Source: Bacteroidales bacterium
GTDB lineage: Bacteria > Bacteroidota > Bacteroidia > Bacteroidales > UBA932
Length of the DNA stretch: 64,000 nt
Assembly (NCBI GenBank): GCA_017935505.1
Contig: JAGBHM010000013.1
Span: 27,594-91,593, forward strand
Direction of reading: 5' to 3'
The notes below the pieces were generated by a model. That model saw nothing but the letters and a program-made list of their open reading frames with translations. It did not search any database and had not been told where the DNA came from. Position 1 is the stretch's first letter. The number at the start of each line of letters is the position of its first letter. Both the position numbers and the translations under genes were made by a program. Shown piece by piece: positions 1-64,000 of this stretch.

Positions 1-2689
1 AGGTCAAGCTGAGTCCCAGCATATAGGTTCTGCTTATTGGCAGACTCCATCCGATGTTTCCATAGATAGAGGCCACTTCAGGATCAAAATCCTTATTATT
101 TGAGAATGTAAGGAGATTTGTAGCGCTGAACGACAACTTCAGCTCCTCCATCTTCATTTTCTTTGAGATGGAAGCTGGTAGGGTATATGCAATATTTAAA
201 GATTTCAGTCTTATATAATTGTTCTTATAAACATAAAGATCTGAGTAATTTGAGTTGATAGGATAGTTTGCAGATGCCAGCATTGGAATATTGGTAATAT
301 CTCCCGGTTGCTGCCAACGATTAAGCATGTCTGCACTATATTTTGGATATTCTACATTACTCTGAGATTTTCGTGAATCATATACATCTCCCCCAAACGA
401 ATAGATGAAGTTGAGGTCCATTGAAATATTTCTCCAGGATAACTGACTTTGGAATCCACCGTATGCTTTTGGGTCTGCACATCCTATTATCTGTTGACTG
501 GCCTTTGTTATATCAGTTGTGGAATGTTTGCTATTGTTATCTTCTTGCATATGCCATAATGAATAACCGTTTTCGGGATCAACTCCGGCAAATTTATATC
601 CATAAAAAGAGTTTGGGCTAATTCCTGTTTTTGGAACGTATCTGGCTTTCCCTGAAGTAAATATCATATCGGGTTCAGTATCGGCTTTCAGCTTGCTGTT
701 TATTTTTGCAAGGTTTATTCCCAAAGTCCAGTTCCAATCCTTGGTTGATATAATTTCACCAGCAACAGATAGTTCAAGACCTTTGTATGATAATGTATAA
801 GGGGTATAGTTGATTTCTATTTCGCCAGTGATATTGTTGAGATTTGGCATTGGGATATTATTCATATCCAAATCAGAAATAAAATAGTTGGCATTAATGT
901 GCATTCTGTTATTGAAAAGTTTTCCATCAATACCTATATCTGCTTTGTTGTAACCGCAATATCTGTTGTCGATAATATATATTTTGTCATCAGTACTTTT
1001 CCTGTTTGTGCTGAGGTGGCTGTATGATGCTTTAAAATCCAATGAGGATATCCAAGAAATTCCTCTCAGGAACTCTTCGTTGCCTATATTCCAGACTCCT
1101 GATACGGCAAAAATGCCATTTGTTTTTCTGATTTCAAGGATGGTTCTTAAAGCCTCATGGCGGAAACTGGCCTGTATGGTGTATTTATTGTTGAAGTTGT
1201 AACCGACATTTGCAATAACGCTGTTTTTGGAATCCTTACTTTTTCCGGTTTTTTCAGATAAGCCTATCTGATTATTTGAAACATCGTACAGAACATCATG
1301 GATGACTTGGCTGTAAGTGTATTTTTCATACTCAAATCCCCCTTTTGCCCAAATGTTGTGTTTGTTTGCTATTTGTTTGTTCCAGCCAATATAGTTATAT
1401 GAGCTGATGCGTGATATTTTGGTATCTGTATTATAGTTCCAGCCGGCAATATCTTCTGAAGGGTATTGGGCTGTATAGCCAAGATATTCATTGTATTTGA
1501 GATCTTCGTACCCGAATCTGGTCTCAACAGTAAGCTCATTGAAAAGGGTGGCTTTAAGTGATTCATTTATATTAAGGTGTTCTGTTTCAGAATTATTATC
1601 CCTGAATTGGTTTGTGTATAGTGGGTTGTAGTAGCTATACGCCATACGGTTAGGGATATAAGGACGATCATATAAAGAACCATCGGAGTTATAGGCCGGC
1701 CATTGGTCCAAAAGGATAGCCCTTTCCATATAGAAAAGATTATCAGCGTCCTTTTCATCACTCATTCCGGTTTTTGAGGTTTTTGCATAAGAAATATTGG
1801 AATTCCACTCAAAGATTTTAAGGAATTTTTGTGCAAAATTGAATCTTGTACTGTACCTGTCGGCATCATTAATGGAAACTCTTCCCGGATCTTTGGTATA
1901 TGCTCCCGAAAGGTAATATCTGGTGTTGTCATTTATATTTCCATATATCGACAAGTTATAGTCTTGATATACAGGGGTGCGGTAAAGTATATTCTCCCAA
2001 TTGGTCAGTTGTGCTGTTTTGGGGATATACTCATCTGTGAGGCGTTGAGCGTATTGTTGGGCCCTCTCTATAGCTAGCTCCTTTGGAAGATAAGAACTGT
2101 AACTTTGGATTGAAGAGTTATAGTGCTGTTCATACATAAGCTCTTTATTCATATCAGCAGATACGGTTTCATAATTCTTATGGGCAAATGAAGGAGAAAA
2201 GCCTATGCTTGTATTAAAGCGTACATTAATCTTTTTTCCGCACCCTTGTCTGGTGGTGATAACTACTGCTCCATTAGAGGCCGCTTCTCCGTAAAGGGCT
2301 GTAGCTGCTGCATCTTTAATGACAACAACACTCTCTATATCTGCTGGCGCCAATGAATTGAAAATGTTATTGCTAATATTTCTACCTAAATCTCCTGAAT
2401 TTACAGCAATGCCATCTATAATATATAGTATTCTATTCGATTGGCTGGTAACCGACATGGTGTTGCGTATATTTATATCATATGCAGAACCTGTTTGTCC
2501 GGATTTGCCTACAATTCTAACTCCGGCCACTTTGCCGCTGAGTGCCGGTTCAAAGGATAGGGATGGCCATTGAGTTGATCTATTATATTTGATACTGTCT
2601 GATACTGGTATTTCCAGCTGTTGCGCTTTTGATTTGATAGAAATGGAGACAAGCAAAGCAACACAAAGAAAAGTGAGAAGTTTTTTCAT
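1..2689 (-). CDS. SusC/RagA-like TonB-dependent outer membrane receptor (C-terminal end cut by window edge)
   Basis: An unbroken minus-strand frame runs from ATG at 2687-2689 to the window edge (896 codons). It ends in GLSLT plus one base, so only about one residue and the stop should be missing, since these barrels usually finish in an aromatic residue. A signal peptide (MKKLLTFLCVALLV...SKAQ) is followed almost directly by the plug domain, with ILYIIDGIAVNSGD near residue 90 and the typical SusC stretch ADIESVVVIKDAAATALYG then VVITTRQG. The rest looks like an alternating beta barrel. The carboxypeptidase-regulatory-like domain usual at the N terminus of SusC proteins is absent, and 897 residues is short for the family. 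SusC proteins import glycans or peptides through the outer membrane with a SusD lipoprotein; the SusD gene would be expected just left of the window. Substrate unknown. Confidence 0.93.
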   Translation of the reverse strand, partial: MKKLLTFLCVALLVSISIKSKAQQLEIPVSDSIKYNRSTQWPSLSFEPALSGKVAGVRIVGKSGQTGSAYDINIRNTMSVTSQSNRILYIIDGIAVNSGDLGRNISNNIFNSLAPADIESVVVIKDAAATALYGEAASNGAVVITTRQGCGKKINVRFNTSIGFSPSFAHKNYETVSADMNKELMYEQHYNSSIQSYSSYLPKELAIERAQQYAQRLTDEYIPKTAQLTNWENILYRTPVYQDYNLSIYGNINDNTRYYLSGAYTKDPGRVSINDADRYSTRFNFAQKFLKIFEWNSNISYAKTSKTGMSDEKDADNLFYMERAILLDQWPAYNSDGSLYDRPYIPNRMAYSYYNPLYTNQFRDNNSETEHLNINESLKATLFNELTVETRFGYEDLKYNEYLGYTAQYPSEDIAGWNYNTDTKISRISSYNYIGWNKQIANKHNIWAKGGFEYEKYTYSQVIHDVLYDVSNNQIGLSEKTGKSKDSKNSVIANVGYNFNNKYTIQASFRHEALRTILEIRKTNGIFAVSGVWNIGNEEFLRGISWISSLDFKASYSHLSTNRKSTDDKIYIIDNRYCGYNKADIGIDGKLFNNRMHINANYFISDLDMNNIPMPNLNNITGEIEINYTPYTLSYKGLELSVAGEIISTKDWNWTLGINLAKINSKLKADTEPDMIFTSGKARYVPKTGISPNSFYGYKFAGVDPENGYSLWHMQEDNNSKHSTTDITKASQQIIGCADPKAYGGFQSQLSWRNISMDLNFIYSFGGDVYDSRKSQSNVEYPKYSADMLNRWQQPGDITNIPMLASANYPINSNYSDLYVYKNNYIRLKSLNIAYTLPASISKKMKMEELKLSFSATNLLTFSNNKDFDPEVASIYGNIGWSLPISRTYMLGLSLT

Positions 2690-2718
2690 ATTGCATTTGG
2701 TCAGTAATGATTATAATA

Positions 2719-2726
2719 CAAATATA
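2719..2726 (-). promoter_or_regulatory. Possible -7 element for the left susC-like gene
   Basis: On the minus strand TATATTTG matches the Bacteroidota -7 consensus TAnnTTTG, about 30 bases before the start codon. No good -33 TTTG is visible because the terminator hairpin lies just upstream. Weak call. Confidence 0.35.
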
Positions 2727-2758
2727 AAAAAAAATAGGTTGCCTTGGGAGAGACAACC
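2726..2758 (-). terminator. Rho-independent terminator after the nitroreductase gene
   Basis: On the minus strand GGTTG pairs with CAACC across 2737-2758 and is followed by an uninterrupted run of nine T (2726-2734). It separates the cyclophilin/HAD/nitroreductase transcript from the susC-like gene. A shorter T-run on the plus side could make it bidirectional. Confidence 0.65.
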
Positions 2759-2878
2759 ATATTTTTTTAACCTAAATCTAACCTATGAAAAAACTATTTG
2801 ACTTAAAATATTACAAAGCCTGTGCCAAAGTTTTTTTCTGAGGATAAAATTTTTAGATATTTTTCTGTTTTTTTGAGA

Positions 2879-3450
2879 TTATTTTAAAATCAGTTCATCC
2901 AATTTGCGTTTTGGAACGTGGTGGATGCCGTTCTCCTCTCTCCAATACTTATATTCATTATCTACAAGATCATCTACCACAACAACCTCTTTTGGCTTTC
3001 CAAGGGCAATCACCTGCAGAATCTCAAAATTTTCGGGAAGATTTACGATTTTTGAGAGGGCCTCCCTCTTTATGGAGGCGATGATGCATCCTCCATATCC
3101 AAGTTCAGTAGCCTGCAACAATATGCTCTGGGCAGTTATGCCGTGGTCGCACGATGGGGTGTTGGAGATATTTTTGTCGAGCAGCTGTATAATATATGCC
3201 GACGGCCTCTCTCCCTCTTCCGGACCTGGCCATTCTGTGAGATAGCCGGCCCAAGCCAATGTGGGAAACAGCTCTGCACACTCTTCAGGAGTATTTACCA
3301 ATATATACTTCAAAGGCTGTATATTTCTTGAGGCAGGAGAGAATCTGGCAGCCTCAACCATGAGCACCAGCTCCTCTCTTGAAATTGTTGTCTCCTGATA
3401 AAGCGACGGTAGCTTCTGCTCTTTTTTATGAGGTCAAGTACTTTAGTCAT
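2879..3450 (-). pseudogene. Nitroreductase family protein, broken by a 1-base frameshift near its N terminus
   Basis: ATG at 3448-3450 opens MTKVLDLIKKSRSYRRF, a typical nitroreductase start (the RRSxRxF motif contacts FMN phosphate in the family). The match then moves to another frame at 3400-3402: the expected continuation YQETTISREELVLMVEAA is one base out of register. The minus-strand text reads CGCTTTATCAGG where CGCTTTTATCAGG would keep one frame, so one T is missing from a T-run. The remainder (PASRNIQPLKYILV, TAQSILLQATELGYGG, VIALGKP) is a complete small nitroreductase of about 190 residues. The total of 572 bases is one short of a multiple of three. The first in-frame ATG after the break (3367) would drop the FMN-binding N terminus. 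It is last in the cyclophilin-HAD-nitroreductase run. It could be a real inactivation or a sequencing or assembly error. Confidence 0.85.
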
Positions 3451-3485
3451 GATCTTGATTTTAAATAGTTTACAAATCTTTAGAC

Positions 3486-4202
3486 TTATATGCCGGTATA
3501 ATTGAAAAGTTCCGGCAACTGATTGATCGAATCCAATTTTACCAGATTCGGATGGTCGAACTCTTCAACAACCTCGTGTGTCCATATTATTTCAGAGGGG
3601 ATATACACTGCACTTGCCCCAATCTCCAGCACCGGTTTGATATCCGATTTGAAGGAGTTACCAACCATTATGAACTCTTCCGGAGCCACATTACACTTGC
3701 TGAGCAAAGTCCTGTAGGCCGGAACATCTTTCTCAGACATTATCTCTATATGCGAGAAATATCCGGCAAGTCCCGATCTCTCTATTTTATACTGCTGGTC
3801 TTTCAGATCGCCCTTTGTGGCCAGCACAAGCTTGTGGGTCTTGTAGAAGTATGCAAGGGTCTGCTCAGCATGCTCATAGAGCTTCATTTGAGGTTGTACA
3901 GTCTTTTTGCCAATCTCCATAACTTTTATTATGAGCTCATTTGGAGCTTTGCCCCCACATAGTTCAATTGCAGCTTCAACAAGGGCTATGATGAATGTTT
4001 TTGTGCCGTAGCCAAGTAGCGGAATATTGCGCCCCTCCACCTCCATCAGATGTGCTACAGCCCTCTCCTCACTGCAAAAAGGGAGCATTGCCTGTGCAAA
4101 CTCCCTCTCTGCGTTGCGGAAATTTATCTCATTGTGCCAAAGTGTATCATCGGCATCAAATGCGATAACTTTTATATTCCTGTATAAATTGTTATTGGGC
4201 AT
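3486..4202 (-). CDS. HAD superfamily hydrolase (phosphatase-like)
   Basis: A 238-residue cytoplasmic HAD enzyme. Motif I is FDADDTLWH, supplying the nucleophile and general-acid aspartates; motif II threonine lies in LVLATKGD; motif IV is MVGNSFKSDIKP. The helical cap between motifs I and II is consistent with a small-metabolite phosphatase of the YjjG/phosphoglycolate type. The start chosen is ATG at 4200-4202 (MPNNNLYRN), which overlaps the stop of the cyclophilin gene by 11 bases. An in-frame ATG at 4244 would add 14 residues lying wholly inside the upstream gene and is unlikely. The substrate cannot be told from sequence. Confidence 0.85.
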   Translation of the reverse strand: MPNNNLYRNIKVIAFDADDTLWHNEINFRNAEREFAQAMLPFCSEERAVAHLMEVEGRNIPLLGYGTKTFIIALVEAAIELCGGKAPNELIIKVMEIGKKTVQPQMKLYEHAEQTLAYFYKTHKLVLATKGDLKDQQYKIERSGLAGYFSHIEIMSEKDVPAYRTLLSKCNVAPEEFIMVGNSFKSDIKPVLEIGASAVYIPSEIIWTHEVVEEFDHPNLVKLDSINQLPELFNYTGI

Positions 4203-4875
4203 TTTCTGTTGCTTGCGGTTGTGCGACAGGAGCTTCTGGCTCAATTTCAGTTATACTCTCAATTATAACAGGAGTGTTTGGAAGATCTCTCTTGACAGCA
4301 CCTGTAGGTACTGAAGCAATCTTGTCTATAATGTCAAGACCCTCGATAGTCTCGCCAAATACAGTGTATGCGCCGTCCAACTGGGCACATGCCTTCTCAT
4401 CCTGTACAATATAGAATTGTGATCCGGATGACTCCCTGTTAGGATTTGCAGCATCTCCTTTGCGGGCAGCAGCCAATGCACCTTTCTTGTGTTTGAGTTC
4501 AGGACGGAACTCTGCAGGAACATTGTAGCCAGGACCACCTGTGCCATATTTTGCAACAGCATTCGGATCTTTTGAAAGAGGATCACCTGTCTGGATCATA
4601 AATCCGTTGATAACTCTGTGGAACTGTATTCCATCATAAAATTTCTGGGTTGCAAGTTTAAAGAAATTGTCTCTGTGGAGAGGGGTCTCTTTGTACAATT
4701 TCACCTTGATTGTACCGAGATTGGTTTTGATTTCAAAAACTGGTTCTTCTGATTTCATCTTTACAACATTTTCTTCTTTAGGTTGTTCTTCTTTTACAGC
4801 CGGCTTGTCGGAATTTCCGTTCTTACAAGCAAAAAGCACAGTGGCGCACAATGCGAACAAGGCAATTTTTTTCAT
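4192..4875 (-). CDS. Cyclophilin-type peptidyl-prolyl isomerase lipoprotein
   Basis: A 227-residue protein with a lipoprotein signal peptide (ALCATVLFACKNG, lipobox cysteine about residue 17), a charged Lys/Glu linker, and a cyclophilin domain from about residue 47. Family motifs are present: FHRVINGFMIQTGDP carries the catalytic arginine and the FMIQ active-site run, SGSQFYIV the substrate pocket, and YTVFGETIEGLDIID the end of the fold. It is expected to isomerise X-Pro bonds of envelope proteins in the periplasm. The C-terminal tail is Pro/Gln/Glu-rich and disordered-looking. First gene of a minus-strand run with the HAD hydrolase and the nitroreductase, divergent from the patatin gene. 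Confidence 0.93.
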   Translation of the reverse strand: MKKIALFALCATVLFACKNGNSDKPAVKEEQPKEENVVKMKSEEPVFEIKTNLGTIKVKLYKETPLHRDNFFKLATQKFYDGIQFHRVINGFMIQTGDPLSKDPNAVAKYGTGGPGYNVPAEFRPELKHKKGALAAARKGDAANPNRESSGSQFYIVQDEKACAQLDGAYTVFGETIEGLDIIDKIASVPTGAVKRDLPNTPVIIESITEIEPEAPVAQPQATENAQ

Positions 4876-4915
4876 AATGATATCTGTTAAAAATTAGTTT
4901 CCGGTAGCGGTATCG

Positions 4916-4923
4916 CAAATTTA
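4916..4923 (-). promoter_or_regulatory. Possible -7 element of the cyclophilin gene
   Basis: TAAATTTG on the minus strand fits TAnnTTTG and sits about 41 bases before the start codon. No clear -33 element was found. Confidence 0.4.
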
Positions 4924-4962
4924 ATGATTAATTCTTTTTTATCGATATAAAATAATGATGTT

Positions 4963-7317
4963 ATGGGACTCAAGATATATTTGTCGGTAGCTGTGCTGAT
5001 ATTTTCCTGCTCAGCCATGATGGGGCAGAGTGTGGGACTGGTGCTTAGTGGAGGCGGTGCAAAAGGGTTGTCGCATGTAGGGGTTATAAAGGCTCTTGAA
5101 GAGTACAATATCCCGATAGATTACATTTGCGGAACCTCCATGGGAGCGATAGTGGGGAGCCTCTATGCTGCAGGACTCACTCCCGATGAGATGCTGGCTC
5201 TGTTCAAGAGCCGGGAATTTGCGGCATGGTACAAAGGTGAGCCGGAGCGTGCCTCTGCAACATATTTTTACAGAGATGCTCCCGATGCCGGGATGGTCTC
5301 ATTTGCAATTGCAAGAAAAAAAGAGGAGGACTACCGAAGGGCGAACCCTTTTGATTTGCAGAAAAGGCCAGGGCTGAAAATAGATCTGCCCACAAGTATA
5401 GTTTCGCCTTATCCTATGGATCTTGCTCTTATAGAGGTGTTTGCTCCTGCATCTGTTGCAGCGGGCGATAATTTTGACAATCTGATGGTGCCATTTTTTT
5501 GCATAGCGGCAGATGTGAAGAATAAGAAACCGCTGGTCATGAGAAAAGGCAATCTTGGGTCGGCAGTGAGGGCTTCCATGACCTACCCATTCATATTCAG
5601 GCCAATAACAATTGATTCTACATTACTCTTCGACGGTGGGTTCTACAATAATTTCCCATGGGACGTAATGTTGGAGGAGTATGCCCCTGACTTTATCATA
5701 GGATCAAAATGTGTAACAGGAGATAATCCTATGGATGAGGATGATATAGCAACGCATGTGGCAAATATGCTTGTGTCTCAGACAAACTATGAAATTCCTT
5801 CCGACAAGGGCATTGTGATAGAGAGGAAATATCCATACGGGGTTATGGACTTTCATAAAGTTGATGAAATTGTTGAGAGCGGCTACAGGAATACATTGTT
5901 GTACATAGAGGAGATAAAGGAGAGGGTGAAAAGGGAGCGTACTCCGGGGGAGGTTGATTCGATGAGAATTGCATTCAGAGGTGGTCAGCGGGCACTTCTC
6001 TTTTCTCCGGAGGTTGAGATTTGCGGTAATGTCGACAAGGCAGGCAAAGAGCTGGCGAAGGCTCTTGTTGTGAAGAATGCGCAGGAGCAGTTCAGTTATG
6101 ATGATTTGAAAAAAGGATATTACAAGGCTGTGTCAACAGGACGCTTCAAGACATTCTATCCCTATTATACAATTGGCAAGGATTCGCTCCTTACACTTAA
6201 AATACGGGCCAGCAAATCTGCAGCCTGGAGTCTCTCTGTGGGTGGAAATATCTCCTCCTCGTCGCTTAACCAAGGATTTATAGGGGCATCATACTCTCAC
6301 TTGTCGAGATATCCGTGGAAAGTCAGTGCCGGAGTTAATATGGGCAAGTACTACAAGGGTGGCTATCTTTTCTGGAGACACGATATAAGCATTTGGCCTC
6401 CGGCCTGTTACTCGTTGGAGATTACAGGCCACCAGTTTGACTACTACAATGGGAACCAGAACCTCTTTGCTGCAGACAGATTACCGGACAATATCAGACA
6501 GAGTGAATATTATGGCAGGGCAAATCTGGTTGTACCGTTGGCTATGGAGAGAAATCTGCTGCTGCAGTTCGGGGCTGTTGCAGGGGTGCAGTTCTACAAA
6601 TATTATCAGAACGGCAACTATATATCAACCGATATTGCCGACAAAACCTCCATAACTCTCTTTTGTCCGATGGCCGGGATTGTGCGCAATACACTTGATT
6701 ATTCGCTCTATCCAACCTCCGGCAGACATGATATGCTGATGTTCAGGTACAATTGTGCTACAGAATCATTTGCTCCAGGCGGCATATTTGAGGATTGGTC
6801 GGAAAAATATGGTGACAAAATGCACCACAAATATATTCTCAAGGCATATTCACATGCGTATTTCAGAATATCAGGCAGGTTTTCTTTAGGATATATGGCC
6901 GATCTCACGATATCAAACAGAAACAGCATGGCCAATTACATCTCTACAATGCTCTATATGCCGGCATTCAGGCCTGTTCCCCATAGCAATACTTTAATAT
7001 TGGAAAAATATAGGGCAAACTCTTATCTTGGAGTTGGAATTTCTCCTGTGATTTTATTGGCAAATTCACTATTTTTGCATGGAAATATCTCATGGTTCCA
7101 ACCCTATGAGAATATTGAGAAGCTGGATGATGGCGGATACCGGTATTCCGACGCTTTCCCAAGGGGTGCATTCCTTGCAAATGCAGCAGTTGTATGGCAG
7201 TCTCCTATAGGTCCTGTCTCATTTGCTGCAACCTATTATGAAAAGAGCAGACAAAAGTGGTATCCTCAATTGAACATCGGCTTCCTGTTGTTTAAAAAGA
7301 GATCGCTGGAGTTCTGA
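4963..7317 (+). CDS. Patatin-like phospholipase with C-terminal outer-membrane barrel
   Basis: 784 residues. A signal peptide (MGLKIYLSVAVLIFSCSAMMGQ) is followed by a patatin domain: oxyanion-hole loop LSGGGAKGLSH, nucleophile elbow GTSMG (Ser about 59) and dyad aspartate in DGGFYNN (Asp about 224). A short linker resembling a POTRA domain follows, and roughly the last 380 residues are aromatic-rich beta strands typical of a 16-strand Omp85/surface-antigen barrel. This is the layout of PlpD-type (type Vd) proteins, in which the barrel holds or exports the lipase. The expected role is phospholipid or lysophospholipid hydrolysis at the outer membrane. The flippase gene starts 4 bases after its stop, so the two are probably co-transcribed. 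Confidence 0.92.
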   Translation: MGLKIYLSVAVLIFSCSAMMGQSVGLVLSGGGAKGLSHVGVIKALEEYNIPIDYICGTSMGAIVGSLYAAGLTPDEMLALFKSREFAAWYKGEPERASATYFYRDAPDAGMVSFAIARKKEEDYRRANPFDLQKRPGLKIDLPTSIVSPYPMDLALIEVFAPASVAAGDNFDNLMVPFFCIAADVKNKKPLVMRKGNLGSAVRASMTYPFIFRPITIDSTLLFDGGFYNNFPWDVMLEEYAPDFIIGSKCVTGDNPMDEDDIATHVANMLVSQTNYEIPSDKGIVIERKYPYGVMDFHKVDEIVESGYRNTLLYIEEIKERVKRERTPGEVDSMRIAFRGGQRALLFSPEVEICGNVDKAGKELAKALVVKNAQEQFSYDDLKKGYYKAVSTGRFKTFYPYYTIGKDSLLTLKIRASKSAAWSLSVGGNISSSSLNQGFIGASYSHLSRYPWKVSAGVNMGKYYKGGYLFWRHDISIWPPACYSLEITGHQFDYYNGNQNLFAADRLPDNIRQSEYYGRANLVVPLAMERNLLLQFGAVAGVQFYKYYQNGNYISTDIADKTSITLFCPMAGIVRNTLDYSLYPTSGRHDMLMFRYNCATESFAPGGIFEDWSEKYGDKMHHKYILKAYSHAYFRISGRFSLGYMADLTISNRNSMANYISTMLYMPAFRPVPHSNTLILEKYRANSYLGVGISPVILLANSLFLHGNISWFQPYENIEKLDDGGYRYSDAFPRGAFLANAAVVWQSPIGPVSFAATYYEKSRQKWYPQLNIGFLLFKKRSLEF

Positions 7318-7321
7318 ACTG

Positions 7322-8851
7322 ATGGCAAATGCAATAAAGAAGCTGGCGGGTGAGACCGCCATTTATGGATTGAGCACTATTCTGGCCAGGATGATCAACT
7401 TTCTGATTGTCCCGCTCTATACAAGGGTGCTTACAACGGAGAGTTATGGTGCATATACCGAAATTATGTCCTATATCGCCGTGCTGCAGGTTATACTTGT
7501 GCTCGGCCTGGAGACAGGATGTTTCAGGTTTGCCAACAATATCAGGAACCAGATAAAGGAGAGTGGCGCTTCATTGGGGCTCAACCCTGAATCGCCCTTC
7601 TCAACAGCTCTTGCAACAACCATTACCGTCTCTATGGTATTTTTTGGTGCAATGGCTCTTTTTGCAACACCAATCTCCAACGTAATGGGCTATCAAGGCT
7701 ATTCCAATATGATAATATATACAGGAGGAATACTTGCCTTTGATTCAATTACGGCCATATTGTTTGCCCGCCTGCGCTATTTGCAGAAGGCATTCAAATT
7801 TGCGATTTTCAAAACCATAAAGATTATCAGTGAGCTGGGGTTCAATCTGCTGTTGTTCCTGGTGCTGCCTTCATATCTGGCATCACATCCGGAAACTCTG
7901 CTGCTGGACTTCATACCGGCAAAGCCTGATTTCTCATATATAATTTTTGCCGTATTCCTCAGTTGCGTAATATGTATGCTGCTCTTTATACCGGATTTGC
8001 TCAGAGTGGGCATATCGCTCAACAGAAAGTTGCTCAAGCAGATGCTGATATACTCTTTGCCGCTGATGATTGCAGGTTTGCCAGGTATTATAAATGAGTC
8101 TCTCGACAGAATACTGTTCCGCTTCTTCGCCCCTGAAAATGTTGATTGGAGGTCGGATTTGGGTATTTATCAGGCTGCCGTAAAACTGGCTGTAATAATG
8201 AACCTTTTTGTGCAGATGTTCCGTTACGCAGCCGAGCCATTCTTCTTTGCAAGAGAGAAAGAGAAGGATTCAAAAGAGCTCTACGCAAAGGTGATGGAGT
8301 ATTTTGTGGCATTCTGCATGTTGATATTTTTGGGCATTCTGGCCTATATGGACATTATTGGGCTGATATTGGGTAAGAATTTCAGGGGAGCTCTTGATAC
8401 TGTTCCTCCAATGCTTATCTCCTACATGATAGTGGGTGTGCTCTTCAATGTTTCGATGTGGTACAAATTGAGCGGCCATACAAAATTTGCCATAAATATA
8501 ACATTGCTGGGACTTGCAATAACAGCTGTGGTAAATATACTTCTTATGCCGCATTTCTCATATTGGGCCTCTGTATGGGCTCATGTGGCGAGTGGTGCGG
8601 CAATGTTGTGTTACAGTTTGTGGCTGGGTAACAGGTATTATCCTATACCATATAATTGGAAGAGGATAGGAAGTTACTTTTTTGTGGGGCTTGCCCTCTT
8701 TTTCCTCATCTCCGGAGCCGACAGAATTATTGCTGCATCTGCCCTTGGGGAGGGAACTGGAGCTCTGATTGCCAGACTCTGCGTTGGAACAGTGGCTGTG
8801 GTAGCATATATGGCATTTGCCTATGTAAAGATTGTAAAAACGAATCATTAA
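7322..8851 (+). CDS. Polysaccharide biosynthesis flippase (Wzx/MOP superfamily)
   Basis: A 509-residue integral membrane protein with about 12-14 hydrophobic helices. The N-terminal signature ([17 protein letters not shown], then [20 protein letters not shown]) is that of the oligosaccharide flippases of the MOP superfamily, which move undecaprenyl-linked glycans across the inner membrane. There are no glycosyltransferases next to it, so the cargo (capsule repeat, O-antigen or another lipid-linked sugar) is not indicated. It starts 4 bases after the patatin stop and is followed 10 bases later by dut. Confidence 0.9.
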
Positions 8852-8861
8852 AATAAACGAA

Positions 8862-9302
8862 ATGGGAACAAAGGTTAAGATAGTGAACAAATCGGCATAT
8901 CCGGTGCCGGCATATGCTACGGAGCTCTCCGCAGGAATGGACCTGAAGGCAAATATTACAGAACCGGTAACAATAGCCTCTCTCGAAAGGGCTATGATCC
9001 CTACCGGCATTTATATCGAATTGCCTGAAGGATATGAGGCTCAGATTCGTCCACGCAGCGGCCTTGCTGCAAAATTCGGTGTTACGGTGGCCAATGCCCC
9101 CGGAACAGTTGATGCAGATTACAGAGGGGAGGTCAAGGTTATATTGGTAAATCTCTCAAAAGAGCCTTTCGTAATCAATCCGGGCGAGCGTATTGCCCAG
9201 ATGGTGATTGCAAAGTATGAGAAGATTGAGTGGGAAGAGGTTGAGGAGCTTGGTGATACAGAGCGTGGCGACGGTGGATTTGGTTCAACAGGAAGAAAAT
9301 GA
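8862..9302 (+). CDS. dut: Deoxyuridine 5'-triphosphate nucleotidohydrolase (dUTPase)
   Basis: A 146-residue trimeric-type dUTPase with all five motifs in order: [33 protein letters not shown] (catalytic Asp and Tyr), GERIAQMVI, and the glycine-rich C-terminal arm [11 protein letters not shown] that closes over the active site. It converts dUTP to dUMP and pyrophosphate, keeping uracil out of DNA and feeding thymidylate synthesis. The stop overlaps the next gene by 4 bases (ATGA), indicating translational coupling in the long plus-strand operon. Confidence 0.97.
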
Positions 9303-10186
9303 TAATTATGCAGGAGAATCTGTCGATATCGGTAAATGGAAATTGCATCAGATGCGGAAGATGTGTAAAGGTTTGTCCGTCGGGCATATTTGAGATGGCT
9401 GGATATGGTGTGGATAAATCTGTTAAAATAGTTGATCTTCAGAAATGTATAGCATGCGGACATTGTTCGGCAGCCTGCCCTGTGGGAGCTGTTGACCATA
9501 CTCTTTTCCCTACAGAAAAAATACATCGGATCGATTACTCAAATATGCCTTCATCGGAGCAGGTGATGCTGCTGTGCAAGGCCAGACGTACCAACAGGGC
9601 ATTCTCAAAAGAGCCGGTTGCCAAAGAGCATGTCGATATGATTCTGGAGGCGGCACACAGGGCTCCTACGGCAAGCAATATGCAGAATGTTGAGTTTGTT
9701 GTTGTAAGCTCTCCTGAGAAGTTGAGGGAGATCCAGAAATTTGTTATAGAGGTATTTGGCTCACTGGTTAAAAAACTGGAGAATCCGCTGTTGAAGCCTC
9801 TGTTGAAGAGGATTGTAGGGCCTGTATACAGATATGTGCCAATATTTGAAAAGATGAAGGCCGATTATGCAAATGGCAACGACAGAATATTGCGTGGAGC
9901 CACTTGCGTAATTTTTATACATACTCCAAAGAGCTCCCGCTTTGGTGATGCAGATGCTAATCTTGCCTATGAAAACGGTTCACTTATGGCCGAAAGTCTC
10001 GGAATAAGCCAGCTTTATACAGGATTTGTATGTACTGCAATAAAGCAGCGTAAGGGTGTGCTTGAGAAGATGCTTGGGCTCTCACCGGACAGGGAGATAA
10101 AAGCTGGAATGGGACTTGGCATGCCTGAGTTCAGATATCCTAATTATATCGATAAAAAAGAACTGCAATTTACAGAAGTCAGATGA
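9299..10186 (+). CDS. Nitroreductase with N-terminal 2[4Fe-4S] ferredoxin domain
   Basis: 295 residues. Residues about 15-60 carry two ferredoxin cysteine sets, [12 protein letters not shown] and [12 protein letters not shown], enough for two [4Fe-4S] clusters. From about residue 90 a nitroreductase-fold FMN domain follows ([15 protein letters not shown], then [19 protein letters not shown]). The ferredoxin part probably supplies electrons to the FMN. The substrate is unknown; such fusions are common in anaerobes. The start overlaps dut by 4 bases and the stop overlaps murF by 4 bases. A second Met at residue 4 is an equally plausible start. Confidence 0.9.
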
Positions 10187-11556
10187 AAAATATAGAGACA
10201 GCCGATTTATATGAATTATTCAAGGCCTGCGGCTCTTCGGTATGTACCGACAGCCGGAGTGTGAAAGAGGGTGATATGTTTTTTGCCTTGAAGGGTGAGA
10301 ATTTTGACGGCAATAATTATGCTTGTGCAGCAATTGGAAAAGGGGCGGCATATGCTGTGGTGGACGATGCCGGCATATATGAGGCAAATCCGGATCTGCA
10401 ACAGAGGCTCGTTCTTGTAGAGAATGTGCTTGAGGCATTGCAGCAGTTGTCGAAATATAACAGATTGAGGTACAAGATCCCCGTAATTGCACTTACCGGA
10501 ACAAACGGCAAGACTACAACAAAAGAGCTCATTGCAGCTACACTCTCTGTGAAGTATAATGTGGTCTCTACCGCAGGCAATCTCAATAACCATATAGGAG
10601 TTCCGCTTACATTATTGAGAATCAATGAAGAGACTCAGGCTGCCGTGATAGAGATGGGCGCAAGCGCTCCTGGTGAGATAGAGACACTCGTGAATCTTGT
10701 CTGCCCAAGTTTTGGTCTTATAACAAATGTGGGAAAGGCCCATCTGCTGGGATTTGGTTCTTTTGAAGGGGTGAAAAAGACAAAAGGTGAGCTTTACGAT
10801 AATTTGGCACGGCATAAGAAGATAGCATTTGTGAATGTGGACAATCCGCATCTGATGGAGATGGCGCAGCAGTATGATTCTCTGCATATAGTGCCATATG
10901 GCCTGAAAAACAATTGTGTGGAGATTCTTGAAAATGAACCGGATAATCCGTTTCTCAGACTCGTCATGCCTAATCCTTGCCTTACAAGCGAGCCTGCAAG
11001 AATAGAGGTGAGGACAAATCTCATAGGAAAATATAATGCAGACAATGTCCTGGCAGCGTTATGCATATCATCATATTTTGATGTGGCAACGGAGGATGCT
11101 GTTGCTGCCATTGCGGCTTATGTGCCTTCCAACAACCGCTCCCAGATGACAAAGACTGAGAATAACACCCTTATAATTGATGCCTATAATGCCAACCCGA
11201 CAAGCATGAGGGCTTCGCTCGAAAACTTTGTTGCACTGAATCTCCAGAATAAGGTACTTGTTCTGGGTGATATGCGTGAATTGGGTGATGATTCTTTGAA
11301 GGAGCATTGTGATATTGTTGAGTATCTGCAGCATACAGGCGTGGAGAGAGCATTCCTTGTGGGTGGGGAGTTTTGTAGGGCTGTTGAGGCTGTTTCGCAG
11401 AAGAGCTCCGGCAAAGCATCTACCCTGCCACTGACTCTTTTTGCTGACTCGCAGCTTCTTAAGGAATATCTCAGTAAAGAACCTCTGAGGAACAAGACTA
11501 TATTGATAAAGGGCTCGAGGGGTATAAGACTCGAGAGAATATTTGAAGCACTCTAA
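10183..11556 (+). CDS. murF: UDP-N-acetylmuramoyl-tripeptide--D-alanyl-D-alanine ligase
   Basis: A 457-residue Mur ligase. The N-terminal domain has SVCTDSRSVKEGDMFFAL, the MurE/MurF UDP-substrate fold. The ATP loop is ALTGTNGKTTTKELI; AVIEMGASAPGEIETL and LITNVGKAHLLGFGS are central-domain motifs; IIDAYNANPTSMRASL and LVLGDMRELG are C-terminal signatures specific to MurF. It joins D-Ala-D-Ala to the UDP-MurNAc-tripeptide in the cytoplasm, the last soluble step of peptidoglycan precursor synthesis. Coupled to the preceding nitroreductase by a 4-base overlap. Confidence 0.96.
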   Translation: MKNIETADLYELFKACGSSVCTDSRSVKEGDMFFALKGENFDGNNYACAAIGKGAAYAVVDDAGIYEANPDLQQRLVLVENVLEALQQLSKYNRLRYKIPVIALTGTNGKTTTKELIAATLSVKYNVVSTAGNLNNHIGVPLTLLRINEETQAAVIEMGASAPGEIETLVNLVCPSFGLITNVGKAHLLGFGSFEGVKKTKGELYDNLARHKKIAFVNVDNPHLMEMAQQYDSLHIVPYGLKNNCVEILENEPDNPFLRLVMPNPCLTSEPARIEVRTNLIGKYNADNVLAALCISSYFDVATEDAVAAIAAYVPSNNRSQMTKTENNTLIIDAYNANPTSMRASLENFVALNLQNKVLVLGDMRELGDDSLKEHCDIVEYLQHTGVERAFLVGGEFCRAVEAVSQKSSGKASTLPLTLFADSQLLKEYLSKEPLRNKTILIKGSRGIRLERIFEAL

Positions 11557-11587
11557 AAGATTTAACTATTTAATAACCTATATGACT

Positions 11588-13120
11588 ATGAAAAAACTAT
11601 TATTTTGCCAGGCAAAATTATTGTCGGTATTATTTGTGGCAGTGCTTATGTCTGCCTGTGACAATGCTCCTAAATACAACAAATCAATTCCGGCAGGATT
11701 TGATGCATTGTGCCAAAGAGCTATAGATGAGTGGAAAGTTCCCGGAATGGCGGTTGCCGTTGTAAAAGATGGTGAGGTTGTATTTATGAAGGGTTACGGA
11801 AATGCCCGTCTTGGCGACTCTTTGAATGCACCTGTACCTGTAACACCTCAAACCCAATTTGTAATTGCTTCAACATCAAAGGCATTTACCTCGGGCTTGC
11901 TTGCAAATGTTATGGATGAGTATCCTGAAATCAAATGGGATGCTCCTGTGAAAAAGTATCTTCCCGATTTCAAGATGTATGATCCTTGGGTTACCGAGAA
12001 TTTCCAGGTAAGGGAGATAATGTCGCATCACAGCGGTTTCAATGCATATGCCCTGGATGATCTTCCAACTTGGGGTTATGACCGTGACGACCTCTACAGA
12101 ATCTACTCTGTATTGCAGCCTACATACAGTTTCCGCACAAAATATGCCTACAACAACAGCATGTATACCATCTCTGCAAAAATTATTGAGAAATATACAG
12201 GCAAAAGCTGGGATGAGGCAATTGCAGAGCGCATTTTTACACCGCTTGAGATGAAGAACAGTACAACCGGAAATGTGTCGTTCTATACCGCTGAGAATCT
12301 TGCTCAGGGTTACAGAATGAGAAAGGCTAAGGATAAAAATGAGATAGAGGTTGTACCGCGTACAGACAAGGATGATGCATTTGCATGGCTCTCAGCTGTA
12401 GCACCTGCAGGATTTGTAATCTCAACTGTTGAGGATATGGCAAATTGGGTGAAGATGCATCTCAACCATGGAACTTTCAATGGCAAACAGATAATCTCAC
12501 GCGAGAACCACGATATGCTCTTCTATCCTCAGACAATTACAGGCAGTGACTCTACACGCCTGACCAACTATGCACAAGGCTGGACAGTTGAGTATGGCCT
12601 CCAGGGACGCTATATCAGACACACCGGTCTTGCATACGGTTATACAGCACTCGTGGGACTTCATCCTGAGCTTAACCTCGGTTTCGTATTTCTTACAAAT
12701 AACGGAAGCTCTTCAGACCCACAATCTGCTATCGGACGTGATTTGATTGAGCTCTATAAAGGCAATGCTCCACACCATTTTGATGAGTATCTTGCAGATT
12801 ATCTGGAGGATCTGTTCAGCGAGGAGAAAGACGAGAAAAAACCGGAAGAGACTCCTGTGGCAGCTTTGGCAAATAAAGCTTATGTGGGCAACTACACCCT
12901 CGAACCATTTGGTACCGCAAAGGTGTATGAGAAGGATGGCAGCCTCTACTTTAATTTGCGCAAGGTAGATGCTCAACTTGATCACAAGAATGGAAATGTG
13001 TTCAAATTCTATCAGCCTGGTTCCGGCACATTTGATCTCACTTTTACTGTGAAGGGTGGTAGAGCGCAATCTCTTACCTTTAATATAAATGACCCTGTAG
13101 GTGAGTTTGTAAGGAGATAG
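11588..13120 (+). CDS. Serine beta-lactamase/penicillin-binding-protein-like lipoprotein hydrolase
   Basis: About 510 residues. A lipoprotein signal (VLFVAVLMSACDNA) leads into a class C beta-lactamase fold: SxxK motif STSK (Ser about 95, Lys about 98), YxN motif YNN in KYAYNNSMYT, and HTG in the third-motif position (IRHTGLAYGYTALVG). A Glu/Lys-rich linker is followed by a C-terminal beta domain from about residue 420 (AYVGNYTLEPFGTAKVY), the DUF3471-type module found on many such hydrolases. It probably acts in the periplasm as an esterase, peptidase or D-amino-peptide hydrolase; antibiotic resistance cannot be assumed. ATG at 11588 was chosen because upstream in-frame ATGs give poor signal peptides or overlap murF; ATG at 11582 is an alternative. 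The LytTR gene begins 6 bases after its stop. Confidence 0.88.
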   Translation: MKKLLFCQAKLLSVLFVAVLMSACDNAPKYNKSIPAGFDALCQRAIDEWKVPGMAVAVVKDGEVVFMKGYGNARLGDSLNAPVPVTPQTQFVIASTSKAFTSGLLANVMDEYPEIKWDAPVKKYLPDFKMYDPWVTENFQVREIMSHHSGFNAYALDDLPTWGYDRDDLYRIYSVLQPTYSFRTKYAYNNSMYTISAKIIEKYTGKSWDEAIAERIFTPLEMKNSTTGNVSFYTAENLAQGYRMRKAKDKNEIEVVPRTDKDDAFAWLSAVAPAGFVISTVEDMANWVKMHLNHGTFNGKQIISRENHDMLFYPQTITGSDSTRLTNYAQGWTVEYGLQGRYIRHTGLAYGYTALVGLHPELNLGFVFLTNNGSSSDPQSAIGRDLIELYKGNAPHHFDEYLADYLEDLFSEEKDEKKPEETPVAALANKAYVGNYTLEPFGTAKVYEKDGSLYFNLRKVDAQLDHKNGNVFKFYQPGSGTFDLTFTVKGGRAQSLTFNINDPVGEFVRR

Positions 13121-13126
13121 CAGACC

Positions 13127-13498
13127 ATGAAAAACATTTATCTGCACCTTAATACAAGGGATGAGTTCCTCAGAATGGATATCAGCAAGATTGTCTATTT
13201 TGAGGCCGACGGCAATTATACCAATATTGTGCTTGCAAACAAACTTAAAAGCGTTGTCTGCATGAATCTGGCCCATATGCAGCAGATTCTCACTGACAGC
13301 CTTAAGGAGAATGCCAGAACATTTGTGAGAGTCGGTAAGAAATATATCATCAACCATGCATATGTTTGTCAGATAAATGTGTTGAGACAGAATCTTGTTT
13401 TGAGCGACGGCGCCAGCTTTACATTTCAGCTCGATATATCAAAAGAGGCTCTCAAGGGGTTGAGGGAGCTCTATCTGGCACCGTCGGGAAAAGAGTAA
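13127..13498 (+). CDS. LytTR-type DNA-binding protein, stand-alone
   Basis: A 123-residue protein made up almost entirely of a LytTR domain: ISKIVYFEADGNYTNIVL near the N terminus, then FVRVGKKYIINHAYVCQI, both characteristic of LytTR DNA-binding folds. There is no receiver domain, membrane segment or other sensor, so any input must come from another protein. It lies 6 bases after the beta-lactamase-like gene and 11 bases before the FHA-like gene, so it is probably in one transcript with the signalling block and may regulate it. LytTR proteins bind repeated promoter sites; I did not find a convincing repeated pair nearby. Confidence 0.88.
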   Translation: MKNIYLHLNTRDEFLRMDISKIVYFEADGNYTNIVLANKLKSVVCMNLAHMQQILTDSLKENARTFVRVGKKYIINHAYVCQINVLRQNLVLSDGASFTFQLDISKEALKGLRELYLAPSGKE

Positions 13499-13509
13499 AT
13501 ATTTGAAAT

Positions 13510-14280
13510 ATGCAAAGATTAAAGGAGAAAACGATTCTTATAGGCAAGGAGCCTTCTCAAGGACGCCTTCTTATTGCAATGAAGTTAAATGGGCAGTATA
13601 AGGTTGCAGCACTCGGTGCAGCAGGAAGCGTACCCAATTCGGTAAGCCGCTGCAATCCTGCGGAGGAAATTGCCCATTGCAAGATTGTGACAGATGCCAA
13701 CGGCTCAATGACAATCACCAATCTCAAGCCTCAAAATATGACATATGTGAATGGTTCTGAGATTCTTGCCAAGAAAATAACAATGGAGAGCAGTGTGGCT
13801 CTGGGCAAAGATATGTTCCAGATTGATCTGGCAGCAGTAATGGATGCTGCGCTCAAGCTTGTGAGTTCTGTTCCGCCGCCGCCTGTGTCGATAAAGCATC
13901 TGGAGGCAGTGTGGAGTGAATATGAAAGTACAAATGAGGCCATAGCACAACGCCAGCAGGAGAAGGGTCGCAGAAGGATGCTTCCAATGATCATAGGTTC
14001 TGTTTCGGGATTGGTGGCACCTCTTCTGGCAGCAGTTTCGAGCAGCAGTACCCTTTTTGTAACTGCACCGATATCAATAATATCGTTTGTGATATATTTT
14101 AAAATATACAATGAAAAGGATACAACTCTCGAAGAGCGCAAGGCTGCCCAGGATGCATTGATCGACAATTATGTATGTCCTCATGAGCATTGCAGGCACT
14201 ATGTGGGGCAACAGCCTTATAAAGTGTTGAGGCAGAACAAAAAATGTCCATATTGCGGTGGCGGATGGATTGAAAAATGA
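13510..14280 (+). CDS. Degenerate FHA-like protein with membrane hairpin and C-terminal zinc ribbon
   Basis: 256 residues, not a clear member of a named family. Residues about 1-115 read like a divergent FHA beta sandwich (KTILIGKEPSQGRLLIAM, then HCKIVTDANGSMTITNL and TYVNGSEI), but the canonical GR and SxxH phosphothreonine-binding residues are not obvious. Residues about 155-200 form two adjacent hydrophobic helices (MIIGSVSGLVAPLLAAV, then a second ending in FVIYFKIYN). The C terminus has CPHEHC and CPYCGGG, a four-cysteine zinc ribbon. The likely topology has both ends in the cytoplasm with a membrane hairpin. It sits between the LytTR gene and the first kinase and may be a phosphoprotein adaptor; that role is inferred. 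Confidence 0.65.
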   Translation: MQRLKEKTILIGKEPSQGRLLIAMKLNGQYKVAALGAAGSVPNSVSRCNPAEEIAHCKIVTDANGSMTITNLKPQNMTYVNGSEILAKKITMESSVALGKDMFQIDLAAVMDAALKLVSSVPPPPVSIKHLEAVWSEYESTNEAIAQRQQEKGRRRMLPMIIGSVSGLVAPLLAAVSSSSTLFVTAPISIISFVIYFKIYNEKDTTLEERKAAQDALIDNYVCPHEHCRHYVGQQPYKVLRQNKKCPYCGGGWIEK

Positions 14281-14308
14281 TGATTTGTGATTAATAGAAT
14301 TTGATATT

Positions 14309-16063
14309 ATGCAACTAACGCAGAATTCACTTCTTCAGAACGGGAAATACCGTATAGAGAAGGTGCTCGGCCAAGGAGGTTTTGGTATCACCTATCTGGG
14401 TGAGCAGGTTGCCCTGGGCCGCAAGGTGGCCATAAAGGAGTTCTTTATGAAGGAGTATTGCAACCGCAATACGGCAACTTCACATGTATCTGTCGGTTCT
14501 CAAGGCAGTAAGGATACAGTAGACAGATTCCGACTCAAGTTTATAAAGGAGGCGCAGCTGATAGCCGGTCTCAACCATCCTAATATTATCAGAATCCATG
14601 ATATTTTTGAAGAGAATGGCACAGCATATTATGTGATGGAATATCAGGAGGGTGGTTCTCTCTCTGAATACCTTAAAATGCGTGGAGTATTGGGAGAAGA
14701 GGAGGCTCTCTATTTTATACGGCAAATAGCAGGGGCTCTTGAATATATTCATGAGAAGAAGATCAATCATCTCGATGTGAAACCTGGAAACATATTGCTC
14801 AATGAGACCAATGATGCGGTTCTGATTGATTTCGGCCTTTCAAAACGGTATGACGATGAGGGCAATCAGACCAGCACAACCCCTGTGGGTATAAGTCACG
14901 GTTATGCGCCTCTGGAGCAGTACAAGAGGGGCGGAGTTGGTATCTTTTCTCCAGCAACAGACATTTACTCACTTGGAGCCACTCTGTATAAACTTCTCAC
15001 CGGCAATACGCCGCCGGAGGCCAATGATGTGATGGAGGATGGACTGCCTGCGATGCCTTCGAATATTTCGGGAAAGATCCGTAATGCAATAGTGAGTGCA
15101 ATGACTCCGGCGCGCAGCAAACGTCCTCAGAGCATTGATGAGTTCCTGCAGATGCTCGGCGAGGCAGAGGGGAAAAAGAACCAGAAGTCAAAGGCTAAAA
15201 AAACAGAGAAAAAGCCCAATGTAGAGGATGAAGAGACATCTTTTACCGATACTGTTTCTGATAAAAAGAAGATAACTGATGAAAAGAAGAAACAGGAGAT
15301 TAAAGATGATGATTCTCAAGAACTTCCGGTATACAAGCGCAGGCATTGGATTGTGAATTTAGGATATATCTGCTACATGTTATGGATTGTATTCTGGTCT
15401 TTTGTCTTGCCATTGTGTGTACGGGGTGATGATTTTGATTGGGGTGCTATTTCTATTCTTTGTGCCACTTTTTGTCTGGATTCTGTGATACGTATGTGGA
15501 GAAATCAGAGGAATGCTTGGTATTTGCTGTTTATAGGAACTCTGGCTATGTGTGCGTTAGGATTCTATTATGATTGTACAGGTCATTCTGACGATCTTTT
15601 TCTTGCAGGTATGGCATTGCTTTTTACCTATGCAGTATTTTTTGTTGTTCTGCTTATTTTCAAAAAGAATGGGAAGTCTGCTTTCAAGCTGTTGAAAGAG
15701 GGTGAGTCTGTAAGCATCTTTAGTGAATTGGCAGTTCTAAAACAACGCCATTGGGTAGTAAATGTTACAACTGGTGTCATCATTTTTGGAGCTGTGTTAT
15801 GTGGCTTTTCATTTTCTTATTATACATTGTGGCCATCGGTTATAGGTTTGATATACAGTCTTTATCTTGGATTGAGGAATTGCAAAGAGAGTATAGTTAT
15901 AGCCATTATTTTTATATTTGGTGGTTTGTTTGTTGATATTGTGAATGGAGATATGGAATGGAATTATCCATTTTGGATACTTGTAATTCTTTGCTATATG
16001 CTTCAGTTTGCAGTGCTGTTCATCCGTAAAAACGGCAAGTCGGCGTTGTCATTGATGAGGTAA
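14309..16063 (+). CDS. Membrane-bound Ser/Thr protein kinase with duplicated C-terminal membrane domain
   Basis: 584 residues. The kinase domain occupies about 1-290: glycine loop VLGQGGFGITYLG, ATP-binding lysine in VAIKEF (Lys about 43), catalytic loop HLDVKPGN (Asp about 156), DFG in LIDFGLSKRY (Asp about 174), and YAPLEQY in place of APE. The residue before the catalytic Asp is Leu, so this is a non-RD kinase. A Lys/Glu/Asp-rich cytoplasmic linker covers about 290-340. The rest is two tandem copies of a roughly 110-residue membrane unit, each starting RHW(I/V)VN and ending KNGKSA, with about four hydrophobic helices each. No extracytoplasmic sensor domain is visible. It is expected to phosphorylate Ser/Thr on proteins encoded nearby, opposed by the PP2C at 19611. 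The gene starts 28 bases after the FHA-like gene. Confidence 0.93.
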   Translation: MQLTQNSLLQNGKYRIEKVLGQGGFGITYLGEQVALGRKVAIKEFFMKEYCNRNTATSHVSVGSQGSKDTVDRFRLKFIKEAQLIAGLNHPNIIRIHDIFEENGTAYYVMEYQEGGSLSEYLKMRGVLGEEEALYFIRQIAGALEYIHEKKINHLDVKPGNILLNETNDAVLIDFGLSKRYDDEGNQTSTTPVGISHGYAPLEQYKRGGVGIFSPATDIYSLGATLYKLLTGNTPPEANDVMEDGLPAMPSNISGKIRNAIVSAMTPARSKRPQSIDEFLQMLGEAEGKKNQKSKAKKTEKKPNVEDEETSFTDTVSDKKKITDEKKKQEIKDDDSQELPVYKRRHWIVNLGYICYMLWIVFWSFVLPLCVRGDDFDWGAISILCATFCLDSVIRMWRNQRNAWYLLFIGTLAMCALGFYYDCTGHSDDLFLAGMALLFTYAVFFVVLLIFKKNGKSAFKLLKEGESVSIFSELAVLKQRHWVVNVTTGVIIFGAVLCGFSFSYYTLWPSVIGLIYSLYLGLRNCKESIVIAIIFIFGGLFVDIVNGDMEWNYPFWILVILCYMLQFAVLFIRKNGKSALSLMR

Positions 16064-16117
16064 ATTCTGCATTTTGTGTATTAATCCCGCCATTTCATAC
16101 AGAATGGGATGAAATGC

Positions 16118-16148
16118 TTGCAGCGGAGAATTGAGGTGCATACATTTG
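16118..16148 (+). promoter_or_regulatory. Promoter for the second half of the signalling block
   Basis: TTG (16118-16120), a 20-base spacer and TACATTTG (16141-16148) fit the Bacteroidota -33/-7 pattern. Transcription would start near 16155, about 25 bases before the gene at 16181. An 8-bp inverted repeat, CATTTCAT (16091-16098) with ATGAAATG (16109-16116), lies just upstream and could be an operator or end the kinase transcript. Confidence 0.6.
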
Positions 16149-16180
16149 CAGAAGAATAACACCTGAAAAACGTTAAGGAT

Positions 16181-17026
16181 ATGAAAAAAGAGACAAAATC
16201 TAAGATAAAATCTGATTTGGCAACAAGTGCCGGATCTTCGGTTGGTGCAACTATTGGTGTTATGACCGGTAATATTCTGGCTGCAGATGAACCTGAAAAA
16301 GCTGAAGCTGGTCATCCGGAATTGACAGATGAGCCTGAGCCGGCAGAGGCCTCTGAGCATATAGAGCATCAGGTGTCTGCTTCTCAGCCGCAATATAACC
16401 GTAATGCCGGCCCCACAGCGCAAGCCGCACAAACATCACAGCAGACACAAAGATCACAAACTGTGCAGAGTCCGCAATCATCCCAGACTTCTCAATCAGA
16501 AGATGCAGGACCAGTGGAGAAGCCTCAGCCTGCAAGAGAATCTGAGACTGTAGAGCATTCTCAAGTTTCAGAGCAGTCCAACACTTCAGGGCAGCAACAG
16601 GAGACATCAAGACCGGAGCAGAGTGTGCAAAATGGGCAGTCGGAGCAGGCAAGAGGTGATGGACAGGTTCATAATGCTGTGCTGCATGAAGAAGTTACAG
16701 AAGAGGAGAGTGAAATAGTTGTGGTAGGCAGGGGCATTATTGAAAATGAAGCAGGGGAACAGATGGATGTGGCTGTTTTGCAGATGGATAACGAAATGGC
16801 AATGCTTGTTGATGGAGATATAGATGGTATTGCAGATGTATTGATAGTGGACGAAAACGGAAATGAGAGGATTGATGAAGGGGAGATGATAAGCCTGGAT
16901 AACGGAGAGATCCGGATGGATGCGTTCCAGGTGGATCCTGTCGCAGTAAATACAAATGATACATTGGCCTGCAATAATGAAGAGGATTATGTAAATGATG
17001 CCAATGTAGAAGATTATATTGCTTAA
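16181..17026 (+). CDS. Exported or membrane-anchored acidic protein with one calcium-loop module (unknown function)
   Basis: 281 residues, not matched to a named family. A basic N terminus (MKKETKSKIKSDLATSAG) leads to a glycine-rich hydrophobic stretch ending GNILAADEP, which could be a signal peptide or a single membrane anchor. Residues about 40-170 are low-complexity Gln/Ser/Thr/Glu, apparently disordered. From about 177 there is a compact module: IVVVGRGIIENE, then LVDGDIDGIADVLIVDENG, then IDEGEM, whose Asp spacing resembles EF-hand or dockerin calcium loops. The same module occurs twice in the next protein. The gene follows its own likely promoter and precedes its paralogue by 18 bases. 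It may be a surface or periplasmic ligand of the kinase system; this is a guess from position. Confidence 0.7.
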   Translation: MKKETKSKIKSDLATSAGSSVGATIGVMTGNILAADEPEKAEAGHPELTDEPEPAEASEHIEHQVSASQPQYNRNAGPTAQAAQTSQQTQRSQTVQSPQSSQTSQSEDAGPVEKPQPARESETVEHSQVSEQSNTSGQQQETSRPEQSVQNGQSEQARGDGQVHNAVLHEEVTEEESEIVVVGRGIIENEAGEQMDVAVLQMDNEMAMLVDGDIDGIADVLIVDENGNERIDEGEMISLDNGEIRMDAFQVDPVAVNTNDTLACNNEEDYVNDANVEDYIA

Positions 17027-17044
17027 CAATTAAAACTTACAGAT

Positions 17045-18265
17045 ATGAAAAACGAGGAAACTGCTTACAGCGAGAAAACACAATACGAAGAATCACAGGT
17101 TAATGTACAGCCTGAAAAAGAAAATGTAGAGAACAAATCTGCAGAAAAGGAAAATTCGGAAAAAGAGAACTCAGGGAAGGAGCCTCTATGGAAAAAGGCA
17201 GCCTCTGGAATGGGTATGGGCATATTGTTGGGCAGCATATCATCTTTTGCAACAACAAAAGCGTTTGCCGGAGAAGAGAATGAGGCGGTAGAAGAAGAAA
17301 CAGTATCAGAAGAGCAGCCTGCATGGTCCGACGGAGATGTGGATATTGCATCCGGAGTTACTGATGATATGTCATTCTCACAAGCTTTCAGTGCTGCCCG
17401 TGCCGAAGTTGGTAGCGGAGGATGTTTCGAGTGGAGAGGAAATGTCTACTCTACATTCACAGCTGAGGAGTGGAACAGCATGTCTGCCGAGGAGAAGGCT
17501 GAGTATAATGACCATTTCAGCTGGGGTGGCAGCGGCGCATCAGAAAATAATGAGACTGCTGCAGAAAATTCTGCTGCAAATGAGACTGTGGCAAATGATG
17601 CGACATCGCAGAGCAATGGCGGTCAGGCCGCTGGAACTAGAACTGCAGAATCTCAGGCATCTGAGTCTCAAACATCAGACAACCACACCTCAAATAATCA
17701 GGCTTCAGGAAATAATATTGCTGAAAATCAAAATGGAGAGGAGGGGGATGTTGAAGTGGTTGATGTTTGGCATTTTAATGATATTGGCGGAAACGGTGCA
17801 CATGTAAAGATAGATGGCGAGGATTATCTACTTGTCGATTATGATGGGGATGGTAAATTTGATGTAGCAGCTGCAGATTTTAATGGTGATGGTCATTTTT
17901 CAGATGATGAAAGCGCGGATATCTCGGATCTGGATTTGAAAGTCAGTGATTTGACAGATGAGCCGATTCGTGAAGAGCAGGAGGCAGAAGATGTTGTAAT
18001 ACTTGGTGTAACGCATGTTGAAGAAACTGGAGGAAACGCTGCCGGACTTATTGTTGACAACAATATGGTAGTATTGGTGGATGTGGATGGTAATGACGAT
18101 AAATTTGATTTCATGGTGTCGGATAGCAATGGTGATGGAACTATCTCAGAAAATGAAATAAATGAAATGACAAATGTTTCCAACATGGATTTGAAAGTGA
18201 GCGATTTTGAGGAGGCATCGGATCTGTATGCAGATAATGGAGGTGATTATATAAGTGAAAACTAG
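17045..18265 (+). CDS. Exported or anchored acidic protein with two calcium-loop modules (unknown function)
   Basis: 406 residues. The very acidic, Ser/Thr-containing N terminus (about 1-55) would be cytoplasmic if the following hydrophobic segment (GMGMGILLGSISSFATTKAFA) is an anchor; the AFA-G junction also resembles a signal-peptidase site. Residues about 110-165 form a small domain rich in conserved-looking aromatics (SFSQAFSAARAEVG, then FEWRGNVYSTF and EEWNSMSAEEK). A low-complexity Asn/Ser/Glu/Ala linker follows. Two copies of a roughly 75-residue module (about 233-310 and 316-392) each contain paired Asp loops: LVDYDGDGKFDV with DFNGDGHFSDDE, and LVDVDGNDDKFDF with DSNGDGTISENE, each followed by DLKVSD. 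The stop lies 7 bases before the caspase start. Calcium binding is inferred from loop spacing. Confidence 0.72.
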   Translation: MKNEETAYSEKTQYEESQVNVQPEKENVENKSAEKENSEKENSGKEPLWKKAASGMGMGILLGSISSFATTKAFAGEENEAVEEETVSEEQPAWSDGDVDIASGVTDDMSFSQAFSAARAEVGSGGCFEWRGNVYSTFTAEEWNSMSAEEKAEYNDHFSWGGSGASENNETAAENSAANETVANDATSQSNGGQAAGTRTAESQASESQTSDNHTSNNQASGNNIAENQNGEEGDVEVVDVWHFNDIGGNGAHVKIDGEDYLLVDYDGDGKFDVAAADFNGDGHFSDDESADISDLDLKVSDLTDEPIREEQEAEDVVILGVTHVEETGGNAAGLIVDNNMVVLVDVDGNDDKFDFMVSDSNGDGTISENEINEMTNVSNMDLKVSDFEEASDLYADNGGDYISEN

Positions 18266-18272
18266 AATAATT

Positions 18273-19010
18273 ATGATGCAGTTTAAAAGAGTGTTGCTGC
18301 TTGTGGCCATATGTGTAATGCTGCCGTTTTTTGCCAATGCCAAGGTCTTTCTGGTATCGGTTGGCATATCGGACTATCCCGGAAAGGTGAATGATCTCGG
18401 ACTCCCTGCAAAAGATGCTCAGTTGGTTACATGGCTCTATGGCCAAAATGCAGATGTTAAGTTTATGGAGCTGCTCGATACAAATGCAACAAGAGCAAAT
18501 ATTATTGAGGCTATGGAGAAGATATTTCCAAAAGCGGGCAAGGATGATGTTGTTGTATTGTACTTCAGCGGGCATGGAGTCCCCGGCAGTTTCTGTGCAT
18601 ATGATGAAGATCTCAGTTATGAAGAGGTGAGAAGATGTATGTCGGAGAGCAAATCGCATAATAAAATGATCTTTGCGGACGCATGTTTTTCTGGCAAGAT
18701 ACGCACAAATGAGACCGCATCGGAGCAGGAGCATAGCCGTTCTTATGAGAAGACAAATGTAATGCTCTTCCTCTCATCCAGAAGCAATGAAACCTCTTTG
18801 GAGATGCCATACATGAAGAATGGACTGTTCACCACATATCTTCAGAAAGGACTTGGAGGCAGAGCCGATTTCAATAATGACAGAATAATTACGGCAAAGG
18901 AGATTTTCCGTTATGTATATGATAATGTTGTGAGGATGTCGCAAAAAAAACAACATCCAGTAATGTGGGGAAAATTTTCGGATGATATGCCAGTAATAAG
19001 CTGGAAATAA
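18273..19010 (+). CDS. Caspase-family (C14) cysteine protease with signal peptide
   Basis: About 245 residues. The N terminus (MMQFKRVLLLVAICVMLPFFANA) is a clear signal peptide, so the mature protein should be periplasmic or on the surface. The caspase fold begins at VFLVSVGISDYPG. The catalytic histidine is in VLYFSGHG (His about 101) and the cysteine in IFADACFSG (Cys about 138), the standard His-Cys dyad of clan CD. SSRSNETSLE and GLFTTYLQKGLGG are further family features, and DFNNDRIITAKEIF resembles an Asp-rich calcium loop. Metacaspase-like enzymes of this fold often need calcium and cut after Arg/Lys. ATG at 18273 (or 18276) was chosen over 18255, which overlaps the upstream gene and spoils the signal peptide. 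The substrate is unknown; the calcium-loop proteins upstream are obvious candidates. Confidence 0.9.
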   Translation: MMQFKRVLLLVAICVMLPFFANAKVFLVSVGISDYPGKVNDLGLPAKDAQLVTWLYGQNADVKFMELLDTNATRANIIEAMEKIFPKAGKDDVVVLYFSGHGVPGSFCAYDEDLSYEEVRRCMSESKSHNKMIFADACFSGKIRTNETASEQEHSRSYEKTNVMLFLSSRSNETSLEMPYMKNGLFTTYLQKGLGGRADFNNDRIITAKEIFRYVYDNVVRMSQKKQHPVMWGKFSDDMPVISWK

Positions 19011-19020
19011 TATAGTTAAA

Positions 19021-19593
19021 ATGGAAAACAGTGTAATTAAAATAAAATGCCCATGCTGTGGCGCAGTGCTGGCCGTAAAGATGCAGCCCGGAAGTGAAAG
19101 CAAGAATCTCACATGTCCTGTATGTAAAGAGAGCTCACCGTTCAAACTATATAAACAGGTATCGGGCAATGCTCAGAAAGAACATACCGAGTATCCTGGA
19201 ATGGACAAAGGGGGTAATACAAAGGCTAAAGGCATGCAGAATTGTTCGGCAGGCAGGTTGAAGGTCCAGAGCGTTTCTGTGCCGTTTGATTTAAAGCCTG
19301 GCGTGAATATTATAGGAAGGAAAGCGTCGGTCTCTTCGGCAAATATCCAGATTCCTGTAATAACAAGCAACCGTATGAGCCGTGAGCATCTGGTAATTGA
19401 GGTGAAGAATGTGCCAGGAAAGGGCACTGTCCATTATGCCTCGTTGTACAAAGAGAAGGTTAATGACACCTTTATAAATAAGGAGCGTCTGGAGTATGGT
19501 GATTGCATTATTTTGAAAGATGGTGATATACTGGAGCTTCCGGATGCTTCGATAAAATTTGAGATTCCCGATAGTGAAGAGACTTCACTTTAA
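19021..19593 (+). CDS. Zinc-ribbon/FHA domain protein
   Basis: 190 residues, cytoplasmic. The N terminus is a zinc ribbon (KCPCCGAVLAVKM, then CPVCKESSPFK), followed by a linker and a forkhead-associated domain from about residue 78. The FHA core is canonical: IIGRK for the GR motif, NRMSREHLVIEV for SxxH, INKERLEYGDCIIL and LKDGDILELP for the distal strands. FHA domains bind phosphothreonine peptides, so this protein is the most likely reader of the two kinases. It lies 10 bases after the caspase and 17 before the phosphatase. A second protein at 13510 joins an FHA-like part and a zinc ribbon in the opposite order. Confidence 0.88.
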   Translation: MENSVIKIKCPCCGAVLAVKMQPGSESKNLTCPVCKESSPFKLYKQVSGNAQKEHTEYPGMDKGGNTKAKGMQNCSAGRLKVQSVSVPFDLKPGVNIIGRKASVSSANIQIPVITSNRMSREHLVIEVKNVPGKGTVHYASLYKEKVNDTFINKERLEYGDCIILKDGDILELPDASIKFEIPDSEETSL

Positions 19594-19610
19594 AGACAAA
19601 ATTTTCTGTT

Positions 19611-20624
19611 ATGAAATACAGATTGGAGGCATACAATATCTGGCAATTGGGCCAGAGAAGCAATCAGGAGGATTCGATTTTTCCTGAATATGGCAAAGTT
19701 TCGGCAACAGACCGTCTCTTTATTCTTTGTGACGGAATGGGTGGCCACTCATCCGGAGAGGTTGCAAGCCAGACTGTCTGCAGTGCCATGAGCGACTCTG
19801 TTTTCAGACACTCTCCTGATGCTGAAGGGCCGTTTACCGCAGCAGATTTTGAGACAGTGCTCAGTGAAACATATAATGTCTTGGATACCAAAGATGATGG
19901 CGCAGGCAAAAAAATGGGCACTACACTCACATTCTTGAAATTCCATGCAGGCGGCACTCTTATTGCCCATATCGGCGACAGCCGAGTATACCATATCCGT
20001 CCGGGCAAAACAGCGGAAGAGACCAGAATACTTTTTCAGACAGAAGACCACTCACTTGTAAATGATTTGATAAAGGTGGGTGAACTTACCCCTGAAGAGG
20101 CAAAATATTCAACACAAAAGAATGTGATTACCAGGGCTATGCAGCCAAATATGGAGAGGCGTTCCAAAGCTGATATCCACAATATAGAAGATATAAGGCC
20201 CGGTGACTATTTTATGATGTGTTCCGACGGTATCCTTGAACAGCTGGAGGATGAGAATATTGAATATATCTTCTCAGACAAGGCCGGCAACGCCAAAAAG
20301 AAGGTTGAGATGCTCGAAAAGGTTACAGAGCATAACCGCGACAATCATTCGGCTATATTGGTACATGTAACGGAAGTGCTGCCTTCTGTTGCAGAATTGA
20401 AACAAATCTCTGTAGCATCTCCAGAAAAAGTGGAGAGGGCTGCTGCTGCAACTGCATCCGGAAAGACAGAAGCCAAAGCTCCCCGCCGTCATCAACTGTC
20501 GGTAACAAATCTGTTGCTGATTCTGTCGGTTATATTGCTGGCAATAAGCGGATATATAATTTACAGGCACAATTCTGGAAAAGGTCTGCCGAAAATTGAA
20601 ATTGGAAGGCAGATTGCAGATTAA
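19611..20624 (+). CDS. PP2C-family Ser/Thr protein phosphatase with C-terminal membrane anchor
   Basis: 337 residues. The PP2C catalytic domain (about 1-250) carries GQRSNQEDSIF, FILCDGMGGHSSGEVAS, GTTLTFLKF, AHIGDSRVYHIR and MMCSDGILE, giving the metal-binding aspartates of motifs 1, 2, 8 and 11. A charged linker is followed by one transmembrane helix (LLLILSVILLAISGYIIY, about 300-318) and a short tail, so the enzyme is tethered to the inner membrane facing the cytoplasm. It is expected to reverse the phosphorylation made by the kinases at 14309 and 20625. The stop abuts the ATG of the second kinase with no gap, indicating tight co-expression. Confidence 0.95.
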   Translation: MKYRLEAYNIWQLGQRSNQEDSIFPEYGKVSATDRLFILCDGMGGHSSGEVASQTVCSAMSDSVFRHSPDAEGPFTAADFETVLSETYNVLDTKDDGAGKKMGTTLTFLKFHAGGTLIAHIGDSRVYHIRPGKTAEETRILFQTEDHSLVNDLIKVGELTPEEAKYSTQKNVITRAMQPNMERRSKADIHNIEDIRPGDYFMMCSDGILEQLEDENIEYIFSDKAGNAKKKVEMLEKVTEHNRDNHSAILVHVTEVLPSVAELKQISVASPEKVERAAAATASGKTEAKAPRRHQLSVTNLLLILSVILLAISGYIIYRHNSGKGLPKIEIGRQIAD

Positions 20625-22241
20625 ATGATATTTGAAATGAATATTCAGGATACTTTACAGGAAGGCACAATTTTAAATGGTCGTGTATACAGTTATAAAA
20701 TAGAGAAGATTCTTGGACAGGGCTCTTTTGGTGTCACATATTTGGCCTCTGCCGATATTGAGGTGTCGGGCCCGCTTGGAAAGATAAATTCCACAATACA
20801 AGTTGCCATAAAGGAGTTCTTCATGAAAGAGCTGAACGGAAGAGATGGCTCAACTGTAACATGTAGTACCAAAGGTGGCCTGTATGAGTATTACAAAGGC
20901 AAATTTGCGCGTGAGGCAGAGAATTTGGGCAGCTTGAAACACCCTAATATTGTTAAGGTATTGGAGTGGTTTGAGGCAAACAATACCTATTATTATGCTA
21001 TGGAGTATTGTGAGGCCGGCTCTCTTGATTCTCTCATACAGCAGGGCTGCGGATTGTCTCAGAAGGAGAGTCTTGAGTATATTATGCAGATTGGAGATGC
21101 TCTGCAATATATGCACGACAACAAGATGCTTCATCTTGATATGAAGCCCTCAAATGTCATGCTGCGCAAAAAAGGGGAGGCAGTTCTGATAGATTTCGGT
21201 TTGTCCAAACAGTATACAGAAGATGGAGCTCCTGAATCAAGCACAACCATAGGTGGCGGCACTCCTGGATATGCACCGGTTGAACAGGCAAACTATCAGG
21301 ATGGCAAAGGTTTTCCTGTAACTATGGATGTGTATGCTCTTGGTGCAACTCTCTATAAAATGCTTACAGGTGTGAGGCCCGAGGTTTCGTCTGTAATATT
21401 GAATGGGGAATTCCCTGAGCAGGAACTGAAAAGTAGAGGTATAGGCGAGGAACTGATTGCAGCCATCAAAAAAGCTATGGCTCCACTGGTAAAGGAGCGC
21501 TACAAATCGGTGAGGGAGTTTATGGAGGCTTTGCCGAAAATTGCTGGAACTTCAGTATCAAATGTCGATGATGAATCTACAACATTTGATGAAGATATTG
21601 CAAAAAAAAGGAGACAGAAAACTGAAGAGGAAAAGCAAAAGGAGAAGAAAGCGGAGAAGCAAGAGGTGAAGAAGGTTGTCAAGATCGAAAAAAGTGGGGG
21701 AAAAAGTTCGAAGATATTGAAACTTGCCCTGATTCTTCCGGCTGTTGCAGTTGTTGTCCTAGGACTGCTCTATTCTATTTTTGTTGCAGAACCTAAAGAC
21801 AGTAAACTCTATTGGGAGGCCTTACACAATGATAACTTTGAATTGATGGAGAGTCTTGCAAACAAGGGATATTCGGATGCCTGCAATTCATTGGGCTGCT
21901 GGTACTACAACGCAACAGGCCCGATAAAAGCTGTAGATATAGACAAGGCAAGGATATGGTTTGAGAAGGGGGCGAAGTTGGGTGATTGCAGCAGTGCCTA
22001 TGATGCTGCCCAAATATATGAGATGATGGCAAGAAGAGCTTCCGCAAACGATTCTACAGGGTTTGGAGGTGCAGAGAATTTGTGGAATCTGGCAGAGGAG
22101 TATTATGAACTGGCACTTAAAAATCTTCAGGAGATGGATAACGGTAAAAAAGCTCCACGCAACAATATCTCCCGTAGCTTTTCACACTATTCCAAAGAGA
22201 AAATAGAGGAAGAACTGGCGGATTGCCGTAAAAGACGCTAA
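20625..22241 (+). CDS. Ser/Thr protein kinase with transmembrane helix and Sel1-like C-terminal repeats
   Basis: 538 residues. The kinase domain spans about 15-305: IEKILGQGSFGVTYLA, VAIKEFF (Lys about 63), HLDMKPSN (Asp about 172), LIDFGLSKQY (DFG Asp about 190) and GYAPVEQ. As in the first kinase, Leu precedes the catalytic Asp (non-RD). A Lys/Glu-rich linker, one transmembrane helix (LALILPAVAVVVLGLLYSIFVA, about 367-388), then an extracytoplasmic region with Sel1/TPR-like helices (NKGYSDACNSLGCWYYN, then KARIWFEKGAKLGDCSSA). Sel1 repeats usually bind proteins, so this part may be the sensor. The start codon directly follows the PP2C stop. Sequence is clearly different from the first kinase, so this is an old paralogue. 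Confidence 0.94.
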   Translation: MIFEMNIQDTLQEGTILNGRVYSYKIEKILGQGSFGVTYLASADIEVSGPLGKINSTIQVAIKEFFMKELNGRDGSTVTCSTKGGLYEYYKGKFAREAENLGSLKHPNIVKVLEWFEANNTYYYAMEYCEAGSLDSLIQQGCGLSQKESLEYIMQIGDALQYMHDNKMLHLDMKPSNVMLRKKGEAVLIDFGLSKQYTEDGAPESSTTIGGGTPGYAPVEQANYQDGKGFPVTMDVYALGATLYKMLTGVRPEVSSVILNGEFPEQELKSRGIGEELIAAIKKAMAPLVKERYKSVREFMEALPKIAGTSVSNVDDESTTFDEDIAKKRRQKTEEEKQKEKKAEKQEVKKVVKIEKSGGKSSKILKLALILPAVAVVVLGLLYSIFVAEPKDSKLYWEALHNDNFELMESLANKGYSDACNSLGCWYYNATGPIKAVDIDKARIWFEKGAKLGDCSSAYDAAQIYEMMARRASANDSTGFGGAENLWNLAEEYYELALKNLQEMDNGKKAPRNNISRSFSHYSKEKIEEELADCRKRR

Positions 22242-22251
22242 GATCTGTTTT

Positions 22252-23172
22252 CTAATATGTAATGTGGTTCTCCCTATATTTTTTAGGGGATGAGCCCACA
22301 TGTTTCTTGAAGAATTTTCCGAATGACGACTGGTCCGAAAAATTGAGGGCCTCGGTTATCTGCTGTATTGTCATGTCAGGCTTGCGGAGCATTGTTTTTG
22401 CCCTGGTTACGATATAGCTGGCTATCCATGTATTTGCAGTACGGCCCGACACCTCCTTGAGGATAATCGACAGATACTGCACACTTATGCAGAGCTTGTC
22501 GGCATAGAACGCGGGATTATGCTCTTTGTCTGCATGTTTTACAAGGAGCTCGATAAATTTCCGGATATATATCTTCTTTATGGACTTTTCAGCCGGTGCC
22601 TTCTCTTTGGTTTCATCAAAAACAATATTTGCCACTTCAAGAATAAATGTGTAGAAGGTGTTTATGATAAGCTCTTTTCTAAGCCGGTGCTCCTTGTGCT
22701 TCAAATAGTAGTAAATGCGGTCCAGACAGGTCTTGAGCACATCATTCTCTGCTTTGGAGAAGTTGCGGCATGGAGATTTGTCAACACTGATGAGCTGTGT
22801 AATTGATACAGGAGGCTTACGGTTAAAGGCTGTCTCCTCAATCAGATCTTTTGAAAATATGAGCAAATAGCCGCTGAAATTGTTATCTACATGGCACTGT
22901 GTTAGTATTCTGAAGGGTGGAATATTTAGTATGGCGTTATCCTTGGCGGTATAGGTGCGGTAGTCTAATGTGGCGACAGCCTCCCCTGTGTGGACAAACA
23001 GGGCTATGGATATATCCTCTCTGATCCTCGACAGCAGCATATCCTCTATGATGCTGTTCAAGAGATAATTGTTAGCCTGATCAATCTTGGCAATCATTAT
23101 ATCATTGTCGAGGTAATGTCCGCCTGTTGCTATGGCAAACTCTGATATGGAGAAACTGTGGTTATTCATCAA
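22252..23172 (-). CDS. AraC-family transcriptional regulator
   Basis: 306 residues. The C-terminal third holds the two helix-turn-helix motifs of AraC/XylS proteins: ADKLCISVQYLSIILKEVSG and the signature region TEALNFSDQSSFGKFFKKHV ending GSSPKKYRE. The N-terminal part resembles a cupin-type ligand or dimerisation domain without clear specificity. It converges with the second kinase (10 bases between stops) and is divergent from the TetR gene. Its target is unknown; the neighbouring TetR/efflux promoter is the obvious candidate. Confidence 0.92.
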   Translation of the reverse strand: MMNNHSFSISEFAIATGGHYLDNDIMIAKIDQANNYLLNSIIEDMLLSRIREDISIALFVHTGEAVATLDYRTYTAKDNAILNIPPFRILTQCHVDNNFSGYLLIFSKDLIEETAFNRKPPVSITQLISVDKSPCRNFSKAENDVLKTCLDRIYYYLKHKEHRLRKELIINTFYTFILEVANIVFDETKEKAPAEKSIKKIYIRKFIELLVKHADKEHNPAFYADKLCISVQYLSIILKEVSGRTANTWIASYIVTRAKTMLRKPDMTIQQITEALNFSDQSSFGKFFKKHVGSSPKKYRENHITY

Positions 23173-23287
23173 TGTATTCTTTATGGACTATCGGCTAATG
23201 CAATTATCAAGCCACCTATACCGTTGTGGAATATAAAAGTAAGCTAAAAGTTCCAGAAAAGTAGTTATTATATATATATTGTATAGT

Positions 23288-23371
23288 TTTGGACCAAAGC
23301 TGTACTTTTTAAACCAAAAGAGTTTTCTGATTATTATGTCAAATTTGCAGCCGTATTTGCATTAATTTGCA
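23288..23371. promoter_or_regulatory. Repeated sites between the AraC and TetR genes
   Basis: The 214-base divergent region holds a perfect palindrome TTTGG-A-CCAAA (23288-23298) with a further CCAAAA at 23314-23319, and three direct copies of ATTTGCA starting at 23343, 23355 and 23365, spaced 12 and 10 bases. The last copies lie 16-45 bases before the tetR start, where an operator or the -7 element (TAATTTG) would be expected. Which regulator binds is inference. Confidence 0.45.
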
Positions 23372-23386
23372 GTTGACAGTTATATT

Positions 23387-23995
23387 ATGAAAAGCAGACA
23401 TATATTGGAGTGTACTTTTAATGAAATTGCGGTGCGTGGAATAAGGCATGCAAGTGTTGATTCCATTGCTGCACGTATGCACATTTCAAAGAAAACGATA
23501 TATGATCTGTTTGAAAATAAAGAAAAACTGCTCTTATCTTCCTTAAAGTATAAAATTGGCAAAATTATTGAAGACATATCAGTCTTTTCACAAAAGAACG
23601 ACAATGTGCTGTGTTCTATAATTGACAACACGGTATATCTGTTCAAGTTCTTCAATTCGGTAACACCGCTGTTATATGAAGAGATTGCTTTGTTTCCTTC
23701 TATAGAGCGGTATTGTGAATCGGTAAAGAGCATGTTGCTTGATGCCGGCCGAAAGAGGATAGAAGAGGGAAAAAAAAGAGGATATTTCAGGGAGGATGCA
23801 GATTTTTCCATAGTGGGCAGATTGTTTGAGTCGCAGGTGCTGGCTATGTCAAAGGATAATGGCGAGAAATATACTCCGGTGCAGATATGTTTTTACAGCC
23901 TGATGATAATTTTGAGGGGAATTTGTACCGACAAAGGCTTGAAAATGATAGAAGAGACTGTTAATGAGGAATATATTGAAAGAATATTAAGATAA
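23387..23995 (+). CDS. TetR-family transcriptional regulator
   Basis: 202 residues. The N-terminal helix-turn-helix is typical: FNEIAVRGIRHASVDSIAAR, then HISKKTIYDLFENKEKLL. The remaining helices form the ligand-binding and dimer domain with no recognised specificity. The gene starts the efflux operon, 19 bases before tolC, the usual arrangement for a local repressor that releases the pump genes when a substrate binds. Confidence 0.93.
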   Translation: MKSRHILECTFNEIAVRGIRHASVDSIAARMHISKKTIYDLFENKEKLLLSSLKYKIGKIIEDISVFSQKNDNVLCSIIDNTVYLFKFFNSVTPLLYEEIALFPSIERYCESVKSMLLDAGRKRIEEGKKRGYFREDADFSIVGRLFESQVLAMSKDNGEKYTPVQICFYSLMIILRGICTDKGLKMIEETVNEEYIERILR

Positions 23996-24014
23996 TATCA
24001 AAAAATAAAATATA

Positions 24015-25349
24015 ATGAAAAAACAAGTATTAAAAACTATTGTGGCTGTTGTGTCATTGTTTGCGCTATCTGTTCCAGTACATGCGCAGGACACATTGAA
24101 GTTGACACTTGAAGAGGCACTGGAGATTGCCCTGAGTGATAATCTTACAGTAAAGGTTGCCGATATGGAGATTGAGAAGACCGGATATGCAAAGAAGGGT
24201 ACTTATGCATCGCTCTTCCCTCAGATTGATTTCTCTACAAACTATCAGGGTGCAATCAAAAAACAGGTTATGGTTATGGGTGACCAATCTTTTGAGATAG
24301 GAAAAAACCATACATGGAGTACAGGTTTTTCATTGGGTATGCCGCTAATATCGGTTCCTCTCTGGAAAAGTCTCCAGATTACAGTATTGGATGTTGAATT
24401 GGCCGTTGAGAAGGCAAGAGCATCGCGTCAGGATCTTATAGATCAGGTTCAGCAGACATTCTATACTGTATTGCTTGCAAGTGATTCATATAATGTATAT
24501 CAGCAGAATTACGAAAATACACTTGCCGATTATAACGATGTGAAAGAGAAATATGATAACGGAAGTGTTGCAAAATATGATTTGATCAGGGCTGATGTTG
24601 CTTTGCAGAATGCAAAACCTGCAATGTACGATGCCAAAAATAATGTGGAGTTGTGTCTTTGGAAGCTAAAGGCGCTGCTTGGCGTAGACCTGAACATGAA
24701 TATTGCATGCAAAGGCTCTCTTGCTGATTACGCAGACCAGATGAAGAATGTCATTGTGAATTCGGAGGTCTCACTTGAGAACAACTCAACTTTGAAACAG
24801 TTGGAGTTGCAGGATGAGATGCTGCACAAGAATTATAAATTGCAGATTGCAAAATATTATCCTTCCTTGAATTTCTCGATGGGTTACCAGTGGATTGCAA
24901 TGGAGGATAATATGAAATTCAGCCAGTATAAATGGAATCCATACTCTACAGCTGCCGTTTCACTTGCAATTCCTATCTTCTCAGGCGGACAGAGATATAA
25001 TTCCGTAAGACAAACAAGAGTTCAGCGTGAGCAGTTGCAGTTGCAGAAAGAGAATGCGGCAAGAGAGCTGGAGGTTGCAGTACGTCAGGCTTTGAGCTCA
25101 ATGGAAACATGCCTGAAACAATTTGAGGCAGCAGAGGCTGGAATGGAAGGTGCAGAGACCGGTTATAACATTGCTCAGAAGAGGTATGAGGTTGGAAGCG
25201 GAACCCTGCTTGAACTTCAGGATTCACAGCTCGCACTATTGCAGTCGCAGTTGAATCTGAACCAATCTGTCTACAATTATCTTGTGGCAAAATCTTCACT
25301 CGACAAAATATTGGGTGTTACAGGTAACGGTGTAAATGAAAATAGATAA
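24015..25349 (+). CDS. TolC-family outer membrane efflux protein
   Basis: A 444-residue protein with signal peptide (LFALSVPVHAQ) and two repeats of the outer-membrane efflux protein fold: long amphipathic helices rich in Gln/Glu/Ala/Leu (LTLEEALEIALSDNLTV near the N terminus; YNIAQKRYEVGSGTLLELQD near the C terminus). It should form the trimeric tunnel through the outer membrane for the adaptor and RND pump encoded next. The adaptor gene begins 26 bases downstream. Confidence 0.94.
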   Translation: MKKQVLKTIVAVVSLFALSVPVHAQDTLKLTLEEALEIALSDNLTVKVADMEIEKTGYAKKGTYASLFPQIDFSTNYQGAIKKQVMVMGDQSFEIGKNHTWSTGFSLGMPLISVPLWKSLQITVLDVELAVEKARASRQDLIDQVQQTFYTVLLASDSYNVYQQNYENTLADYNDVKEKYDNGSVAKYDLIRADVALQNAKPAMYDAKNNVELCLWKLKALLGVDLNMNIACKGSLADYADQMKNVIVNSEVSLENNSTLKQLELQDEMLHKNYKLQIAKYYPSLNFSMGYQWIAMEDNMKFSQYKWNPYSTAAVSLAIPIFSGGQRYNSVRQTRVQREQLQLQKENAARELEVAVRQALSSMETCLKQFEAAEAGMEGAETGYNIAQKRYEVGSGTLLELQDSQLALLQSQLNLNQSVYNYLVAKSSLDKILGVTGNGVNENR

Positions 25350-25375
25350 TCTGAAAGAATAAAAAATTATACGAT

Positions 25376-26413
25376 ATGAGAAAAATGAAACTTTTTAAGG
25401 TGTTGCTCGCTTCGGCTGTAGTTGTATCTGCCGTTGCTTGTAAAGATGGTGCCAAAACCGATGTTGCTTCCGAGCCTGTAATGGAGAAAGAGGCTGCTGT
25501 ACAAGTTAAAGTGAAACAGTGCTTCAACAGAGAGGTTGAGCAGATTGAGTCATTTACTGCAACTGTAGAGGCAAATGCAGTGAATAAGATCTCTCCTAAA
25601 ATGGCATTGCGTATCTCAAATATATATGTAGAGGTAGGCGACAGAGTAAGCAAAGGCCAGAAACTTGCCAAGATGGAGGATATCAACATGACTCAGGCAA
25701 GATTGCAGATGCAGAACGACTCTTTGGAGTTTGAGAGAACCGACAACCTTTACAAAGTTGGTGGTGTTTCAAAGAGTGTATGGGATGCCCGCAAGCTGGC
25801 ATACAGCATCTCTTCATCAAACTACAAGAACTTGTTGGAGAATACACTTCTTGTAAGCCCTATTAATGGTATTGTTACTGCAAGAAATTATGATAAAGGT
25901 GATATGTATGCAATGGCAGCACCTCTGTTTGTTGTTGAGGAGATCCGTCCGGTTAAACTTATGGTGAATGCTTCTGAGAAACTCTTCACAAGCATCAAGA
26001 AGGGCATGCCTGTAGATGTTAAGCTGGATGTATATGGCGATGAGGTTTTCAAAGGTGTTGTTTCATTGGTTTATCCAACAATCAACCCTCAGAGCAGAAC
26101 ATTCCCAGTTGAGATAAAGATTCAGAATGGAAATGAGAAGATCCGTCCGGGTATGTTTGCAAGGGTAACATTTGCATACGGTACTGCAGAGCATGTGGTT
26201 GTTCCTGATATGGCCGTTGTAAAACTCAGTGGCTCAGGCGACAGATTTGTATATGTAGTGGAGGATGGAAAAGTGGTGTTTAAAAAAGTTGAGTTGGGCA
26301 GAAGGTTTGATACAGAGTATGAGATTGTAAGCGGCCTTAGCTCTGGTGACAAGGTTGTTGTAGAGGGTCATAGCAGACTTGTAAACGGTGCTGCTGTAGA
26401 GGTTATCGAGTAA
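25376..26413 (+). CDS. RND efflux periplasmic adaptor lipoprotein (membrane fusion protein)
   Basis: 345 residues. A lipobox (VVVSAVACKDG) anchors it to a membrane. The MFP order is visible: barrel-sandwich start (NKISPKMALRISNIYVEVGDRVSKGQKL), short helical hairpin, return lipoyl half (VSPINGIVTARNYDKGD in part), beta-barrel domain (VKLMVNASEKLF) and a membrane-proximal domain near the C terminus. It bridges the RND pump and TolC-like channel. The alternative ATG three codons in (25385) is equally possible. Confidence 0.93.
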   Translation: MRKMKLFKVLLASAVVVSAVACKDGAKTDVASEPVMEKEAAVQVKVKQCFNREVEQIESFTATVEANAVNKISPKMALRISNIYVEVGDRVSKGQKLAKMEDINMTQARLQMQNDSLEFERTDNLYKVGGVSKSVWDARKLAYSISSSNYKNLLENTLLVSPINGIVTARNYDKGDMYAMAAPLFVVEEIRPVKLMVNASEKLFTSIKKGMPVDVKLDVYGDEVFKGVVSLVYPTINPQSRTFPVEIKIQNGNEKIRPGMFARVTFAYGTAEHVVVPDMAVVKLSGSGDRFVYVVEDGKVVFKKVELGRRFDTEYEIVSGLSSGDKVVVEGHSRLVNGAAVEVIE

Positions 26414-26435
26414 ATGAATTAAAAAGAAGTTAAAG

Positions 26436-29400
26436 ATGAGTATATATCAATCAGCAGTAAAAAAACCGATTACTACAGCCCTGATCTTTGTGGCTGTGGC
26501 TATATTCGGTATTTTTTCTCTAACAAGAATTCCAATAGACTTGCTACCTGAGATAGATACAAACGCAATCATGGTCATGACTGCGTATGAGGGCGCAAGT
26601 GCTTCAGATATAGAGAATAACGTAACCAAACCCTTGGAGAACTCATTGAACAGTGTTTCAGACTTGAAACATATATCATCACAATCCAAGGAGAATATTT
26701 CAATCATCACTCTCGAGTTTGAGTATGGAATAGATATAGATGTTGCAACCAATGATGTGCGCGACAAACTTGATATGGTAAAGCAGGCTCTGCCTGATGA
26801 GGTGAACAACCCTATCATCTTCAAATTCGGTACAGATGATATTCCAATCATGATGCTCTCTGTAACTGCAGCGGAGAGTACCAGCGGTCTTTACAAGATT
26901 CTTGACGACCAGGTGGCTAACCCTCTTGCCCGTATCAGCGGAGTTGGTGCCGTTTCTGTGACCGGTTCTGCAAAACGTGAGATCAAGGTTTATTGCGACC
27001 CTCACAAACTGGAGGCATATAATCTCTCAATTGAGGCCATTTCGGGAATTATTGGTGCAGAGAACAGAAATATCCCTGGTGGTAATATTGATGTAGGTTC
27101 ACATACATATGCTTTGCGCGTGCAGAAAGAGTTTGAGGATGCCTCTGAACTTTTGAATCTTGTTGTAGGCAATTATAATGGTCAGGTTGTTTATCTTAGG
27201 GATGTTGCCCGTGTTGAGGATGGCCTGGAGGAGAGATCTCAGGAGACATACAGTAACTTGAAGAAGGGTGGTATGATCGTTATCCAGAAACAGGCTGGAG
27301 CCAACTCTGTGGCAATTTCGAAGAAAGTGATGGAGAAACTTCCTGAGATTCAGAAGACATTGCCTTCTGATATCGAGCTGGGAATTATTGTGGATACTTC
27401 AGACAATATCAAGAGAACAATCAATTCATTGTTGGAGACCATCATCATCACCTTCTTGTTGGTAATATTTGTGGTTTACAGCTTCTTGGGCCGATGGAGA
27501 GCTACATTTATCATTATGCTTACCATCCCTATATCACTGTTGGGCTCTTTGATCTACCTGTTTGCTACCGGAAGTACTTTGAATATCATTTCATTGTCAT
27601 CCCTCTCAATTGCTATCGGTATGGTTGTGGATGATGCCATTGTGGTATTGGAGAACATTACAACCCATATTGAGAGAGGTAGCCGTCCTAAGCAGGCTGC
27701 GGTGCATGCAACCAATGAGGTGGCAATTTCAGTAATTGCATCTACACTCACAATGTTGGCTGTGTTCATGCCTATGACCATGGTTACAGGTTTGAGTGGT
27801 GTGATGTTCCGTCAGTTGGGCTGGATTGTAAGTATCATTATGATTGTCTCTACTGTAGGTGCTCTTACTCTTATCCCTATGCTCTGTTCACAGCTGTTGA
27901 AACTCAATCCTTATGTGGGCAGATTCCAGAGAATGTTCTTTACTCCTATAAATAAAGCTCTGGATGCTCTTGACAGAGGTTATGGAAAACTTTTAGGGTG
28001 GGCTGTTCACCATAGAAAAACTGTAATCATGCTCGGTCTTGGAGTATTCTTTGGTACAATCCTTCTCCTTGGTCCGATGATGAAGACAGAGTTCTTCCCT
28101 GCACAGGATAACGGACGTATCTCAATAAAGATACAGTTGCCTATAGGTACACGTCAGGAGATTACAAGGGATCTTGCCCTTGAACTTGCTGAGAAGTTCA
28201 TGAAGGAGTATCCGGAGATTACAAGATGTAACGTTACCGAGGGTATGGCAGATTCAGACAACGTATTTGCCTCTATGCAGGGTAACGGTACCCACATCAT
28301 ATCATTCAATATCGCTTTGACCGATATGGAGGAGCGTGAGAGAGGTCTGTTGCAGATTTGTGACCTTATGCGTAAGGATCTTGCCAACTATCCTATAATC
28401 AGAACATTCCAGGTGAATGCCGGTGGACAGCAAGGTGGTATGTCAGGTCAGGCATCTGCGGAGATCGAAATTTACGGATATGATTTTGCTGCGACAGATA
28501 AAGTTGCCCAAGAGATAACCAACAGACTCAAATCATATGAGAAGATTGATGAGGTTATTACAAGTAGAGAAGAGTATTCTCCTGAGTATCAAGTTGATTT
28601 CGATAGAGAGAAACTATCTATCAACGGATTGAATACCTCTACAGCTGCACAGTATCTGAGAAACAGAATCAATGGTGCTTTGGCCTCTTATTATAGAGAG
28701 GATGGTGAGGAGTATGATATTACAGTAAGATATGCCCCTGAGTACCGCCAGTCGATTGAGGATATTGAGAATATTCTGATTTACAACCCTCAAGGACAAG
28801 GTATCAGAATACGTGACTTGGGTGAGGTAAAAGAGATTCTGACTCCTCCTACAATTGAGCGTAAAGACCGTGAGAGGATGGTGAAAGTGACAGCAGTATG
28901 TCCTGAGGGTATGGCTCTCTCAGATATGGTTGCCATTGTAAATAAAGAGATGGAGGCGATAGATATACCAACCGGTATTACCTGGGACCTTGGTGGTACA
29001 TATGAAGAGCAGCAGGAATCTTTTGCAGACTTGATTACATTGATGGTACTTGTTGTTATCCTTGTATTCATTGTGATGGCTGCACAGTTTGAGTCGTTGA
29101 CCTATCCGTTTGTAATTATGTTCTCAATTCCATTTGCGATAGTTGGTGTATTGATGGGATTGGTATTTACCGGAACTCCAATGGGTATTATGGCGATGGT
29201 CGGCCTGCTGATGTTGCTTGGTATTGTGGTGAAGAATGGTATTGTGCTTATCGACTACACTATCCTCTGCCGTGAGAGGGGAATGGGTATATTGCAGTCT
29301 GTGGTTACAGCCGGTAAGTCCCGTCTGAGACCGGTACTGATGACAACTCTTACCACTGTATTGGGTATGGTTCCTATGGCTATCGGAACAGGTACAGGTT

Positions 29401-29558
29401 CTGAGATGTGGAGAAGTATGGGTATGACTGTTGCATGGGGTCTGTCGGTATCTACATTGATTACATTGGTTATAGTACCTACTCTGTATGCAGTATTTGC
29501 AGGATTCGGAATTAAGAAGAACCGTAAAAAATTGGCTAAACTTTATGCTGCAAAATAG
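26436..29558 (+). CDS. RND efflux pump, inner membrane permease (HAE-1 type)
   Basis: 1040 residues with AcrB-like layout: one helix at the N terminus (PITTALIFVAVAIFGIF), a large periplasmic porter/docking loop, helices 2-6, a second large loop and helices 8-12. Proton-relay aspartates are present in helix 4 (GMVVDDAIVVLEN) and the conserved lysine region in LLGIVVKNGIVLID. DLLPEIDTNAIMV is the usual first-loop start. The family uses the proton gradient to expel hydrophobic drugs, bile salts or lipids. Substrate specificity cannot be read here. Third gene of the tetR-tolC-adaptor-pump operon. Confidence 0.96.
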   Translation: MSIYQSAVKKPITTALIFVAVAIFGIFSLTRIPIDLLPEIDTNAIMVMTAYEGASASDIENNVTKPLENSLNSVSDLKHISSQSKENISIITLEFEYGIDIDVATNDVRDKLDMVKQALPDEVNNPIIFKFGTDDIPIMMLSVTAAESTSGLYKILDDQVANPLARISGVGAVSVTGSAKREIKVYCDPHKLEAYNLSIEAISGIIGAENRNIPGGNIDVGSHTYALRVQKEFEDASELLNLVVGNYNGQVVYLRDVARVEDGLEERSQETYSNLKKGGMIVIQKQAGANSVAISKKVMEKLPEIQKTLPSDIELGIIVDTSDNIKRTINSLLETIIITFLLVIFVVYSFLGRWRATFIIMLTIPISLLGSLIYLFATGSTLNIISLSSLSIAIGMVVDDAIVVLENITTHIERGSRPKQAAVHATNEVAISVIASTLTMLAVFMPMTMVTGLSGVMFRQLGWIVSIIMIVSTVGALTLIPMLCSQLLKLNPYVGRFQRMFFTPINKALDALDRGYGKLLGWAVHHRKTVIMLGLGVFFGTILLLGPMMKTEFFPAQDNGRISIKIQLPIGTRQEITRDLALELAEKFMKEYPEITRCNVTEGMADSDNVFASMQGNGTHIISFNIALTDMEERERGLLQICDLMRKDLANYPIIRTFQVNAGGQQGGMSGQASAEIEIYGYDFAATDKVAQEITNRLKSYEKIDEVITSREEYSPEYQVDFDREKLSINGLNTSTAAQYLRNRINGALASYYREDGEEYDITVRYAPEYRQSIEDIENILIYNPQGQGIRIRDLGEVKEILTPPTIERKDRERMVKVTAVCPEGMALSDMVAIVNKEMEAIDIPTGITWDLGGTYEEQQESFADLITLMVLVVILVFIVMAAQFESLTYPFVIMFSIPFAIVGVLMGLVFTGTPMGIMAMVGLLMLLGIVVKNGIVLIDYTILCRERGMGILQSVVTAGKSRLRPVLMTTLTTVLGMVPMAIGTGTGSEMWRSMGMTVAWGLSVSTLITLVIVPTLYAVFAGFGIKKNRKKLAKLYAAK

Positions 29559-29581
29559 GCAGCCTTTAATGAATTGATGTA

Positions 29582-29872
29582 ATGAAAGCAATATTTTTAT
29601 CATATAATCAAGCCTACCACGAAGAGATTCTTGAGATTATGAGCCTTTGTGGATTGAGAGGCTATACTTATTGGGATGTTACTATGGGAAGGGGCTCATT
29701 CAAAGGTGAGCCTCACCTTGGCGACCACGCCTGGCCTACTTTGAACTCCACACTGCTCATTATGGCAGAGGACAGACTTGTTCCAGAATTCAAGAGAAGG
29801 CTTAAAGAGTTGGATTCTAAATCAGAAGCTATGGGTATGAGGTATTTTACCTGGACTATTGATGAGGAGTAG
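29582..29872 (+). CDS. Small PII-like protein at the end of the RND efflux operon
   Basis: A 96-residue soluble protein with no signal or membrane segment. Its pattern (MKAIFLSYNQAYHEEILEIM, then GYTYWDVTMGRGSFKGEP, LGDHAWPTLNSTLLIMAED) recalls the beta-alpha-beta ferredoxin-like fold of PII/CutA-type trimers. I base this on pattern, not on a search. It begins 23 bases after the pump gene and ends before a strong terminator, so it belongs to the efflux operon. Small PII-like proteins are known beside other transporters; a regulatory role on the pump is inferred. Confidence 0.65.
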   Translation: MKAIFLSYNQAYHEEILEIMSLCGLRGYTYWDVTMGRGSFKGEPHLGDHAWPTLNSTLLIMAEDRLVPEFKRRLKELDSKSEAMGMRYFTWTIDEE

Positions 29873-29898
29873 CCCTATAGTTGAACGAGATTGTACAG

Positions 29899-29932
29899 GC
29901 ACCGCAGAAGTTATTTCTGTGGTGCTTTTTTT
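29899..29932. terminator. Bidirectional terminator of the efflux operon and the glycosyltransferase gene
   Basis: GCACCGCAGAA pairs with TTTCTGTGGTGC around a short loop and is followed by seven T. On the minus strand it lies at the end of the convergent glycosyltransferase gene, whose stop codon is in the T-run. Confidence 0.85.
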
Positions 29933-31010
29933 ATAGGCTGCTGAACTTCTTGCACCCTGTAAAGAAGCGTAGGATAATGCTTCTGTTGTAGACTCCGCAA
30001 AGGTACCTCATATATGAATTGGTATAGCTGATGCAGCGGTTTGATTTGGAGGTAGTTTTCTTCATTTTGCAAAAATCCCGATGGGCTGTCAGAACTGCCT
30101 TGAAGAATGAAAATTTGCCCTGCAACAGGTAGGCAAAGGCACTGAGCATATCTATGCACATCCTTATGAAGATTGTGGTGTTTTTTCTGATAACTGATCT
30201 CTTGTCATCTTTTCTGTATGGAAGATTCTTGTACAGCATCAGCAGATTATTACGGTAATTCAGATAGAGCTTGCGGGGAGAATTGTTTGGCAGTGTGCCA
30301 CCGCCTACATGATACACAATACTTTTGGGAACAACCCATGAATGGTGGCCCATAAGTTTTGCCCTCCAGCAGAAGTCAATCTCTTCCATATGGGCAAAAA
30401 AGCTCTCGTCGAGGCCTCCAAGTTGTTTGTATATATGGCTGCGTACGATCATGCAGGCTCCTGATGCCCAGAAAATCTCCATAGGATTATCGTATTGGCC
30501 ACAGTCATCCTCTACATTTGAGAGTATACGACCCCTACAGAATGGATATCCGAAACGGTCTATGAATCCTCCACAGGCACCTGCATATTCAAACTGTTCA
30601 TTTAAGCCGGCATTGCCGGAGGTATTGTGCATAATCTCCTGATGGCGTGCTTCGGAGAGTATTTTTGGCATGCATATTCCGCATTCAGGGCTGTTGTCCA
30701 TAAAGTCTATTATAGAGTTGAGCCACCCCATGCTCACGCGGATGTCTGAATTTATCAGTACGTAGAATTCAGTGTCAATTTGGGCCAGAGCCCTGTTATA
30801 TCCACCTGTAAAACCGTAGTTCTTGTCGAATTCAATCAGTTTTACATCGGGATATTCTGATTTCAACATCTCGACAGAACCGTCAGTAGAACCGTTGTCG
30901 GCAACATAGATGGTGCCGATATCTTCCGGAGTGCACTCTATAAGTATAGGGAGATATTTCTTTAGGAACGAAGCTCCATTCCAGTTGAGTATTACTACTG
31001 CAGCTCTCAT
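29931..31010 (-). CDS. Family 2 glycosyltransferase
   Basis: A 359-residue GT-A enzyme. The start MRAAVVILNWNG leads into the Rossmann-like core; VADNGSTDGSVEML binds the nucleotide sugar; YVLINSDIR holds the acidic metal-binding position (NSD in place of DxD); ACGGFIDRFGYPF and ASGACMIVRSHIY are acceptor-side motifs seen in rhamnosyl- or glucosyltransferase-like members. A hydrophobic patch near residue 300 may attach it to the membrane. ATG at 31008-31010 was chosen; the longer frame adds 12 residues not expected in the family. Sugar and acceptor are unknown; it probably acts in surface polysaccharide or LPS synthesis. Confidence 0.88.
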   Translation of the reverse strand: MRAAVVILNWNGASFLKKYLPILIECTPEDIGTIYVADNGSTDGSVEMLKSEYPDVKLIEFDKNYGFTGGYNRALAQIDTEFYVLINSDIRVSMGWLNSIIDFMDNSPECGICMPKILSEARHQEIMHNTSGNAGLNEQFEYAGACGGFIDRFGYPFCRGRILSNVEDDCGQYDNPMEIFWASGACMIVRSHIYKQLGGLDESFFAHMEEIDFCWRAKLMGHHSWVVPKSIVYHVGGGTLPNNSPRKLYLNYRNNLLMLYKNLPYRKDDKRSVIRKNTTIFIRMCIDMLSAFAYLLQGKFSFFKAVLTAHRDFCKMKKTTSKSNRCISYTNSYMRYLCGVYNRSIILRFFTGCKKFSSL

Positions 31011-31034
31011 AATGTTGTAATTTGTATAAAGAGA

Positions 31035-31058
31035 AGGCGACCACAATTGCAGTCGCCT
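31035..31058 (-). terminator. Hairpin between peptide transporter and glycosyltransferase
   Basis: AGGCGAC pairs with GTCGCCT across a 10-base loop. On the minus strand only a mixed pyrimidine stretch follows, so it may be a weak terminator or attenuator rather than a full stop. Confidence 0.4.
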
Positions 31059-31083
31059 CCATATATATTTTGTCTGTTTTGGA

Positions 31084-32643
31084 TTAAGCAGTAACTTTTT
31101 CCAACCATTTTACCATGCCGAGCATAACACCCATAGATACAAGACATACTACGAGGAATACTGTCCAGCACTGCCAGATAGGCCAAGCGTTGTACATAAG
31201 TGGGCCGATCCAAAGAAGAAGGTTACCAAGAGCAGTAGCAGTAAGCCACAATCCCTGGCAAAGACCAAGAAGGTTCTTAGGAGCAACCTTTGAAACGAAT
31301 GACAATCCAAGAGGAGAGATGAACAACTCAGCAACTGTAAGGAAGAAGTAAGTTACGATAAGTACCCACCAGTGAGCTTTGTTTGCCATCTGCTCTGCGA
31401 TAGGAAGAGCTTTATAAGCATCTGCTGAAGGATAGCCTTTCATCATTGAGAATATTGCAAGGAACAAGAATGCCAAACCTGCGATCAACATACCGATAGC
31501 AATTTTGCGAGGAGTTGAGATTGCTCTTCCTCTCTTTGCAAGAGCTGCAAAAATTGCCATGATAATAGGAGTAAGGGTGATCACGAAGAATGGGTTGATA
31601 GCTTGCCAGATCTCTGGAGCAACTGCGGATGAATCAACGAAGTCACGCGCAAAGAATGAAAGTGACATACCGTTCTGGTGGAATGAGAACCAGAAGAAGA
31701 TTACGATACCAAGCACTGCAAACAATGCATACATTCTCTGTTTGATCTCTTTTGCCATTGCTGCTTTCTCCTCTGCTGTGTACTCTACGCTCTTTGCTGC
31801 AACTTTCTTTGCAGGAGTAGGGAACATCTTCTGTGAGAAGAAGAAGATAACCAATGAAATTACCATTGCTGCAACTGAAGCGATGAATGAGTAGTGGATA
31901 CCCTCATTGAAGATCTGCAGATACTGTTGGCAAGAAGCAGCCAAATCAGCAACTTGACCACCAGCTGCAACTATAAGCTGCTGTAGGTTTGCAAGAGCCT
32001 CAGGAGCCATTGTAGCGGCAGCATTGATGTACTCATGGCAAAGTGCAGGAAGTTGTGCATTGTATACCATACCGTTGGTACCCAACCACCACTGACGCAA
32101 TACAGGAGCTACGAAAGGAGCGATAAGACCACCAACATTGATGAATACATAGAAAATCTGGAAACCTGCATCACGTTTGTCTTTTGCAGCTTTAAGAGCC
32201 TCAGGACCTTTCTTTGCAGCCTCAGCCTCAAAATCGTCATACATCTGACCAACAATAGCCTGAAGGTTACCTTTGAAAAGACCGTTACCGAAAGCGATAA
32301 GGAACAAAGCCAAGCAAGTAAGTGCAAGCAGCCAAGTGGTGTTTCCTGCAGTTGCAAGGATAGGAATTGAGAGGATGATGTATCCTGTTGCCATAATTAC
32401 AAGACCTGTCTTGATGGTACCTTTATAATTCTGGGTACGGTCTGCGATAAGACCTCCAACAAGAGCAAGAATATAGATGCCGGCATAGAAACAAGAGTAG
32501 ATAGTACCACTCACACCCTCGCTCAAACCAAATTTAGAACAGAGGAAGAGAACGAGAACGGCATTCATGATATAATATCCGAAACGCTCTCCCATATTAC
32601 TTAGAGCCGCTGCAAGCAACCCTTTAGGATGGTTTTTAAACAT
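31084..32643 (-). CDS. POT/PTR2-family proton-dependent oligopeptide transporter
   Basis: A 519-residue major-facilitator protein with about 14 hydrophobic helices. Helix 1 has the POT signature NMGERFGYYIMNAVLVLFL; GGLIADRTQNYKGTIKTG follows helix 2; FQIFYVFINVGGLIAPFV is the PTR2 FYxxINxG motif. It imports di- and tripeptides with protons across the inner membrane, in keeping with a peptide-using gut or oral anaerobe. An inserted stretch between helices 6 and 7 (Ala-rich, about residues 200-245) is typical of Bacteroidota members. Divergent from the acyltransferase gene. Confidence 0.94.
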   Translation of the reverse strand: MFKNHPKGLLAAALSNMGERFGYYIMNAVLVLFLCSKFGLSEGVSGTIYSCFYAGIYILALVGGLIADRTQNYKGTIKTGLVIMATGYIILSIPILATAGNTTWLLALTCLALFLIAFGNGLFKGNLQAIVGQMYDDFEAEAAKKGPEALKAAKDKRDAGFQIFYVFINVGGLIAPFVAPVLRQWWLGTNGMVYNAQLPALCHEYINAAATMAPEALANLQQLIVAAGGQVADLAASCQQYLQIFNEGIHYSFIASVAAMVISLVIFFFSQKMFPTPAKKVAAKSVEYTAEEKAAMAKEIKQRMYALFAVLGIVIFFWFSFHQNGMSLSFFARDFVDSSAVAPEIWQAINPFFVITLTPIIMAIFAALAKRGRAISTPRKIAIGMLIAGLAFLFLAIFSMMKGYPSADAYKALPIAEQMANKAHWWVLIVTYFFLTVAELFISPLGLSFVSKVAPKNLLGLCQGLWLTATALGNLLLWIGPLMYNAWPIWQCWTVFLVVCLVSMGVMLGMVKWLEKVTA

Positions 32644-32708
32644 AGTTTAATTTTTTTTATGATTAATATTAATTTTATAATTGGATTATGCAGTTTTAAC
32701 ACATTTTA

Positions 32709-32738
32709 CAAAGATATAAAAAAGACGGAGTTTGCAAA
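32709..32738 (-). promoter_or_regulatory. Promoter of the peptide transporter gene
   Basis: On the minus strand TTTG (32735-32738), an 18-base spacer and TATCTTTG (32709-32716) match the Bacteroidota consensus. The start site would be near 32702. Confidence 0.65.
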
Positions 32739-32746
32739 AAAATAAA

Positions 32747-32754
32747 TATCTTTG
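32747..32754 (+). promoter_or_regulatory. -7 element of the LpxL-like acyltransferase gene
   Basis: TATCTTTG fits TAnnTTTG 21 bases before the ATG at 32775. The nearest TTTG is only 12 bases upstream, so the -33 element is poor. It implies a very short leader and rules out the TTG at 32766 as the likely start. Confidence 0.5.
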
Positions 32755-32774
32755 TAAAGAACAGTTTGTCTAAA

Positions 32775-33722
32775 ATGGTAAAAATAGTTTCATATCTGGT
32801 TTGGTTTCTTTTATATGCGGTTTCATTGCTGCCGTTGGGATTCTATTATTTCTTGTCCGACATTATGGCATGGCTGCTCAGGAGAGTATTCTCCTATAGG
32901 AAATCTGTAGTTACAGCTAATTTGGCTAGAAGCTTCCCTGAGCTGAGTTACAATGAGTTGCGTAAAATTGAGAAGGAATATTACAAATATATGTGTGATA
33001 TAATGGTTGAGAGTATCTGGCAGGTTTCGGCAACAGCAAAGCAGGTTTGTCGGATAGTTGAAGTTGAAGGGGTGGAGCTGCTCGACCGTATGGTTGCAGA
33101 GCATGGCAAAACAGTTGTGCTGACCGGACACCGTGGCAACTGGGAGCTGGTGGGGGCTATTTGTGGAGAGAGTGAAAAGAGAAGCAAGGATAGTTTTGCA
33201 AATCATCCGATTACAGTGACATACAGGATTGCCAAGAGTAAAATTTCCAATTTTCTCTTTGAGAAGATGAGGATGGAGATATACAGGAAATTCGACAACA
33301 ATGGATATATTGTGGGCTCAAAACAATTTTTGAGGCATGTGGCCAAAAGTAAAGGTAGCCATACATATATATTTATTGCCGACCAATACCCCCGTATGGG
33401 AGGAGTTCCTCTGAAATTTTTGAATCAGAATACATTTTTCTTCGACGGAGCAGAAGCTGTGGCCCGAAAAATGAATATGCCTGTAATATATCTTGACATG
33501 ATAAGGATTGAAAGGAGACGCTACAAAATGGTATTCTCCCTAATTTCCGAAAACTCCGCAGCAATGCAGAAGGGTGAGATCACGCTAGCCTATGCAAGAT
33601 TGCTGGAGGAGGGCATCCGCAAAGACAAGTATAACTGGCTGTGGAGCCATAAACGTTGGAAACGTGGTTTTACAGAGCATGATGTTGAGGTGTGCAATGA
33701 ATTATGTGGAAATGTCGGATAA
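32775..33722 (+). CDS. Lipid A biosynthesis acyltransferase (LpxL/HtrB-like)
   Basis: A 315-residue membrane-associated acyltransferase. One N-terminal helix (WFLLYAVSLLPLGFYYF) is followed by the LPLAT fold; the catalytic HxxxxE motif is GHRGNWELVG, and IADQYPRMGGVPLKFLN is the downstream substrate-binding region. YNWLWSHKRWK near the C terminus is characteristic of LpxL-type enzymes. It should add a secondary acyl chain to lipid A or act on a related lipid in the inner membrane. ATG at 32775 was preferred over an in-frame TTG at 32766. Confidence 0.92.
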   Translation: MVKIVSYLVWFLLYAVSLLPLGFYYFLSDIMAWLLRRVFSYRKSVVTANLARSFPELSYNELRKIEKEYYKYMCDIMVESIWQVSATAKQVCRIVEVEGVELLDRMVAEHGKTVVLTGHRGNWELVGAICGESEKRSKDSFANHPITVTYRIAKSKISNFLFEKMRMEIYRKFDNNGYIVGSKQFLRHVAKSKGSHTYIFIADQYPRMGGVPLKFLNQNTFFFDGAEAVARKMNMPVIYLDMIRIERRRYKMVFSLISENSAAMQKGEITLAYARLLEEGIRKDKYNWLWSHKRWKRGFTEHDVEVCNELCGNVG

Positions 33723-33728
33723 AATATT

Positions 33729-33736
33729 ATCTTTGT
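33729..33736 (+). promoter_or_regulatory. -7 element of the DUF4831 gene
   Basis: TATCTTTG directly follows the stop of the acyltransferase gene and precedes the next ATG by 26 bases. No strong -33 element is seen. Confidence 0.5.
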
Positions 33737-33761
33737 TATTTGGACATATAAAATTAACGAT

Positions 33762-34823
33762 ATGAAAATAGTAAAACCTCTTATATTGGCAGTTGCATTG
33801 CTTTTTGGATTTAATGCAAATGCCCAGATACTTAACTCTTCGGAGCCTGCTCCAGCCGGAGCTATAATCTACTCTCTGCCATCTACTACCATAAGTCTGG
33901 CTGTTACTGCGGAGCATGAATCATTTGTAGCCGGCCCCTATGCGAGATATGCCCAGAAATATCTTGGAATTGATGCGCGTACAGAGAGCGGAAATACATA
34001 TACAATAAAATCTATTGTAATGAATCCCTATATTGAGGCAGACCCTTCTGTAAGGGTGGCTGTGAATTTGGGAACATCCAAAAATGCCTCTGCAAACTTT
34101 CTGAACTTCTGTTCGCAAGGACTGATTATTACATCAGACAGCTATACCGGCAAGCCGGCACAATGGCGCTTCCCTTCTGTTGCTGGGACCGACCAGTTTG
34201 CAGCAGGAGCAACATCAAACCTCGACAACAGGACAACAACACTTTATAAAACAGTAAGAACTGCAGAGGGCCTTGAGAGAGTTCCTGTACAGCAGACCCA
34301 GGTTGTTGAGAAGAGTTTGGAGAAGAAGGCTGAAGAGACTGCTTCATTGATTTTTGCACTTCGTGAAAAGAGAATGGATATAATAACAGGCAATACAGAT
34401 GCAACTTACAGCGGTGAGGCAATGGGGGCTGCTATAGCTGAGATTACAAGGCTGGAGGAGGAGTACCTTACACTATTTATCGGAAAGAGCGTGAAGGATT
34501 GCCAGACTGTTGTGTTTGATGTAGTGCCTTCGGCAGACAATTCAGGACAGATGTATATAGCATTCCGTATCTCTGACACCCAAGGACTGGTTCCGGCATC
34601 AAATATGGGAGGCCGTCCTATTGTATTGGAGCTGCATAAGGAGAACACTTCAACAGTGGCATCTGAGAGTGCCGTATCTGCAAAGGGCCGCATATATTAC
34701 CGCAGACCGGCAACTGTTACAGCAAAAATTATGGATGGACAGAAATTGCTGTTGCAGTCGAGAATACCTGTTTATCAATTGGGAGAGACATTGTCGTTCC
34801 CTATTGATATTGCGATAAAATAA
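33762..34823 (+). CDS. DUF4831 family exported protein
   Basis: 353 residues with a signal peptide ending NANAQ. The body matches the pattern of DUF4831 proteins, a Bacteroidota family of unknown role: SLPSTTISLAVTAEH near the start, GPYARYAQKYLGIDAR, and a Glu/Lys-rich helical stretch around residue 185-200 ahead of TASLIFALREKRMDIITGN. It is expected in the periplasm or at the outer membrane. It has its own probable promoter and lies 43 bases before pepD. Confidence 0.8.
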   Translation: MKIVKPLILAVALLFGFNANAQILNSSEPAPAGAIIYSLPSTTISLAVTAEHESFVAGPYARYAQKYLGIDARTESGNTYTIKSIVMNPYIEADPSVRVAVNLGTSKNASANFLNFCSQGLIITSDSYTGKPAQWRFPSVAGTDQFAAGATSNLDNRTTTLYKTVRTAEGLERVPVQQTQVVEKSLEKKAEETASLIFALREKRMDIITGNTDATYSGEAMGAAIAEITRLEEEYLTLFIGKSVKDCQTVVFDVVPSADNSGQMYIAFRISDTQGLVPASNMGGRPIVLELHKENTSTVASESAVSAKGRIYYRRPATVTAKIMDGQKLLLQSRIPVYQLGETLSFPIDIAIK

Positions 34824-34866
34824 ATTAATAGACAAATATTCAAAAACACTTAAAACATAGAAGACA

Positions 34867-36324
34867 ATGAGTACAATTGCAGAATTGAATCCGCAGATTG
34901 TGTGGAAAAATTTTTATGAGCTTACAAAAATTCCGCGCCCTTCCAAATTTGAGAGCGAGGCAGCGAAATATATTTGTGATTTTGGTAAAAATCTCGGACT
35001 TGAGTCGTTCCAGGATGAGATAGGAAATGTGATTATCCGCAAACCTGCCACTCCAGGTATGGAGGACAGAATGGGCATTATCCTTCAGGCACATGTGGAT
35101 ATGGTTCCTCAAAAGAACAATGATGTGGAGCATGATTTCAAGAAAGATCCTATCAAACCTAGAATCGTTGATGATATGGTTTATGCAACAGGTACTACAC
35201 TTGGTGCCGACAATGGTTTGGGTTGTGCAGTTGCAATGGCTGTCCTTGAGTCGAAAGAGCTTGTTCATGGCCCTATAGAGGTTCTTATCACCATCGATGA
35301 GGAGACCGGTATGACAGGTGCACGTGCACTTAAACCAGGTGTTCTGAATGGTGATATCCTCATCAACCTCGATTCTGAGACTGAAGGTGAGCTTTATGTA
35401 GGCTGTGCCGGTGGTCTCGACTGTTCTGCTGTATTTAACTATACAACAGAGGCTGTTCCTGCAGGTTATGTAGGTAAAAAACTTAATGTAAAAGGCCTTG
35501 TAGGCGGTCACTCAGGAATGGATATCATACTTTATCGTGCAAATGCAAATAAAGTAATGGTGAGAGCACTCCTTCCTCTTGTTAAAGATCTTGGCGCAAA
35601 ACTTATCAGCGTAGAGGGTGGAAATATGCGTAATGCAATTCCTCGTGAGGCTGAGGCTGTTATCGCAATTCCTGCAGATAAAGTAGCTGAGGCTGAGGCT
35701 GTTGTTGCAAAAGTTTGTGCAGAGGTTAAAGTTGAGTATGCCGCTACCGACAAAGATGCCAATGTATATCTTGAGGATGCTGCAGTTGCAGGTGAGGCAA
35801 TATGCCAGGATGTTGCAGTTGCCCTTTGCCGTGCTCTGTATGTATGTCCTAATGGAGTTGAGAGAATGAGCAATGCAATGCCTGGTCTTGTGGAGACTTC
35901 AAACAATATGGCTATTGTAAAATCTGAGGATGGTACAATTAAAGTACACTCTTTGATGAGAAGCTCTGTTGATACTGCAAAAGATGACTTGGCTGTGAGA
36001 ATGCGTGCAGCATTTGAGTTGGCAGGCGCTGAGGTGTCATTTGCCGGTGGTTATTCAGGTTGGGCTCCAAATATGGCTTCTCCTATCTTGAGGGAGATGA
36101 AGGCTGTTTATGAGAAACTTTACGGCAAACAGCCAGCTGTAATGGCAATCCATGCAGGTCTTGAGTGCGGTATCCTTGGCGGTACTTATCCAAACTGGGA
36201 TATGGTATCTTGCGGCCCTACAATCTTCTCTCCTCACTCTCCAGATGAAAGAGTAAATATCGAGTCTGTAGGAAAATGGTGGGAGTTTGTTAAAGAGGTA
36301 TTGAAAGAGGCTCCTAAAAAATAA
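34867..36324 (+). CDS. pepD: Aminoacyl-histidine dipeptidase (peptidase D, M20 family)
   Basis: A 485-residue cytosolic dipeptidase. The di-zinc site motifs of family M20C are present: ILQAHVDMVPQ, TLGADNGLGCA (bridging Asp), TIDEETGMTGA (general-base Glu plus ligand Glu), INLDSETEGE and a distal HAGLECG histidine. It cleaves Xaa-His and other dipeptides, matching the peptide transporter nearby. A strong terminator follows. Confidence 0.95.
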   Translation: MSTIAELNPQIVWKNFYELTKIPRPSKFESEAAKYICDFGKNLGLESFQDEIGNVIIRKPATPGMEDRMGIILQAHVDMVPQKNNDVEHDFKKDPIKPRIVDDMVYATGTTLGADNGLGCAVAMAVLESKELVHGPIEVLITIDEETGMTGARALKPGVLNGDILINLDSETEGELYVGCAGGLDCSAVFNYTTEAVPAGYVGKKLNVKGLVGGHSGMDIILYRANANKVMVRALLPLVKDLGAKLISVEGGNMRNAIPREAEAVIAIPADKVAEAEAVVAKVCAEVKVEYAATDKDANVYLEDAAVAGEAICQDVAVALCRALYVCPNGVERMSNAMPGLVETSNNMAIVKSEDGTIKVHSLMRSSVDTAKDDLAVRMRAAFELAGAEVSFAGGYSGWAPNMASPILREMKAVYEKLYGKQPAVMAIHAGLECGILGGTYPNWDMVSCGPTIFSPHSPDERVNIESVGKWWEFVKEVLKEAPKK

Positions 36325-36366
36325 TTGGCCGTTGAAGAATAATCCGTTAAGCGGATTTGTAAACAG

Positions 36367-36408
36367 AATCCCGGAAGCACTGGAAAGTGCTCCGGGATTT
36401 TGTTTTTT
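36367..36408 (+). terminator. Rho-independent terminator of pepD
   Basis: AATCCCGGAAGCAC pairs with GTGCTCCGGGATT (one unpaired base) and is followed by TTTGTTTTTT. A smaller inverted repeat AATCCG/CGGATT lies at 36340-36356. Confidence 0.88.
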
Positions 36409-36499
36409 AGATTCATTGTGAAAAAATATTCTCCTTTTGGAGGGGTATCGCGTTATAAATTGTGTACTATATATAATAATCTATCTTAAACATTGAGTT

Positions 36500-37495
36500 A
36501 TGACACGTAGAATACTACTCTCTCTTTTGGCAGTTTTTGCACTGCTGTTTGCATCGTGTGGATCATCCTCTTCAGGAGAACTTGGCGGCAACTGGCACCG
36601 TGGGGATGGCGAATTTACCTTTACATCGTATGCCCCATTGGCAGATAAGCCTATAACTGTCTACTATTATATCCCGACAAAGGGAAATATAAAAAAGATG
36701 AGAGTGCTCTTTTCAATGCACGGCGCGCAGCGCACTTCGGCTCCAGGACTTGAAAACTGGAAGTATTTTGCAGAGAAAGAGGGATTTATAATCATCGCCC
36801 CGGAATATAGGAAACCTTATTATCAGGAGAACGGATATCAATTTGGAGGAGTGATGACAGAGAGGCTGGGAGCAGAGCTGGCTGAAAAGGAGAATTGGAC
36901 ATACAATTCCGTGGAGGAGATTTTTGACCTCTTTTTGAAAGAGACCGGAAGCAAAGTACAGACATATGATATGTTCGGCCATTCGGCAGGAGGACAGTTT
37001 GTCCACAGATTCCTGCTCTCTATGCCACAGGCTCGTGTAGGTAAGGCAATTGCAGCCAATTCAGGTAACTGGACATTTCTCTACACCGACGGACTTGTTG
37101 CAGAATCGGGAACAGTTTACGGCTGGCCATATGCTGTAAAGAATACTCCAATGGCAGATGAGTCCCACATGAAATCATTCCTCTCCCGAGACCTTACAAT
37201 TCACCTTGGAACAAATGATACTGCAACTTCCGGCAGCTATGTGCCTACAGATGAGGCTGCTCTTGCACAAGGTAAATTCAGGTATGACCGAGGCCTCAAA
37301 TTTTATGAGCATGCAAAGAAGTTGGCCGAGGAAAAGGGCTGGGAATTCAACTGGAATATAGTTGAAGTCAAAGGCGCAGGCCACTCAGGAAAAGAGATGG
37401 TCTATGGTACATGGGAGACCGACGCTGAGGGCAAAAAAATATACAGCACAGAGAATTATTCGCCGAATGGCGCCTTTGCTCTGATGTTCAAATAG
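36500..37495 (+). CDS. Alpha/beta hydrolase lipoprotein (PHB depolymerase/esterase-like)
   Basis: 331 residues. A lipobox (ALLFASCGSS) is followed by an alpha/beta hydrolase: oxyanion strand RVLFSMHGAQR, nucleophile elbow MFGHSAGGQF (GxSxG), acid region LTIHLGTNDTATSG and the catalytic histidine in VKGAGHSGKEM. The arrangement resembles extracellular esterases of the polyhydroxybutyrate depolymerase/feruloyl esterase group. It is a membrane-anchored esterase of unknown substrate, probably a single-gene unit between a terminator and the convergent yitT gene. Confidence 0.85.
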   Translation: MTRRILLSLLAVFALLFASCGSSSSGELGGNWHRGDGEFTFTSYAPLADKPITVYYYIPTKGNIKKMRVLFSMHGAQRTSAPGLENWKYFAEKEGFIIIAPEYRKPYYQENGYQFGGVMTERLGAELAEKENWTYNSVEEIFDLFLKETGSKVQTYDMFGHSAGGQFVHRFLLSMPQARVGKAIAANSGNWTFLYTDGLVAESGTVYGWPYAVKNTPMADESHMKSFLSRDLTIHLGTNDTATSGSYVPTDEAALAQGKFRYDRGLKFYEHAKKLAEEKGWEFNWNIVEVKGAGHSGKEMVYGTWETDAEGKKIYSTENYSPNGAFALMFK

Positions 37496-37519
37496 GTTGA
37501 GGAGAGTTTGCCTGTCTGC

Positions 37520-38428
37520 TTACTCTTCAATTGCTTTGAAGCCGTTGCCTATTATCTCTTTTGAATCGATAATATTGATAAAGGCTTTAGAATCAATGTC
37601 TTTAATGCGGTAGCGCAGGATTGTGGCCTCACGGCGGGTAAGAATTGTGTAGATTATCTGTCGGGAATTGCCATTATATCCTCCTTCCGCATTGATGATT
37701 GTAGCCCCCCTGTTGATTTCATGCAGAATAAACTCCTTGATCTTTTCTGTCTCATCAGAGATTATCATAAGGGTCTTGTGTGCGTTTGCGCCCTCTACCA
37801 CCAGGTCAATCACCTTGCCCTCTACAAAAATCAGAATCCATGAGTACATAGGCAGTCTCCAGTCTCCAAATGCCAATACTGTGGTGAGTGTGATGGTGCA
37901 GTCTACAATTATTACAAGTGTGCCCAGTGAGATGTGGGTATATTTGTGCAGAATCATAGAGATTATGTCGCTGCCTCCCGAAGTGGCCCTCGATTTGAAG
38001 ATCATTCCCAAACCGATTCCATATACTATACCTCCGAAGAGGGCTGAGAGCAGCTGTTCCTGCAGAAGTGCCCGCTCAGTTATTTCAGGCTCAAGCAGGG
38101 CATTGAATCCATAGAATCTGTGGACGAGCCCCATGAATACCGGTATCATGAAGGTGCAGACAACGGTCTTTACGCCAAACTTTCCGCCGAGAAAAATGAA
38201 ACCTATTATCAGTAGGGGAATATCCATACAGAGTGCAGATACCTCTGTTCTCCAGCCGAACAAATGGTGGAATACAATTGACAATCCATAAGTTCCTCCT
38301 GGTGCAAATCCATAAGGCTCAGCAAACAATACGTTTCCGAGTGCAAATATGAAGCATCCGCCTGCAAGCCATGCGTAAGTTGTGAAAAAATCTTTTGAAA
38401 ACAGTTTCTCTTTAGTAGCCAAGCCCAT
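37520..38428 (-). CDS. YitT family membrane protein (DUF2179 C-terminal domain)
   Basis: 302 residues. Five to six hydrophobic helices (FALGNVLFAEPYGFAPGG, then LLIIGFIFLGGKFGVKT, GGIVYGIGLGMIFKSRATSGG) form the YitT domain. Residues about 215-295 are the cytoplasmic DUF2179 ferredoxin-like domain (TLMIISDETEKIKEFI, then YTILTRREATILRYRIKD). The family is widespread and of unknown function, perhaps transport. It is divergent from the TPR regulator. Confidence 0.9.
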   Translation of the reverse strand: MGLATKEKLFSKDFFTTYAWLAGGCFIFALGNVLFAEPYGFAPGGTYGLSIVFHHLFGWRTEVSALCMDIPLLIIGFIFLGGKFGVKTVVCTFMIPVFMGLVHRFYGFNALLEPEITERALLQEQLLSALFGGIVYGIGLGMIFKSRATSGGSDIISMILHKYTHISLGTLVIIVDCTITLTTVLAFGDWRLPMYSWILIFVEGKVIDLVVEGANAHKTLMIISDETEKIKEFILHEINRGATIINAEGGYNGNSRQIIYTILTRREATILRYRIKDIDSKAFINIIDSKEIIGNGFKAIEE

Positions 38429-38480
38429 ATGATGAAGATATTAATTTGATATAGATTTTCATTAATTTTAAAATCGACTG

Positions 38481-38507
38481 CAAATTTAGGAAAGTTGTGT
38501 AACTTTG
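38481..38507. promoter_or_regulatory. Divergent -7 elements for yitT and the TPR regulator
   Basis: TAAATTTG on the minus strand (38481-38488) faces yitT and TAACTTTG on the plus strand (38500-38507) faces the TPR gene, 20 bases before its ATG. Neither has a clear -33 TTTG. Confidence 0.45.
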
Positions 38508-38526
38508 TTCGAATAAATATATTCAT

Positions 38527-40212
38527 ATGTTGCAAAAAATGCCCTTTTTCTTGATAATCGCTGTTGTGATGCTTTTTACATCATGTTCCGATAATGACAA
38601 AACAGATAAATTATTGGAAAAAGCGGAATCTTTACTATATGCCCAACCCGACAGTGCCCTCTCTGTAATCGGTTCCATTCCGATAAATGAGATAGTTTCG
38701 GCAAGGCAGAAGGCAGAATTCATATTGCTGTACGAGAGGATTCTTGAGAGAAATTCCATAAATCTCATAGGCGAGTCTGACATGGAGGAGGCGGTGGCCT
38801 ATTTTGAGCGGAATGGTGATGATACTAAAAGATTCTTGTCGCATTTCTATCTGGGAAGATTATACAGTATGGCCGGAAGCCACTATCAGGCTATGGAGCA
38901 GTATGTGCAGGCAGAAGGGGCTTACAGCAGAATTCAGGAGAGCGGATACAATGAAATGCTGGCCAGGCTGTATCTGTATAAAGGTGATATTCATAAAGAT
39001 CTGCTCAACTCGGCTTCGGCTCTCAAAATGTATCAGAAGGCTGCAGAATATTATAAGGAGTATGGTGGCGATGGTGAGCAGCTGATGTATACTTTGGCTA
39101 AAGTTGCGGAGGGCTATAAGGGACTGCAGCGTTACGAAGATGCGCTTGAGGCCTATGGAAGTGCTCTGGAGATGGCACTTGCCGGTGGAAAGGAGCGGGA
39201 AATTGTTGATTATACTGCTTCTGTGGCAAGTATAGGGCATTTAATGGGAGAGCCTTCAGATCTGATACTGGCCCAACTTGCTGACATATATGCAAAATAT
39301 AATAATGGTATTGTGCCTGAAGATAATTATATGTTGTTGTCGGAGCTCTATCTGGATTGTGGAAATTTGAAGGAGGCAAAGAGGTATGCGCAGATGTGTG
39401 AAGTTATGTATGATGGATATTCTCCAGTGGAGCAGGCCAATTTTGCATCGCTGATCTCTGCAATTGCCAGAAAGGAGGGAGATTATAAAAAGGCCCTGGA
39501 ATATAAAGAGTTGTATGAAAATGTGATATCCGGCATAATGGAGCAGGAAAAGAACAACTCTATAAGGGAGATGGAGCAGTTGTACTACAACAAACAGCTT
39601 ACTATAGAAAATGCTGCAATAAAGAGACAGAACAGATATCTATTTGCAATATACTCATTGCTTCTGGCCATACTCCTTTTGGGACTGGTATGGGCTGTCA
39701 TTGCATGGCGCAAGAAGATACGCGAGAAGAATGGTCAGATAGAGGAGTATCTGGCAGCAGCACATGAGGCGGAGCTCTCCAAAAACACACTTTTGGGTGA
39801 ACTTGATGTGCAGAAGGAGAAGGAGAAGCGTCTGAAGGAGCTTCTCGAAAACCGTTTTGCGGAGATAAGGGAGCTTGCCGGTACCTATTATGAGTTCGGA
39901 TATTCCAAGAAACTGCAGAAAAAGGTTGAACAGCTGCTTTCACTCCAATCATTCGGGAAGGATATGTTTGAGGTTATCGAGAATGTTGTAAATGCCAAGA
40001 ATAATGGTGCAATGGAGAAGATACGTGCCAACTATCCGTCGATTACGGAGGAGAATATAAAATTGTTGAATCTGATCTATGCCGGTTTTTCTCCTCAGGA
40101 GATAAGTGTCATACTCAACGATACTCCACAAAATATATATGTGCGCAAGAGTCGTCTGAAAAGAAAAATAGCTCCGCTGCTCGAGCAGGAACCAGAGATG
40201 AATTTCAGGTAA
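38527..40212 (+). CDS. Membrane-tethered TPR regulator with cytoplasmic helix-turn-helix
   Basis: 561 residues. A lipobox-like start (VVMLFTSCSDND) leads to about 300 residues of tetratricopeptide helices (FYLGRLYSMAGSHYQAMEQY, AYSRIQESGYNEMLARLYLY and others). A transmembrane helix at about 373-393 (IYSLLLAILLLGLVWAVIAW) is followed by a coiled coil (about 395-450) and a C-terminal LuxR-like helix-turn-helix: NLIYAGFSPQEISVILND, then NIYVRKSRLKRKI. The layout puts the TPRs in the periplasm and the DNA-binding domain in the cytoplasm. It is common in Bacteroidota; the signal and target genes are unknown. Confidence 0.85.
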   Translation: MLQKMPFFLIIAVVMLFTSCSDNDKTDKLLEKAESLLYAQPDSALSVIGSIPINEIVSARQKAEFILLYERILERNSINLIGESDMEEAVAYFERNGDDTKRFLSHFYLGRLYSMAGSHYQAMEQYVQAEGAYSRIQESGYNEMLARLYLYKGDIHKDLLNSASALKMYQKAAEYYKEYGGDGEQLMYTLAKVAEGYKGLQRYEDALEAYGSALEMALAGGKEREIVDYTASVASIGHLMGEPSDLILAQLADIYAKYNNGIVPEDNYMLLSELYLDCGNLKEAKRYAQMCEVMYDGYSPVEQANFASLISAIARKEGDYKKALEYKELYENVISGIMEQEKNNSIREMEQLYYNKQLTIENAAIKRQNRYLFAIYSLLLAILLLGLVWAVIAWRKKIREKNGQIEEYLAAAHEAELSKNTLLGELDVQKEKEKRLKELLENRFAEIRELAGTYYEFGYSKKLQKKVEQLLSLQSFGKDMFEVIENVVNAKNNGAMEKIRANYPSITEENIKLLNLIYAGFSPQEISVILNDTPQNIYVRKSRLKRKIAPLLEQEPEMNFR

Positions 40213-40394
40213 ATTTGAGATAATAATCTGATAATCAGTGATATATAAACGGAGAAGATACGTTTGCGTATAATGTATTGATTATCAGGTAGTTATATTT
40301 AAAGCAAGAAAGTGAAATAAATCAATGGCTATAATATATTGATTTTTAATTATTTAAAAAATGGACTTGCAAGCATTTAAAGGGCTGTAAATTC

Positions 40395-40423
40395 TTGATT
40401 TATGAAATGAGGTCCTATCTTTG
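40395..40423 (+). promoter_or_regulatory. Promoter of a candidate small RNA
   Basis: TTG (40395-40397), an 18-base spacer and TATCTTTG (40416-40423) match the Bacteroidota consensus. The only thing downstream before a terminator is about 80 bases of non-coding sequence. Confidence 0.6.
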
Positions 40424-40429
40424 CAACAT

Positions 40430-40507
40430 AAAAATTTGAGTAAAATAATTATTAATCATCGTATTTAAGCAAAAACAGGGCAGGCCGTCAGGTGCTGCCC
40501 TGTTTTT
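40430..40507 (+). ncRNA. Candidate small RNA or leader upstream of rpsF
   Basis: It would begin about 7 bases after the -7 element TATCTTTG (40416-40423) and end at a 13-bp hairpin (AAAAACAGGGCAG with CTGCCCTGTTTTT, 40471-40507) whose 3' side is a T-run. No start codon with a reading frame of note lies inside. The 5' part is AT-rich and unstructured by eye. It could be a free small RNA of about 80 bases, or a terminated leader for rpsF, which has its own promoter further down. The call rests on promoter plus terminator only. Confidence 0.45.
40471..40507 (+). terminator. Strong terminator hairpin before the rpsF promoter
   Basis: AAAAACAGGGCAG pairs perfectly with CTGCCCTGTTTTT across an 11-base loop. 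It insulates rpsF from upstream transcription. Confidence 0.8.
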
Positions 40508-40537
40508 GTACAGTGAGTTCATCTTAAATACTAATTG

Positions 40538-40568
40538 TTTGGTATTTAGAAAAAAATGTATATCTTTG
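40538..40568 (+). promoter_or_regulatory. Promoter of the rpsF-rpsR-rplI operon
   Basis: TTTG (40538-40541), a 19-base spacer and TATCTTTG (40561-40568): a full consensus match. The start site would be near 40575, giving a leader of about 50 bases. Confidence 0.8.
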
Positions 40569-40623
40569 CAGCCCCTTTTTAGGACAATTATATTTATTAA
40601 TCACTTTTAACAAATTACGAGAA

Positions 40624-40965
40624 ATGTTAAAACAGTACGAAACCGTTTTCATTGCAACTCCCGTTTTGTCTGAGACCCAGATGAAGGAAGCGGTAGCCAA
40701 ATATCTCGATCTCATCAAAGATAATGGTGGTGAAGTTGTATATGAGCAAGATTGGGGTTTGAGAAAACTCGCTTACCCTATCCAGAAAAAAACTACAGGT
40801 TTTTATCACCTTATTGAATTCAAAGCAAATCCTGAGTTCATCAAAACTTTGGAGATTCAGTACAGACGTGATGAGAGAATTATCAGATTTTTGACTTTTG
40901 CTATGGATAAGCATGCTGTTGCTTATGCAGAGAAAAGAAGAGCTAATCAAGCAGAACAAAAATAA
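40624..40965 (+). CDS. rpsF: 30S ribosomal protein bS6
   Basis: 113 residues. [20 protein letters not shown] opens the S6 ferredoxin-like fold, and [20 protein letters not shown] is the conserved centre that contacts bS18 and 16S rRNA helix 23. A short acidic/basic tail ends the protein. First gene of the S6-S18-L9 operon, behind a consensus promoter. It has no Shine-Dalgarno sequence, in contrast to the next two genes. Confidence 0.98.
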
Positions 40966-40967
40966 TT

Positions 40968-40975
40968 AAGGAGGT
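40968..40975 (+). promoter_or_regulatory. Perfect Shine-Dalgarno sequence of rpsR
   Basis: AAGGAGGT ends 6 bases before the rpsR ATG. Nearly all other genes in the window lack such a site, as is normal in Bacteroidota. Confidence 0.85.
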
Positions 40976-40981
40976 ATTATC

Positions 40982-41254
40982 ATGGCAAATCAAGTAAATA
41001 ACGAAATCCGTTACCTTAACCCTCCTACAGTAGAGGTTAAAAAGAAAAAATATTGCCGCTTTAAAAAAGCAGGTATCAAATATGTAGATTACAAGGATGC
41101 TGAGTTCTTGAAGAGATTCCTTAACGAGCAGGGTAAAATTCTTCCTCGCCGTTTGACCGGAACTTCTTTGAAATTCCAGAAAAAAGTGTCTCAGGCTGTT
41201 AAGAGAGCAAGACACCTTGCATTGCTACCATATGTAACAGATTTATTGAAATAA
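40982..41254 (+). CDS. rpsR: 30S ribosomal protein bS18
   Basis: 90 residues. [20 protein letters not shown] is the S18 start with its conserved CRF, and [20 protein letters not shown] with [14 protein letters not shown] is the rRNA-binding core. It pairs with bS6 on the 30S platform close to the 3' end of 16S rRNA. In Bacteroidota bS18 is one of the proteins that hold the anti-Shine-Dalgarno sequence, so the perfect Shine-Dalgarno before its own gene is notable. Confidence 0.98.
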
Positions 41255-41259
41255 GGAGG
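41253..41259 (+). promoter_or_regulatory. Shine-Dalgarno sequence of rplI
   Basis: AAGGAGG overlaps the rpsR stop region and ends 9 bases before the rplI ATG. It is the second such strong site in the same operon. Confidence 0.82.
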
Positions 41260-41268
41260 AGAGATAGT

Positions 41269-41718
41269 ATGGAAATTATTTTGAAACAGGACGTTCCTCA
41301 TTTGGGACATAAAGATGATGTAGTAGTTGTAAAGAACGGTTACGCTACCAACTACCTTATTCCTCAGGGTTTTGCTATCATGGCAACTCCTTCTGCAAAA
41401 AAAGTTCACGCTGAGAACTTGAGACAAAGAGCTCATAAAGAGGCTAAATTGAGAGCTGATGCTGAGGCACTTGCAGCTAAATTGGAGGGCGTACAGGTAA
41501 CTGTTGCCACTAAAGTTAGCGCTACTGGCAAAATCTTCGGTTCAGTTAACAATATCCAGGTTGCTGAGGCTCTTGCAGCTAAAGGCTTTGAGATGGACAG
41601 AAGAAACATCACTATCGTTGGTGAGGAGAAACTTCAGGAAGTTGGCCTTTACGATGCAGTAGTTAAATGCTACAAAGATATCAAAGCAACAATTAAAATT
41701 GAGGTTGTAGCTGAGTAA
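41269..41718 (+). CDS. rplI: 50S ribosomal protein bL9
   Basis: 149 residues. MEIILKQDVPHLGHKDDVV and VKNGYATNYLIPQGFA are the L9 N-domain signature; a long central helix (residues about 45-75) joins it to the C-terminal domain (ATGKIFGSVNNIQVAEAL). Last gene of the operon, followed by a terminator. Confidence 0.98.
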   Translation: MEIILKQDVPHLGHKDDVVVVKNGYATNYLIPQGFAIMATPSAKKVHAENLRQRAHKEAKLRADAEALAAKLEGVQVTVATKVSATGKIFGSVNNIQVAEALAAKGFEMDRRNITIVGEEKLQEVGLYDAVVKCYKDIKATIKIEVVAE

Positions 41719-41737
41719 TTCAGATTACATATACTTG

Positions 41738-41768
41738 AAAAGCTGTCTGGTTTCAGGCAGCTTTTTTT
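41738..41768 (+). terminator. Terminator of the rpsF-rpsR-rplI operon
   Basis: AAAGCTGTCT pairs with AGGCAGCTTT (one mismatch) across a short loop, followed by a T-run. Confidence 0.85.
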
Positions 41769-41833
41769 ATTTTCGCTCCGGCTGAACTAAAATAGGATGG
41801 TGCTGTTTTCATATGTGCAAAAAGATCAGAACA

Positions 41834-42223
41834 ATGAAGGCACTATTATTTTTTATATTGGGACTCGCCTGCTTTTATGAAGGGGCCGATGAATCTATTG
41901 AGGGAGTCTGGCTTACCCAGAAAAAAGATTCGAAAATAGAGATAACATCCGCTCCAGACGGAACTTTCTCGGCTCAACTTGTCTGGGCGGAGGCTCCCTA
42001 CAGCAACCTTGTGGGGAAGCAGGTTATGAAGGGTGTGGTATATGACAATGCTTCCGGAAAATTCAACTGCCCGTGGATATATGATCCGAAGTTGGATATT
42101 ACTGCAAAAGGAACAGCAAGGGTCTCGGGAGACACCCTTTACATCACAGCCCGCAAAGGTATTTTTACAAAAAACGAGTTTTTTACAAGGGAGAAGCCTG
42201 CCTCTTTGGAGAAGAGACAGTAA
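41834..42223 (+). CDS. DUF2147-like small exported protein
   Basis: 129 residues from ATG at 41834; an in-frame ATG at 41813 is an alternative. The N terminus (MKALLFFILGLACFYEG) looks like a signal peptide. The body (SIEGVWLTQKKDSKIEITSA, LVWAEAPYSNLVGKQVMKG, YDPKLDITAKGTARVSGD) follows the pattern of DUF2147 beta-barrel-like proteins of unknown function. It is convergent with the acyltransferase, 6 bases between stops. Confidence 0.7.
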   Translation: MKALLFFILGLACFYEGADESIEGVWLTQKKDSKIEITSAPDGTFSAQLVWAEAPYSNLVGKQVMKGVVYDNASGKFNCPWIYDPKLDITAKGTARVSGDTLYITARKGIFTKNEFFTREKPASLEKRQ

Positions 42224-42229
42224 AATCCT

Positions 42230-43381
42230 CTATAGCTTTGCACCAAGCCATCTCCTTACCGGGATATCATATAATTTCAAACAGAGGTATGCAATGAACA
42301 GACTGGCTCCGAATACGGCGACAACCATTGGCCATGTCTGCTGCAATGTGTATAACTTATTGTCAATCAGCCACTCATAAAACAAGTACATTATCGGGTA
42401 ATGGATAATGTATATGGGGTATGAGATCTCTCCGAGCAATTTTCCGGTATCGCCGTCATTACTGGCGGCAGCTGCCGTTACAATGGCTGGGAAGAAGAGC
42501 ATTACACAGAGTACCTCGTACACTCCATTCAGTGAGAAGTGGCTGTCGGCACCCAGAAATGGAACAGAGAAGATTGCAAAGAGGGCAATGGTACATATCC
42601 AGAATGTTGCTCTCTGCGGAAGCGGTTTTTTTAAATATTTGATTGCCTGGGTGCGCTGTAGCAGCATTCCCAGTGTGAAAGGAAAGAGCATCCTGAGCAA
42701 GCCTCCAAAGAAATTTGTTGTATCAAGAGTCCATCCTACGCCTATGTTGCCATATCCTGAGGCATTTGTTGTGGCAAAGATTATAAAGCTTATTCCCAGA
42801 ATCGCAGTAAATAGCTTCAGCCATCTGGTGGAGAGGCGTCTGATGAAGATAGCGTAGAGAATGTTTCCTATATATTCGAAAAAGAGAGACCAGCTGGGAC
42901 CATTGAGAGAGAACATCTCTCCGTTACCACGAACATCGTAAGGGGCTCCTCCATATGCAGGAATGAAAAAGATGGCAAGAATCAGAGCCATAAAGAGAAA
43001 GCGTGGCGCTATATTTTCACCGGCCCAGTTGGTGCATCCTCCGACAAAGAATGCAGCGGCTCCAATAATTGCTCCCATTATAAGCATCGGGTGAAGCCTT
43101 ACCAGACGTCTTTTGAAGAATTGCAGGATTCCCATTGAACTCCATCTGTTGTCGTAGGCATAACTTATTACAAATCCCGACAACATGAAGAAGAAATCTA
43201 CAGCAAGATATCCGTGGTTGAAGGTGGTTATGCTGCCGTCGGTTGCTCCGTTGAGAGCTCCGGCGAAGGCATATCCTTCAAATATATGGTACCATATAAC
43301 CATTAATGCAGCAACCCCACGCAAGCTGTCGAGAAGTTTGTAGTGGGGTTTGGTATCTTTAAAATATGTTGTATCTGACAT
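42230..43381 (-). CDS. Acyltransferase 3 family membrane protein (OafA/YrhL-like)
   Basis: 383 residues with about ten hydrophobic helices. Family features: YKLLDSLRGVAALMVIWYH (RG and catalytic His), YLAVDFFFMLSGFVISYAY, and FKRRLVRLHPMLIMG. Members O-acylate sugars of LPS, capsule or peptidoglycan, moving acyl groups across the inner membrane. The start MSDTTYFKD at 43379-43381 was chosen; the longer frame adds 18 residues with no family support. The target sugar is unknown. Confidence 0.9.
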   Translation of the reverse strand: MSDTTYFKDTKPHYKLLDSLRGVAALMVIWYHIFEGYAFAGALNGATDGSITTFNHGYLAVDFFFMLSGFVISYAYDNRWSSMGILQFFKRRLVRLHPMLIMGAIIGAAAFFVGGCTNWAGENIAPRFLFMALILAIFFIPAYGGAPYDVRGNGEMFSLNGPSWSLFFEYIGNILYAIFIRRLSTRWLKLFTAILGISFIIFATTNASGYGNIGVGWTLDTTNFFGGLLRMLFPFTLGMLLQRTQAIKYLKKPLPQRATFWICTIALFAIFSVPFLGADSHFSLNGVYEVLCVMLFFPAIVTAAAASNDGDTGKLLGEISYPIYIIHYPIMYLFYEWLIDNKLYTLQQTWPMVVAVFGASLFIAYLCLKLYDIPVRRWLGAKL

Positions 43382-43418
43382 AGTTGTGCCATTGATGTTG
43401 TGGCACAAATGTATATAA

Positions 43419-44135
43419 TTATGGTAGAATCTCAAAGCGGCAGGTTACATTTACCGAAATTGAACTTTTGCTGATCTCGAGGGTAGGAAGGCTCTCTTCA
43501 ACCGCAGCATCGGCAGTGAGGGTTCTTTTTGCACTTTTCAGTGTGTAGTTTGCAGTTACTGGCTGTGAAAAGTTGTAGTAGTTATGTATGTAGAGAGCCT
43601 TGCCGGCCTTGCTGCCCACAGCCTCCGCCAGAATCTGGGCATTCTCTTTTGTCTTTTTTGCAGCAGAAACCAGCAGCTCATCTTTGACTTGTTTCTCCAA
43701 TTCAGGTGATATCGCAGTCCTGTTGAGCGTTACATCAGAAATCTGGATATTGTTGAGTGCATCAAAAACTGCCGCAGCCTCATCGGCGGTCTTCACCTTG
43801 AGAATATATGATTTTGTAGCCAGAATGTTGTCTTTGCGTAAGAAATATTGCCTCAGGTTACTGTCCATATCTTTTACCGTGAGGTTTTTTGCAACATCCA
43901 GATTGAGCTTTTCGAGTGCTTTTATCATCTCCCTCTCCTTTACCTCCAGGCTGTTCTTCAATTTGCTGTCCTGCTCGCGCAAAGTGATACCTATATATAT
44001 AATATCAGGGGTTATCTGTTTTTCTGCACGGGCCGATACCTCTATGTAGTTCTGGCTCTCATTGTTTTGTGCGAATCCGGTATTGACAGCTACCATCGCA
44101 ACCAATAGAATGGCTATAAATGCAATCTTTTTCAT
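43419..44135 (-). CDS. SIMPL domain (DUF541) exported protein
   Basis: 238 residues with a signal peptide ending TGFAQ. SQNYIEVSARAEKQITPDII and YIGITLREQDSK open the SIMPL domain; IQISDVTLNRTAISPELEKQ and KENAQILAEAVGSKAGKAL are internal signatures. The family forms periplasmic oligomers of unclear function linked to oxidative stress in other bacteria. It lies upstream of the acyltransferase (37 bases apart) and is divergent from the DUF2975/Xre pair. Confidence 0.9.
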   Translation of the reverse strand: MKKIAFIAILLVAMVAVNTGFAQNNESQNYIEVSARAEKQITPDIIYIGITLREQDSKLKNSLEVKEREMIKALEKLNLDVAKNLTVKDMDSNLRQYFLRKDNILATKSYILKVKTADEAAAVFDALNNIQISDVTLNRTAISPELEKQVKDELLVSAAKKTKENAQILAEAVGSKAGKALYIHNYYNFSQPVTANYTLKSAKRTLTADAAVEESLPTLEISKSSISVNVTCRFEILP

Positions 44136-44222
44136 AATAAATATTATTACGGTTATAAAAATGACGTTAAATTGTAAATTTCAATAAGTGTGCCATAATC
44201 TTGGCATGAAAATAGTAATAAA

Positions 44223-44262
44223 TTTATCGTTTTTCGATAAATATTTATACTTTTGCGATAAA
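44223..44262 (+). promoter_or_regulatory. Operator of three half-sites before the DUF2975/Xre pair
   Basis: TTTATCG (44223-44229) and CGATAAA (44235-44241) form a perfect palindrome with a 5-base centre. A third half-site CGATAAA lies at 44256-44262, exactly 21 bases (two helical turns) after the second. A TATACTTTTG run resembling a -7 element lies between them. The arrangement suits self-repression by the Xre protein encoded downstream. Confidence 0.6.
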
Positions 44263-44288
44263 TTGCAGAGATTTAAAAATTGTACCGG

Positions 44289-44984
44289 ATGAATTTTAAG
44301 GTATTATATGGATGGTATGTTGCCATTGTTGTAGTGATGGTCCTTTCGGTTGGGCTTAAAATCTCTCATGTTGCAGATGCTTTTGTTGAAGGCTTTGAAA
44401 CTGCCTATAGTAATGTAAGTGAGAGTGTTGAGGAGAATGACACGTTGCCTGTAGTCTGGGCTGGTGCCAATATCAGGATTGATTCGGATTCTCTTAAAGC
44501 GGCTTATTCTACAGTATTGAAGAGTGGAGACAAGAGCTCTTTGGTGGAGATAATACCTTCTACCTATACGGTTATGGCCTCAGGTGATTCCGATAATAAA
44601 GGCGAGATTATTGCCCTTTCGGTGGTGCAAGGGTTGTTGGCATTTCTTGTCCTGATTCTTTCTGCAGTGGTTTTCGTATTTATTGCCAAGCTGTTCATCT
44701 GTATCAATTCGGCATTGAAGAGGAGGGAGGTATTTGACCTTAAGGTGATAAGGACAATGCGTGTGCTGGGAATGATATTGTTGGCACAGTCTCTTGTGAA
44801 TATGGCTTTTGTGTGGATACAATCAGAAATTGGGGAGACAATACTGTCGGGATATGATATTGATATAGTATTTGCAGACACACTGGATTATACAAGGATT
44901 GTTCTTGCTTTTGTAACCATAATGATATCTGAGGTATTTAAAATAGGTTACAATATCAGGGAGGAGCAGAGTCTTACCATTTAA
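44289..44984 (+). CDS. DUF2975 membrane protein
   Basis: 231 residues with four hydrophobic helices: YGWYVAIVVVMVLSVGL, then VVQGLLAFLVLILSAVVFVF, LGMILLAQSLVNMAFVW, and IVLAFVTIMISEVF ahead of EVFKIGYNIREEQSLTI. The last stretch is the usual DUF2975 end. The family is commonly encoded with a small Xre regulator, as here, where the genes are adjacent. The ATG at 44289 was chosen over an in-frame TTG at 44280. Function unknown. Confidence 0.82.
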   Translation: MNFKVLYGWYVAIVVVMVLSVGLKISHVADAFVEGFETAYSNVSESVEENDTLPVVWAGANIRIDSDSLKAAYSTVLKSGDKSSLVEIIPSTYTVMASGDSDNKGEIIALSVVQGLLAFLVLILSAVVFVFIAKLFICINSALKRREVFDLKVIRTMRVLGMILLAQSLVNMAFVWIQSEIGETILSGYDIDIVFADTLDYTRIVLAFVTIMISEVFKIGYNIREEQSLTI

Positions 44985-44995
44985 TGTTTTTAGGT

Positions 44996-45229
44996 ATGGG
45001 AATAGTGGTAAGATTAGATGTTATGATGGCCCGACGGAAGATTTCTCTGGGTGAATTGTCTGAGAAGATGGACATTACCCAGGCCAATCTCTCCATCTTG
45101 AAGACAGGCAAGGCAAAGGCTGTGCGTTTTTCAACGCTGCAGCAGTTGTGCGAGATTCTGGAGTGCCAGCCGGGTGATCTTCTGGAGTATGTGCCCGAGG
45201 ATAAAGATAATGATGTTGAAATACAATAA
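44996..45229 (+). CDS. Small Xre/Cro-type (YozG-like) transcriptional regulator
   Basis: 77 residues, almost all helix-turn-helix: VVRLDVMMARRKISLGELSE, then MDITQANLSILKTGKAKAVR, LQQLCEILECQPGDLLEY. This is the YozG-like type found next to DUF2975 proteins. ATG at 44996 matches the usual start of the family; ATG at 44984 overlaps the DUF2975 stop by one base and is an alternative. It probably binds the triple half-site at 44223-44262 and controls its own operon. Confidence 0.88.
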   Translation: MGIVVRLDVMMARRKISLGELSEKMDITQANLSILKTGKAKAVRFSTLQQLCEILECQPGDLLEYVPEDKDNDVEIQ

Positions 45230-45241
45230 ACGTACATTTAT

Positions 45242-48070
45242 ATGATAAAGAAGAGTTTTACTTTTATGTTGGCCTTTGTGTTATTGTCTGTAATGGCATT
45301 TGCACAAATGGTTTCACCACAGGCCCAATTGGAATTGGATTCATCTGTGGTTTATGGAAAATTGGATAATGGCCTAACATATTATATCAAACATAATGAA
45401 AAACCAGCTCAAAGAGCCGATTTTTACATTGTTACAAATGTTGGTGCCATTCAGGAGACTCCTGCACAGGACGGTCTTGCACACTTTTTTGAGCACATGT
45501 GCTTTAATGGAACAAAAAATTTCCCTGGCAAAGGTATCATCTCCTATATGGAGAGCATAGGTGCAAAGTTCGGTGAGAATGTGAATGCAGCAACCAGTGT
45601 TGAGATGACCTCATACATGCTGAACAATATTCCTGTAATCAGGGAGGGCATTATCGACAGCTCACTACTTATATTGCATGACTGGTCGGCATTTGTTACC
45701 AATGATCCTCAGGAAATTGAAAATGAGAGAGGCGTTATCCTCGAAGAGAAGAGAACCCGCAATACTGCACAATGGAGAGCCAGAACAGCAGCATGTGAGG
45801 CGCTTTTCAATGGTACAAAATATGCAACCTGCAGCATCATTGGCAGTGAGGAGAACCTTAAGACATTCAAACCTGAAGAGCTTGTAAACTTCTACAAAAC
45901 CTGGTATCGTCCAGACATGCAGGCAATAATTGTTGTAGGTGATGTGGATGTGAAGAGTGTGGAGAACAAAATCAAAAACCTGTTTGGTCAGTTACCAAAA
46001 GCTGAAAACCCTAAGGCAAAGGATGTTATCCTGATTCCGGACAACAAGGAGCCTATCGTTTCAATCTTCACAGATAAAGAGAATACATCTACAAGTGCTG
46101 AGGTATATTTCAAGAGCCAGCCGCTTCCTAAAGAGTATAGAGGCCTTGGTATGGCTGTTATTATGAACCTTTACAAGAATATGATTTCAAGAATGTTCAG
46201 CGAGAGGTTCAGTGATATCTCATCAAAACCTGATGCACCTTTCTTTGGCGCAGGTGCCGGTTTTGGCAAACTTTGCTCAACATTGGAGGCATTCTATGGT
46301 AATGTGCAGTCTAAAGATGGTGAGGCTGTGAAAGCTCTTAAGGCAATGTTTGTTGAACTTGAAAGAGCACGCAGATTCGGTTTTACCCAGAGTGAGTTCG
46401 ACAGGGCAAAGACCAATCTGCTGAGAGGCTATGAGAGAGCTGCTGCAAATGCCGCTTCAATGCAGAACGGACAGTTTGTACAATCATATATCAGCCACTT
46501 CCTTGAGGGACATCCTTATACAACTCCAGATTACAATTATCAGATGATAAAAGGTTATCTCGAAGGCGGTGCTATACAATTGCCAATGCTTAACCAGATG
46601 ATGTCACAGCTCCTGACAGAGCATAATATGGTAGTGATATTCAATGCCCCTGAGAAAGAGGGCCTTGCTACACCAGCAAAGGAGGATCTGCTTGATGCAA
46701 TTGCTGCTGCGAAAGCAGAGGATATCAAACCTTTGGAGGGCGACGATGTTACAGTTCAGCTTATGGATGCTTCAACTTTGACAGGTTCTGAAGTGAAACT
46801 GGAAGAGAAGGGCAAATTCGGTACTACCAAACTTGTTTTGGGCAATGGTATTGAAATTTATGTAAAACCTACCGACTTCAAGAAAGATGAGGTTTCATTG
46901 AAGACAGTTGCTCTTGGTGGAAAATCAATCATTGATGACTCTTTGATGCCGTCATTGGAGGGCAATATTGCCTCTATTATCCAGTCTTATTCTGGTTTGG
47001 GAGAGTTTTCTGCGACAAAACTTCGTAAAATGCTTACCGGAAAGGCTGCAGGTGCATCTGCCTATATTGGAGGATTGGAGCATGGCGTAAACGGTACTTG
47101 TTCACCTAGAGATTTTGAAACAATGTTGCAGCTTGTATATATGTGTTATACACAGCCTCGTTTTGATGAGAGTGAGATTTCTGTAGGTATGAACCAGTTG
47201 AAGGCTATGTTGCCTAATGTGATAAATCAGCCGAGCTTCATCTTTCAGAATGAAGTTACAAAGACTTTATATGGAGAGTCTCCGCGTATCCCTAATATCA
47301 GCGCTGAGTTGCTTGAGAAGGCAAGTGTAGCTGATTATGCAAAGATTTATAACCAGTTGTTCTCTGATGCAGCAAAAACAAAAGTATATATTGTAGGTAA
47401 TGTGAATATTGATGAGATCAAGCCTTTGCTGGAGAAATATATCGGTTCACTTCCTGTGAAGACAGAGAATGGCGCAATGTGGAAAGACCACAATGTCTCT
47501 ATAGTTGAGGGAGAGGTTGAGAATGTCTTTGAGGTGGCAATGGAGGCTCCAAAAGCAACTGTAGCTCTTGTTTACAGTGGTGATATGAAGTATTCTATCG
47601 AGAACAGCATTGTGATGTCTGCCCTCAAATATGTATTGGATATGACTTATACCAAGACTATAAGGGAGGATGAAGGCGGTACTTATGGAGTAGGAGTCTC
47701 TGCTTCATTGTCTGACAGACCAAGGGATGAATTCTCTCTGATGATCAATTTTGATACCGATCCGGCAAAAGCAGAAAAACTGATATCAATTGCTAAAGAC
47801 GGTTTGGCTGATATTGTTAAAAATGGAGTTGCCCAGGAGTATGTGTCAAAGGCAAAAGAGAGCTTCCTCAAGTCATTCCCTGAGAGACAGATAAGCAACG
47901 GCTACTGGATGAGTGTCATCTACAACTATTACGGATTGGACAAGGATATCAATTCGGAGTATGTTGAGACAGTGGAAAAATGCGTTACATCAAAAAATAT
48001 CCAGAAACTGCTTAAGAAGATGATCAAGCAGGGTAATATGGTAAAGATTGTGATGAATCCAAAACAGTAA
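45242..48070 (+). CDS. M16-family zinc metallopeptidase (pitrilysin-like)
   Basis: 942 residues with signal peptide (LLSVMAFAQ). The inverted zinc motif HFFEHMCFNGTKNF lies near residue 80, with the third ligand in ENERGVILEEKR about 75 residues later. The second, non-catalytic M16 half follows from about residue 520, and DMTYTKTIREDEGGTYGVGV is the conserved Arg/Tyr substrate-binding region. It acts on peptides in the periplasm. It follows the Xre gene by 12 bases and ends at a hairpin terminator. Confidence 0.95.
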   Translation: MIKKSFTFMLAFVLLSVMAFAQMVSPQAQLELDSSVVYGKLDNGLTYYIKHNEKPAQRADFYIVTNVGAIQETPAQDGLAHFFEHMCFNGTKNFPGKGIISYMESIGAKFGENVNAATSVEMTSYMLNNIPVIREGIIDSSLLILHDWSAFVTNDPQEIENERGVILEEKRTRNTAQWRARTAACEALFNGTKYATCSIIGSEENLKTFKPEELVNFYKTWYRPDMQAIIVVGDVDVKSVENKIKNLFGQLPKAENPKAKDVILIPDNKEPIVSIFTDKENTSTSAEVYFKSQPLPKEYRGLGMAVIMNLYKNMISRMFSERFSDISSKPDAPFFGAGAGFGKLCSTLEAFYGNVQSKDGEAVKALKAMFVELERARRFGFTQSEFDRAKTNLLRGYERAAANAASMQNGQFVQSYISHFLEGHPYTTPDYNYQMIKGYLEGGAIQLPMLNQMMSQLLTEHNMVVIFNAPEKEGLATPAKEDLLDAIAAAKAEDIKPLEGDDVTVQLMDASTLTGSEVKLEEKGKFGTTKLVLGNGIEIYVKPTDFKKDEVSLKTVALGGKSIIDDSLMPSLEGNIASIIQSYSGLGEFSATKLRKMLTGKAAGASAYIGGLEHGVNGTCSPRDFETMLQLVYMCYTQPRFDESEISVGMNQLKAMLPNVINQPSFIFQNEVTKTLYGESPRIPNISAELLEKASVADYAKIYNQLFSDAAKTKVYIVGNVNIDEIKPLLEKYIGSLPVKTENGAMWKDHNVSIVEGEVENVFEVAMEAPKATVALVYSGDMKYSIENSIVMSALKYVLDMTYTKTIREDEGGTYGVGVSASLSDRPRDEFSLMINFDTDPAKAEKLISIAKDGLADIVKNGVAQEYVSKAKESFLKSFPERQISNGYWMSVIYNYYGLDKDINSEYVETVEKCVTSKNIQKLLKKMIKQGNMVKIVMNPKQ

Positions 48071-48106
48071 AAATTCAGCTAATATTATTGGTTGTGTTTA
48101 TAGGGG

Positions 48107-48146
48107 CAGGAGGTTTCCGTTTTATACGGAGGCCTCCTGTTTCTTT
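48107..48146 (+). terminator. Hairpin terminator after the M16 peptidase gene
   Basis: CAGGAGG with an inner CCG pairs with CGG and CCTCCTG around 48107-48139, followed by TTTCTTT. Confidence 0.65.
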
Positions 48147-48234
48147 AGGCTAAACATTATTGTAACATTTTATTAATTGCCATGTAATTATAGTTTCTTT
48201 TATTTGCGATAGAAATTTTAAAAACTATTTTAAC

Positions 48235-50445
48235 GTGGAATCAGTTTATTTGGCGATTGTAATTATTTTATTAGTGTTGGCTGTATCAGACTTGGTAGTT
48301 GGTGTGGCCAATGATGCTGTGAACTTCCTTAATTCAGCCGTCGGATCAAAAGCAGCTTCAAGAAGGGTGATAATGTGGGTAGCCACTGCCGGAATCATGG
48401 TTGGTGTACTCACATCAAGCGGTATGATGGAGGTTGCCAGAAAAGGTATTTTTCATCCTGGCATGTTCTCGTTCAGTGAAATCATGATGCTTTTTCTTGC
48501 AGTGATGCTTACAGATGTGATTTTACTTGATGTGTTCAATACATTGGGTTTGCCAACCTCCACAACGGTCTCTCTGGTCTTTGAACTTTTGGGAGCAGCG
48601 GTGTGTGTTGCATTGTTCAGCATATCTGCTTCAGATACTGCAACTATAGCAAATTTGCCCGAATATATCAACTCGGGGAAGGCTCTGGGTATAATTTCTG
48701 GAATTTTGACATCTGTAGTTATTGCATTCGTGTGCGGAACAGTGATAATGTACATCACCCGTATAATATTTTCATATAATTTCCAGAACAAAATGAAAGG
48801 GATAGGGGCTGTATGGTGTGGTATCGCTCTCACCGCAGTAACCTATTTTGCTCTGTTTAAAGGTCTGAAAAATGCTCCGGTTATGCCGTTGGAGATGATG
48901 TCTTATATTAATGAGAATATCCTGCTCTGTGTAACGGTAGCATTTGTCTTCTGGACTCTGGTTATGCTGCTTTTGGCTCTGTTGAAAGTAAATATTTTGA
49001 GAATAACAGTACTTTCTGGAACATTTGCACTTGCTTTGGCTTTTGCCGGAAATGACCTTGTGAATTTTATAGGTGTCTTCATGGCTGGTTTTGATTCATA
49101 TAAGATAGCCTCAGCAACAGGCGATACTGCAATGTTGATGGGAGACCTTACAAAGCCTGTACATGCTAATCTCTACATACTTATGGCCTCAGGCCTGGTT
49201 ATGTCAATAACATTGTGGTTCTCCAAAAAGGCCAGAAAAGTTACAGAAACAGAGGTGAATCTTGCAAAACAGGATTCTGGAAATGAGAATTTTGATTCAA
49301 CTCCAGTATCGAGGGCAATAGTCCGTCAGGCCATAAATATGAACAAATGGTTTGAAAAGGTAACTCCCGATAGCGTGAAGAATTTTATAGAGAGCCGCTT
49401 TACTAAGGATGTTGCTGTAACAGAGAAAGATGGAGCAGCATTTGACTTGATAAGGGCTACAGTGAACCTTACTGTTGCATCACTGCTGATATCATTGGCA
49501 ACATCATTGAAATTACCTCTCTCCACAACTTACGTTACATTCATGGTTGCAATGGGTAGTTCCTTGGCAGATAAGGCATGGGGCCGTGAAAGTGCCGTAT
49601 ATAGGATTACCGGTGTGATGACTGTGATATTGGGTTGGTTCTTTACAGCATTTGTGGCATTTGTAATATCATTCTTGGTTGCAATGTTGCTTATGTGGGG
49701 CGGAGTATATGCAGTTATACTACTTGTGATTGGTTGCGGATGGATGCTTGTACATAACAGTTTGAGGGGCAAGAAGAAGAAAGAAGAGGAGCTTGAAGCT
49801 GAAAATGCCCAACAGGTATCGGTTGTAGAGAGGTGTGTGAATGATGTTACAGCAGCTACATCAAATATTGTGGATATATACAACTCAACCCTGGAGGGTA
49901 TATTCAAGGAAGACAGAAAACTGCTTAAAAATATGTTGTCGAAAGCCAGGGATATGCATGAAATGGCAAGTGCCCGTAAATATAATGTGGTTTCAACACT
50001 GGAGATGCTTAAGGAGAACAATATAGAAACTGCCCACTATTATGTGCAGGTTGTGGATTATTTGAATGAAGTTACCAAATCTATGCTGCATATATGCAAA
50101 TATACATTTGAGCATATCGACAATAACCATGAAGGCCTTTCATTAGAACAGGTCGAAGATCTGAAAGTTGTCAATGCCCGTATGAATGAAGTATTTGTAA
50201 GGGTTGAGAGTATGCTCTCTACAAATGATTTCTCCAATCTGAATGATGTTATGGCTCTGCGCGACTCAATTTTTGAAGATTTTGCCGTGGCTATAAAGAA
50301 ACAGATAGGACGTGACAGCCAGAATAAGAACACCACCCGCTGCAGTGTGCTCTATCTGAATATACTCACAGAGAACAAAATCATGGTTCTGCAGTTGAGA
50401 AATCTGCTGAAGGCCCAGAAATATTTTATAGAGAAGGAGTCGTAG
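48235..50445 (+). CDS. PiT-family inorganic phosphate transporter fused to a PhoU-like domain
   Basis: 736 residues from a GTG start (no ATG fits upstream or shortly downstream). The PiT signatures are repeated in the two halves: VGVANDAVNFLNSAVGSKAA near the N terminus and AFAGNDLVNFIGVFMAGFDS near residue 265, with about 10-12 membrane helices. Residues about 530-736 are soluble helices resembling PhoU (LLKNMLSKARDMHEMASA, then HYYVQVVDYLNEVTKSML). PhoU domains sense phosphate status, so the C-terminal part probably gates transport. Encoded alone, convergent with the mscS-like gene. Confidence 0.93.
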   Translation: MESVYLAIVIILLVLAVSDLVVGVANDAVNFLNSAVGSKAASRRVIMWVATAGIMVGVLTSSGMMEVARKGIFHPGMFSFSEIMMLFLAVMLTDVILLDVFNTLGLPTSTTVSLVFELLGAAVCVALFSISASDTATIANLPEYINSGKALGIISGILTSVVIAFVCGTVIMYITRIIFSYNFQNKMKGIGAVWCGIALTAVTYFALFKGLKNAPVMPLEMMSYINENILLCVTVAFVFWTLVMLLLALLKVNILRITVLSGTFALALAFAGNDLVNFIGVFMAGFDSYKIASATGDTAMLMGDLTKPVHANLYILMASGLVMSITLWFSKKARKVTETEVNLAKQDSGNENFDSTPVSRAIVRQAINMNKWFEKVTPDSVKNFIESRFTKDVAVTEKDGAAFDLIRATVNLTVASLLISLATSLKLPLSTTYVTFMVAMGSSLADKAWGRESAVYRITGVMTVILGWFFTAFVAFVISFLVAMLLMWGGVYAVILLVIGCGWMLVHNSLRGKKKKEEELEAENAQQVSVVERCVNDVTAATSNIVDIYNSTLEGIFKEDRKLLKNMLSKARDMHEMASARKYNVVSTLEMLKENNIETAHYYVQVVDYLNEVTKSMLHICKYTFEHIDNNHEGLSLEQVEDLKVVNARMNEVFVRVESMLSTNDFSNLNDVMALRDSIFEDFAVAIKKQIGRDSQNKNTTRCSVLYLNILTENKIMVLQLRNLLKAQKYFIEKES

Positions 50446-50448
50446 GGT

Positions 50449-51618
50449 TTAAGGTGCAGGGTAGCCGATCTGGAACATCTTTATGCCGAATATGGATGCT
50501 GATGCTATGGCCTGTTCGAGTATGGCAGCCTGTATCCCTTCATAAGTGACCCAGCTCTTGTTCTTTGAAAAACAATATATCTGTACCGGGATTCCTTGAG
50601 GCCCGGGTTGCAGGTATCTTATCATTACCATCAGTTCTTTATTTATTTGGGGATTCTCAAGGATCATTTTGAGCAGATACATCCTGTATAATTGCAGGTT
50701 TGTTATCTGCTCTTTCTCTTTTGAGGCGGGCATTATTACATATTGGCTGAGTTTTTCCAACTCCAGGCTGTCGCAATACCTCACGCTGTTCATATCTATA
50801 TTGAAATTGAGTGTAATTCTCCTTCCTCCCGACTCATCCATTCCCCTCCAGTTCTGGAATGGCGTATTTATGAGGGAGTAGGTGGGCACATTTATAATAG
50901 TATTGTCGAAATTCTGAATTTTTACAGTAATCAGGCTGATATCTGTGACAACTCCATTTGCAAGGGTATTGTCTATTACAATCCAATCTCCCGGCCTTAC
51001 CATATCATTGTAAGAGAGTTGTATGCCGGCAACAAAGCCCAGGATAGTATCTTTGAATATAAATGAGAGAACCGCTGCAAATGCACCCAATCCGGTCAGC
51101 AGGCCCAATGGCGATTTTTCAATAATTGCTGCAACAACCAGAATGACCCCTATGAAGTATATTCCAATCTGAAGTATCTGCAAAAAGCCTTTGATGGGCT
51201 TCTGCTTGTATCTGTTCTTCTTGCTTATTATGTCGTAGCATATTTTAAGAATATTGTCAGTAATTGCGATGGAGCAGATTATTATGGCAATTACATCTAT
51301 TTTAAGACACCACGAGAGTGCTTTGCTCTTTTCATCAAATGCCTCTGGAAGCATCTGTAGCAAGAAAACCAGGGCAATGATGCTGATAATTCTTTTAAAA
51401 ATGGTAATTATATATAATTTGCCCCTCTGGCTGAATTTGAGGTGAACAAGCAGCTTGTCTTTTATGAATGCCAGCATAATTCTCAATACTATCCATAAAA
51501 TTGTGGAGATGAGCAGTACAATGCCGCATTTTATGAATATTTCTGCCTCTGTTGTGATATGTTCTCCAAAGCCTAGCTCTACAAGCCAGTTTTTAACCAT
51601 TCCCAATAATTTCTCCAT
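50449..51618 (-). CDS. MscS-family mechanosensitive channel
   Basis: 389 residues. Three to five N-terminal hydrophobic helices are followed by the MscS pore helix and beta domain: LLTGLGAFAAVLSFIFKDTI, GFVAGIQLSYNDMVRPGDWI, NGVVTDISLITVKIQNFDNT and NVPTYSLINTPFQNW. The C-terminal domain is longer than in E. coli MscS, with YLQPGPQGIPVQIYCF. It releases solutes on osmotic down-shock. The start MEKLLGMVKNW at 51616-51618 was preferred to an upstream in-frame start. Confidence 0.92.
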   Translation of the reverse strand: MEKLLGMVKNWLVELGFGEHITTEAEIFIKCGIVLLISTILWIVLRIMLAFIKDKLLVHLKFSQRGKLYIITIFKRIISIIALVFLLQMLPEAFDEKSKALSWCLKIDVIAIIICSIAITDNILKICYDIISKKNRYKQKPIKGFLQILQIGIYFIGVILVVAAIIEKSPLGLLTGLGAFAAVLSFIFKDTILGFVAGIQLSYNDMVRPGDWIVIDNTLANGVVTDISLITVKIQNFDNTIINVPTYSLINTPFQNWRGMDESGGRRITLNFNIDMNSVRYCDSLELEKLSQYVIMPASKEKEQITNLQLYRMYLLKMILENPQINKELMVMIRYLQPGPQGIPVQIYCFSKNKSWVTYEGIQAAILEQAIASASIFGIKMFQIGYPAP

Positions 51619-51695
51619 ATATCTCTTCCTTTTTATAGCATTAAACAATGCTCCGACAGATTTGTTATTTCATAAAACAGTAAAATATCGCAGAT

Positions 51696-51953
51696 ATGAA
51701 CAAGAAACAGATGGTAAAGGCACTTTCTTATAAAACTGGTATGACATTGGCTGAGAGTAATGAATATCTTAATACGGTATTGGGTATAATGGCTGGCTCC
51801 CTTAAAAATGGGGAGGATGTCTTTTTGAGAGGATTCGGCTCTTTTATGATAAAGGAGAGAAAACCTCGTAGGACAATGAGCCTCAACACCAAGAAGATGA
51901 TAACAATACCGGCCAAAAAAGTGGTAAAATTCAGGACACAGATGCTGGATTAG
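51696..51953 (+). CDS. HU/IHF-family DNA-binding protein
   Basis: 85 residues. MNKKQMVKALSYKTGMTLAE opens the helical dimer part; NGEDVFLRGFGSFMIKERKP is the strongly conserved GFGSF core. The usual ARxGRNPxT arm is altered here to RRTMSLNTKKMITIP, so DNA-bending geometry may differ. The C terminus KKVVKFRTQMLD is typical. A nucleoid protein, encoded alone and divergent from the channel gene. Confidence 0.93.
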   Translation: MNKKQMVKALSYKTGMTLAESNEYLNTVLGIMAGSLKNGEDVFLRGFGSFMIKERKPRRTMSLNTKKMITIPAKKVVKFRTQMLD

Positions 51954-51973
51954 CAGATTAAGATAATCTTTAC

Positions 51974-51981
51974 TATATTTG
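51974..51981 (+). promoter_or_regulatory. -7 element before the Dabb gene, with a leader hairpin
   Basis: TATATTTG lies 39 bases before the ATG at 52021. The transcript would begin just before a GC-rich hairpin, CGCCGC (51991-51996) with GCGGCG (52004-52009), which could instead be a weak terminator for the HU gene. No -33 TTTG was found. Confidence 0.45.
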
Positions 51982-52020
51982 TACATAATGCGCCGCACTA
52001 ACCGCGGCGTGTTTTGTATT

Positions 52021-52323
52021 ATGCTTGTACATATTGTAATGTGGAAATTCAAGGACTTTGCAGAGGGTGCCGACAAACAGACCAATGCAGAGATTATGAA
52101 AGCAAAGCTTGAGGCTTTGCAAGGTGTTGTTCCCCAACTCAAGTATGCAGAGGTTGGTATAGATTTCAAACATACACAGATGAGCTATGATGCTGTACTT
52201 ATCAGCCATTTCGACAGTGAAGAAGATCTTGCTGCCTATAAAATCCATCCGGCTCATGTGGAGGTAAGCTCGTTTTGCAAGAAAATAAGGGAGAGTAGGG
52301 TAGTTGTTGACTACTGGAAATAG
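52021..52323 (+). CDS. Dabb (stress-responsive A/B barrel) domain protein
   Basis: 100 residues. The start MLVHIVMWKFKDFAEG and the later YAEVGIDFKHTQMSYDAVLI and DSEEDLAAYKIHPAHVEVSS are hallmarks of the dimeric alpha-beta barrel Dabb fold. The longer frame beginning at 51979 adds 14 residues through the hairpin and is not supported. Function in bacteria is unclear. Confidence 0.9.
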   Translation: MLVHIVMWKFKDFAEGADKQTNAEIMKAKLEALQGVVPQLKYAEVGIDFKHTQMSYDAVLISHFDSEEDLAAYKIHPAHVEVSSFCKKIRESRVVVDYWK

Positions 52324-52369
52324 GATATAAGCAGATTTTTTAATTTTTTTGCAGAAAAAGAGAAAAAAA

Positions 52370-52401
52370 TTTGGATGATATAAAAAAAAGTTCTACTTTT
52401 G
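52370..52401 (+). promoter_or_regulatory. Promoter of the tRNA-Asn gene
   Basis: TTTG (52370-52373), a 20-base spacer and TACTTTTG (52394-52401) match the Bacteroidota consensus, about 38 bases before the tRNA. Confidence 0.7.
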
Positions 52402-52438
52402 TACCCGCTAAGCAAAACAACGGTTAGCAAACATAAAT

Positions 52439-52512
52439 TCCTGAATAGCTCAGTTGGTTAGAGCATCTGACTGTTAATCAGAGGGTCCTAGGTTCAAGTC
52501 CTAGTTCAGGAG
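52439..52512 (+). tRNA. tRNA-Asn (GTT anticodon)
   Basis: A 74-base cloverleaf: acceptor stem TCCTGAA with TTCAGGA, D-arm TAGCTCAGTTGGTTAGAGCA, anticodon stem CTGAC with loop TGTTAAT holding GTT, T-arm with GGTTCAAGTCC. The discriminator base is G, as usual for tRNA-Asn. The 3' CCA is not encoded. Confidence 0.97.
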
Positions 52513-52516
52513 CAGA

Positions 52517-52546
52517 AACCACTCAAGAAATTGGGTGGTTTTTTTG
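52517..52546 (+). terminator. Terminator of the tRNA-Asn gene
   Basis: AACCACTC pairs with GGGTGGTT (one wobble) across an 8-base loop and is followed by TTTTT. Confidence 0.85.
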
Positions 52547-52621
52547 TTGTATCTTCTCCTCCCTGATACGTCCGGTAATCTCTTCCCCCTGTTAGTTTAG
52601 GTAATGTGATAAGAGAAAATG

Positions 52622-52654
52622 AAAAAAGGTGATCCACATTGTGAATCACCTTTT
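52622..52654 (-). terminator. Terminator of the rpsB-tsf transcript
   Basis: On the minus strand AAAAGGTGATTCAC pairs with the complementary half ending CACCTTTTTT; the stop of tsf is 33 bases upstream. Confidence 0.82.
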
Positions 52655-52686
52655 ATATATAATCAATGATTATAATCTTATCGTAA

Positions 52687-53691
52687 TTAGTCGTTCAAAG
52701 AGAATCTCTTGAATGCTACTACTTTAACATCTTTATCTACTGAAGCCAAGAAATCTTTTACAGATTGTTTGCCATCACCCATCTGGTATGCTTGCTCAAG
52801 AAGAGTGTTCTCCTTGAAGAATTTACCAAGTCTACCTTTAGCGATGTTCTGGATTTTAGCCTCCTCAGCAGCAAGACCTGCAGTTTTCTCAGCAGAAACT
52901 GTAGCTTTGATCTCGCGTGCCTTAGCAGCATCTTCCTCAGAAATCCAACCTTTAGCCATGTTAGACTCGATATGATCCTCGCTGTCTACATGAGAAGGGT
53001 TGATGCCTGCTTTCTTAAGAGCAGCCTCTACTGCTTTAAGAACAAGCTCCTCTTTGGTCTTCTCAATGGCAACTGTAAGCTCATTGTTGATAACCTCTTG
53101 TGGAACAGACTCAGCATCAAGGGCAACAGGGTTCATAGAAGCAACCTGCATAGCGATTCCTTTACCAACCTCTGCTGAAACCTCTTTGTTGAAACCAACA
53201 ATGGCAGCAAGTTTACCGTTAATTACGTGCATATAAGAAGCGATGTATGGAGCCTCAATGCTAGCGTAGAATGGTACTGCATGTTTCTCACCACTCTTAC
53301 CTGTTTGTTGAGTAATTGCATCCTCTACAGTCTGGCCGTTGAATGAGCAAGCCATCAAACCTGCAAGGTCTGCAGGGAAGCTCTCAAGAGCAGCTTTGGC
53401 AATGTTGTTTGCCAACTCCTGGAACTCTGCGTTCTTAGCAACGAAGTCAGTCTCGCAACCAAGAGCTGTAAGGATAGCTTTAGTATTGTCTGCGTTTACA
53501 AGAGCTACAACTTTACCCTCTGTAGTCTCTCTGTCTGAACGTTTTGCTGCAACAAGTTTACCTTTCTCTCTGATGATCTCCTGAGCTCTGGTGAAATCGC
53601 CGTCAGCCTCTACAAGGGCTTTTTTGCAATCCATCATACCGGCTCCGGTCATCTGGCGTAGTTTTGCAACATCTGAAGCTTTAATTTCCAT
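52687..53691 (-). CDS. tsf: Elongation factor Ts
   Basis: 334 residues. The N-terminal UBA-like domain reads MEIKASDVAKLRQMTGAGMM, then DCKKALVEADGDFTRAQEII. TDFVAKNAEF is the EF-Tu contact motif, and the coiled-coil/dimer domain follows. It recycles EF-Tu-GDP. At 334 residues it is longer than the E. coli protein (283), as is common in Bacteroidota. The start at 53689-53691 was chosen from the conserved N terminus; the longer frame runs into rpsB, whose stop is 13 bases upstream. Confidence 0.97.
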   Translation of the reverse strand: MEIKASDVAKLRQMTGAGMMDCKKALVEADGDFTRAQEIIREKGKLVAAKRSDRETTEGKVVALVNADNTKAILTALGCETDFVAKNAEFQELANNIAKAALESFPADLAGLMACSFNGQTVEDAITQQTGKSGEKHAVPFYASIEAPYIASYMHVINGKLAAIVGFNKEVSAEVGKGIAMQVASMNPVALDAESVPQEVINNELTVAIEKTKEELVLKAVEAALKKAGINPSHVDSEDHIESNMAKGWISEEDAAKAREIKATVSAEKTAGLAAEEAKIQNIAKGRLGKFFKENTLLEQAYQMGDGKQSVKDFLASVDKDVKVVAFKRFSLND

Positions 53692-53704
53692 AACCGAAAC
53701 TTTA

Positions 53705-54526
53705 TTATTCGTTAATATTCTCTTTCTCTTCTGCAGTCTGGGCAGATTTGCGTGCACGCAATTTCTTACCTACCGGTGCATCGTTCTCCTTATTCTCTGC
53801 AGCCTCATTTTTCTCCTCTTTCTCTTTCTCCTTCTCTACTCTTCTCTCTTCCAAACCCTCTGAAATAGCTTGGCAAAGAGCACCCATGATCACTGAGATA
53901 GATTTAGCGGCATCATCATTTGCAGGAATAACATAATCAATAGGGGTAGGATCGCAACAAGTATCAACCATAGCGATTACCGGTATGTTAAGACGGTTAG
54001 CCTCTTTAACTGCATTCATCTCTTTCTGTACGTCTACAACGAACAAAGCAGATGGCAAACGGTTAAGGTCTGCAATTGAACCCAAGTTCTTCTCCAATTT
54101 TGCTCTTTGACGGGTGATTTGAAGTTTCTCACGTTTTGCAAGAGTCTCAAATGTACCGTCTGCAATCATTTTATCAATGGTGTTCATCTTCTTAACTGCC
54201 TTACGGATAGTAGGGAAGTTAGTAAGCATTCCACCTGGCCATCTCTCTGTAACATATGGCATGTTTACTGATTTGGCCTTCTCGGCAACGATCTCTTTTG
54301 CCTGTTTTTTGGTTGCTACAAACAGAATTTTTCTGCCAGCTCTTGCAAGCTGTTTCATCATATTTGCAGCGTCATCTATTTTGACAACAGTCTTGTGCAG
54401 GTCAATGATGTGGATACCATTCTTCTCCATGAAGATATATGGAGCCATTTTAGGATTCCACTTTCTTTTCAAGTGGCCAAAATGAGAACCTGCATCAAGT
54501 AATTCTTGGAAATTTGTTCTAGGCAT
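53705..54526 (-). CDS. rpsB: 30S ribosomal protein uS2
   Basis: 273 residues. NFQELLDAGSHFGHLKRKWN and KMAPYIFMEKNGIHIIDLHK are the conserved start; RWPGGMLTNFPTIRKAVKKM and DTCCDPTPIDYVIPANDDAA are further signatures. A 35-residue Lys/Glu-rich C-terminal tail extends beyond the usual end. Precedes tsf with a 13-base gap. The leader contains a stem-loop that may mediate autoregulation. Confidence 0.98.
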   Translation of the reverse strand: MPRTNFQELLDAGSHFGHLKRKWNPKMAPYIFMEKNGIHIIDLHKTVVKIDDAANMMKQLARAGRKILFVATKKQAKEIVAEKAKSVNMPYVTERWPGGMLTNFPTIRKAVKKMNTIDKMIADGTFETLAKREKLQITRQRAKLEKNLGSIADLNRLPSALFVVDVQKEMNAVKEANRLNIPVIAMVDTCCDPTPIDYVIPANDDAAKSISVIMGALCQAISEGLEERRVEKEKEKEEKNEAAENKENDAPVGKKLRARKSAQTAEEKENINE

Positions 54527-54564
54527 TTTTCTTTTTTTTAAACTTTAAAATTTCTCTTTTTATC

Positions 54565-54599
54565 AATCCTGAGTAATGGCTTTGCCAGTCTCAGTGATT
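54565..54599 (-). promoter_or_regulatory. Stem-loop in the rpsB leader
   Basis: On the minus strand the leader folds as AATC-a-CTGAG-act-GGC-aaa-GCC-atta-CTCAG-GATT: an outer 4-bp, a 5-bp and an inner 3-bp helix separated by a bulge and an asymmetric internal loop. It lies 39 bases before the rpsB start in a 167-base leader. No T-run follows, so it is not a terminator. S2 represses its own mRNA in other bacteria through leader structures, so this is a candidate autoregulatory element. Confidence 0.5.
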
Positions 54600-54693
54600 T
54601 TCCGCAGCGGGACAATTAAAAGTAGTCTTGCAGAAAAATTGCAAAAATCTTTCAATTTTATATCCCAACTGTGCGATAAAATCAGCTATAATA

Positions 54694-55083
54694 CTAACGT
54701 TTACTGAATTGGAAGCGTCTACGTGCACCAGGTTGTCCAGGTTTCTTTCTCTCAACTTCGCGAGCATCGCGAGTTAGGAAGCCTGCTGATTTCAATGTAG
54801 AGCGGTAAGCCTCTTTATCAATTTCACATAGAGCGCGAGAGATTGCCAAACGCAATGCCTCTGCCTGACCTTTGATTCCGCCACCGTCGAGATTAGCTTT
54901 GATATCAAAATTAGCCAATGTTCCGGTAACTTCAAGAGGTTGTTTTACAATAAACTGGAGAGAAGGATCTGCAAAATATACTGCAAGGTCTCTACCATTG
55001 ATTGTAATATTACCTTTACCTGTGTTCACATAAACGCGAGCAACTGCTGATTTACGTCTTCCAAGGGCGTTGATTACTTCCAT
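54694..55083 (-). CDS. rpsI: 30S ribosomal protein uS9
   Basis: 129 residues. ALGRRKSAVARVYVNTGKGN, then GGGIKGQAEALRLAISRALC and the basic C-terminal tail GQPGARRRFQFSKR, which reaches into the decoding centre near the P-site tRNA. It follows rplM by 7 bases, the standard L13-S9 pair. Confidence 0.98.
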   Translation of the reverse strand: MEVINALGRRKSAVARVYVNTGKGNITINGRDLAVYFADPSLQFIVKQPLEVTGTLANFDIKANLDGGGIKGQAEALRLAISRALCEIDKEAYRSTLKSAGFLTRDAREVERKKPGQPGARRRFQFSKR

Positions 55084-55090
55084 GCTCTGT

Positions 55091-55543
55091 TTAAATTTCG
55101 TTTAATTTGATTGTTCTTGGTTTCTGTGCTTCGTGCGGATGCTCCGAACCTTCGTATACATACAAATTACGGAACAATTTTGCACCTAATTTATTCTTAG
55201 GAAGCATTCCTCTTACAGCTTCCTCAACTACGGCTAGAGGTTTGCGTACCAACAACTCTTTTGGAGTTGCGAAACGCTGTCCGCCGGGATACCCTGTATG
55301 TCTAACATACACTTTGTCAGTTAACTTTTTACCAGTCAAACGTACTTTGTTTGCGTTAAGGATAATTACATTATCACCGCAATCTACGTGTGGAGTGTAG
55401 TTAACTTTGTTCTTGCCTCTAAGAATAAGTGATACTCTTGAAGCAAGGCGTCCTAATACTAGATCAGTAGCGTCAATAACAACCCACTCCTTGTTTACGG
55501 ATTGTGCATTGGCTGACACTGTCTTGTAACTTTGATAATCCAC
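55091..55543 (-). CDS. rplM: 50S ribosomal protein uL13 (GTG start)
   Basis: 150 residues. KEWVVIDATDLVLGRLASRV, HVDCGDNVIILNANKVRLTG and RGMLPKNKLGAKLFRNLYVY are L13 signatures. A GTG at 55541-55543 gives VDYQSYKTVSANAQSVNKEW, aligning with the MDTLSYKTIS-type start usual in the group. An in-frame ATG at 55606 lies within the -7 element and upstream of the predicted start site (about 55597), so it cannot be used from this promoter. The GTG start is therefore well supported. Confidence 0.96.
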   Translation of the reverse strand: MDYQSYKTVSANAQSVNKEWVVIDATDLVLGRLASRVSLILRGKNKVNYTPHVDCGDNVIILNANKVRLTGKKLTDKVYVRHTGYPGGQRFATPKELLVRKPLAVVEEAVRGMLPKNKLGAKLFRNLYVYEGSEHPHEAQKPRTIKLNEI

Positions 55544-55603
55544 TGTGTTGATTTTTAGATTAATACTTAATTTTGTTGCGATTTCCCTCACTATAAGGGG
55601 GTG

Positions 55604-55634
55604 CAAAGATAGTCATTTTTTTTAAAGTGCCAAA
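55604..55634 (-). promoter_or_regulatory. Promoter of rplM-rpsI
   Basis: On the minus strand TTTG (55631-55634), a 19-base spacer and TATCTTTG (55604-55611), a full consensus match. The -33 element lies inside the last codons of pfkA. Confidence 0.8.
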
Positions 55635-56608
55635 ATATGAGCTATTTCATACCATAATTTGTTTATTTGGTTGTGTTTGGCACAGGCTTCAGCAAACGGT
55701 GTATAGACAATTTCTCCATTGATCTGACCAACCATTATACCACTTTGTCCATCGAGCAGCGCTTCAACGGCACGATTGCCTAAAATGCTGGCAAGAACCC
55801 TGTCGCTGCATGTAGGAGAACCTCCACGCTGGATATGTCCCAACGTTGTTACTCGTGTCTCATAGTCGGGCAGCTTCGCCTTCACTTTTTTGGCAACCTC
55901 TTCCGCACTGCCCAGATCCTCGCCTTCGGCAACAATGATTATTCCCGATGTCTTGTTTTTTCTACGCTCGCTTACCAGATAATTGCATAAATCATCAACA
56001 TCTGTATGCACCTCAGGAATTAGTGTAGCCTCAGCTCCGGTGCTTATTGCCGTATAGAGGCCTATAAAACCGGCATCTCTTCCCATAACCTCAACAAAAA
56101 AGACCAGATTGTGAGAATCTGCAGTATCCCTTATCTTGTCTATCGCCTCTACAGCAGTATTCACTGCGGTATCGAACCCTATTGTAAAATCGGTACCGTA
56201 AATATCATTGTCGATAGTTCCCGGTATGCCCACAACCGGGAATCCGAACTCTTCATGCAGAAGATTCGCCCCGCGGAATGAGCCGTCACCGCCTATAACA
56301 ACAAGAGCATCAATACCGGCCTCCCGCATATTCTCCACTGCCTCAGCCCTTGCCGCCTTCTCCTTGAACTCAGGACATCTGCTCGATTTGAGCATTGTGC
56401 CTCCGGTTGATATGATTTTGGATACAGAATGTGACTGCATCCCCATAAACTGTTTCTCCAACAATCCCCGATATCCTCTTCTTACACCAACAACCTCTAT
56501 ACCTTTATATATAGCACTCCTGACAACGGCCCTTATTGCCGCATTCATTCCTGGAGAGTCTCCTCCTGAGGTAAGGAGTGCCAATCTCTTTATTTTTCGC
56601 TCTTCCAT
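55622..56608 (-). CDS. pfkA: ATP-dependent 6-phosphofructokinase
   Basis: 328 residues. LALLTSGGDSPGMNAAIRAV, ALVVIGGDGSFRGANLL, VVGIPGTIDNDIYGTDFTIG (catalytic Asp in TIDND) and VEVMGRDAGFIGLYTAI are all in the order of bacterial PfkA, with VTTLGHIQRGGSP near residue 245. The Gly after the second GGD (GGDGS) is the ATP-type residue rather than the pyrophosphate type. It commits fructose 6-phosphate to glycolysis. ATG at 56606-56608 fits the family; the longer open frame (to 56935) runs into dusB and is not coding. Confidence 0.97.
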   Translation of the reverse strand: MEERKIKRLALLTSGGDSPGMNAAIRAVVRSAIYKGIEVVGVRRGYRGLLEKQFMGMQSHSVSKIISTGGTMLKSSRCPEFKEKAARAEAVENMREAGIDALVVIGGDGSFRGANLLHEEFGFPVVGIPGTIDNDIYGTDFTIGFDTAVNTAVEAIDKIRDTADSHNLVFFVEVMGRDAGFIGLYTAISTGAEATLIPEVHTDVDDLCNYLVSERRKNKTSGIIIVAEGEDLGSAEEVAKKVKAKLPDYETRVTTLGHIQRGGSPTCSDRVLASILGNRAVEALLDGQSGIMVGQINGEIVYTPFAEACAKHNQINKLWYEIAHILAL

Positions 56609-56634
56609 ATCTCCATATTTTAATACAATACCGC

Positions 56635-56667
56635 CAAAGGTAGTAAATTCGGCTCCTTTGCTGCAAA
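56635..56667 (-). promoter_or_regulatory. Promoter of pfkA
   Basis: On the minus strand TTTG (56664-56667), a 21-base spacer and TACCTTTG (56635-56642), 26 bases before the ATG. Confidence 0.6.
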
Positions 56668-56680
56668 AAAAATTCCCGAA

Positions 56681-56712
56681 TTGGCTCAAATGGAAAATTG
56701 CTGTTATTTTTG
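56681..56712 (+). promoter_or_regulatory. Promoter of dusB
   Basis: TTG (56681-56683), a 21-base spacer and TATTTTTG (56705-56712), 41 bases before the dusB ATG. It is back to back with the pfkA promoter. Confidence 0.5.
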
Positions 56713-56753
56713 TAGAAAATTGGGATATTTTGTCCCGACAGTTGGAGTATTTT

Positions 56754-57761
56754 ATGAAGATAGGCAATATAGATTTGGGCGAAAAGCCACTTTTCCTGGC
56801 ACCGATGGAGGATGTTACCGATGCATCATTCAGATATATATGCAAAGAGTTTGGGGCAGATATGATGTATACAGAATTTGTATCATCCGACGGACTTATA
56901 AGGGATGCACGCAAGTCTCTGGCCAAACTGGTCACATACGACTATGAGAAACCTATAGGAATACAGATATACGGACATATTCCTGAGGCAATGGTAGAGG
57001 CTGCAAAAATGGCAGAGGAGGCCTCCAGAATAGCCGGAGGGGCCGGCCCTGATATAATTGATATAAATTTTGGCTGTCCGGTAAATAAAATAGCAGGCAG
57101 AGGGGCCGGAAGCGGAATGATGCGCTTCCCCGATAAAATGGTGGAAATTACCAAATCGGTGGTTGAGGCGGTAAAATTGCCGGTAACGGTCAAGACCCGT
57201 CTTGGCTGGGATGAAAATTCAAAAATCATTGTAGAGCTTGCAGAAAGGCTACAGGATGTGGGTATAGCAGCCCTTACAGTACATGGAAGGACCCGTTGCC
57301 AGATGTATAAAGGGGAGGCCGACTGGAGCTTAATAGGAAAAATAAAGGAGAATCCGCGTATGCACATACCTATAATAGGTAATGGTGACATTACAGACGG
57401 CCCCAGCGCAAAGGCTGCCTTTGAAAGGTATGGTGTTGATGGTGTAATGATTGGAAGGGCAACTTATGGACGTCCATGGATATTCAAGGAGATAAAGCAT
57501 TTTCTGAAATATAATGAACCTATGCAGCCACTCACATTGGATGAGAAGGTTGATCTTGCAAAGAAGCATTTCTGCAAATCGGTGGCAGTGAAGGGAGACC
57601 GGGTGGGAGTCCTTGAGATGAGGCGCCATCTGTCGAATTACTTCAAGGCAATTCCAAATTTCAAGGAGACAAGGCTCAAATTGGTTACAACCAATGAACC
57701 GGAGAAAATATTGGAGCTTCTGGAGTTTATAAGAGAAAACTTTAGAGAATGTGGAGAATAA
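56754..57761 (+). CDS. dusB: tRNA-dihydrouridine synthase
   Basis: 335 residues. FLAPMEDVTDASFRYICKEF, ININFGCPVNK in DIIDINFGCPVNKIAGRGAG (catalytic Cys), VTVKTRLGWDENSK, ALTVHGRTRCQMYKGEADW and GVMIGRATYGRPWIF are the FMN and tRNA binding motifs of DusB. It reduces uridines in tRNA D-loops using NADPH. ATG at 56754 was chosen; upstream codons in the frame overlap pfkA on the other strand. lpxK follows 16 bases later. Confidence 0.95.
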   Translation: MKIGNIDLGEKPLFLAPMEDVTDASFRYICKEFGADMMYTEFVSSDGLIRDARKSLAKLVTYDYEKPIGIQIYGHIPEAMVEAAKMAEEASRIAGGAGPDIIDINFGCPVNKIAGRGAGSGMMRFPDKMVEITKSVVEAVKLPVTVKTRLGWDENSKIIVELAERLQDVGIAALTVHGRTRCQMYKGEADWSLIGKIKENPRMHIPIIGNGDITDGPSAKAAFERYGVDGVMIGRATYGRPWIFKEIKHFLKYNEPMQPLTLDEKVDLAKKHFCKSVAVKGDRVGVLEMRRHLSNYFKAIPNFKETRLKLVTTNEPEKILELLEFIRENFRECGE

Positions 57762-57777
57762 TTATAAATAGCTGATT

Positions 57778-58875
57778 ATGTTGGGTATACTTAGTAAAAC
57801 TGTGCTTTTCCCTTATTATATGGCTTTAAAGGTAAGGCACTTTCTGTACGACAAAAATATAAAGAAGAGCACCAGTTGGCCTGTGCCTGTGATTTGTGTG
57901 GGCAACATCACTGTAGGTGGTACAGGCAAAACTCCCCATACCGAAATGCTGATAAGGCTCCTGGGTGAGAAATACAATATTGCAGTGTTGTCTAGAGGAT
58001 ATAAAAGGGAGAGCAAGGGATTCAGAATAGCCAGAATAACAGACAGTTTCAGGGAGGTTGGCGATGAACCTCTTCAGATAAAACAGAAATTCCCAAATCT
58101 CACAGTTGCAGTATGCAAAAGCCGCAGAGAGGGTATTGAAAAGCTTCTTGCACTGCCAGAAGGTAAAAAGGGTGGCTTGGAGGATGGCACAAGGCCTCAG
58201 GTGATAATCCTCGATGACGGTTTCCAGCACCGCAAGGTAAAACCTTCCCATTCTATTGTTCTGGTAAATTACAACAAACCTATATTTGGAGATAATCTGC
58301 TTCCTATAGGCTCATTACGTGATCTGCCGGGTCAGATAAAGAGGGCCAACAGTGTTGTAATCTCAAAATCGCCTGTAGCAATATATTTAGACGGTATTAT
58401 GGATCAGGAGCGCACGGCGGAGGCTGTGAAGCAGGAGGAGGCGATGTGGCGAAAAAATCTTGCCCTTTCTGACGCACAGAGACTCTATTTCTCTGTTATA
58501 AAATATGGTGAGCCGCTGCCTGTTTTTCATGATAAGGCCGACAGCCGCTACATATATTCAAAAAGTGCAATCTTCTTTACCGGCATTGCAAATGATTTGG
58601 AGTTCCGAAACAACCTTGTGGCAAAATATAAAGTTCTCGACTCGATAAAATTTGCAGACCACAAGAACTTCTCAAAATCGGACATAAAGCATATCAATAC
58701 CTGGGCAAAGAAGAATCCTACAGCTGCAATCTTCACAACTGAAAAAGACAGCAAACGGCTCCTCTCTTCAAAGGGGCTTGATGAAAATGTAATTTCAAGA
58801 CTCTTCTACATTCCAATAGAAGTGACAATTGTACCGCAGCTCAAAGAGCAGGAGTTTATAGAAGGACTTATATAA
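57778..58875 (+). CDS. lpxK: Tetraacyldisaccharide 4'-kinase
   Basis: 365 residues. An N-terminal amphipathic or membrane helix is followed by the Walker A CVGNITVGGTGKTPHTEML; AVLSRGYKRESKGFRI and VIILDDGFQHRKVKP (DDGFQH) are LpxK signatures. It phosphorylates the 4' position of the lipid A disaccharide at the inner membrane. Co-transcribed with dusB. Confidence 0.96.
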   Translation: MLGILSKTVLFPYYMALKVRHFLYDKNIKKSTSWPVPVICVGNITVGGTGKTPHTEMLIRLLGEKYNIAVLSRGYKRESKGFRIARITDSFREVGDEPLQIKQKFPNLTVAVCKSRREGIEKLLALPEGKKGGLEDGTRPQVIILDDGFQHRKVKPSHSIVLVNYNKPIFGDNLLPIGSLRDLPGQIKRANSVVISKSPVAIYLDGIMDQERTAEAVKQEEAMWRKNLALSDAQRLYFSVIKYGEPLPVFHDKADSRYIYSKSAIFFTGIANDLEFRNNLVAKYKVLDSIKFADHKNFSKSDIKHINTWAKKNPTAAIFTTEKDSKRLLSSKGLDENVISRLFYIPIEVTIVPQLKEQEFIEGLI

Positions 58876-58933
58876 TTTCAAGCCCGCTTGGGAATTGATA
58901 AAAATTGATCAAGACAGGTATTTACAATATAAA

Positions 58934-58958
58934 AAGGGCCTCCATAGTGGAAGCCCTT
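58934..58958. terminator. Bidirectional terminator between lpxK and the SusD gene
   Basis: AAGGGCCTCCA pairs with TGGAAGCCCTT (one mismatch) around a 3-base loop. The minus side has a TTTTTATA run, the plus side TTAATTGTTTT. Confidence 0.75.
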
Positions 58959-58984
58959 AATTGTTTTAAGACTATATGCTATAA

Positions 58985-61033
58985 TTATTTAGTCCAGTCC
59001 CACCATACAGGGATAGAGTAAATCTTATAATCCATACAACCCTCAACACCATACTGGCCATAAAGTTCTTTAACAGTCTTGTCAGCCTCTACAGTATTGT
59101 AGTCAGTCTCAAGATATGACTGCATCATTCTTCTTTGGTAGAATCTGTCTGATTGAGGATCAGTGTCGAACTCAGATACATCTTTAGTTCTGTAGTAAGG
59201 AGCTTTGAAGTCATAAACAACACCAAAGTTCTCAATATTACCAGCGTTGAAGTTAAATCTGCGAACATCATTCCAGTTCTGGAAGTTGTAACCCATAGCG
59301 ATAAGTTTCTGCATCATGATATCAGACATTGTAAGAGCCTCAGCAGTCTGAGCTACAGCAGCACTTGACATATAAGCGTTGATATCCTCTTGAGACATTG
59401 GAGCGTATGCGAATGAAACATCAAAACCTCTTGCAGTTGTGCAGCTACCGCTGCCTTCCCATGAAGCAAGCTTGATATTCATACGGTCAAAGTGAGATTT
59501 GATACCCTCTTTGTAAGCAGCAAGAGCATCAGATTTCTTGTTCTGACGGAACAATACCTCAGCCTTCAAGAAACACATCTCAGAGTAAGTCAAGATATCT
59601 GAATCTGAATCAGGTCTTGTGTAGAAACCACCTGTACCCTGTACATAACCCAATGCTCTTGTTGTTGAAGATGCTTTTGAGTAGTAGCAGTTCATATCTG
59701 ATTTTGAAAGACCTTGAGTTTCGAACAAACCATCAGCACGATACATTACGTATTTGATATCCTCAACATACACAGGGTTATTGTCGTTTACATACATTGT
59801 ACCTGCGTGGTATGTGATAGATACAGTATCCGCTCCTTTTGTGATAGTAGCAGCTTGCTCATTGTACAATTTTTTAACATTGTTTACAAATGCATCAACA
59901 GACTCATAGTAATCCAAAATAGCATCATTAGGATATTTTTTGGTAACATCTGCTAGAGCCGGAGTATACTCTCTTTGGATAGATTCGCTCTCGTATCTGT
60001 TAATAATCCAACCCTCATCAATACCTTGTACATTAACACCAGCATCCTCTCTCCACTCAAAGCTCTTGATTGCAGAAGCATCTTCGTTCAATTGAACGTT
60101 CCACATTGCAGAAGGGATAAGTTTAGAGGCTCTAGGGTCTCTAACACCTGTGCCTTTAAAGTTTGTAAGAAGGTTGATATACCATCTGTTAAGTTTTTGG
60201 TTTCTACCCCATGATGCTGTATCCCAAACTACGTTAGGACCATAAGCGTCACCAGAAAGGAAGCTTGTGCCAGCGCTCTCAACGTTGTAGTGAGTCATTT
60301 TTGTATTATCAGCATTTGATTGAGGACCTTTTGCAATAGCATCAAGGACTGCTTGTGGATCGTATTGATCAGTCTTAGAAAGAGTACCCAACCAACGAGC
60401 TTTCAAACCGTAGCAAAGTTTAATCCATTTATTTACATCACCACCATTCCAGGTATCACCTGCTGACAGCGGAGTTGCACCCTCTTGTTGTGGTTGTGAG
60501 AATAGCTCAATAGCCTTGTCAATATCAGCAAGACATGCTTCATAAACTACATCACCAGTATCAAATGAAGGAGAGAAGTCCGGACCAATAGCATTAAAAT
60601 AAGGAATCTCACTGAACAAGTCAACCATCATGATATAACCCATAGATTTTACAACAAGGGCTGCTGCCTCATAGTGAGTAGCACCAGTCTCTTGTGCTTT
60701 TTTGATAATATCAGGAATGTTGTTTGCTGCACCAATGAACCAGTTCTGGTAAGGGGTAATGTTGGCATCCTGAGAAGGGTTCCAGTTAGCCAATCTACCA
60801 ATATGGTCTGTGTAAGAGTATGAAGTAATTATCTGTGCTGCTGCGCTTGTTCTAACGCTTGCAGAGCCCCATGCATACATGTAAAAATACTGTATCCAAG
60901 GCAATCTGATTTCTACGGTAGCACTCTGATTATTAGGTTTGTTAGGGTTTGTATTAACGTCCAACCAGTTTTCACAAGAGGTAGCTCCAAAAATCAAGAT
61001 TAGTGATAAAATTGAGTATAGTAATTTTTTCAT
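58985..61033 (-). CDS. SusD/RagB-family outer membrane lipoprotein
   Basis: 682 residues. A lipobox (LIFGATSCENWLDVNTNPN) is followed by a SusD-like TPR scaffold: NNIPDIIKKAQETGATHYEA, VKSMGYIMMVDLFSEIPYFN and AGDTWNGGDVNKWIKLCYGL are typical, and YSEMCFLKAEVLFRQNKKSD is near residue 505. The pattern is that of the SusD-like_2 group. It caps the SusC barrel encoded upstream (20 bases apart) and binds the substrate, a glycan or peptide of unknown type. A long insertion around residues 290-450 makes it larger than most. Confidence 0.94.
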   Translation of the reverse strand: MKKLLYSILSLILIFGATSCENWLDVNTNPNKPNNQSATVEIRLPWIQYFYMYAWGSASVRTSAAAQIITSYSYTDHIGRLANWNPSQDANITPYQNWFIGAANNIPDIIKKAQETGATHYEAAALVVKSMGYIMMVDLFSEIPYFNAIGPDFSPSFDTGDVVYEACLADIDKAIELFSQPQQEGATPLSAGDTWNGGDVNKWIKLCYGLKARWLGTLSKTDQYDPQAVLDAIAKGPQSNADNTKMTHYNVESAGTSFLSGDAYGPNVVWDTASWGRNQKLNRWYINLLTNFKGTGVRDPRASKLIPSAMWNVQLNEDASAIKSFEWREDAGVNVQGIDEGWIINRYESESIQREYTPALADVTKKYPNDAILDYYESVDAFVNNVKKLYNEQAATITKGADTVSITYHAGTMYVNDNNPVYVEDIKYVMYRADGLFETQGLSKSDMNCYYSKASSTTRALGYVQGTGGFYTRPDSDSDILTYSEMCFLKAEVLFRQNKKSDALAAYKEGIKSHFDRMNIKLASWEGSGSCTTARGFDVSFAYAPMSQEDINAYMSSAAVAQTAEALTMSDIMMQKLIAMGYNFQNWNDVRRFNFNAGNIENFGVVYDFKAPYYRTKDVSEFDTDPQSDRFYQRRMMQSYLETDYNTVEADKTVKELYGQYGVEGCMDYKIYSIPVWWDWTK

Positions 61034-61053
61034 TTCTGTAATCTTTTAAATTT

Positions 61054-64000
61054 TTAGAATGTTAAGTTTAGACCAAAGGCAAATGTTCTCTGAACAGGAA
61101 CACCGCAGTAATCAATACCAACAGAACCTGATCCACCAGTTGTACCAACAGCTGCAACCTCTGGATCCATACCACCCTCGTAGTTAGTCCAAGTAAACAG
61201 GTTGTTAGCTGAGAATGTAGCTGTTAAGCCTTTCAATACATTTTGTCCTTTGATAAGGTTTCTGAAGTCATAAGATAGGTTGATTGCACGTAGTTTCAAC
61301 CAGTTAACATCTGTCAAGAAGTTGTATGCATGCTGACCATGGTTGCTCCAGTATGCCTCAATCATTGACTCACCTGATTTGTTTACACCACCTACTACAT
61401 AAGTCTCACCTCTCTTGTAAGTTTGGTTAAATGGTTCGCCAGTATCAGCATTAATACCTGATACAGTTACCTGCTCACGCTCCAAAGTTCTCATTGATTG
61501 ACCTCTTGTAGTCAAGTAATATTGAGTACCGTTATATACAGCACCACCTACACGGAAATCCAACAAGAATGACAATGTAAGGTCTTTCCAAGTCAAAGTA
61601 TTGGTAAAACCACCAGTGAATTTAGGCTCACGGTTACCTACAATGTTAGCATCACTAGCTTCTGGTTTATACAAACCTGTTTGAGGGTTAACCAAGAATT
61701 TACCAGTCTCTTCATCTGTTTGGAATTTGTTACCAGTCAAACCAAGGAAGTATCCACCGTTAGGAATTGAAGCAGCTTTAACACCACCAATTTGAGCGTC
61801 AGTTACATAGAAGTAAGAGATACCCTCTACGAAATCACCAAGAGTACCACGGTTACCAGCCATGTTCAATGTCATTTCCCAAGTAAAGTTCTTCCTCTCA
61901 ATAGGAGTACCTGTAATCATCAACTCCATACCCTCATTCTTAACTGAACCTGAGTTCATTGCGAAGAAAATATAACCAGTTGATTGAGTCAAACGAGGAG
62001 CAACAATCTGGTTTGAAGTCTCTGACTTATAATAAGTGTAGTCAACACCCAATCTGCCGTTAAAGAATTTCAACTCAGCACCAATTTCCCAAGCTCTCTG
62101 TTTCTCAGGTTTCAAGAATGTGTGACCTGCAGACCACTCGTTACCGATACCTACAAAGCCTCCATTAATAACTTCTGCACCCCACATATAAGTATTGGTT
62201 ACATAAGGAGAGGCATCTTTACCTACCTCAGCCCAAGAAGCACGGATCTTACCGAATGACAATACATCATTCTTAGGAAGAACTTCTGTAAATACAAATG
62301 AACCAGAAACTGATGGATAGAAGTATGATCTGTTGTCAACAGGAAGAGTTGAAGTCCAGTCATTACGTCCGGTTACTGTCAAGTAGATCATATTTTTCCA
62401 AGATGCTCTAACCTCACCATATACACCAACTAGACGTTTTTGGCTGATGCCATCGGTGAATTTTCTGTTCTGCTCAATAATATTGTCAAAAGAAATAGTA
62501 CCAGGAACTTGGAACTGCCAACCCCACATAGTATTAGAAGTGCGGTCTGTCATCTCAGAAGCATGACCTACCAACGCAGCAACATCAAAATCTCCCCAAG
62601 TTTTGTGGAAGTTTATCATTACGTTGGTGTTCAAATAGTTGTATTTAACTTTTGATTTACTCAAACGACCTTCCTGATACTCCTCTGATACGTTACCACC
62701 TGGAGCAATGTATGTGTAAGCATCATTGTTGTAAGAGTCAAGACCTAGTCTCGCAGAGATATTCAACCAATCAGTGAACTCATAGCTCACGTTTAAAGCA
62801 CCAGTGATACGCTCGTTCTTATCAGTCATCTTGTTCTTGTTGATAATCCAGTAAGGGTTCTCAACCTGATCCTCAAGAGCTGTATTAGGGAACATCAAAT
62901 ATTTGGTACCATCCTCGTTGATCCATTTGCTCATGTTCTCACTTCTTGACCATCCGTAAAGAGCAGTCATAGTACCGTTACCACCACCTGAATAGAGACC
63001 TGATGAAGTAAGGGTCTTGTCAGTATTTGCAACTGAGTAAGAAACATTGGCACTTGCAGTAAATTTACCATATTTCTGCTCACCATTGAAACGGAAAGTA
63101 GTTTTGTTATAACCAGTACCTGGGATAACACCGTCTTGGTCGTAACGAGAAGCTGACAAATAGAAGTTACCGTTCTTGTGACCACCTGATATGCTGAAGC
63201 TGTTGTCCCATGTAGAAGCACCCTGGAAGAAATCCTTAACGTTATCATAAGTAGCACCAGTATTCTTCTCACCCCATGAAGATGTTACATTCTCTGTTAC
63301 CAACAAACCTGCCTCATTGTAGCTACCTCTACCATAAACATCCTGGATTTCAGGAACTGAAGCAGCGTATGCGTAAGTATATTTTGAAGATACATTAACT
63401 TTTACAGCGCCCTCAGAACCTTTTTTGGTTGTGATCAATACAACACCATCAGCAGCACGTGAACCATAAAGAGCGGCAGCAGCAGCACCTTTCAATACTG
63501 ACATGCTCTCGATATCCTCTGGGTTGATATCCATTACACGGTTTGAGAAAGTAGTAGCAGATTGAGTCACACCGTCAGTACCTGAGTTACCACCGTTGGT
63601 AGATGAGTTATCATAAACGATACCGTCAACTACGAACAAAGGCTGGTTTGAGCTGCTCTCAGAAGCTGAGTTACCACCACGGATGATGATAGCTGAACCT
63701 GCTCCTGCAGCACCTGAACCTTGTGTTACATTTACACCGGCAATCTTACCTGCCAATGAGTTTACAACGTTGGTCTGTTTGTTTTTCAACAACTCATCTG
63801 CTTTCATCTCTGTAACAGAGTATCCCAAAGCTTTTCTATCTTTTTTGATACCCATTGCTGTTACAACAACGTCGTCCAAAAGAACAGCGTCCTCTTCCAT
63901 AACTACATCAATGGTTGAACGGTTGTTTACAGCTACTACGGCATTTTTCATACCCATCAGTGTAAACACCAAGTTTGCGTTTGCTGGAGCATCCAGAGTG
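61054..64000 (-). CDS. SusC/RagA-family TonB-dependent outer membrane receptor (N terminus cut by window edge)
   Basis: About 982 residues are visible and the frame stays open past the right edge; the visible start, TLDAPANANLVFTLMG, is inside the carboxypeptidase-regulatory-like domain, which continues to about 63890. The plug follows: AGVNVTQGSGAAGAGSAIII, PLFVVDGIVYDNSS and MSVLKGAAAAALYGSRAADG, then a long beta barrel ending FGLNLTF with a C-terminal Phe. It imports a substrate with the SusD protein encoded 20 bases downstream. Unlike the left-edge receptor it carries the extra N-terminal domain. Confidence 0.96.
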   Translation of the reverse strand, partial: TLDAPANANLVFTLMGMKNAVVAVNNRSTIDVVMEEDAVLLDDVVVTAMGIKKDRKALGYSVTEMKADELLKNKQTNVVNSLAGKIAGVNVTQGSGAAGAGSAIIIRGGNSASESSSNQPLFVVDGIVYDNSSTNGGNSGTDGVTQSATTFSNRVMDINPEDIESMSVLKGAAAAALYGSRAADGVVLITTKKGSEGAVKVNVSSKYTYAYAASVPEIQDVYGRGSYNEAGLLVTENVTSSWGEKNTGATYDNVKDFFQGASTWDNSFSISGGHKNGNFYLSASRYDQDGVIPGTGYNKTTFRFNGEQKYGKFTASANVSYSVANTDKTLTSSGLYSGGGNGTMTALYGWSRSENMSKWINEDGTKYLMFPNTALEDQVENPYWIINKNKMTDKNERITGALNVSYEFTDWLNISARLGLDSYNNDAYTYIAPGGNVSEEYQEGRLSKSKVKYNYLNTNVMINFHKTWGDFDVAALVGHASEMTDRTSNTMWGWQFQVPGTISFDNIIEQNRKFTDGISQKRLVGVYGEVRASWKNMIYLTVTGRNDWTSTLPVDNRSYFYPSVSGSFVFTEVLPKNDVLSFGKIRASWAEVGKDASPYVTNTYMWGAEVINGGFVGIGNEWSAGHTFLKPEKQRAWEIGAELKFFNGRLGVDYTYYKSETSNQIVAPRLTQSTGYIFFAMNSGSVKNEGMELMITGTPIERKNFTWEMTLNMAGNRGTLGDFVEGISYFYVTDAQIGGVKAASIPNGGYFLGLTGNKFQTDEETGKFLVNPQTGLYKPEASDANIVGNREPKFTGGFTNTLTWKDLTLSFLLDFRVGGAVYNGTQYYLTTRGQSMRTLEREQVTVSGINADTGEPFNQTYKRGETYVVGGVNKSGESMIEAYWSNHGQHAYNFLTDVNWLKLRAINLSYDFRNLIKGQNVLKGLTATFSANNLFTWTNYEGGMDPEVAAVGTTGGSGSVGIDYCGVPVQRTFAFGLNLTF

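What the first reader, a model, noticed from the sequence alone, without database searches (positions are those of the whole stretch)
13510..22241. Eukaryotic-like phospho-signalling block with a caspase-like protease
Seven genes on one strand encode two Ser/Thr kinases, a PP2C phosphatase, two FHA/zinc-ribbon type proteins, an exported caspase-like protease and two exported calcium-loop proteins (eight with the FHA-like gene at 13510). Gaps are 0 to 28 bases except one internal promoter. Writers, eraser and reader are all present, together with a protease. Such sets suggest a regulated proteolytic or cell-death/defence pathway, but no toxin, nuclease or mobile element is nearby, so an envelope-stress or developmental role is equally possible. 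I know of no named system with this exact gene list.
Basis: partly seen in the sequence, partly recalled or inferred. Interest (0 to 1): 0.85.

Follow-up and report, generated by a model that had tools for sequence, protein, structure and literature searches.

The report
Membrane kinase circuit with caspase-like protease
Nine neighbouring genes that recur largely as a set in many Bacteroidota encode membrane kinases, a phosphatase, phospho-reader proteins, a DNA-binding regulator and a caspase-like protease with a signal-peptide-like start, and they likely form one self-contained circuit that would sense the cell envelope and switch on protein cutting there.

Summary
The block is real, not a chance arrangement, and one gene longer than reported: a LytTR DNA-binding protein (13127-13498) belongs to it. 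In 80 loci found through the caspase, zinc-ribbon/FHA is present in 77, PP2C in 72, calcium-loop "acid2" in 70, membrane FHA in 64, kinases in 62, LytTR in 57; 611 of 620 genes share one strand. Anchored on acid2 instead, zinc-ribbon/FHA is found in 9 of 10 genomes but the caspase in 6 of 10: frequent, not obligatory. Two findings suggest wiring. A threonine motif, [DE]xTx-hydrophobic, is about tenfold enriched in acid2's predicted cytosolic tail, and enriched in kinase and zinc-ribbon/FHA linkers; its serine version is not. A tandem repeat with 21-bp spacing sits 70 bp before the -7 box of the acidic-protein genes; the window's copy is the only convincing one in the genome. The membrane FHA gene was not found in 38 of 39 genomes of the genus; five show the empty site. 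Function (envelope surveillance with regulated proteolysis) is inferred. It fails tested features of KKP and of type VI regulation; EACC1-caspase membership is unlikely but not fully tested.

The parts
13127..13498 (+). LytTR DNA-binding protein, 123 aa, no other Pfam domain found (L)
   Evidence: PF04397 1.6e-9; directly before the membrane FHA gene in 55 of 56 loci with both
13510..14280 (+). Membrane FHA protein: FHA domain, hydrophobic part, C-terminal cysteine ribbon (F)
   Evidence: FHA 19.7 bits; 42-sequence alignment A3; present in 64 of 80 loci
14309..16063 (+). Ser/Thr kinase STK1 with several C-terminal hydrophobic segments; linker motif EETSF at Thr310
   Evidence: Pkinase 7.4e-43; kinase residues by eye; motif
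16069..16107 (+). Tandem direct-repeat operator; half-sites 16071-16080 and 16092-16101, 21 bp apart; predicted LytTR site
   Evidence: PWM 49.3 bits against 7.1 for the next best in the window; only copy with 0 mismatches in the genome
16141..16148 (+). -7 box TACATTTG of a Bacteroidetes-type promoter (consensus recalled), CTTG at 16117-16120
16181..17026 (+). acid1: acidic protein with Gly-rich N-terminal hydrophobic segment and conserved C-terminal DYxNDAxx end
   Evidence: family in 52 of 80 loci; ends listed
17045..18265 (+). acid2: polar N-tail with EETAY (Thr6) and EKTQY (Thr12), hydrophobic segment, unnamed conserved domain (about 90-160), calcium-loop-like domain (236-303) and a low-confidence repeat of it (319-376)
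   Evidence: A4; model pLDDT 84-96 in blocks 91-160 and 231-300, 48-57 in 311-360; 1289 homologues, none of the 120 listed with a Pfam domain (query the relative L033:9061-10014)
18255..19010 (+). Caspase-like (C14) protease with N-terminal hydrophobic signal-like segment; His107, Cys144
   Evidence: PF00656 5.7e-20; A1 invariant residues in 26 sequences
19021..19593 (+). Soluble zinc-ribbon + FHA protein (Z); EHTEY (Thr56), EETSL (Thr188)
   Evidence: FHA 1.5e-8; A2 invariant G99 R100 S120 R121 H123 N148 in 39 sequences
19611..20624 (+). PP2C phosphatase with C-terminal hydrophobic segment (P)
   Evidence: PP2C_2 1.2e-12, Stp1-type 6.9e-47
20625..22241 (+). Ser/Thr kinase STK2 with hydrophobic segment and C-terminal Sel1 repeat; linker motif ESTTF at Thr319
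   Evidence: Pkinase 1.5e-37, Sel1 3.1e-7

Best explanation
The block most likely is a self-contained trans-envelope phospho-threonine circuit: its membrane kinases would phosphorylate a threonine motif that recurs in their own linkers, in the zinc-ribbon/FHA linker and in the predicted cytosolic tail of the calcium-loop protein acid2, the two FHA proteins would dock on it, the PP2C would erase it, and the LytTR protein would raise expression of the acidic proteins and the predicted-exported caspase-like protease from a dedicated tandem operator. Shown by sequence: the conserved gene set, intact catalytic motifs, the Thr-specific motif enrichment, and the repeat with fixed spacing and position. 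Inferred: phosphorylation at these sites, FHA docking, the inside/outside topology of acid2, LytTR binding to the repeat, and any caspase activity. The kinases of related loci carry different C-terminal domains (Lcl_C, Sel1, MORN, FGE-sulfatase, Big_2, WG, FKBP, LRR_5), which I read as interchangeable envelope sensors feeding one hub. The protease, and the exported LRR-type proteins of many related loci, would be the output; the purpose I think likeliest is envelope surveillance with regulated proteolysis.
Against: No biochemical evidence exists. The motif was chosen after seeing the tails, sequences share ancestry, and shuffles ignore local composition. A variant with an acidic +3 residue (Tx[YFLIV][DE]) is also in excess in caspases (58/29.6) and membrane FHA (47/20.7) and not in zinc-ribbon/FHA linkers (11/9.1), so the exact code is unsure. 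acid1 starts show only 13 against 6.3+-2.4; 8 of 20 held-out tails have no motif (one of them cut). In the window the pattern also falls at sites I do not propose (acid2 T376, STK2 T15 and T478, F T8, PP2C T138). The caspase is missing near acid2 in 4 of 10 genomes of the order; none of these four has a match of 130 bits or more anywhere, though three (G183, G204, G329) are cut by contig ends. It is missing in 4 of 5 loci of other orders, so it may be a passenger. LytTR was not detected in L126-L130, which have a caspase. The repeat is absent from 16 of 20 held-out loci, 7 of them with LytTR. The weight matrix was trained on promoters it then finds; 5 of 25 LytTR promoters and 12 of 96 shuffled promoters pass the loose score. 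acid2's hydrophobic segment might be a cleaved signal peptide, which would put the mature protein outside.
Confidence: 0.52

Rival explanations
1. Defence or abortive-infection module: the kinases would sense phage damage and the caspase would kill the cell.
For: Patchy distribution with an empty site in congeners; kinase-kinase-phosphatase modules (KKP) are known anti-phage systems (PMC11341870, passages); kinases hit PADLOC families mad6 and PD-T4-6, and the caspase the PADLOC caspase model at 1.4e-13.
Against: The PADLOC kinase hits cover the kinase region and adjoining linker, as any such kinase would. The protease has a hydrophobic signal-like start in the window and in 77 of 82 relatives, unlike a cytosolic killer. 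No defence or mobile enrichment among 123 flanking ORFs; no relative in the phage collection, and none confirmed in IMG/VR. A dedicated repeat and variable kinase C-termini fit envelope sensing better.
Confidence: 0.2
2. Surface-protein maturation system: the caspase-like protease processes the acidic proteins and the exported LRR-type proteins encoded in the same loci, and the phospho-relay only times this.
For: A family of exported proteins (the member tested is LRR_5, 5e-26) occurs in 39 loci and lies between acid1 and acid2 in 28 of the 32 of them that have both; a small exported protein does so in 27 of 28. Conserved acidic DYxNDAxx ends in acid1 and acid2.
Against: The window's own block has none of these extras; no cleavage site was identified; the PDB relatives by sequence (GSU0716, legumain) do not fix specificity.
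Confidence: 0.22
3. The phospho-signalling core (membrane FHA, acidic protein, zinc-ribbon/FHA, PP2C, kinase) is the functional unit and the caspase is a separate passenger gene.
For: L120-L122 and L115 have the core, L118 most of it, and 4 of 5 loci in other orders the core or part of it, without the caspase in the fetched stretch.
Against: Within caspase-anchored loci the gene is tightly placed (A-C adjacent in 58 of 70, C-Z in 68 of 77) and its ORF overlaps acid2 in the window, which suggests co-expression.
Confidence: 0.15
4. Chance arrangement of unrelated genes.
For: None found.
Confidence: 0.01

Closest known systems
Threonine phosphorylation pathway of type VI secretion (PpkA kinase, PppA PP2C phosphatase, Fha)
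   Same: Membrane kinase, PP2C eraser and FHA reader (gene roles recalled); in Agrobacterium phosphorylated TssL recruits Fha (PMC5995506, passages).
   Different: No type VI sheath gene found in this genome (VipB); here the docked protein would be an unnamed calcium-loop protein, with a LytTR regulator and a caspase-like protease.
KKP kinase-kinase-phosphatase anti-phage module (PMC11341870, passages)
   Same: PP2C and two Ser/Thr kinases in one locus; FHA reading.
   Different: KKP kinases are fused to FHA and to a cold-shock domain and KKP is found widely in prophages; here FHA domains are separate proteins, no cold-shock domain was found, and the flanks are ordinary chromosomal genes.
Mycobacterial PknB-FhaA-MurJ/CwlM envelope control (PMC6180346, passages)
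   Same: Kinase-driven FHA docking that controls envelope proteins.
   Different: No PASTA domain; no peptidoglycan enzyme in the block; protease and LytTR present.
EACC1-caspase membrane conflict system (PMC7159879, passages)
   Same: Bacterial caspase-fold peptidase linked to a membrane-associated partner gene.
   Different: The caspase scores 74 bits against a 140-bit cut-off for the EACC1-associated type; no fused C-terminal effector domain; no EACC1 match among block proteins.

Membership tests
KKP module | One kinase fused to an FHA domain | tested here: not met
   Pfam on both window kinases: no FHA; none among the 25 of 44 families shown for 82 kinases
KKP module | One kinase fused to a cold-shock domain | tested here: not met
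   none in STK1 or STK2
KKP module | PP2C followed by two kinases | tested here: not met
   PP2C is followed by one kinase; the other lies five genes upstream
KKP module | Location in a prophage or mobile element | tested here: not met
   Flanks shared with congeners are MurF, beta-lactamase-type, AraC, TetR, TolC, HlyD, RND; names of MurF, HlyD and RND by eye
Type VI secretion threonine phosphorylation pathway | Type VI sheath genes in the genome | tested here: not met
   VipB PF05943: 0 matches in the own genome, estimated 90.3% complete
EACC1-caspase system | Caspase of the EACC1-associated subfamily (NF047832) | tested here: not met
   74.1 bits against a cut-off of 140
EACC1-caspase system | EACC1 partner gene beside the caspase | tested here: inconclusive
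   No block protein matched a family of that name, but whether the libraries hold an EACC1 model was not checked
PASTA kinase / PknB family | Extracytoplasmic PASTA domains | tested here: not met
   No PASTA match; NCBIfam PknB_PASTA 184 and 158 bits against a cut-off of 450
Peptidase family C14 (caspase-like) | C14 profile and catalytic His-Cys dyad | tested here: met
   PF00656 72.4 bits over 21.4; H107 in SGHG, C144 in DACFSG, invariant in A1
Peptidase family C14 (caspase-like) | Proteolytic activity and P1 specificity | not testable with these tools
   -
LytTR DNA-binding regulators | LytTR domain over the curated cut-off | tested here: met
   PF04397 38.3 bits over 22.6
LytTR DNA-binding regulators | Binds tandem repeats about two helical turns apart (recalled) | tested here: inconclusive
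   A 21-bp tandem repeat is present before the acidic genes; binding itself cannot be tested here
FHA readers | Phospho-Thr pocket residues (GR, SR, H, N; recalled) | tested here: met
   Zinc-ribbon/FHA: G99 R100 S120 R121 H123 N148 invariant in 39 sequences; membrane FHA: S46, H56 invariant, R47 at least 90% in 42

The most novel reading that the evidence does not exclude
A kinase-to-caspase pathway in bacteria that spans the envelope: interchangeable sensor kinases write one threonine code, [DE]-x-pThr-x-hydrophobic, on the cytosolic tail of a calcium-loop membrane protein; two FHA readers and a PP2C set its lifetime; a private LytTR regulator with a 21-bp tandem operator found once in the genome turns the state into production of an exported caspase-like protease. 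It moves as one cassette between Bacteroidota.
Probability: 0.35. Interest if true: 0.88.

Novelty: new variant of a known kind. Interest (0 to 1): 0.74.

Why it matters
Bacterial Ser/Thr kinases, PP2Cs, FHA proteins and caspase-like proteases often lack assigned partners or targets. If the reading is right, this gives them a defined circuit with a predicted phosphosite code, a predicted docking partner and a predicted operator, each testable with one short peptide or DNA fragment. It would also be a bacterial case in which kinase signalling is tied genetically to a caspase-fold protease outside the cytosol. It points to a conserved protein domain (in acid2, about 70 residues) for which no Pfam family was found.

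Tried and rejected

GC content as a sign of transfer: none (block 0.434, other window genes 0.431). Direct repeats of 18 nt or more at the two ends of the block: none found. Sigma-70-type promoter and terminator scan: near chance level (29 against 24.4+-5.2, 7 against 7.6+-2.7). Rfam: only a tRNA elsewhere in the window. The insertion point as a defence hotspot: not supported; G130 has ten ORFs there, among them a relative of the window's 7322-8851 gene, and six other congeners carry the beta-lactamase-type gene in another setting. A viral or phage home: no relative found. Of 36 plasmid records with a match I looked at two: the Runella rosea plasmid carries the set; the Enterobacter one has a distant caspase with an EAD1 neighbour. 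Further copies of the repeat in the own genome: one 3-mismatch match, the same number as the reversed-pattern control. A first, too strict kinase-linker regex found almost nothing and was replaced by the pattern. KKP, type VI, EACC1-caspase and PASTA membership: see membership test.

Caveats on counts: the 80 loci are the best 80 of 191; many are contig-truncated and none was dropped from the counts. The 82 kinases are the 2 of the window and 80 of the 113 of at least 300 aa. The 123 flanking ORFs are part of 184 nearest ones, out of 359, from 68 loci. Sequence sets were thinned for near-duplicates. Pair adjacency uses overlap-resolved best labels.
Full report
Observation. A ninth belongs with them: a 123-residue LytTR DNA-binding protein at 13127-13498. 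The order in the window is LytTR, membrane FHA with cysteine ribbon (F), STK1, acid1, acid2, caspase, zinc-ribbon/FHA (Z), PP2C, STK2, all on the + strand. Catalytic motifs are intact by eye in the translations (kinase VAIK, HLDxKPxN, DFG; PP2C DGMGGH, GDSR) and by alignment for the caspase (H107, C144) and the FHA pocket of Z. The kinase HLD in place of HRD suggests non-RD kinases (recalled class name).

Is the set conserved? A caspase alignment found 191 encoding stretches in the GTDB contigs, of which the best 80 loci were fetched. Profile search of all ORFs in these loci found Z in 77, PP2C in 72, acid2 in 70, F in 64, kinases in 62, LytTR in 57 and acid1 in 52 of 80; 611 of 620 labelled genes lie on the strand of the caspase. 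Z and PP2C are neighbours in 71 of 72 loci that have both, caspase and Z in 68 of 77, acid2 and caspase in 58 of 70, LytTR and F in 55 of 56, PP2C and a kinase in 43 of 60; LytTR, F, acid2, caspase, Z, PP2C and a kinase all occur in 40 of 80, many of the rest being cut by contig ends. The record titles name mostly Bacteroidales from animal guts (Bacteroides, Prevotella, Alistipes, Muribaculaceae, Lentimicrobiaceae and others).

Mobility. F was found in 1 of 39 genomes of the genus, the own one. In five others (L142-L146) the beta-lactamase-type gene and the AraC gene that flank the block in the window lie 1 to 108 bp apart, with MurF before and TetR, TolC, HlyD after, where the window has 9.1 kb. 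Gain in this lineage is the simpler reading. No direct repeat of 18 nt or more joins the two ends, and base composition does not differ.

The threonine motif. The N-terminal tails of acid2 relatives are polar and variable but repeat short stretches such as EETIYD, EDTVYD, EKTQYD. The pattern [DE]xTx[YFLIVM] occurs 106 times in 70 tails against 10.0+-2.9 in 200 shuffles, in 60 of 70 tails. It is also in excess in 82 kinase linkers between the catalytic domain and the hydrophobic segment (79 against 16.2+-3.7) and in 72 Z linkers (83 against 9.3+-2.8). The same pattern with Ser shows no excess in the three (6, 14 and 12 against 5.9, 24.0 and 8.4). The Thr pattern is not in excess in the rest of acid2 (27/65.8), kinase domains (36/56.1), caspases (20/33.2) or F (15/22.6), is slight in PP2C linkers (16/11.7+-3.2) and weak in acid1 starts (13/6.3+-2.4). 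A variant with an acidic +3 residue is less clean: in excess in acid2 tails (60/7.9) and kinase linkers (39/15.1), but also in caspases (58/29.6) and F (47/20.7), and not in Z linkers (11/9.1) (all). In loci not used to find the pattern, 12 of 20 acid2 tails have it (14 motifs against 2.3+-1.4; Ser version 3) and 16 whole Z proteins have 19 against 6.8+-2.4 (Ser 4). FHA domains read phospho-threonine rather than phospho-serine (recalled), so the Thr preference is what an FHA-read code would leave. In the window the proposed sites are acid2 T6 and T12, Z T56 and T188, STK1 T310 and STK2 T319; the pattern also falls at acid2 T376, STK2 T15 and T478, F T8 and PP2C T138. Phosphorylation and binding are not shown.

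The operator. A TAnnTTTG -7 box is found in 37 of 43 acid1, 27 of 46 acid2 and 24 of 40 LytTR upstream regions of 60 bp or more, against 3.0, 2.5 and 4.9 in shuffles. Aligned on that box, acid1 and acid2 promoters share a tandem repeat close to ATTTCRTRYA. Of 71 such promoters 60 score 15 or more of 20; in 58 of these the spacing is 21 bp, and in 54 of the 58 the first half-site starts 70 bp before the -7 box. The loose score alone is not specific (12 of 96 shuffled and 5 of 25 LytTR promoters pass), but a weight matrix from 57 sites finds 83 sites of 20 bits or more in 1.26 Mb of loci, none in five shuffles, 42 of them before acid1 and 30 before acid2. In 20 loci kept out of training, five sites of 17 bits or more appear in four loci (L115, L124, L125, L132), two of the sites directly before acid2 genes; these are 4 of the 11 held-out loci with a LytTR gene and 0 of the 9 without. 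In the window the site is 16069-16107 at 49.3 bits, the next best being 7.1; in the whole genome it is the only exact match, and the one 3-mismatch match equals the control. LytTR proteins bind such tandem repeats two helical turns apart (recalled). The regulator therefore appears private to this block, and the genes behind the repeat include the caspase.

Sensors and outputs. Of 82 kinases scanned, C-terminal parts match Lcl_C in 9, Sel1 in 5, MORN in 5, FGE-sulfatase in 4, Big_2 in 3, WG in 2, FKBP in 2 and LRR_5 in 1, so the parts beyond the membrane vary while the core does not. An exported family whose tested member is LRR_5 (5e-26) occurs in 39 of 80 loci, between acid1 and acid2 in 28 of the 32 with both; a small exported protein occurs in 28, there in 27. 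The window has neither. The caspase has a hydrophobic start in 77 of 82 relatives and SGHG in 80 of 82. The own genome has four kinases; one outside the block, beside a chaperonin (GroEL-type) gene on contig C30, starts almost like STK1, has a weak Lcl_C match and the motif EATVF.

Comparison with known systems. The nearest mechanisms in print that I saw, in passages only, are the type VI threonine phosphorylation pathway, where phosphorylated TssL recruits Fha, and mycobacterial FhaA docking. KKP shares two kinases and a PP2C but has FHA and cold-shock fusions and a prophage home, not met here. The EACC1-caspase system has a caspase subfamily whose cut-off is not reached. Six answered searches of the open-access library aimed at this set listed no paper describing it; PMC8195603 was seen in a listing only; subscription papers and preprints were not searchable.

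Verdict. A conserved, patchily distributed signalling cassette, a new variant of bacterial Ser/Thr kinase-FHA-PP2C systems, with two directly testable predictions (phospho-Thr code, LytTR operator). What it protects or builds remains inference; envelope surveillance with regulated proteolysis is my choice, at about even odds for the wiring and less for the purpose.

Noticed in passing
L156:3332-5044 (-), own genome contig C30: A kinase whose first 70 residues are nearly those of STK1 lies directly beside a GroEL-type gene, has a weak Lcl_C match and the linker motif EATVF; possibly an orphan sensor of the same circuit.
   Followed up: partly
L120-L122 (about 8600-10700): Minimal form without a caspase nearby: LytTR, membrane FHA, a 79-123 residue acidic ORF with MxEExYTFV, zinc-ribbon/FHA, PP2C, kinase.
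   Followed up: partly
L149 (Runella rosea plasmid, 1486-6775): The same gene kinds in a row on a plasmid of a freshwater isolate, beside genes annotated VWA, OmpA, WG-repeat and T9SS sorting.
   Followed up: no
L090, L093, L097, L103, L107: A five-locus subgroup shares a 418-429 aa exported protein directly after PP2C (no Pfam match in the one tested), a 153-187 aa ORF after the kinase, and a DNA-ligase-type gene upstream on the other strand.
   Followed up: partly
L135 (G130), 3052-13506: Between the beta-lactamase-type and AraC genes this congener carries ten ORFs, among them a relative of the window's 7322-8851 gene; a local rearrangement, not a defence island by eye.
   Followed up: no
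window 18255-18273: The caspase ORF starts with a GTG that overlaps the end of acid2; the hydrophobic start fits better from the in-frame Met at about 18273.
   Followed up: no
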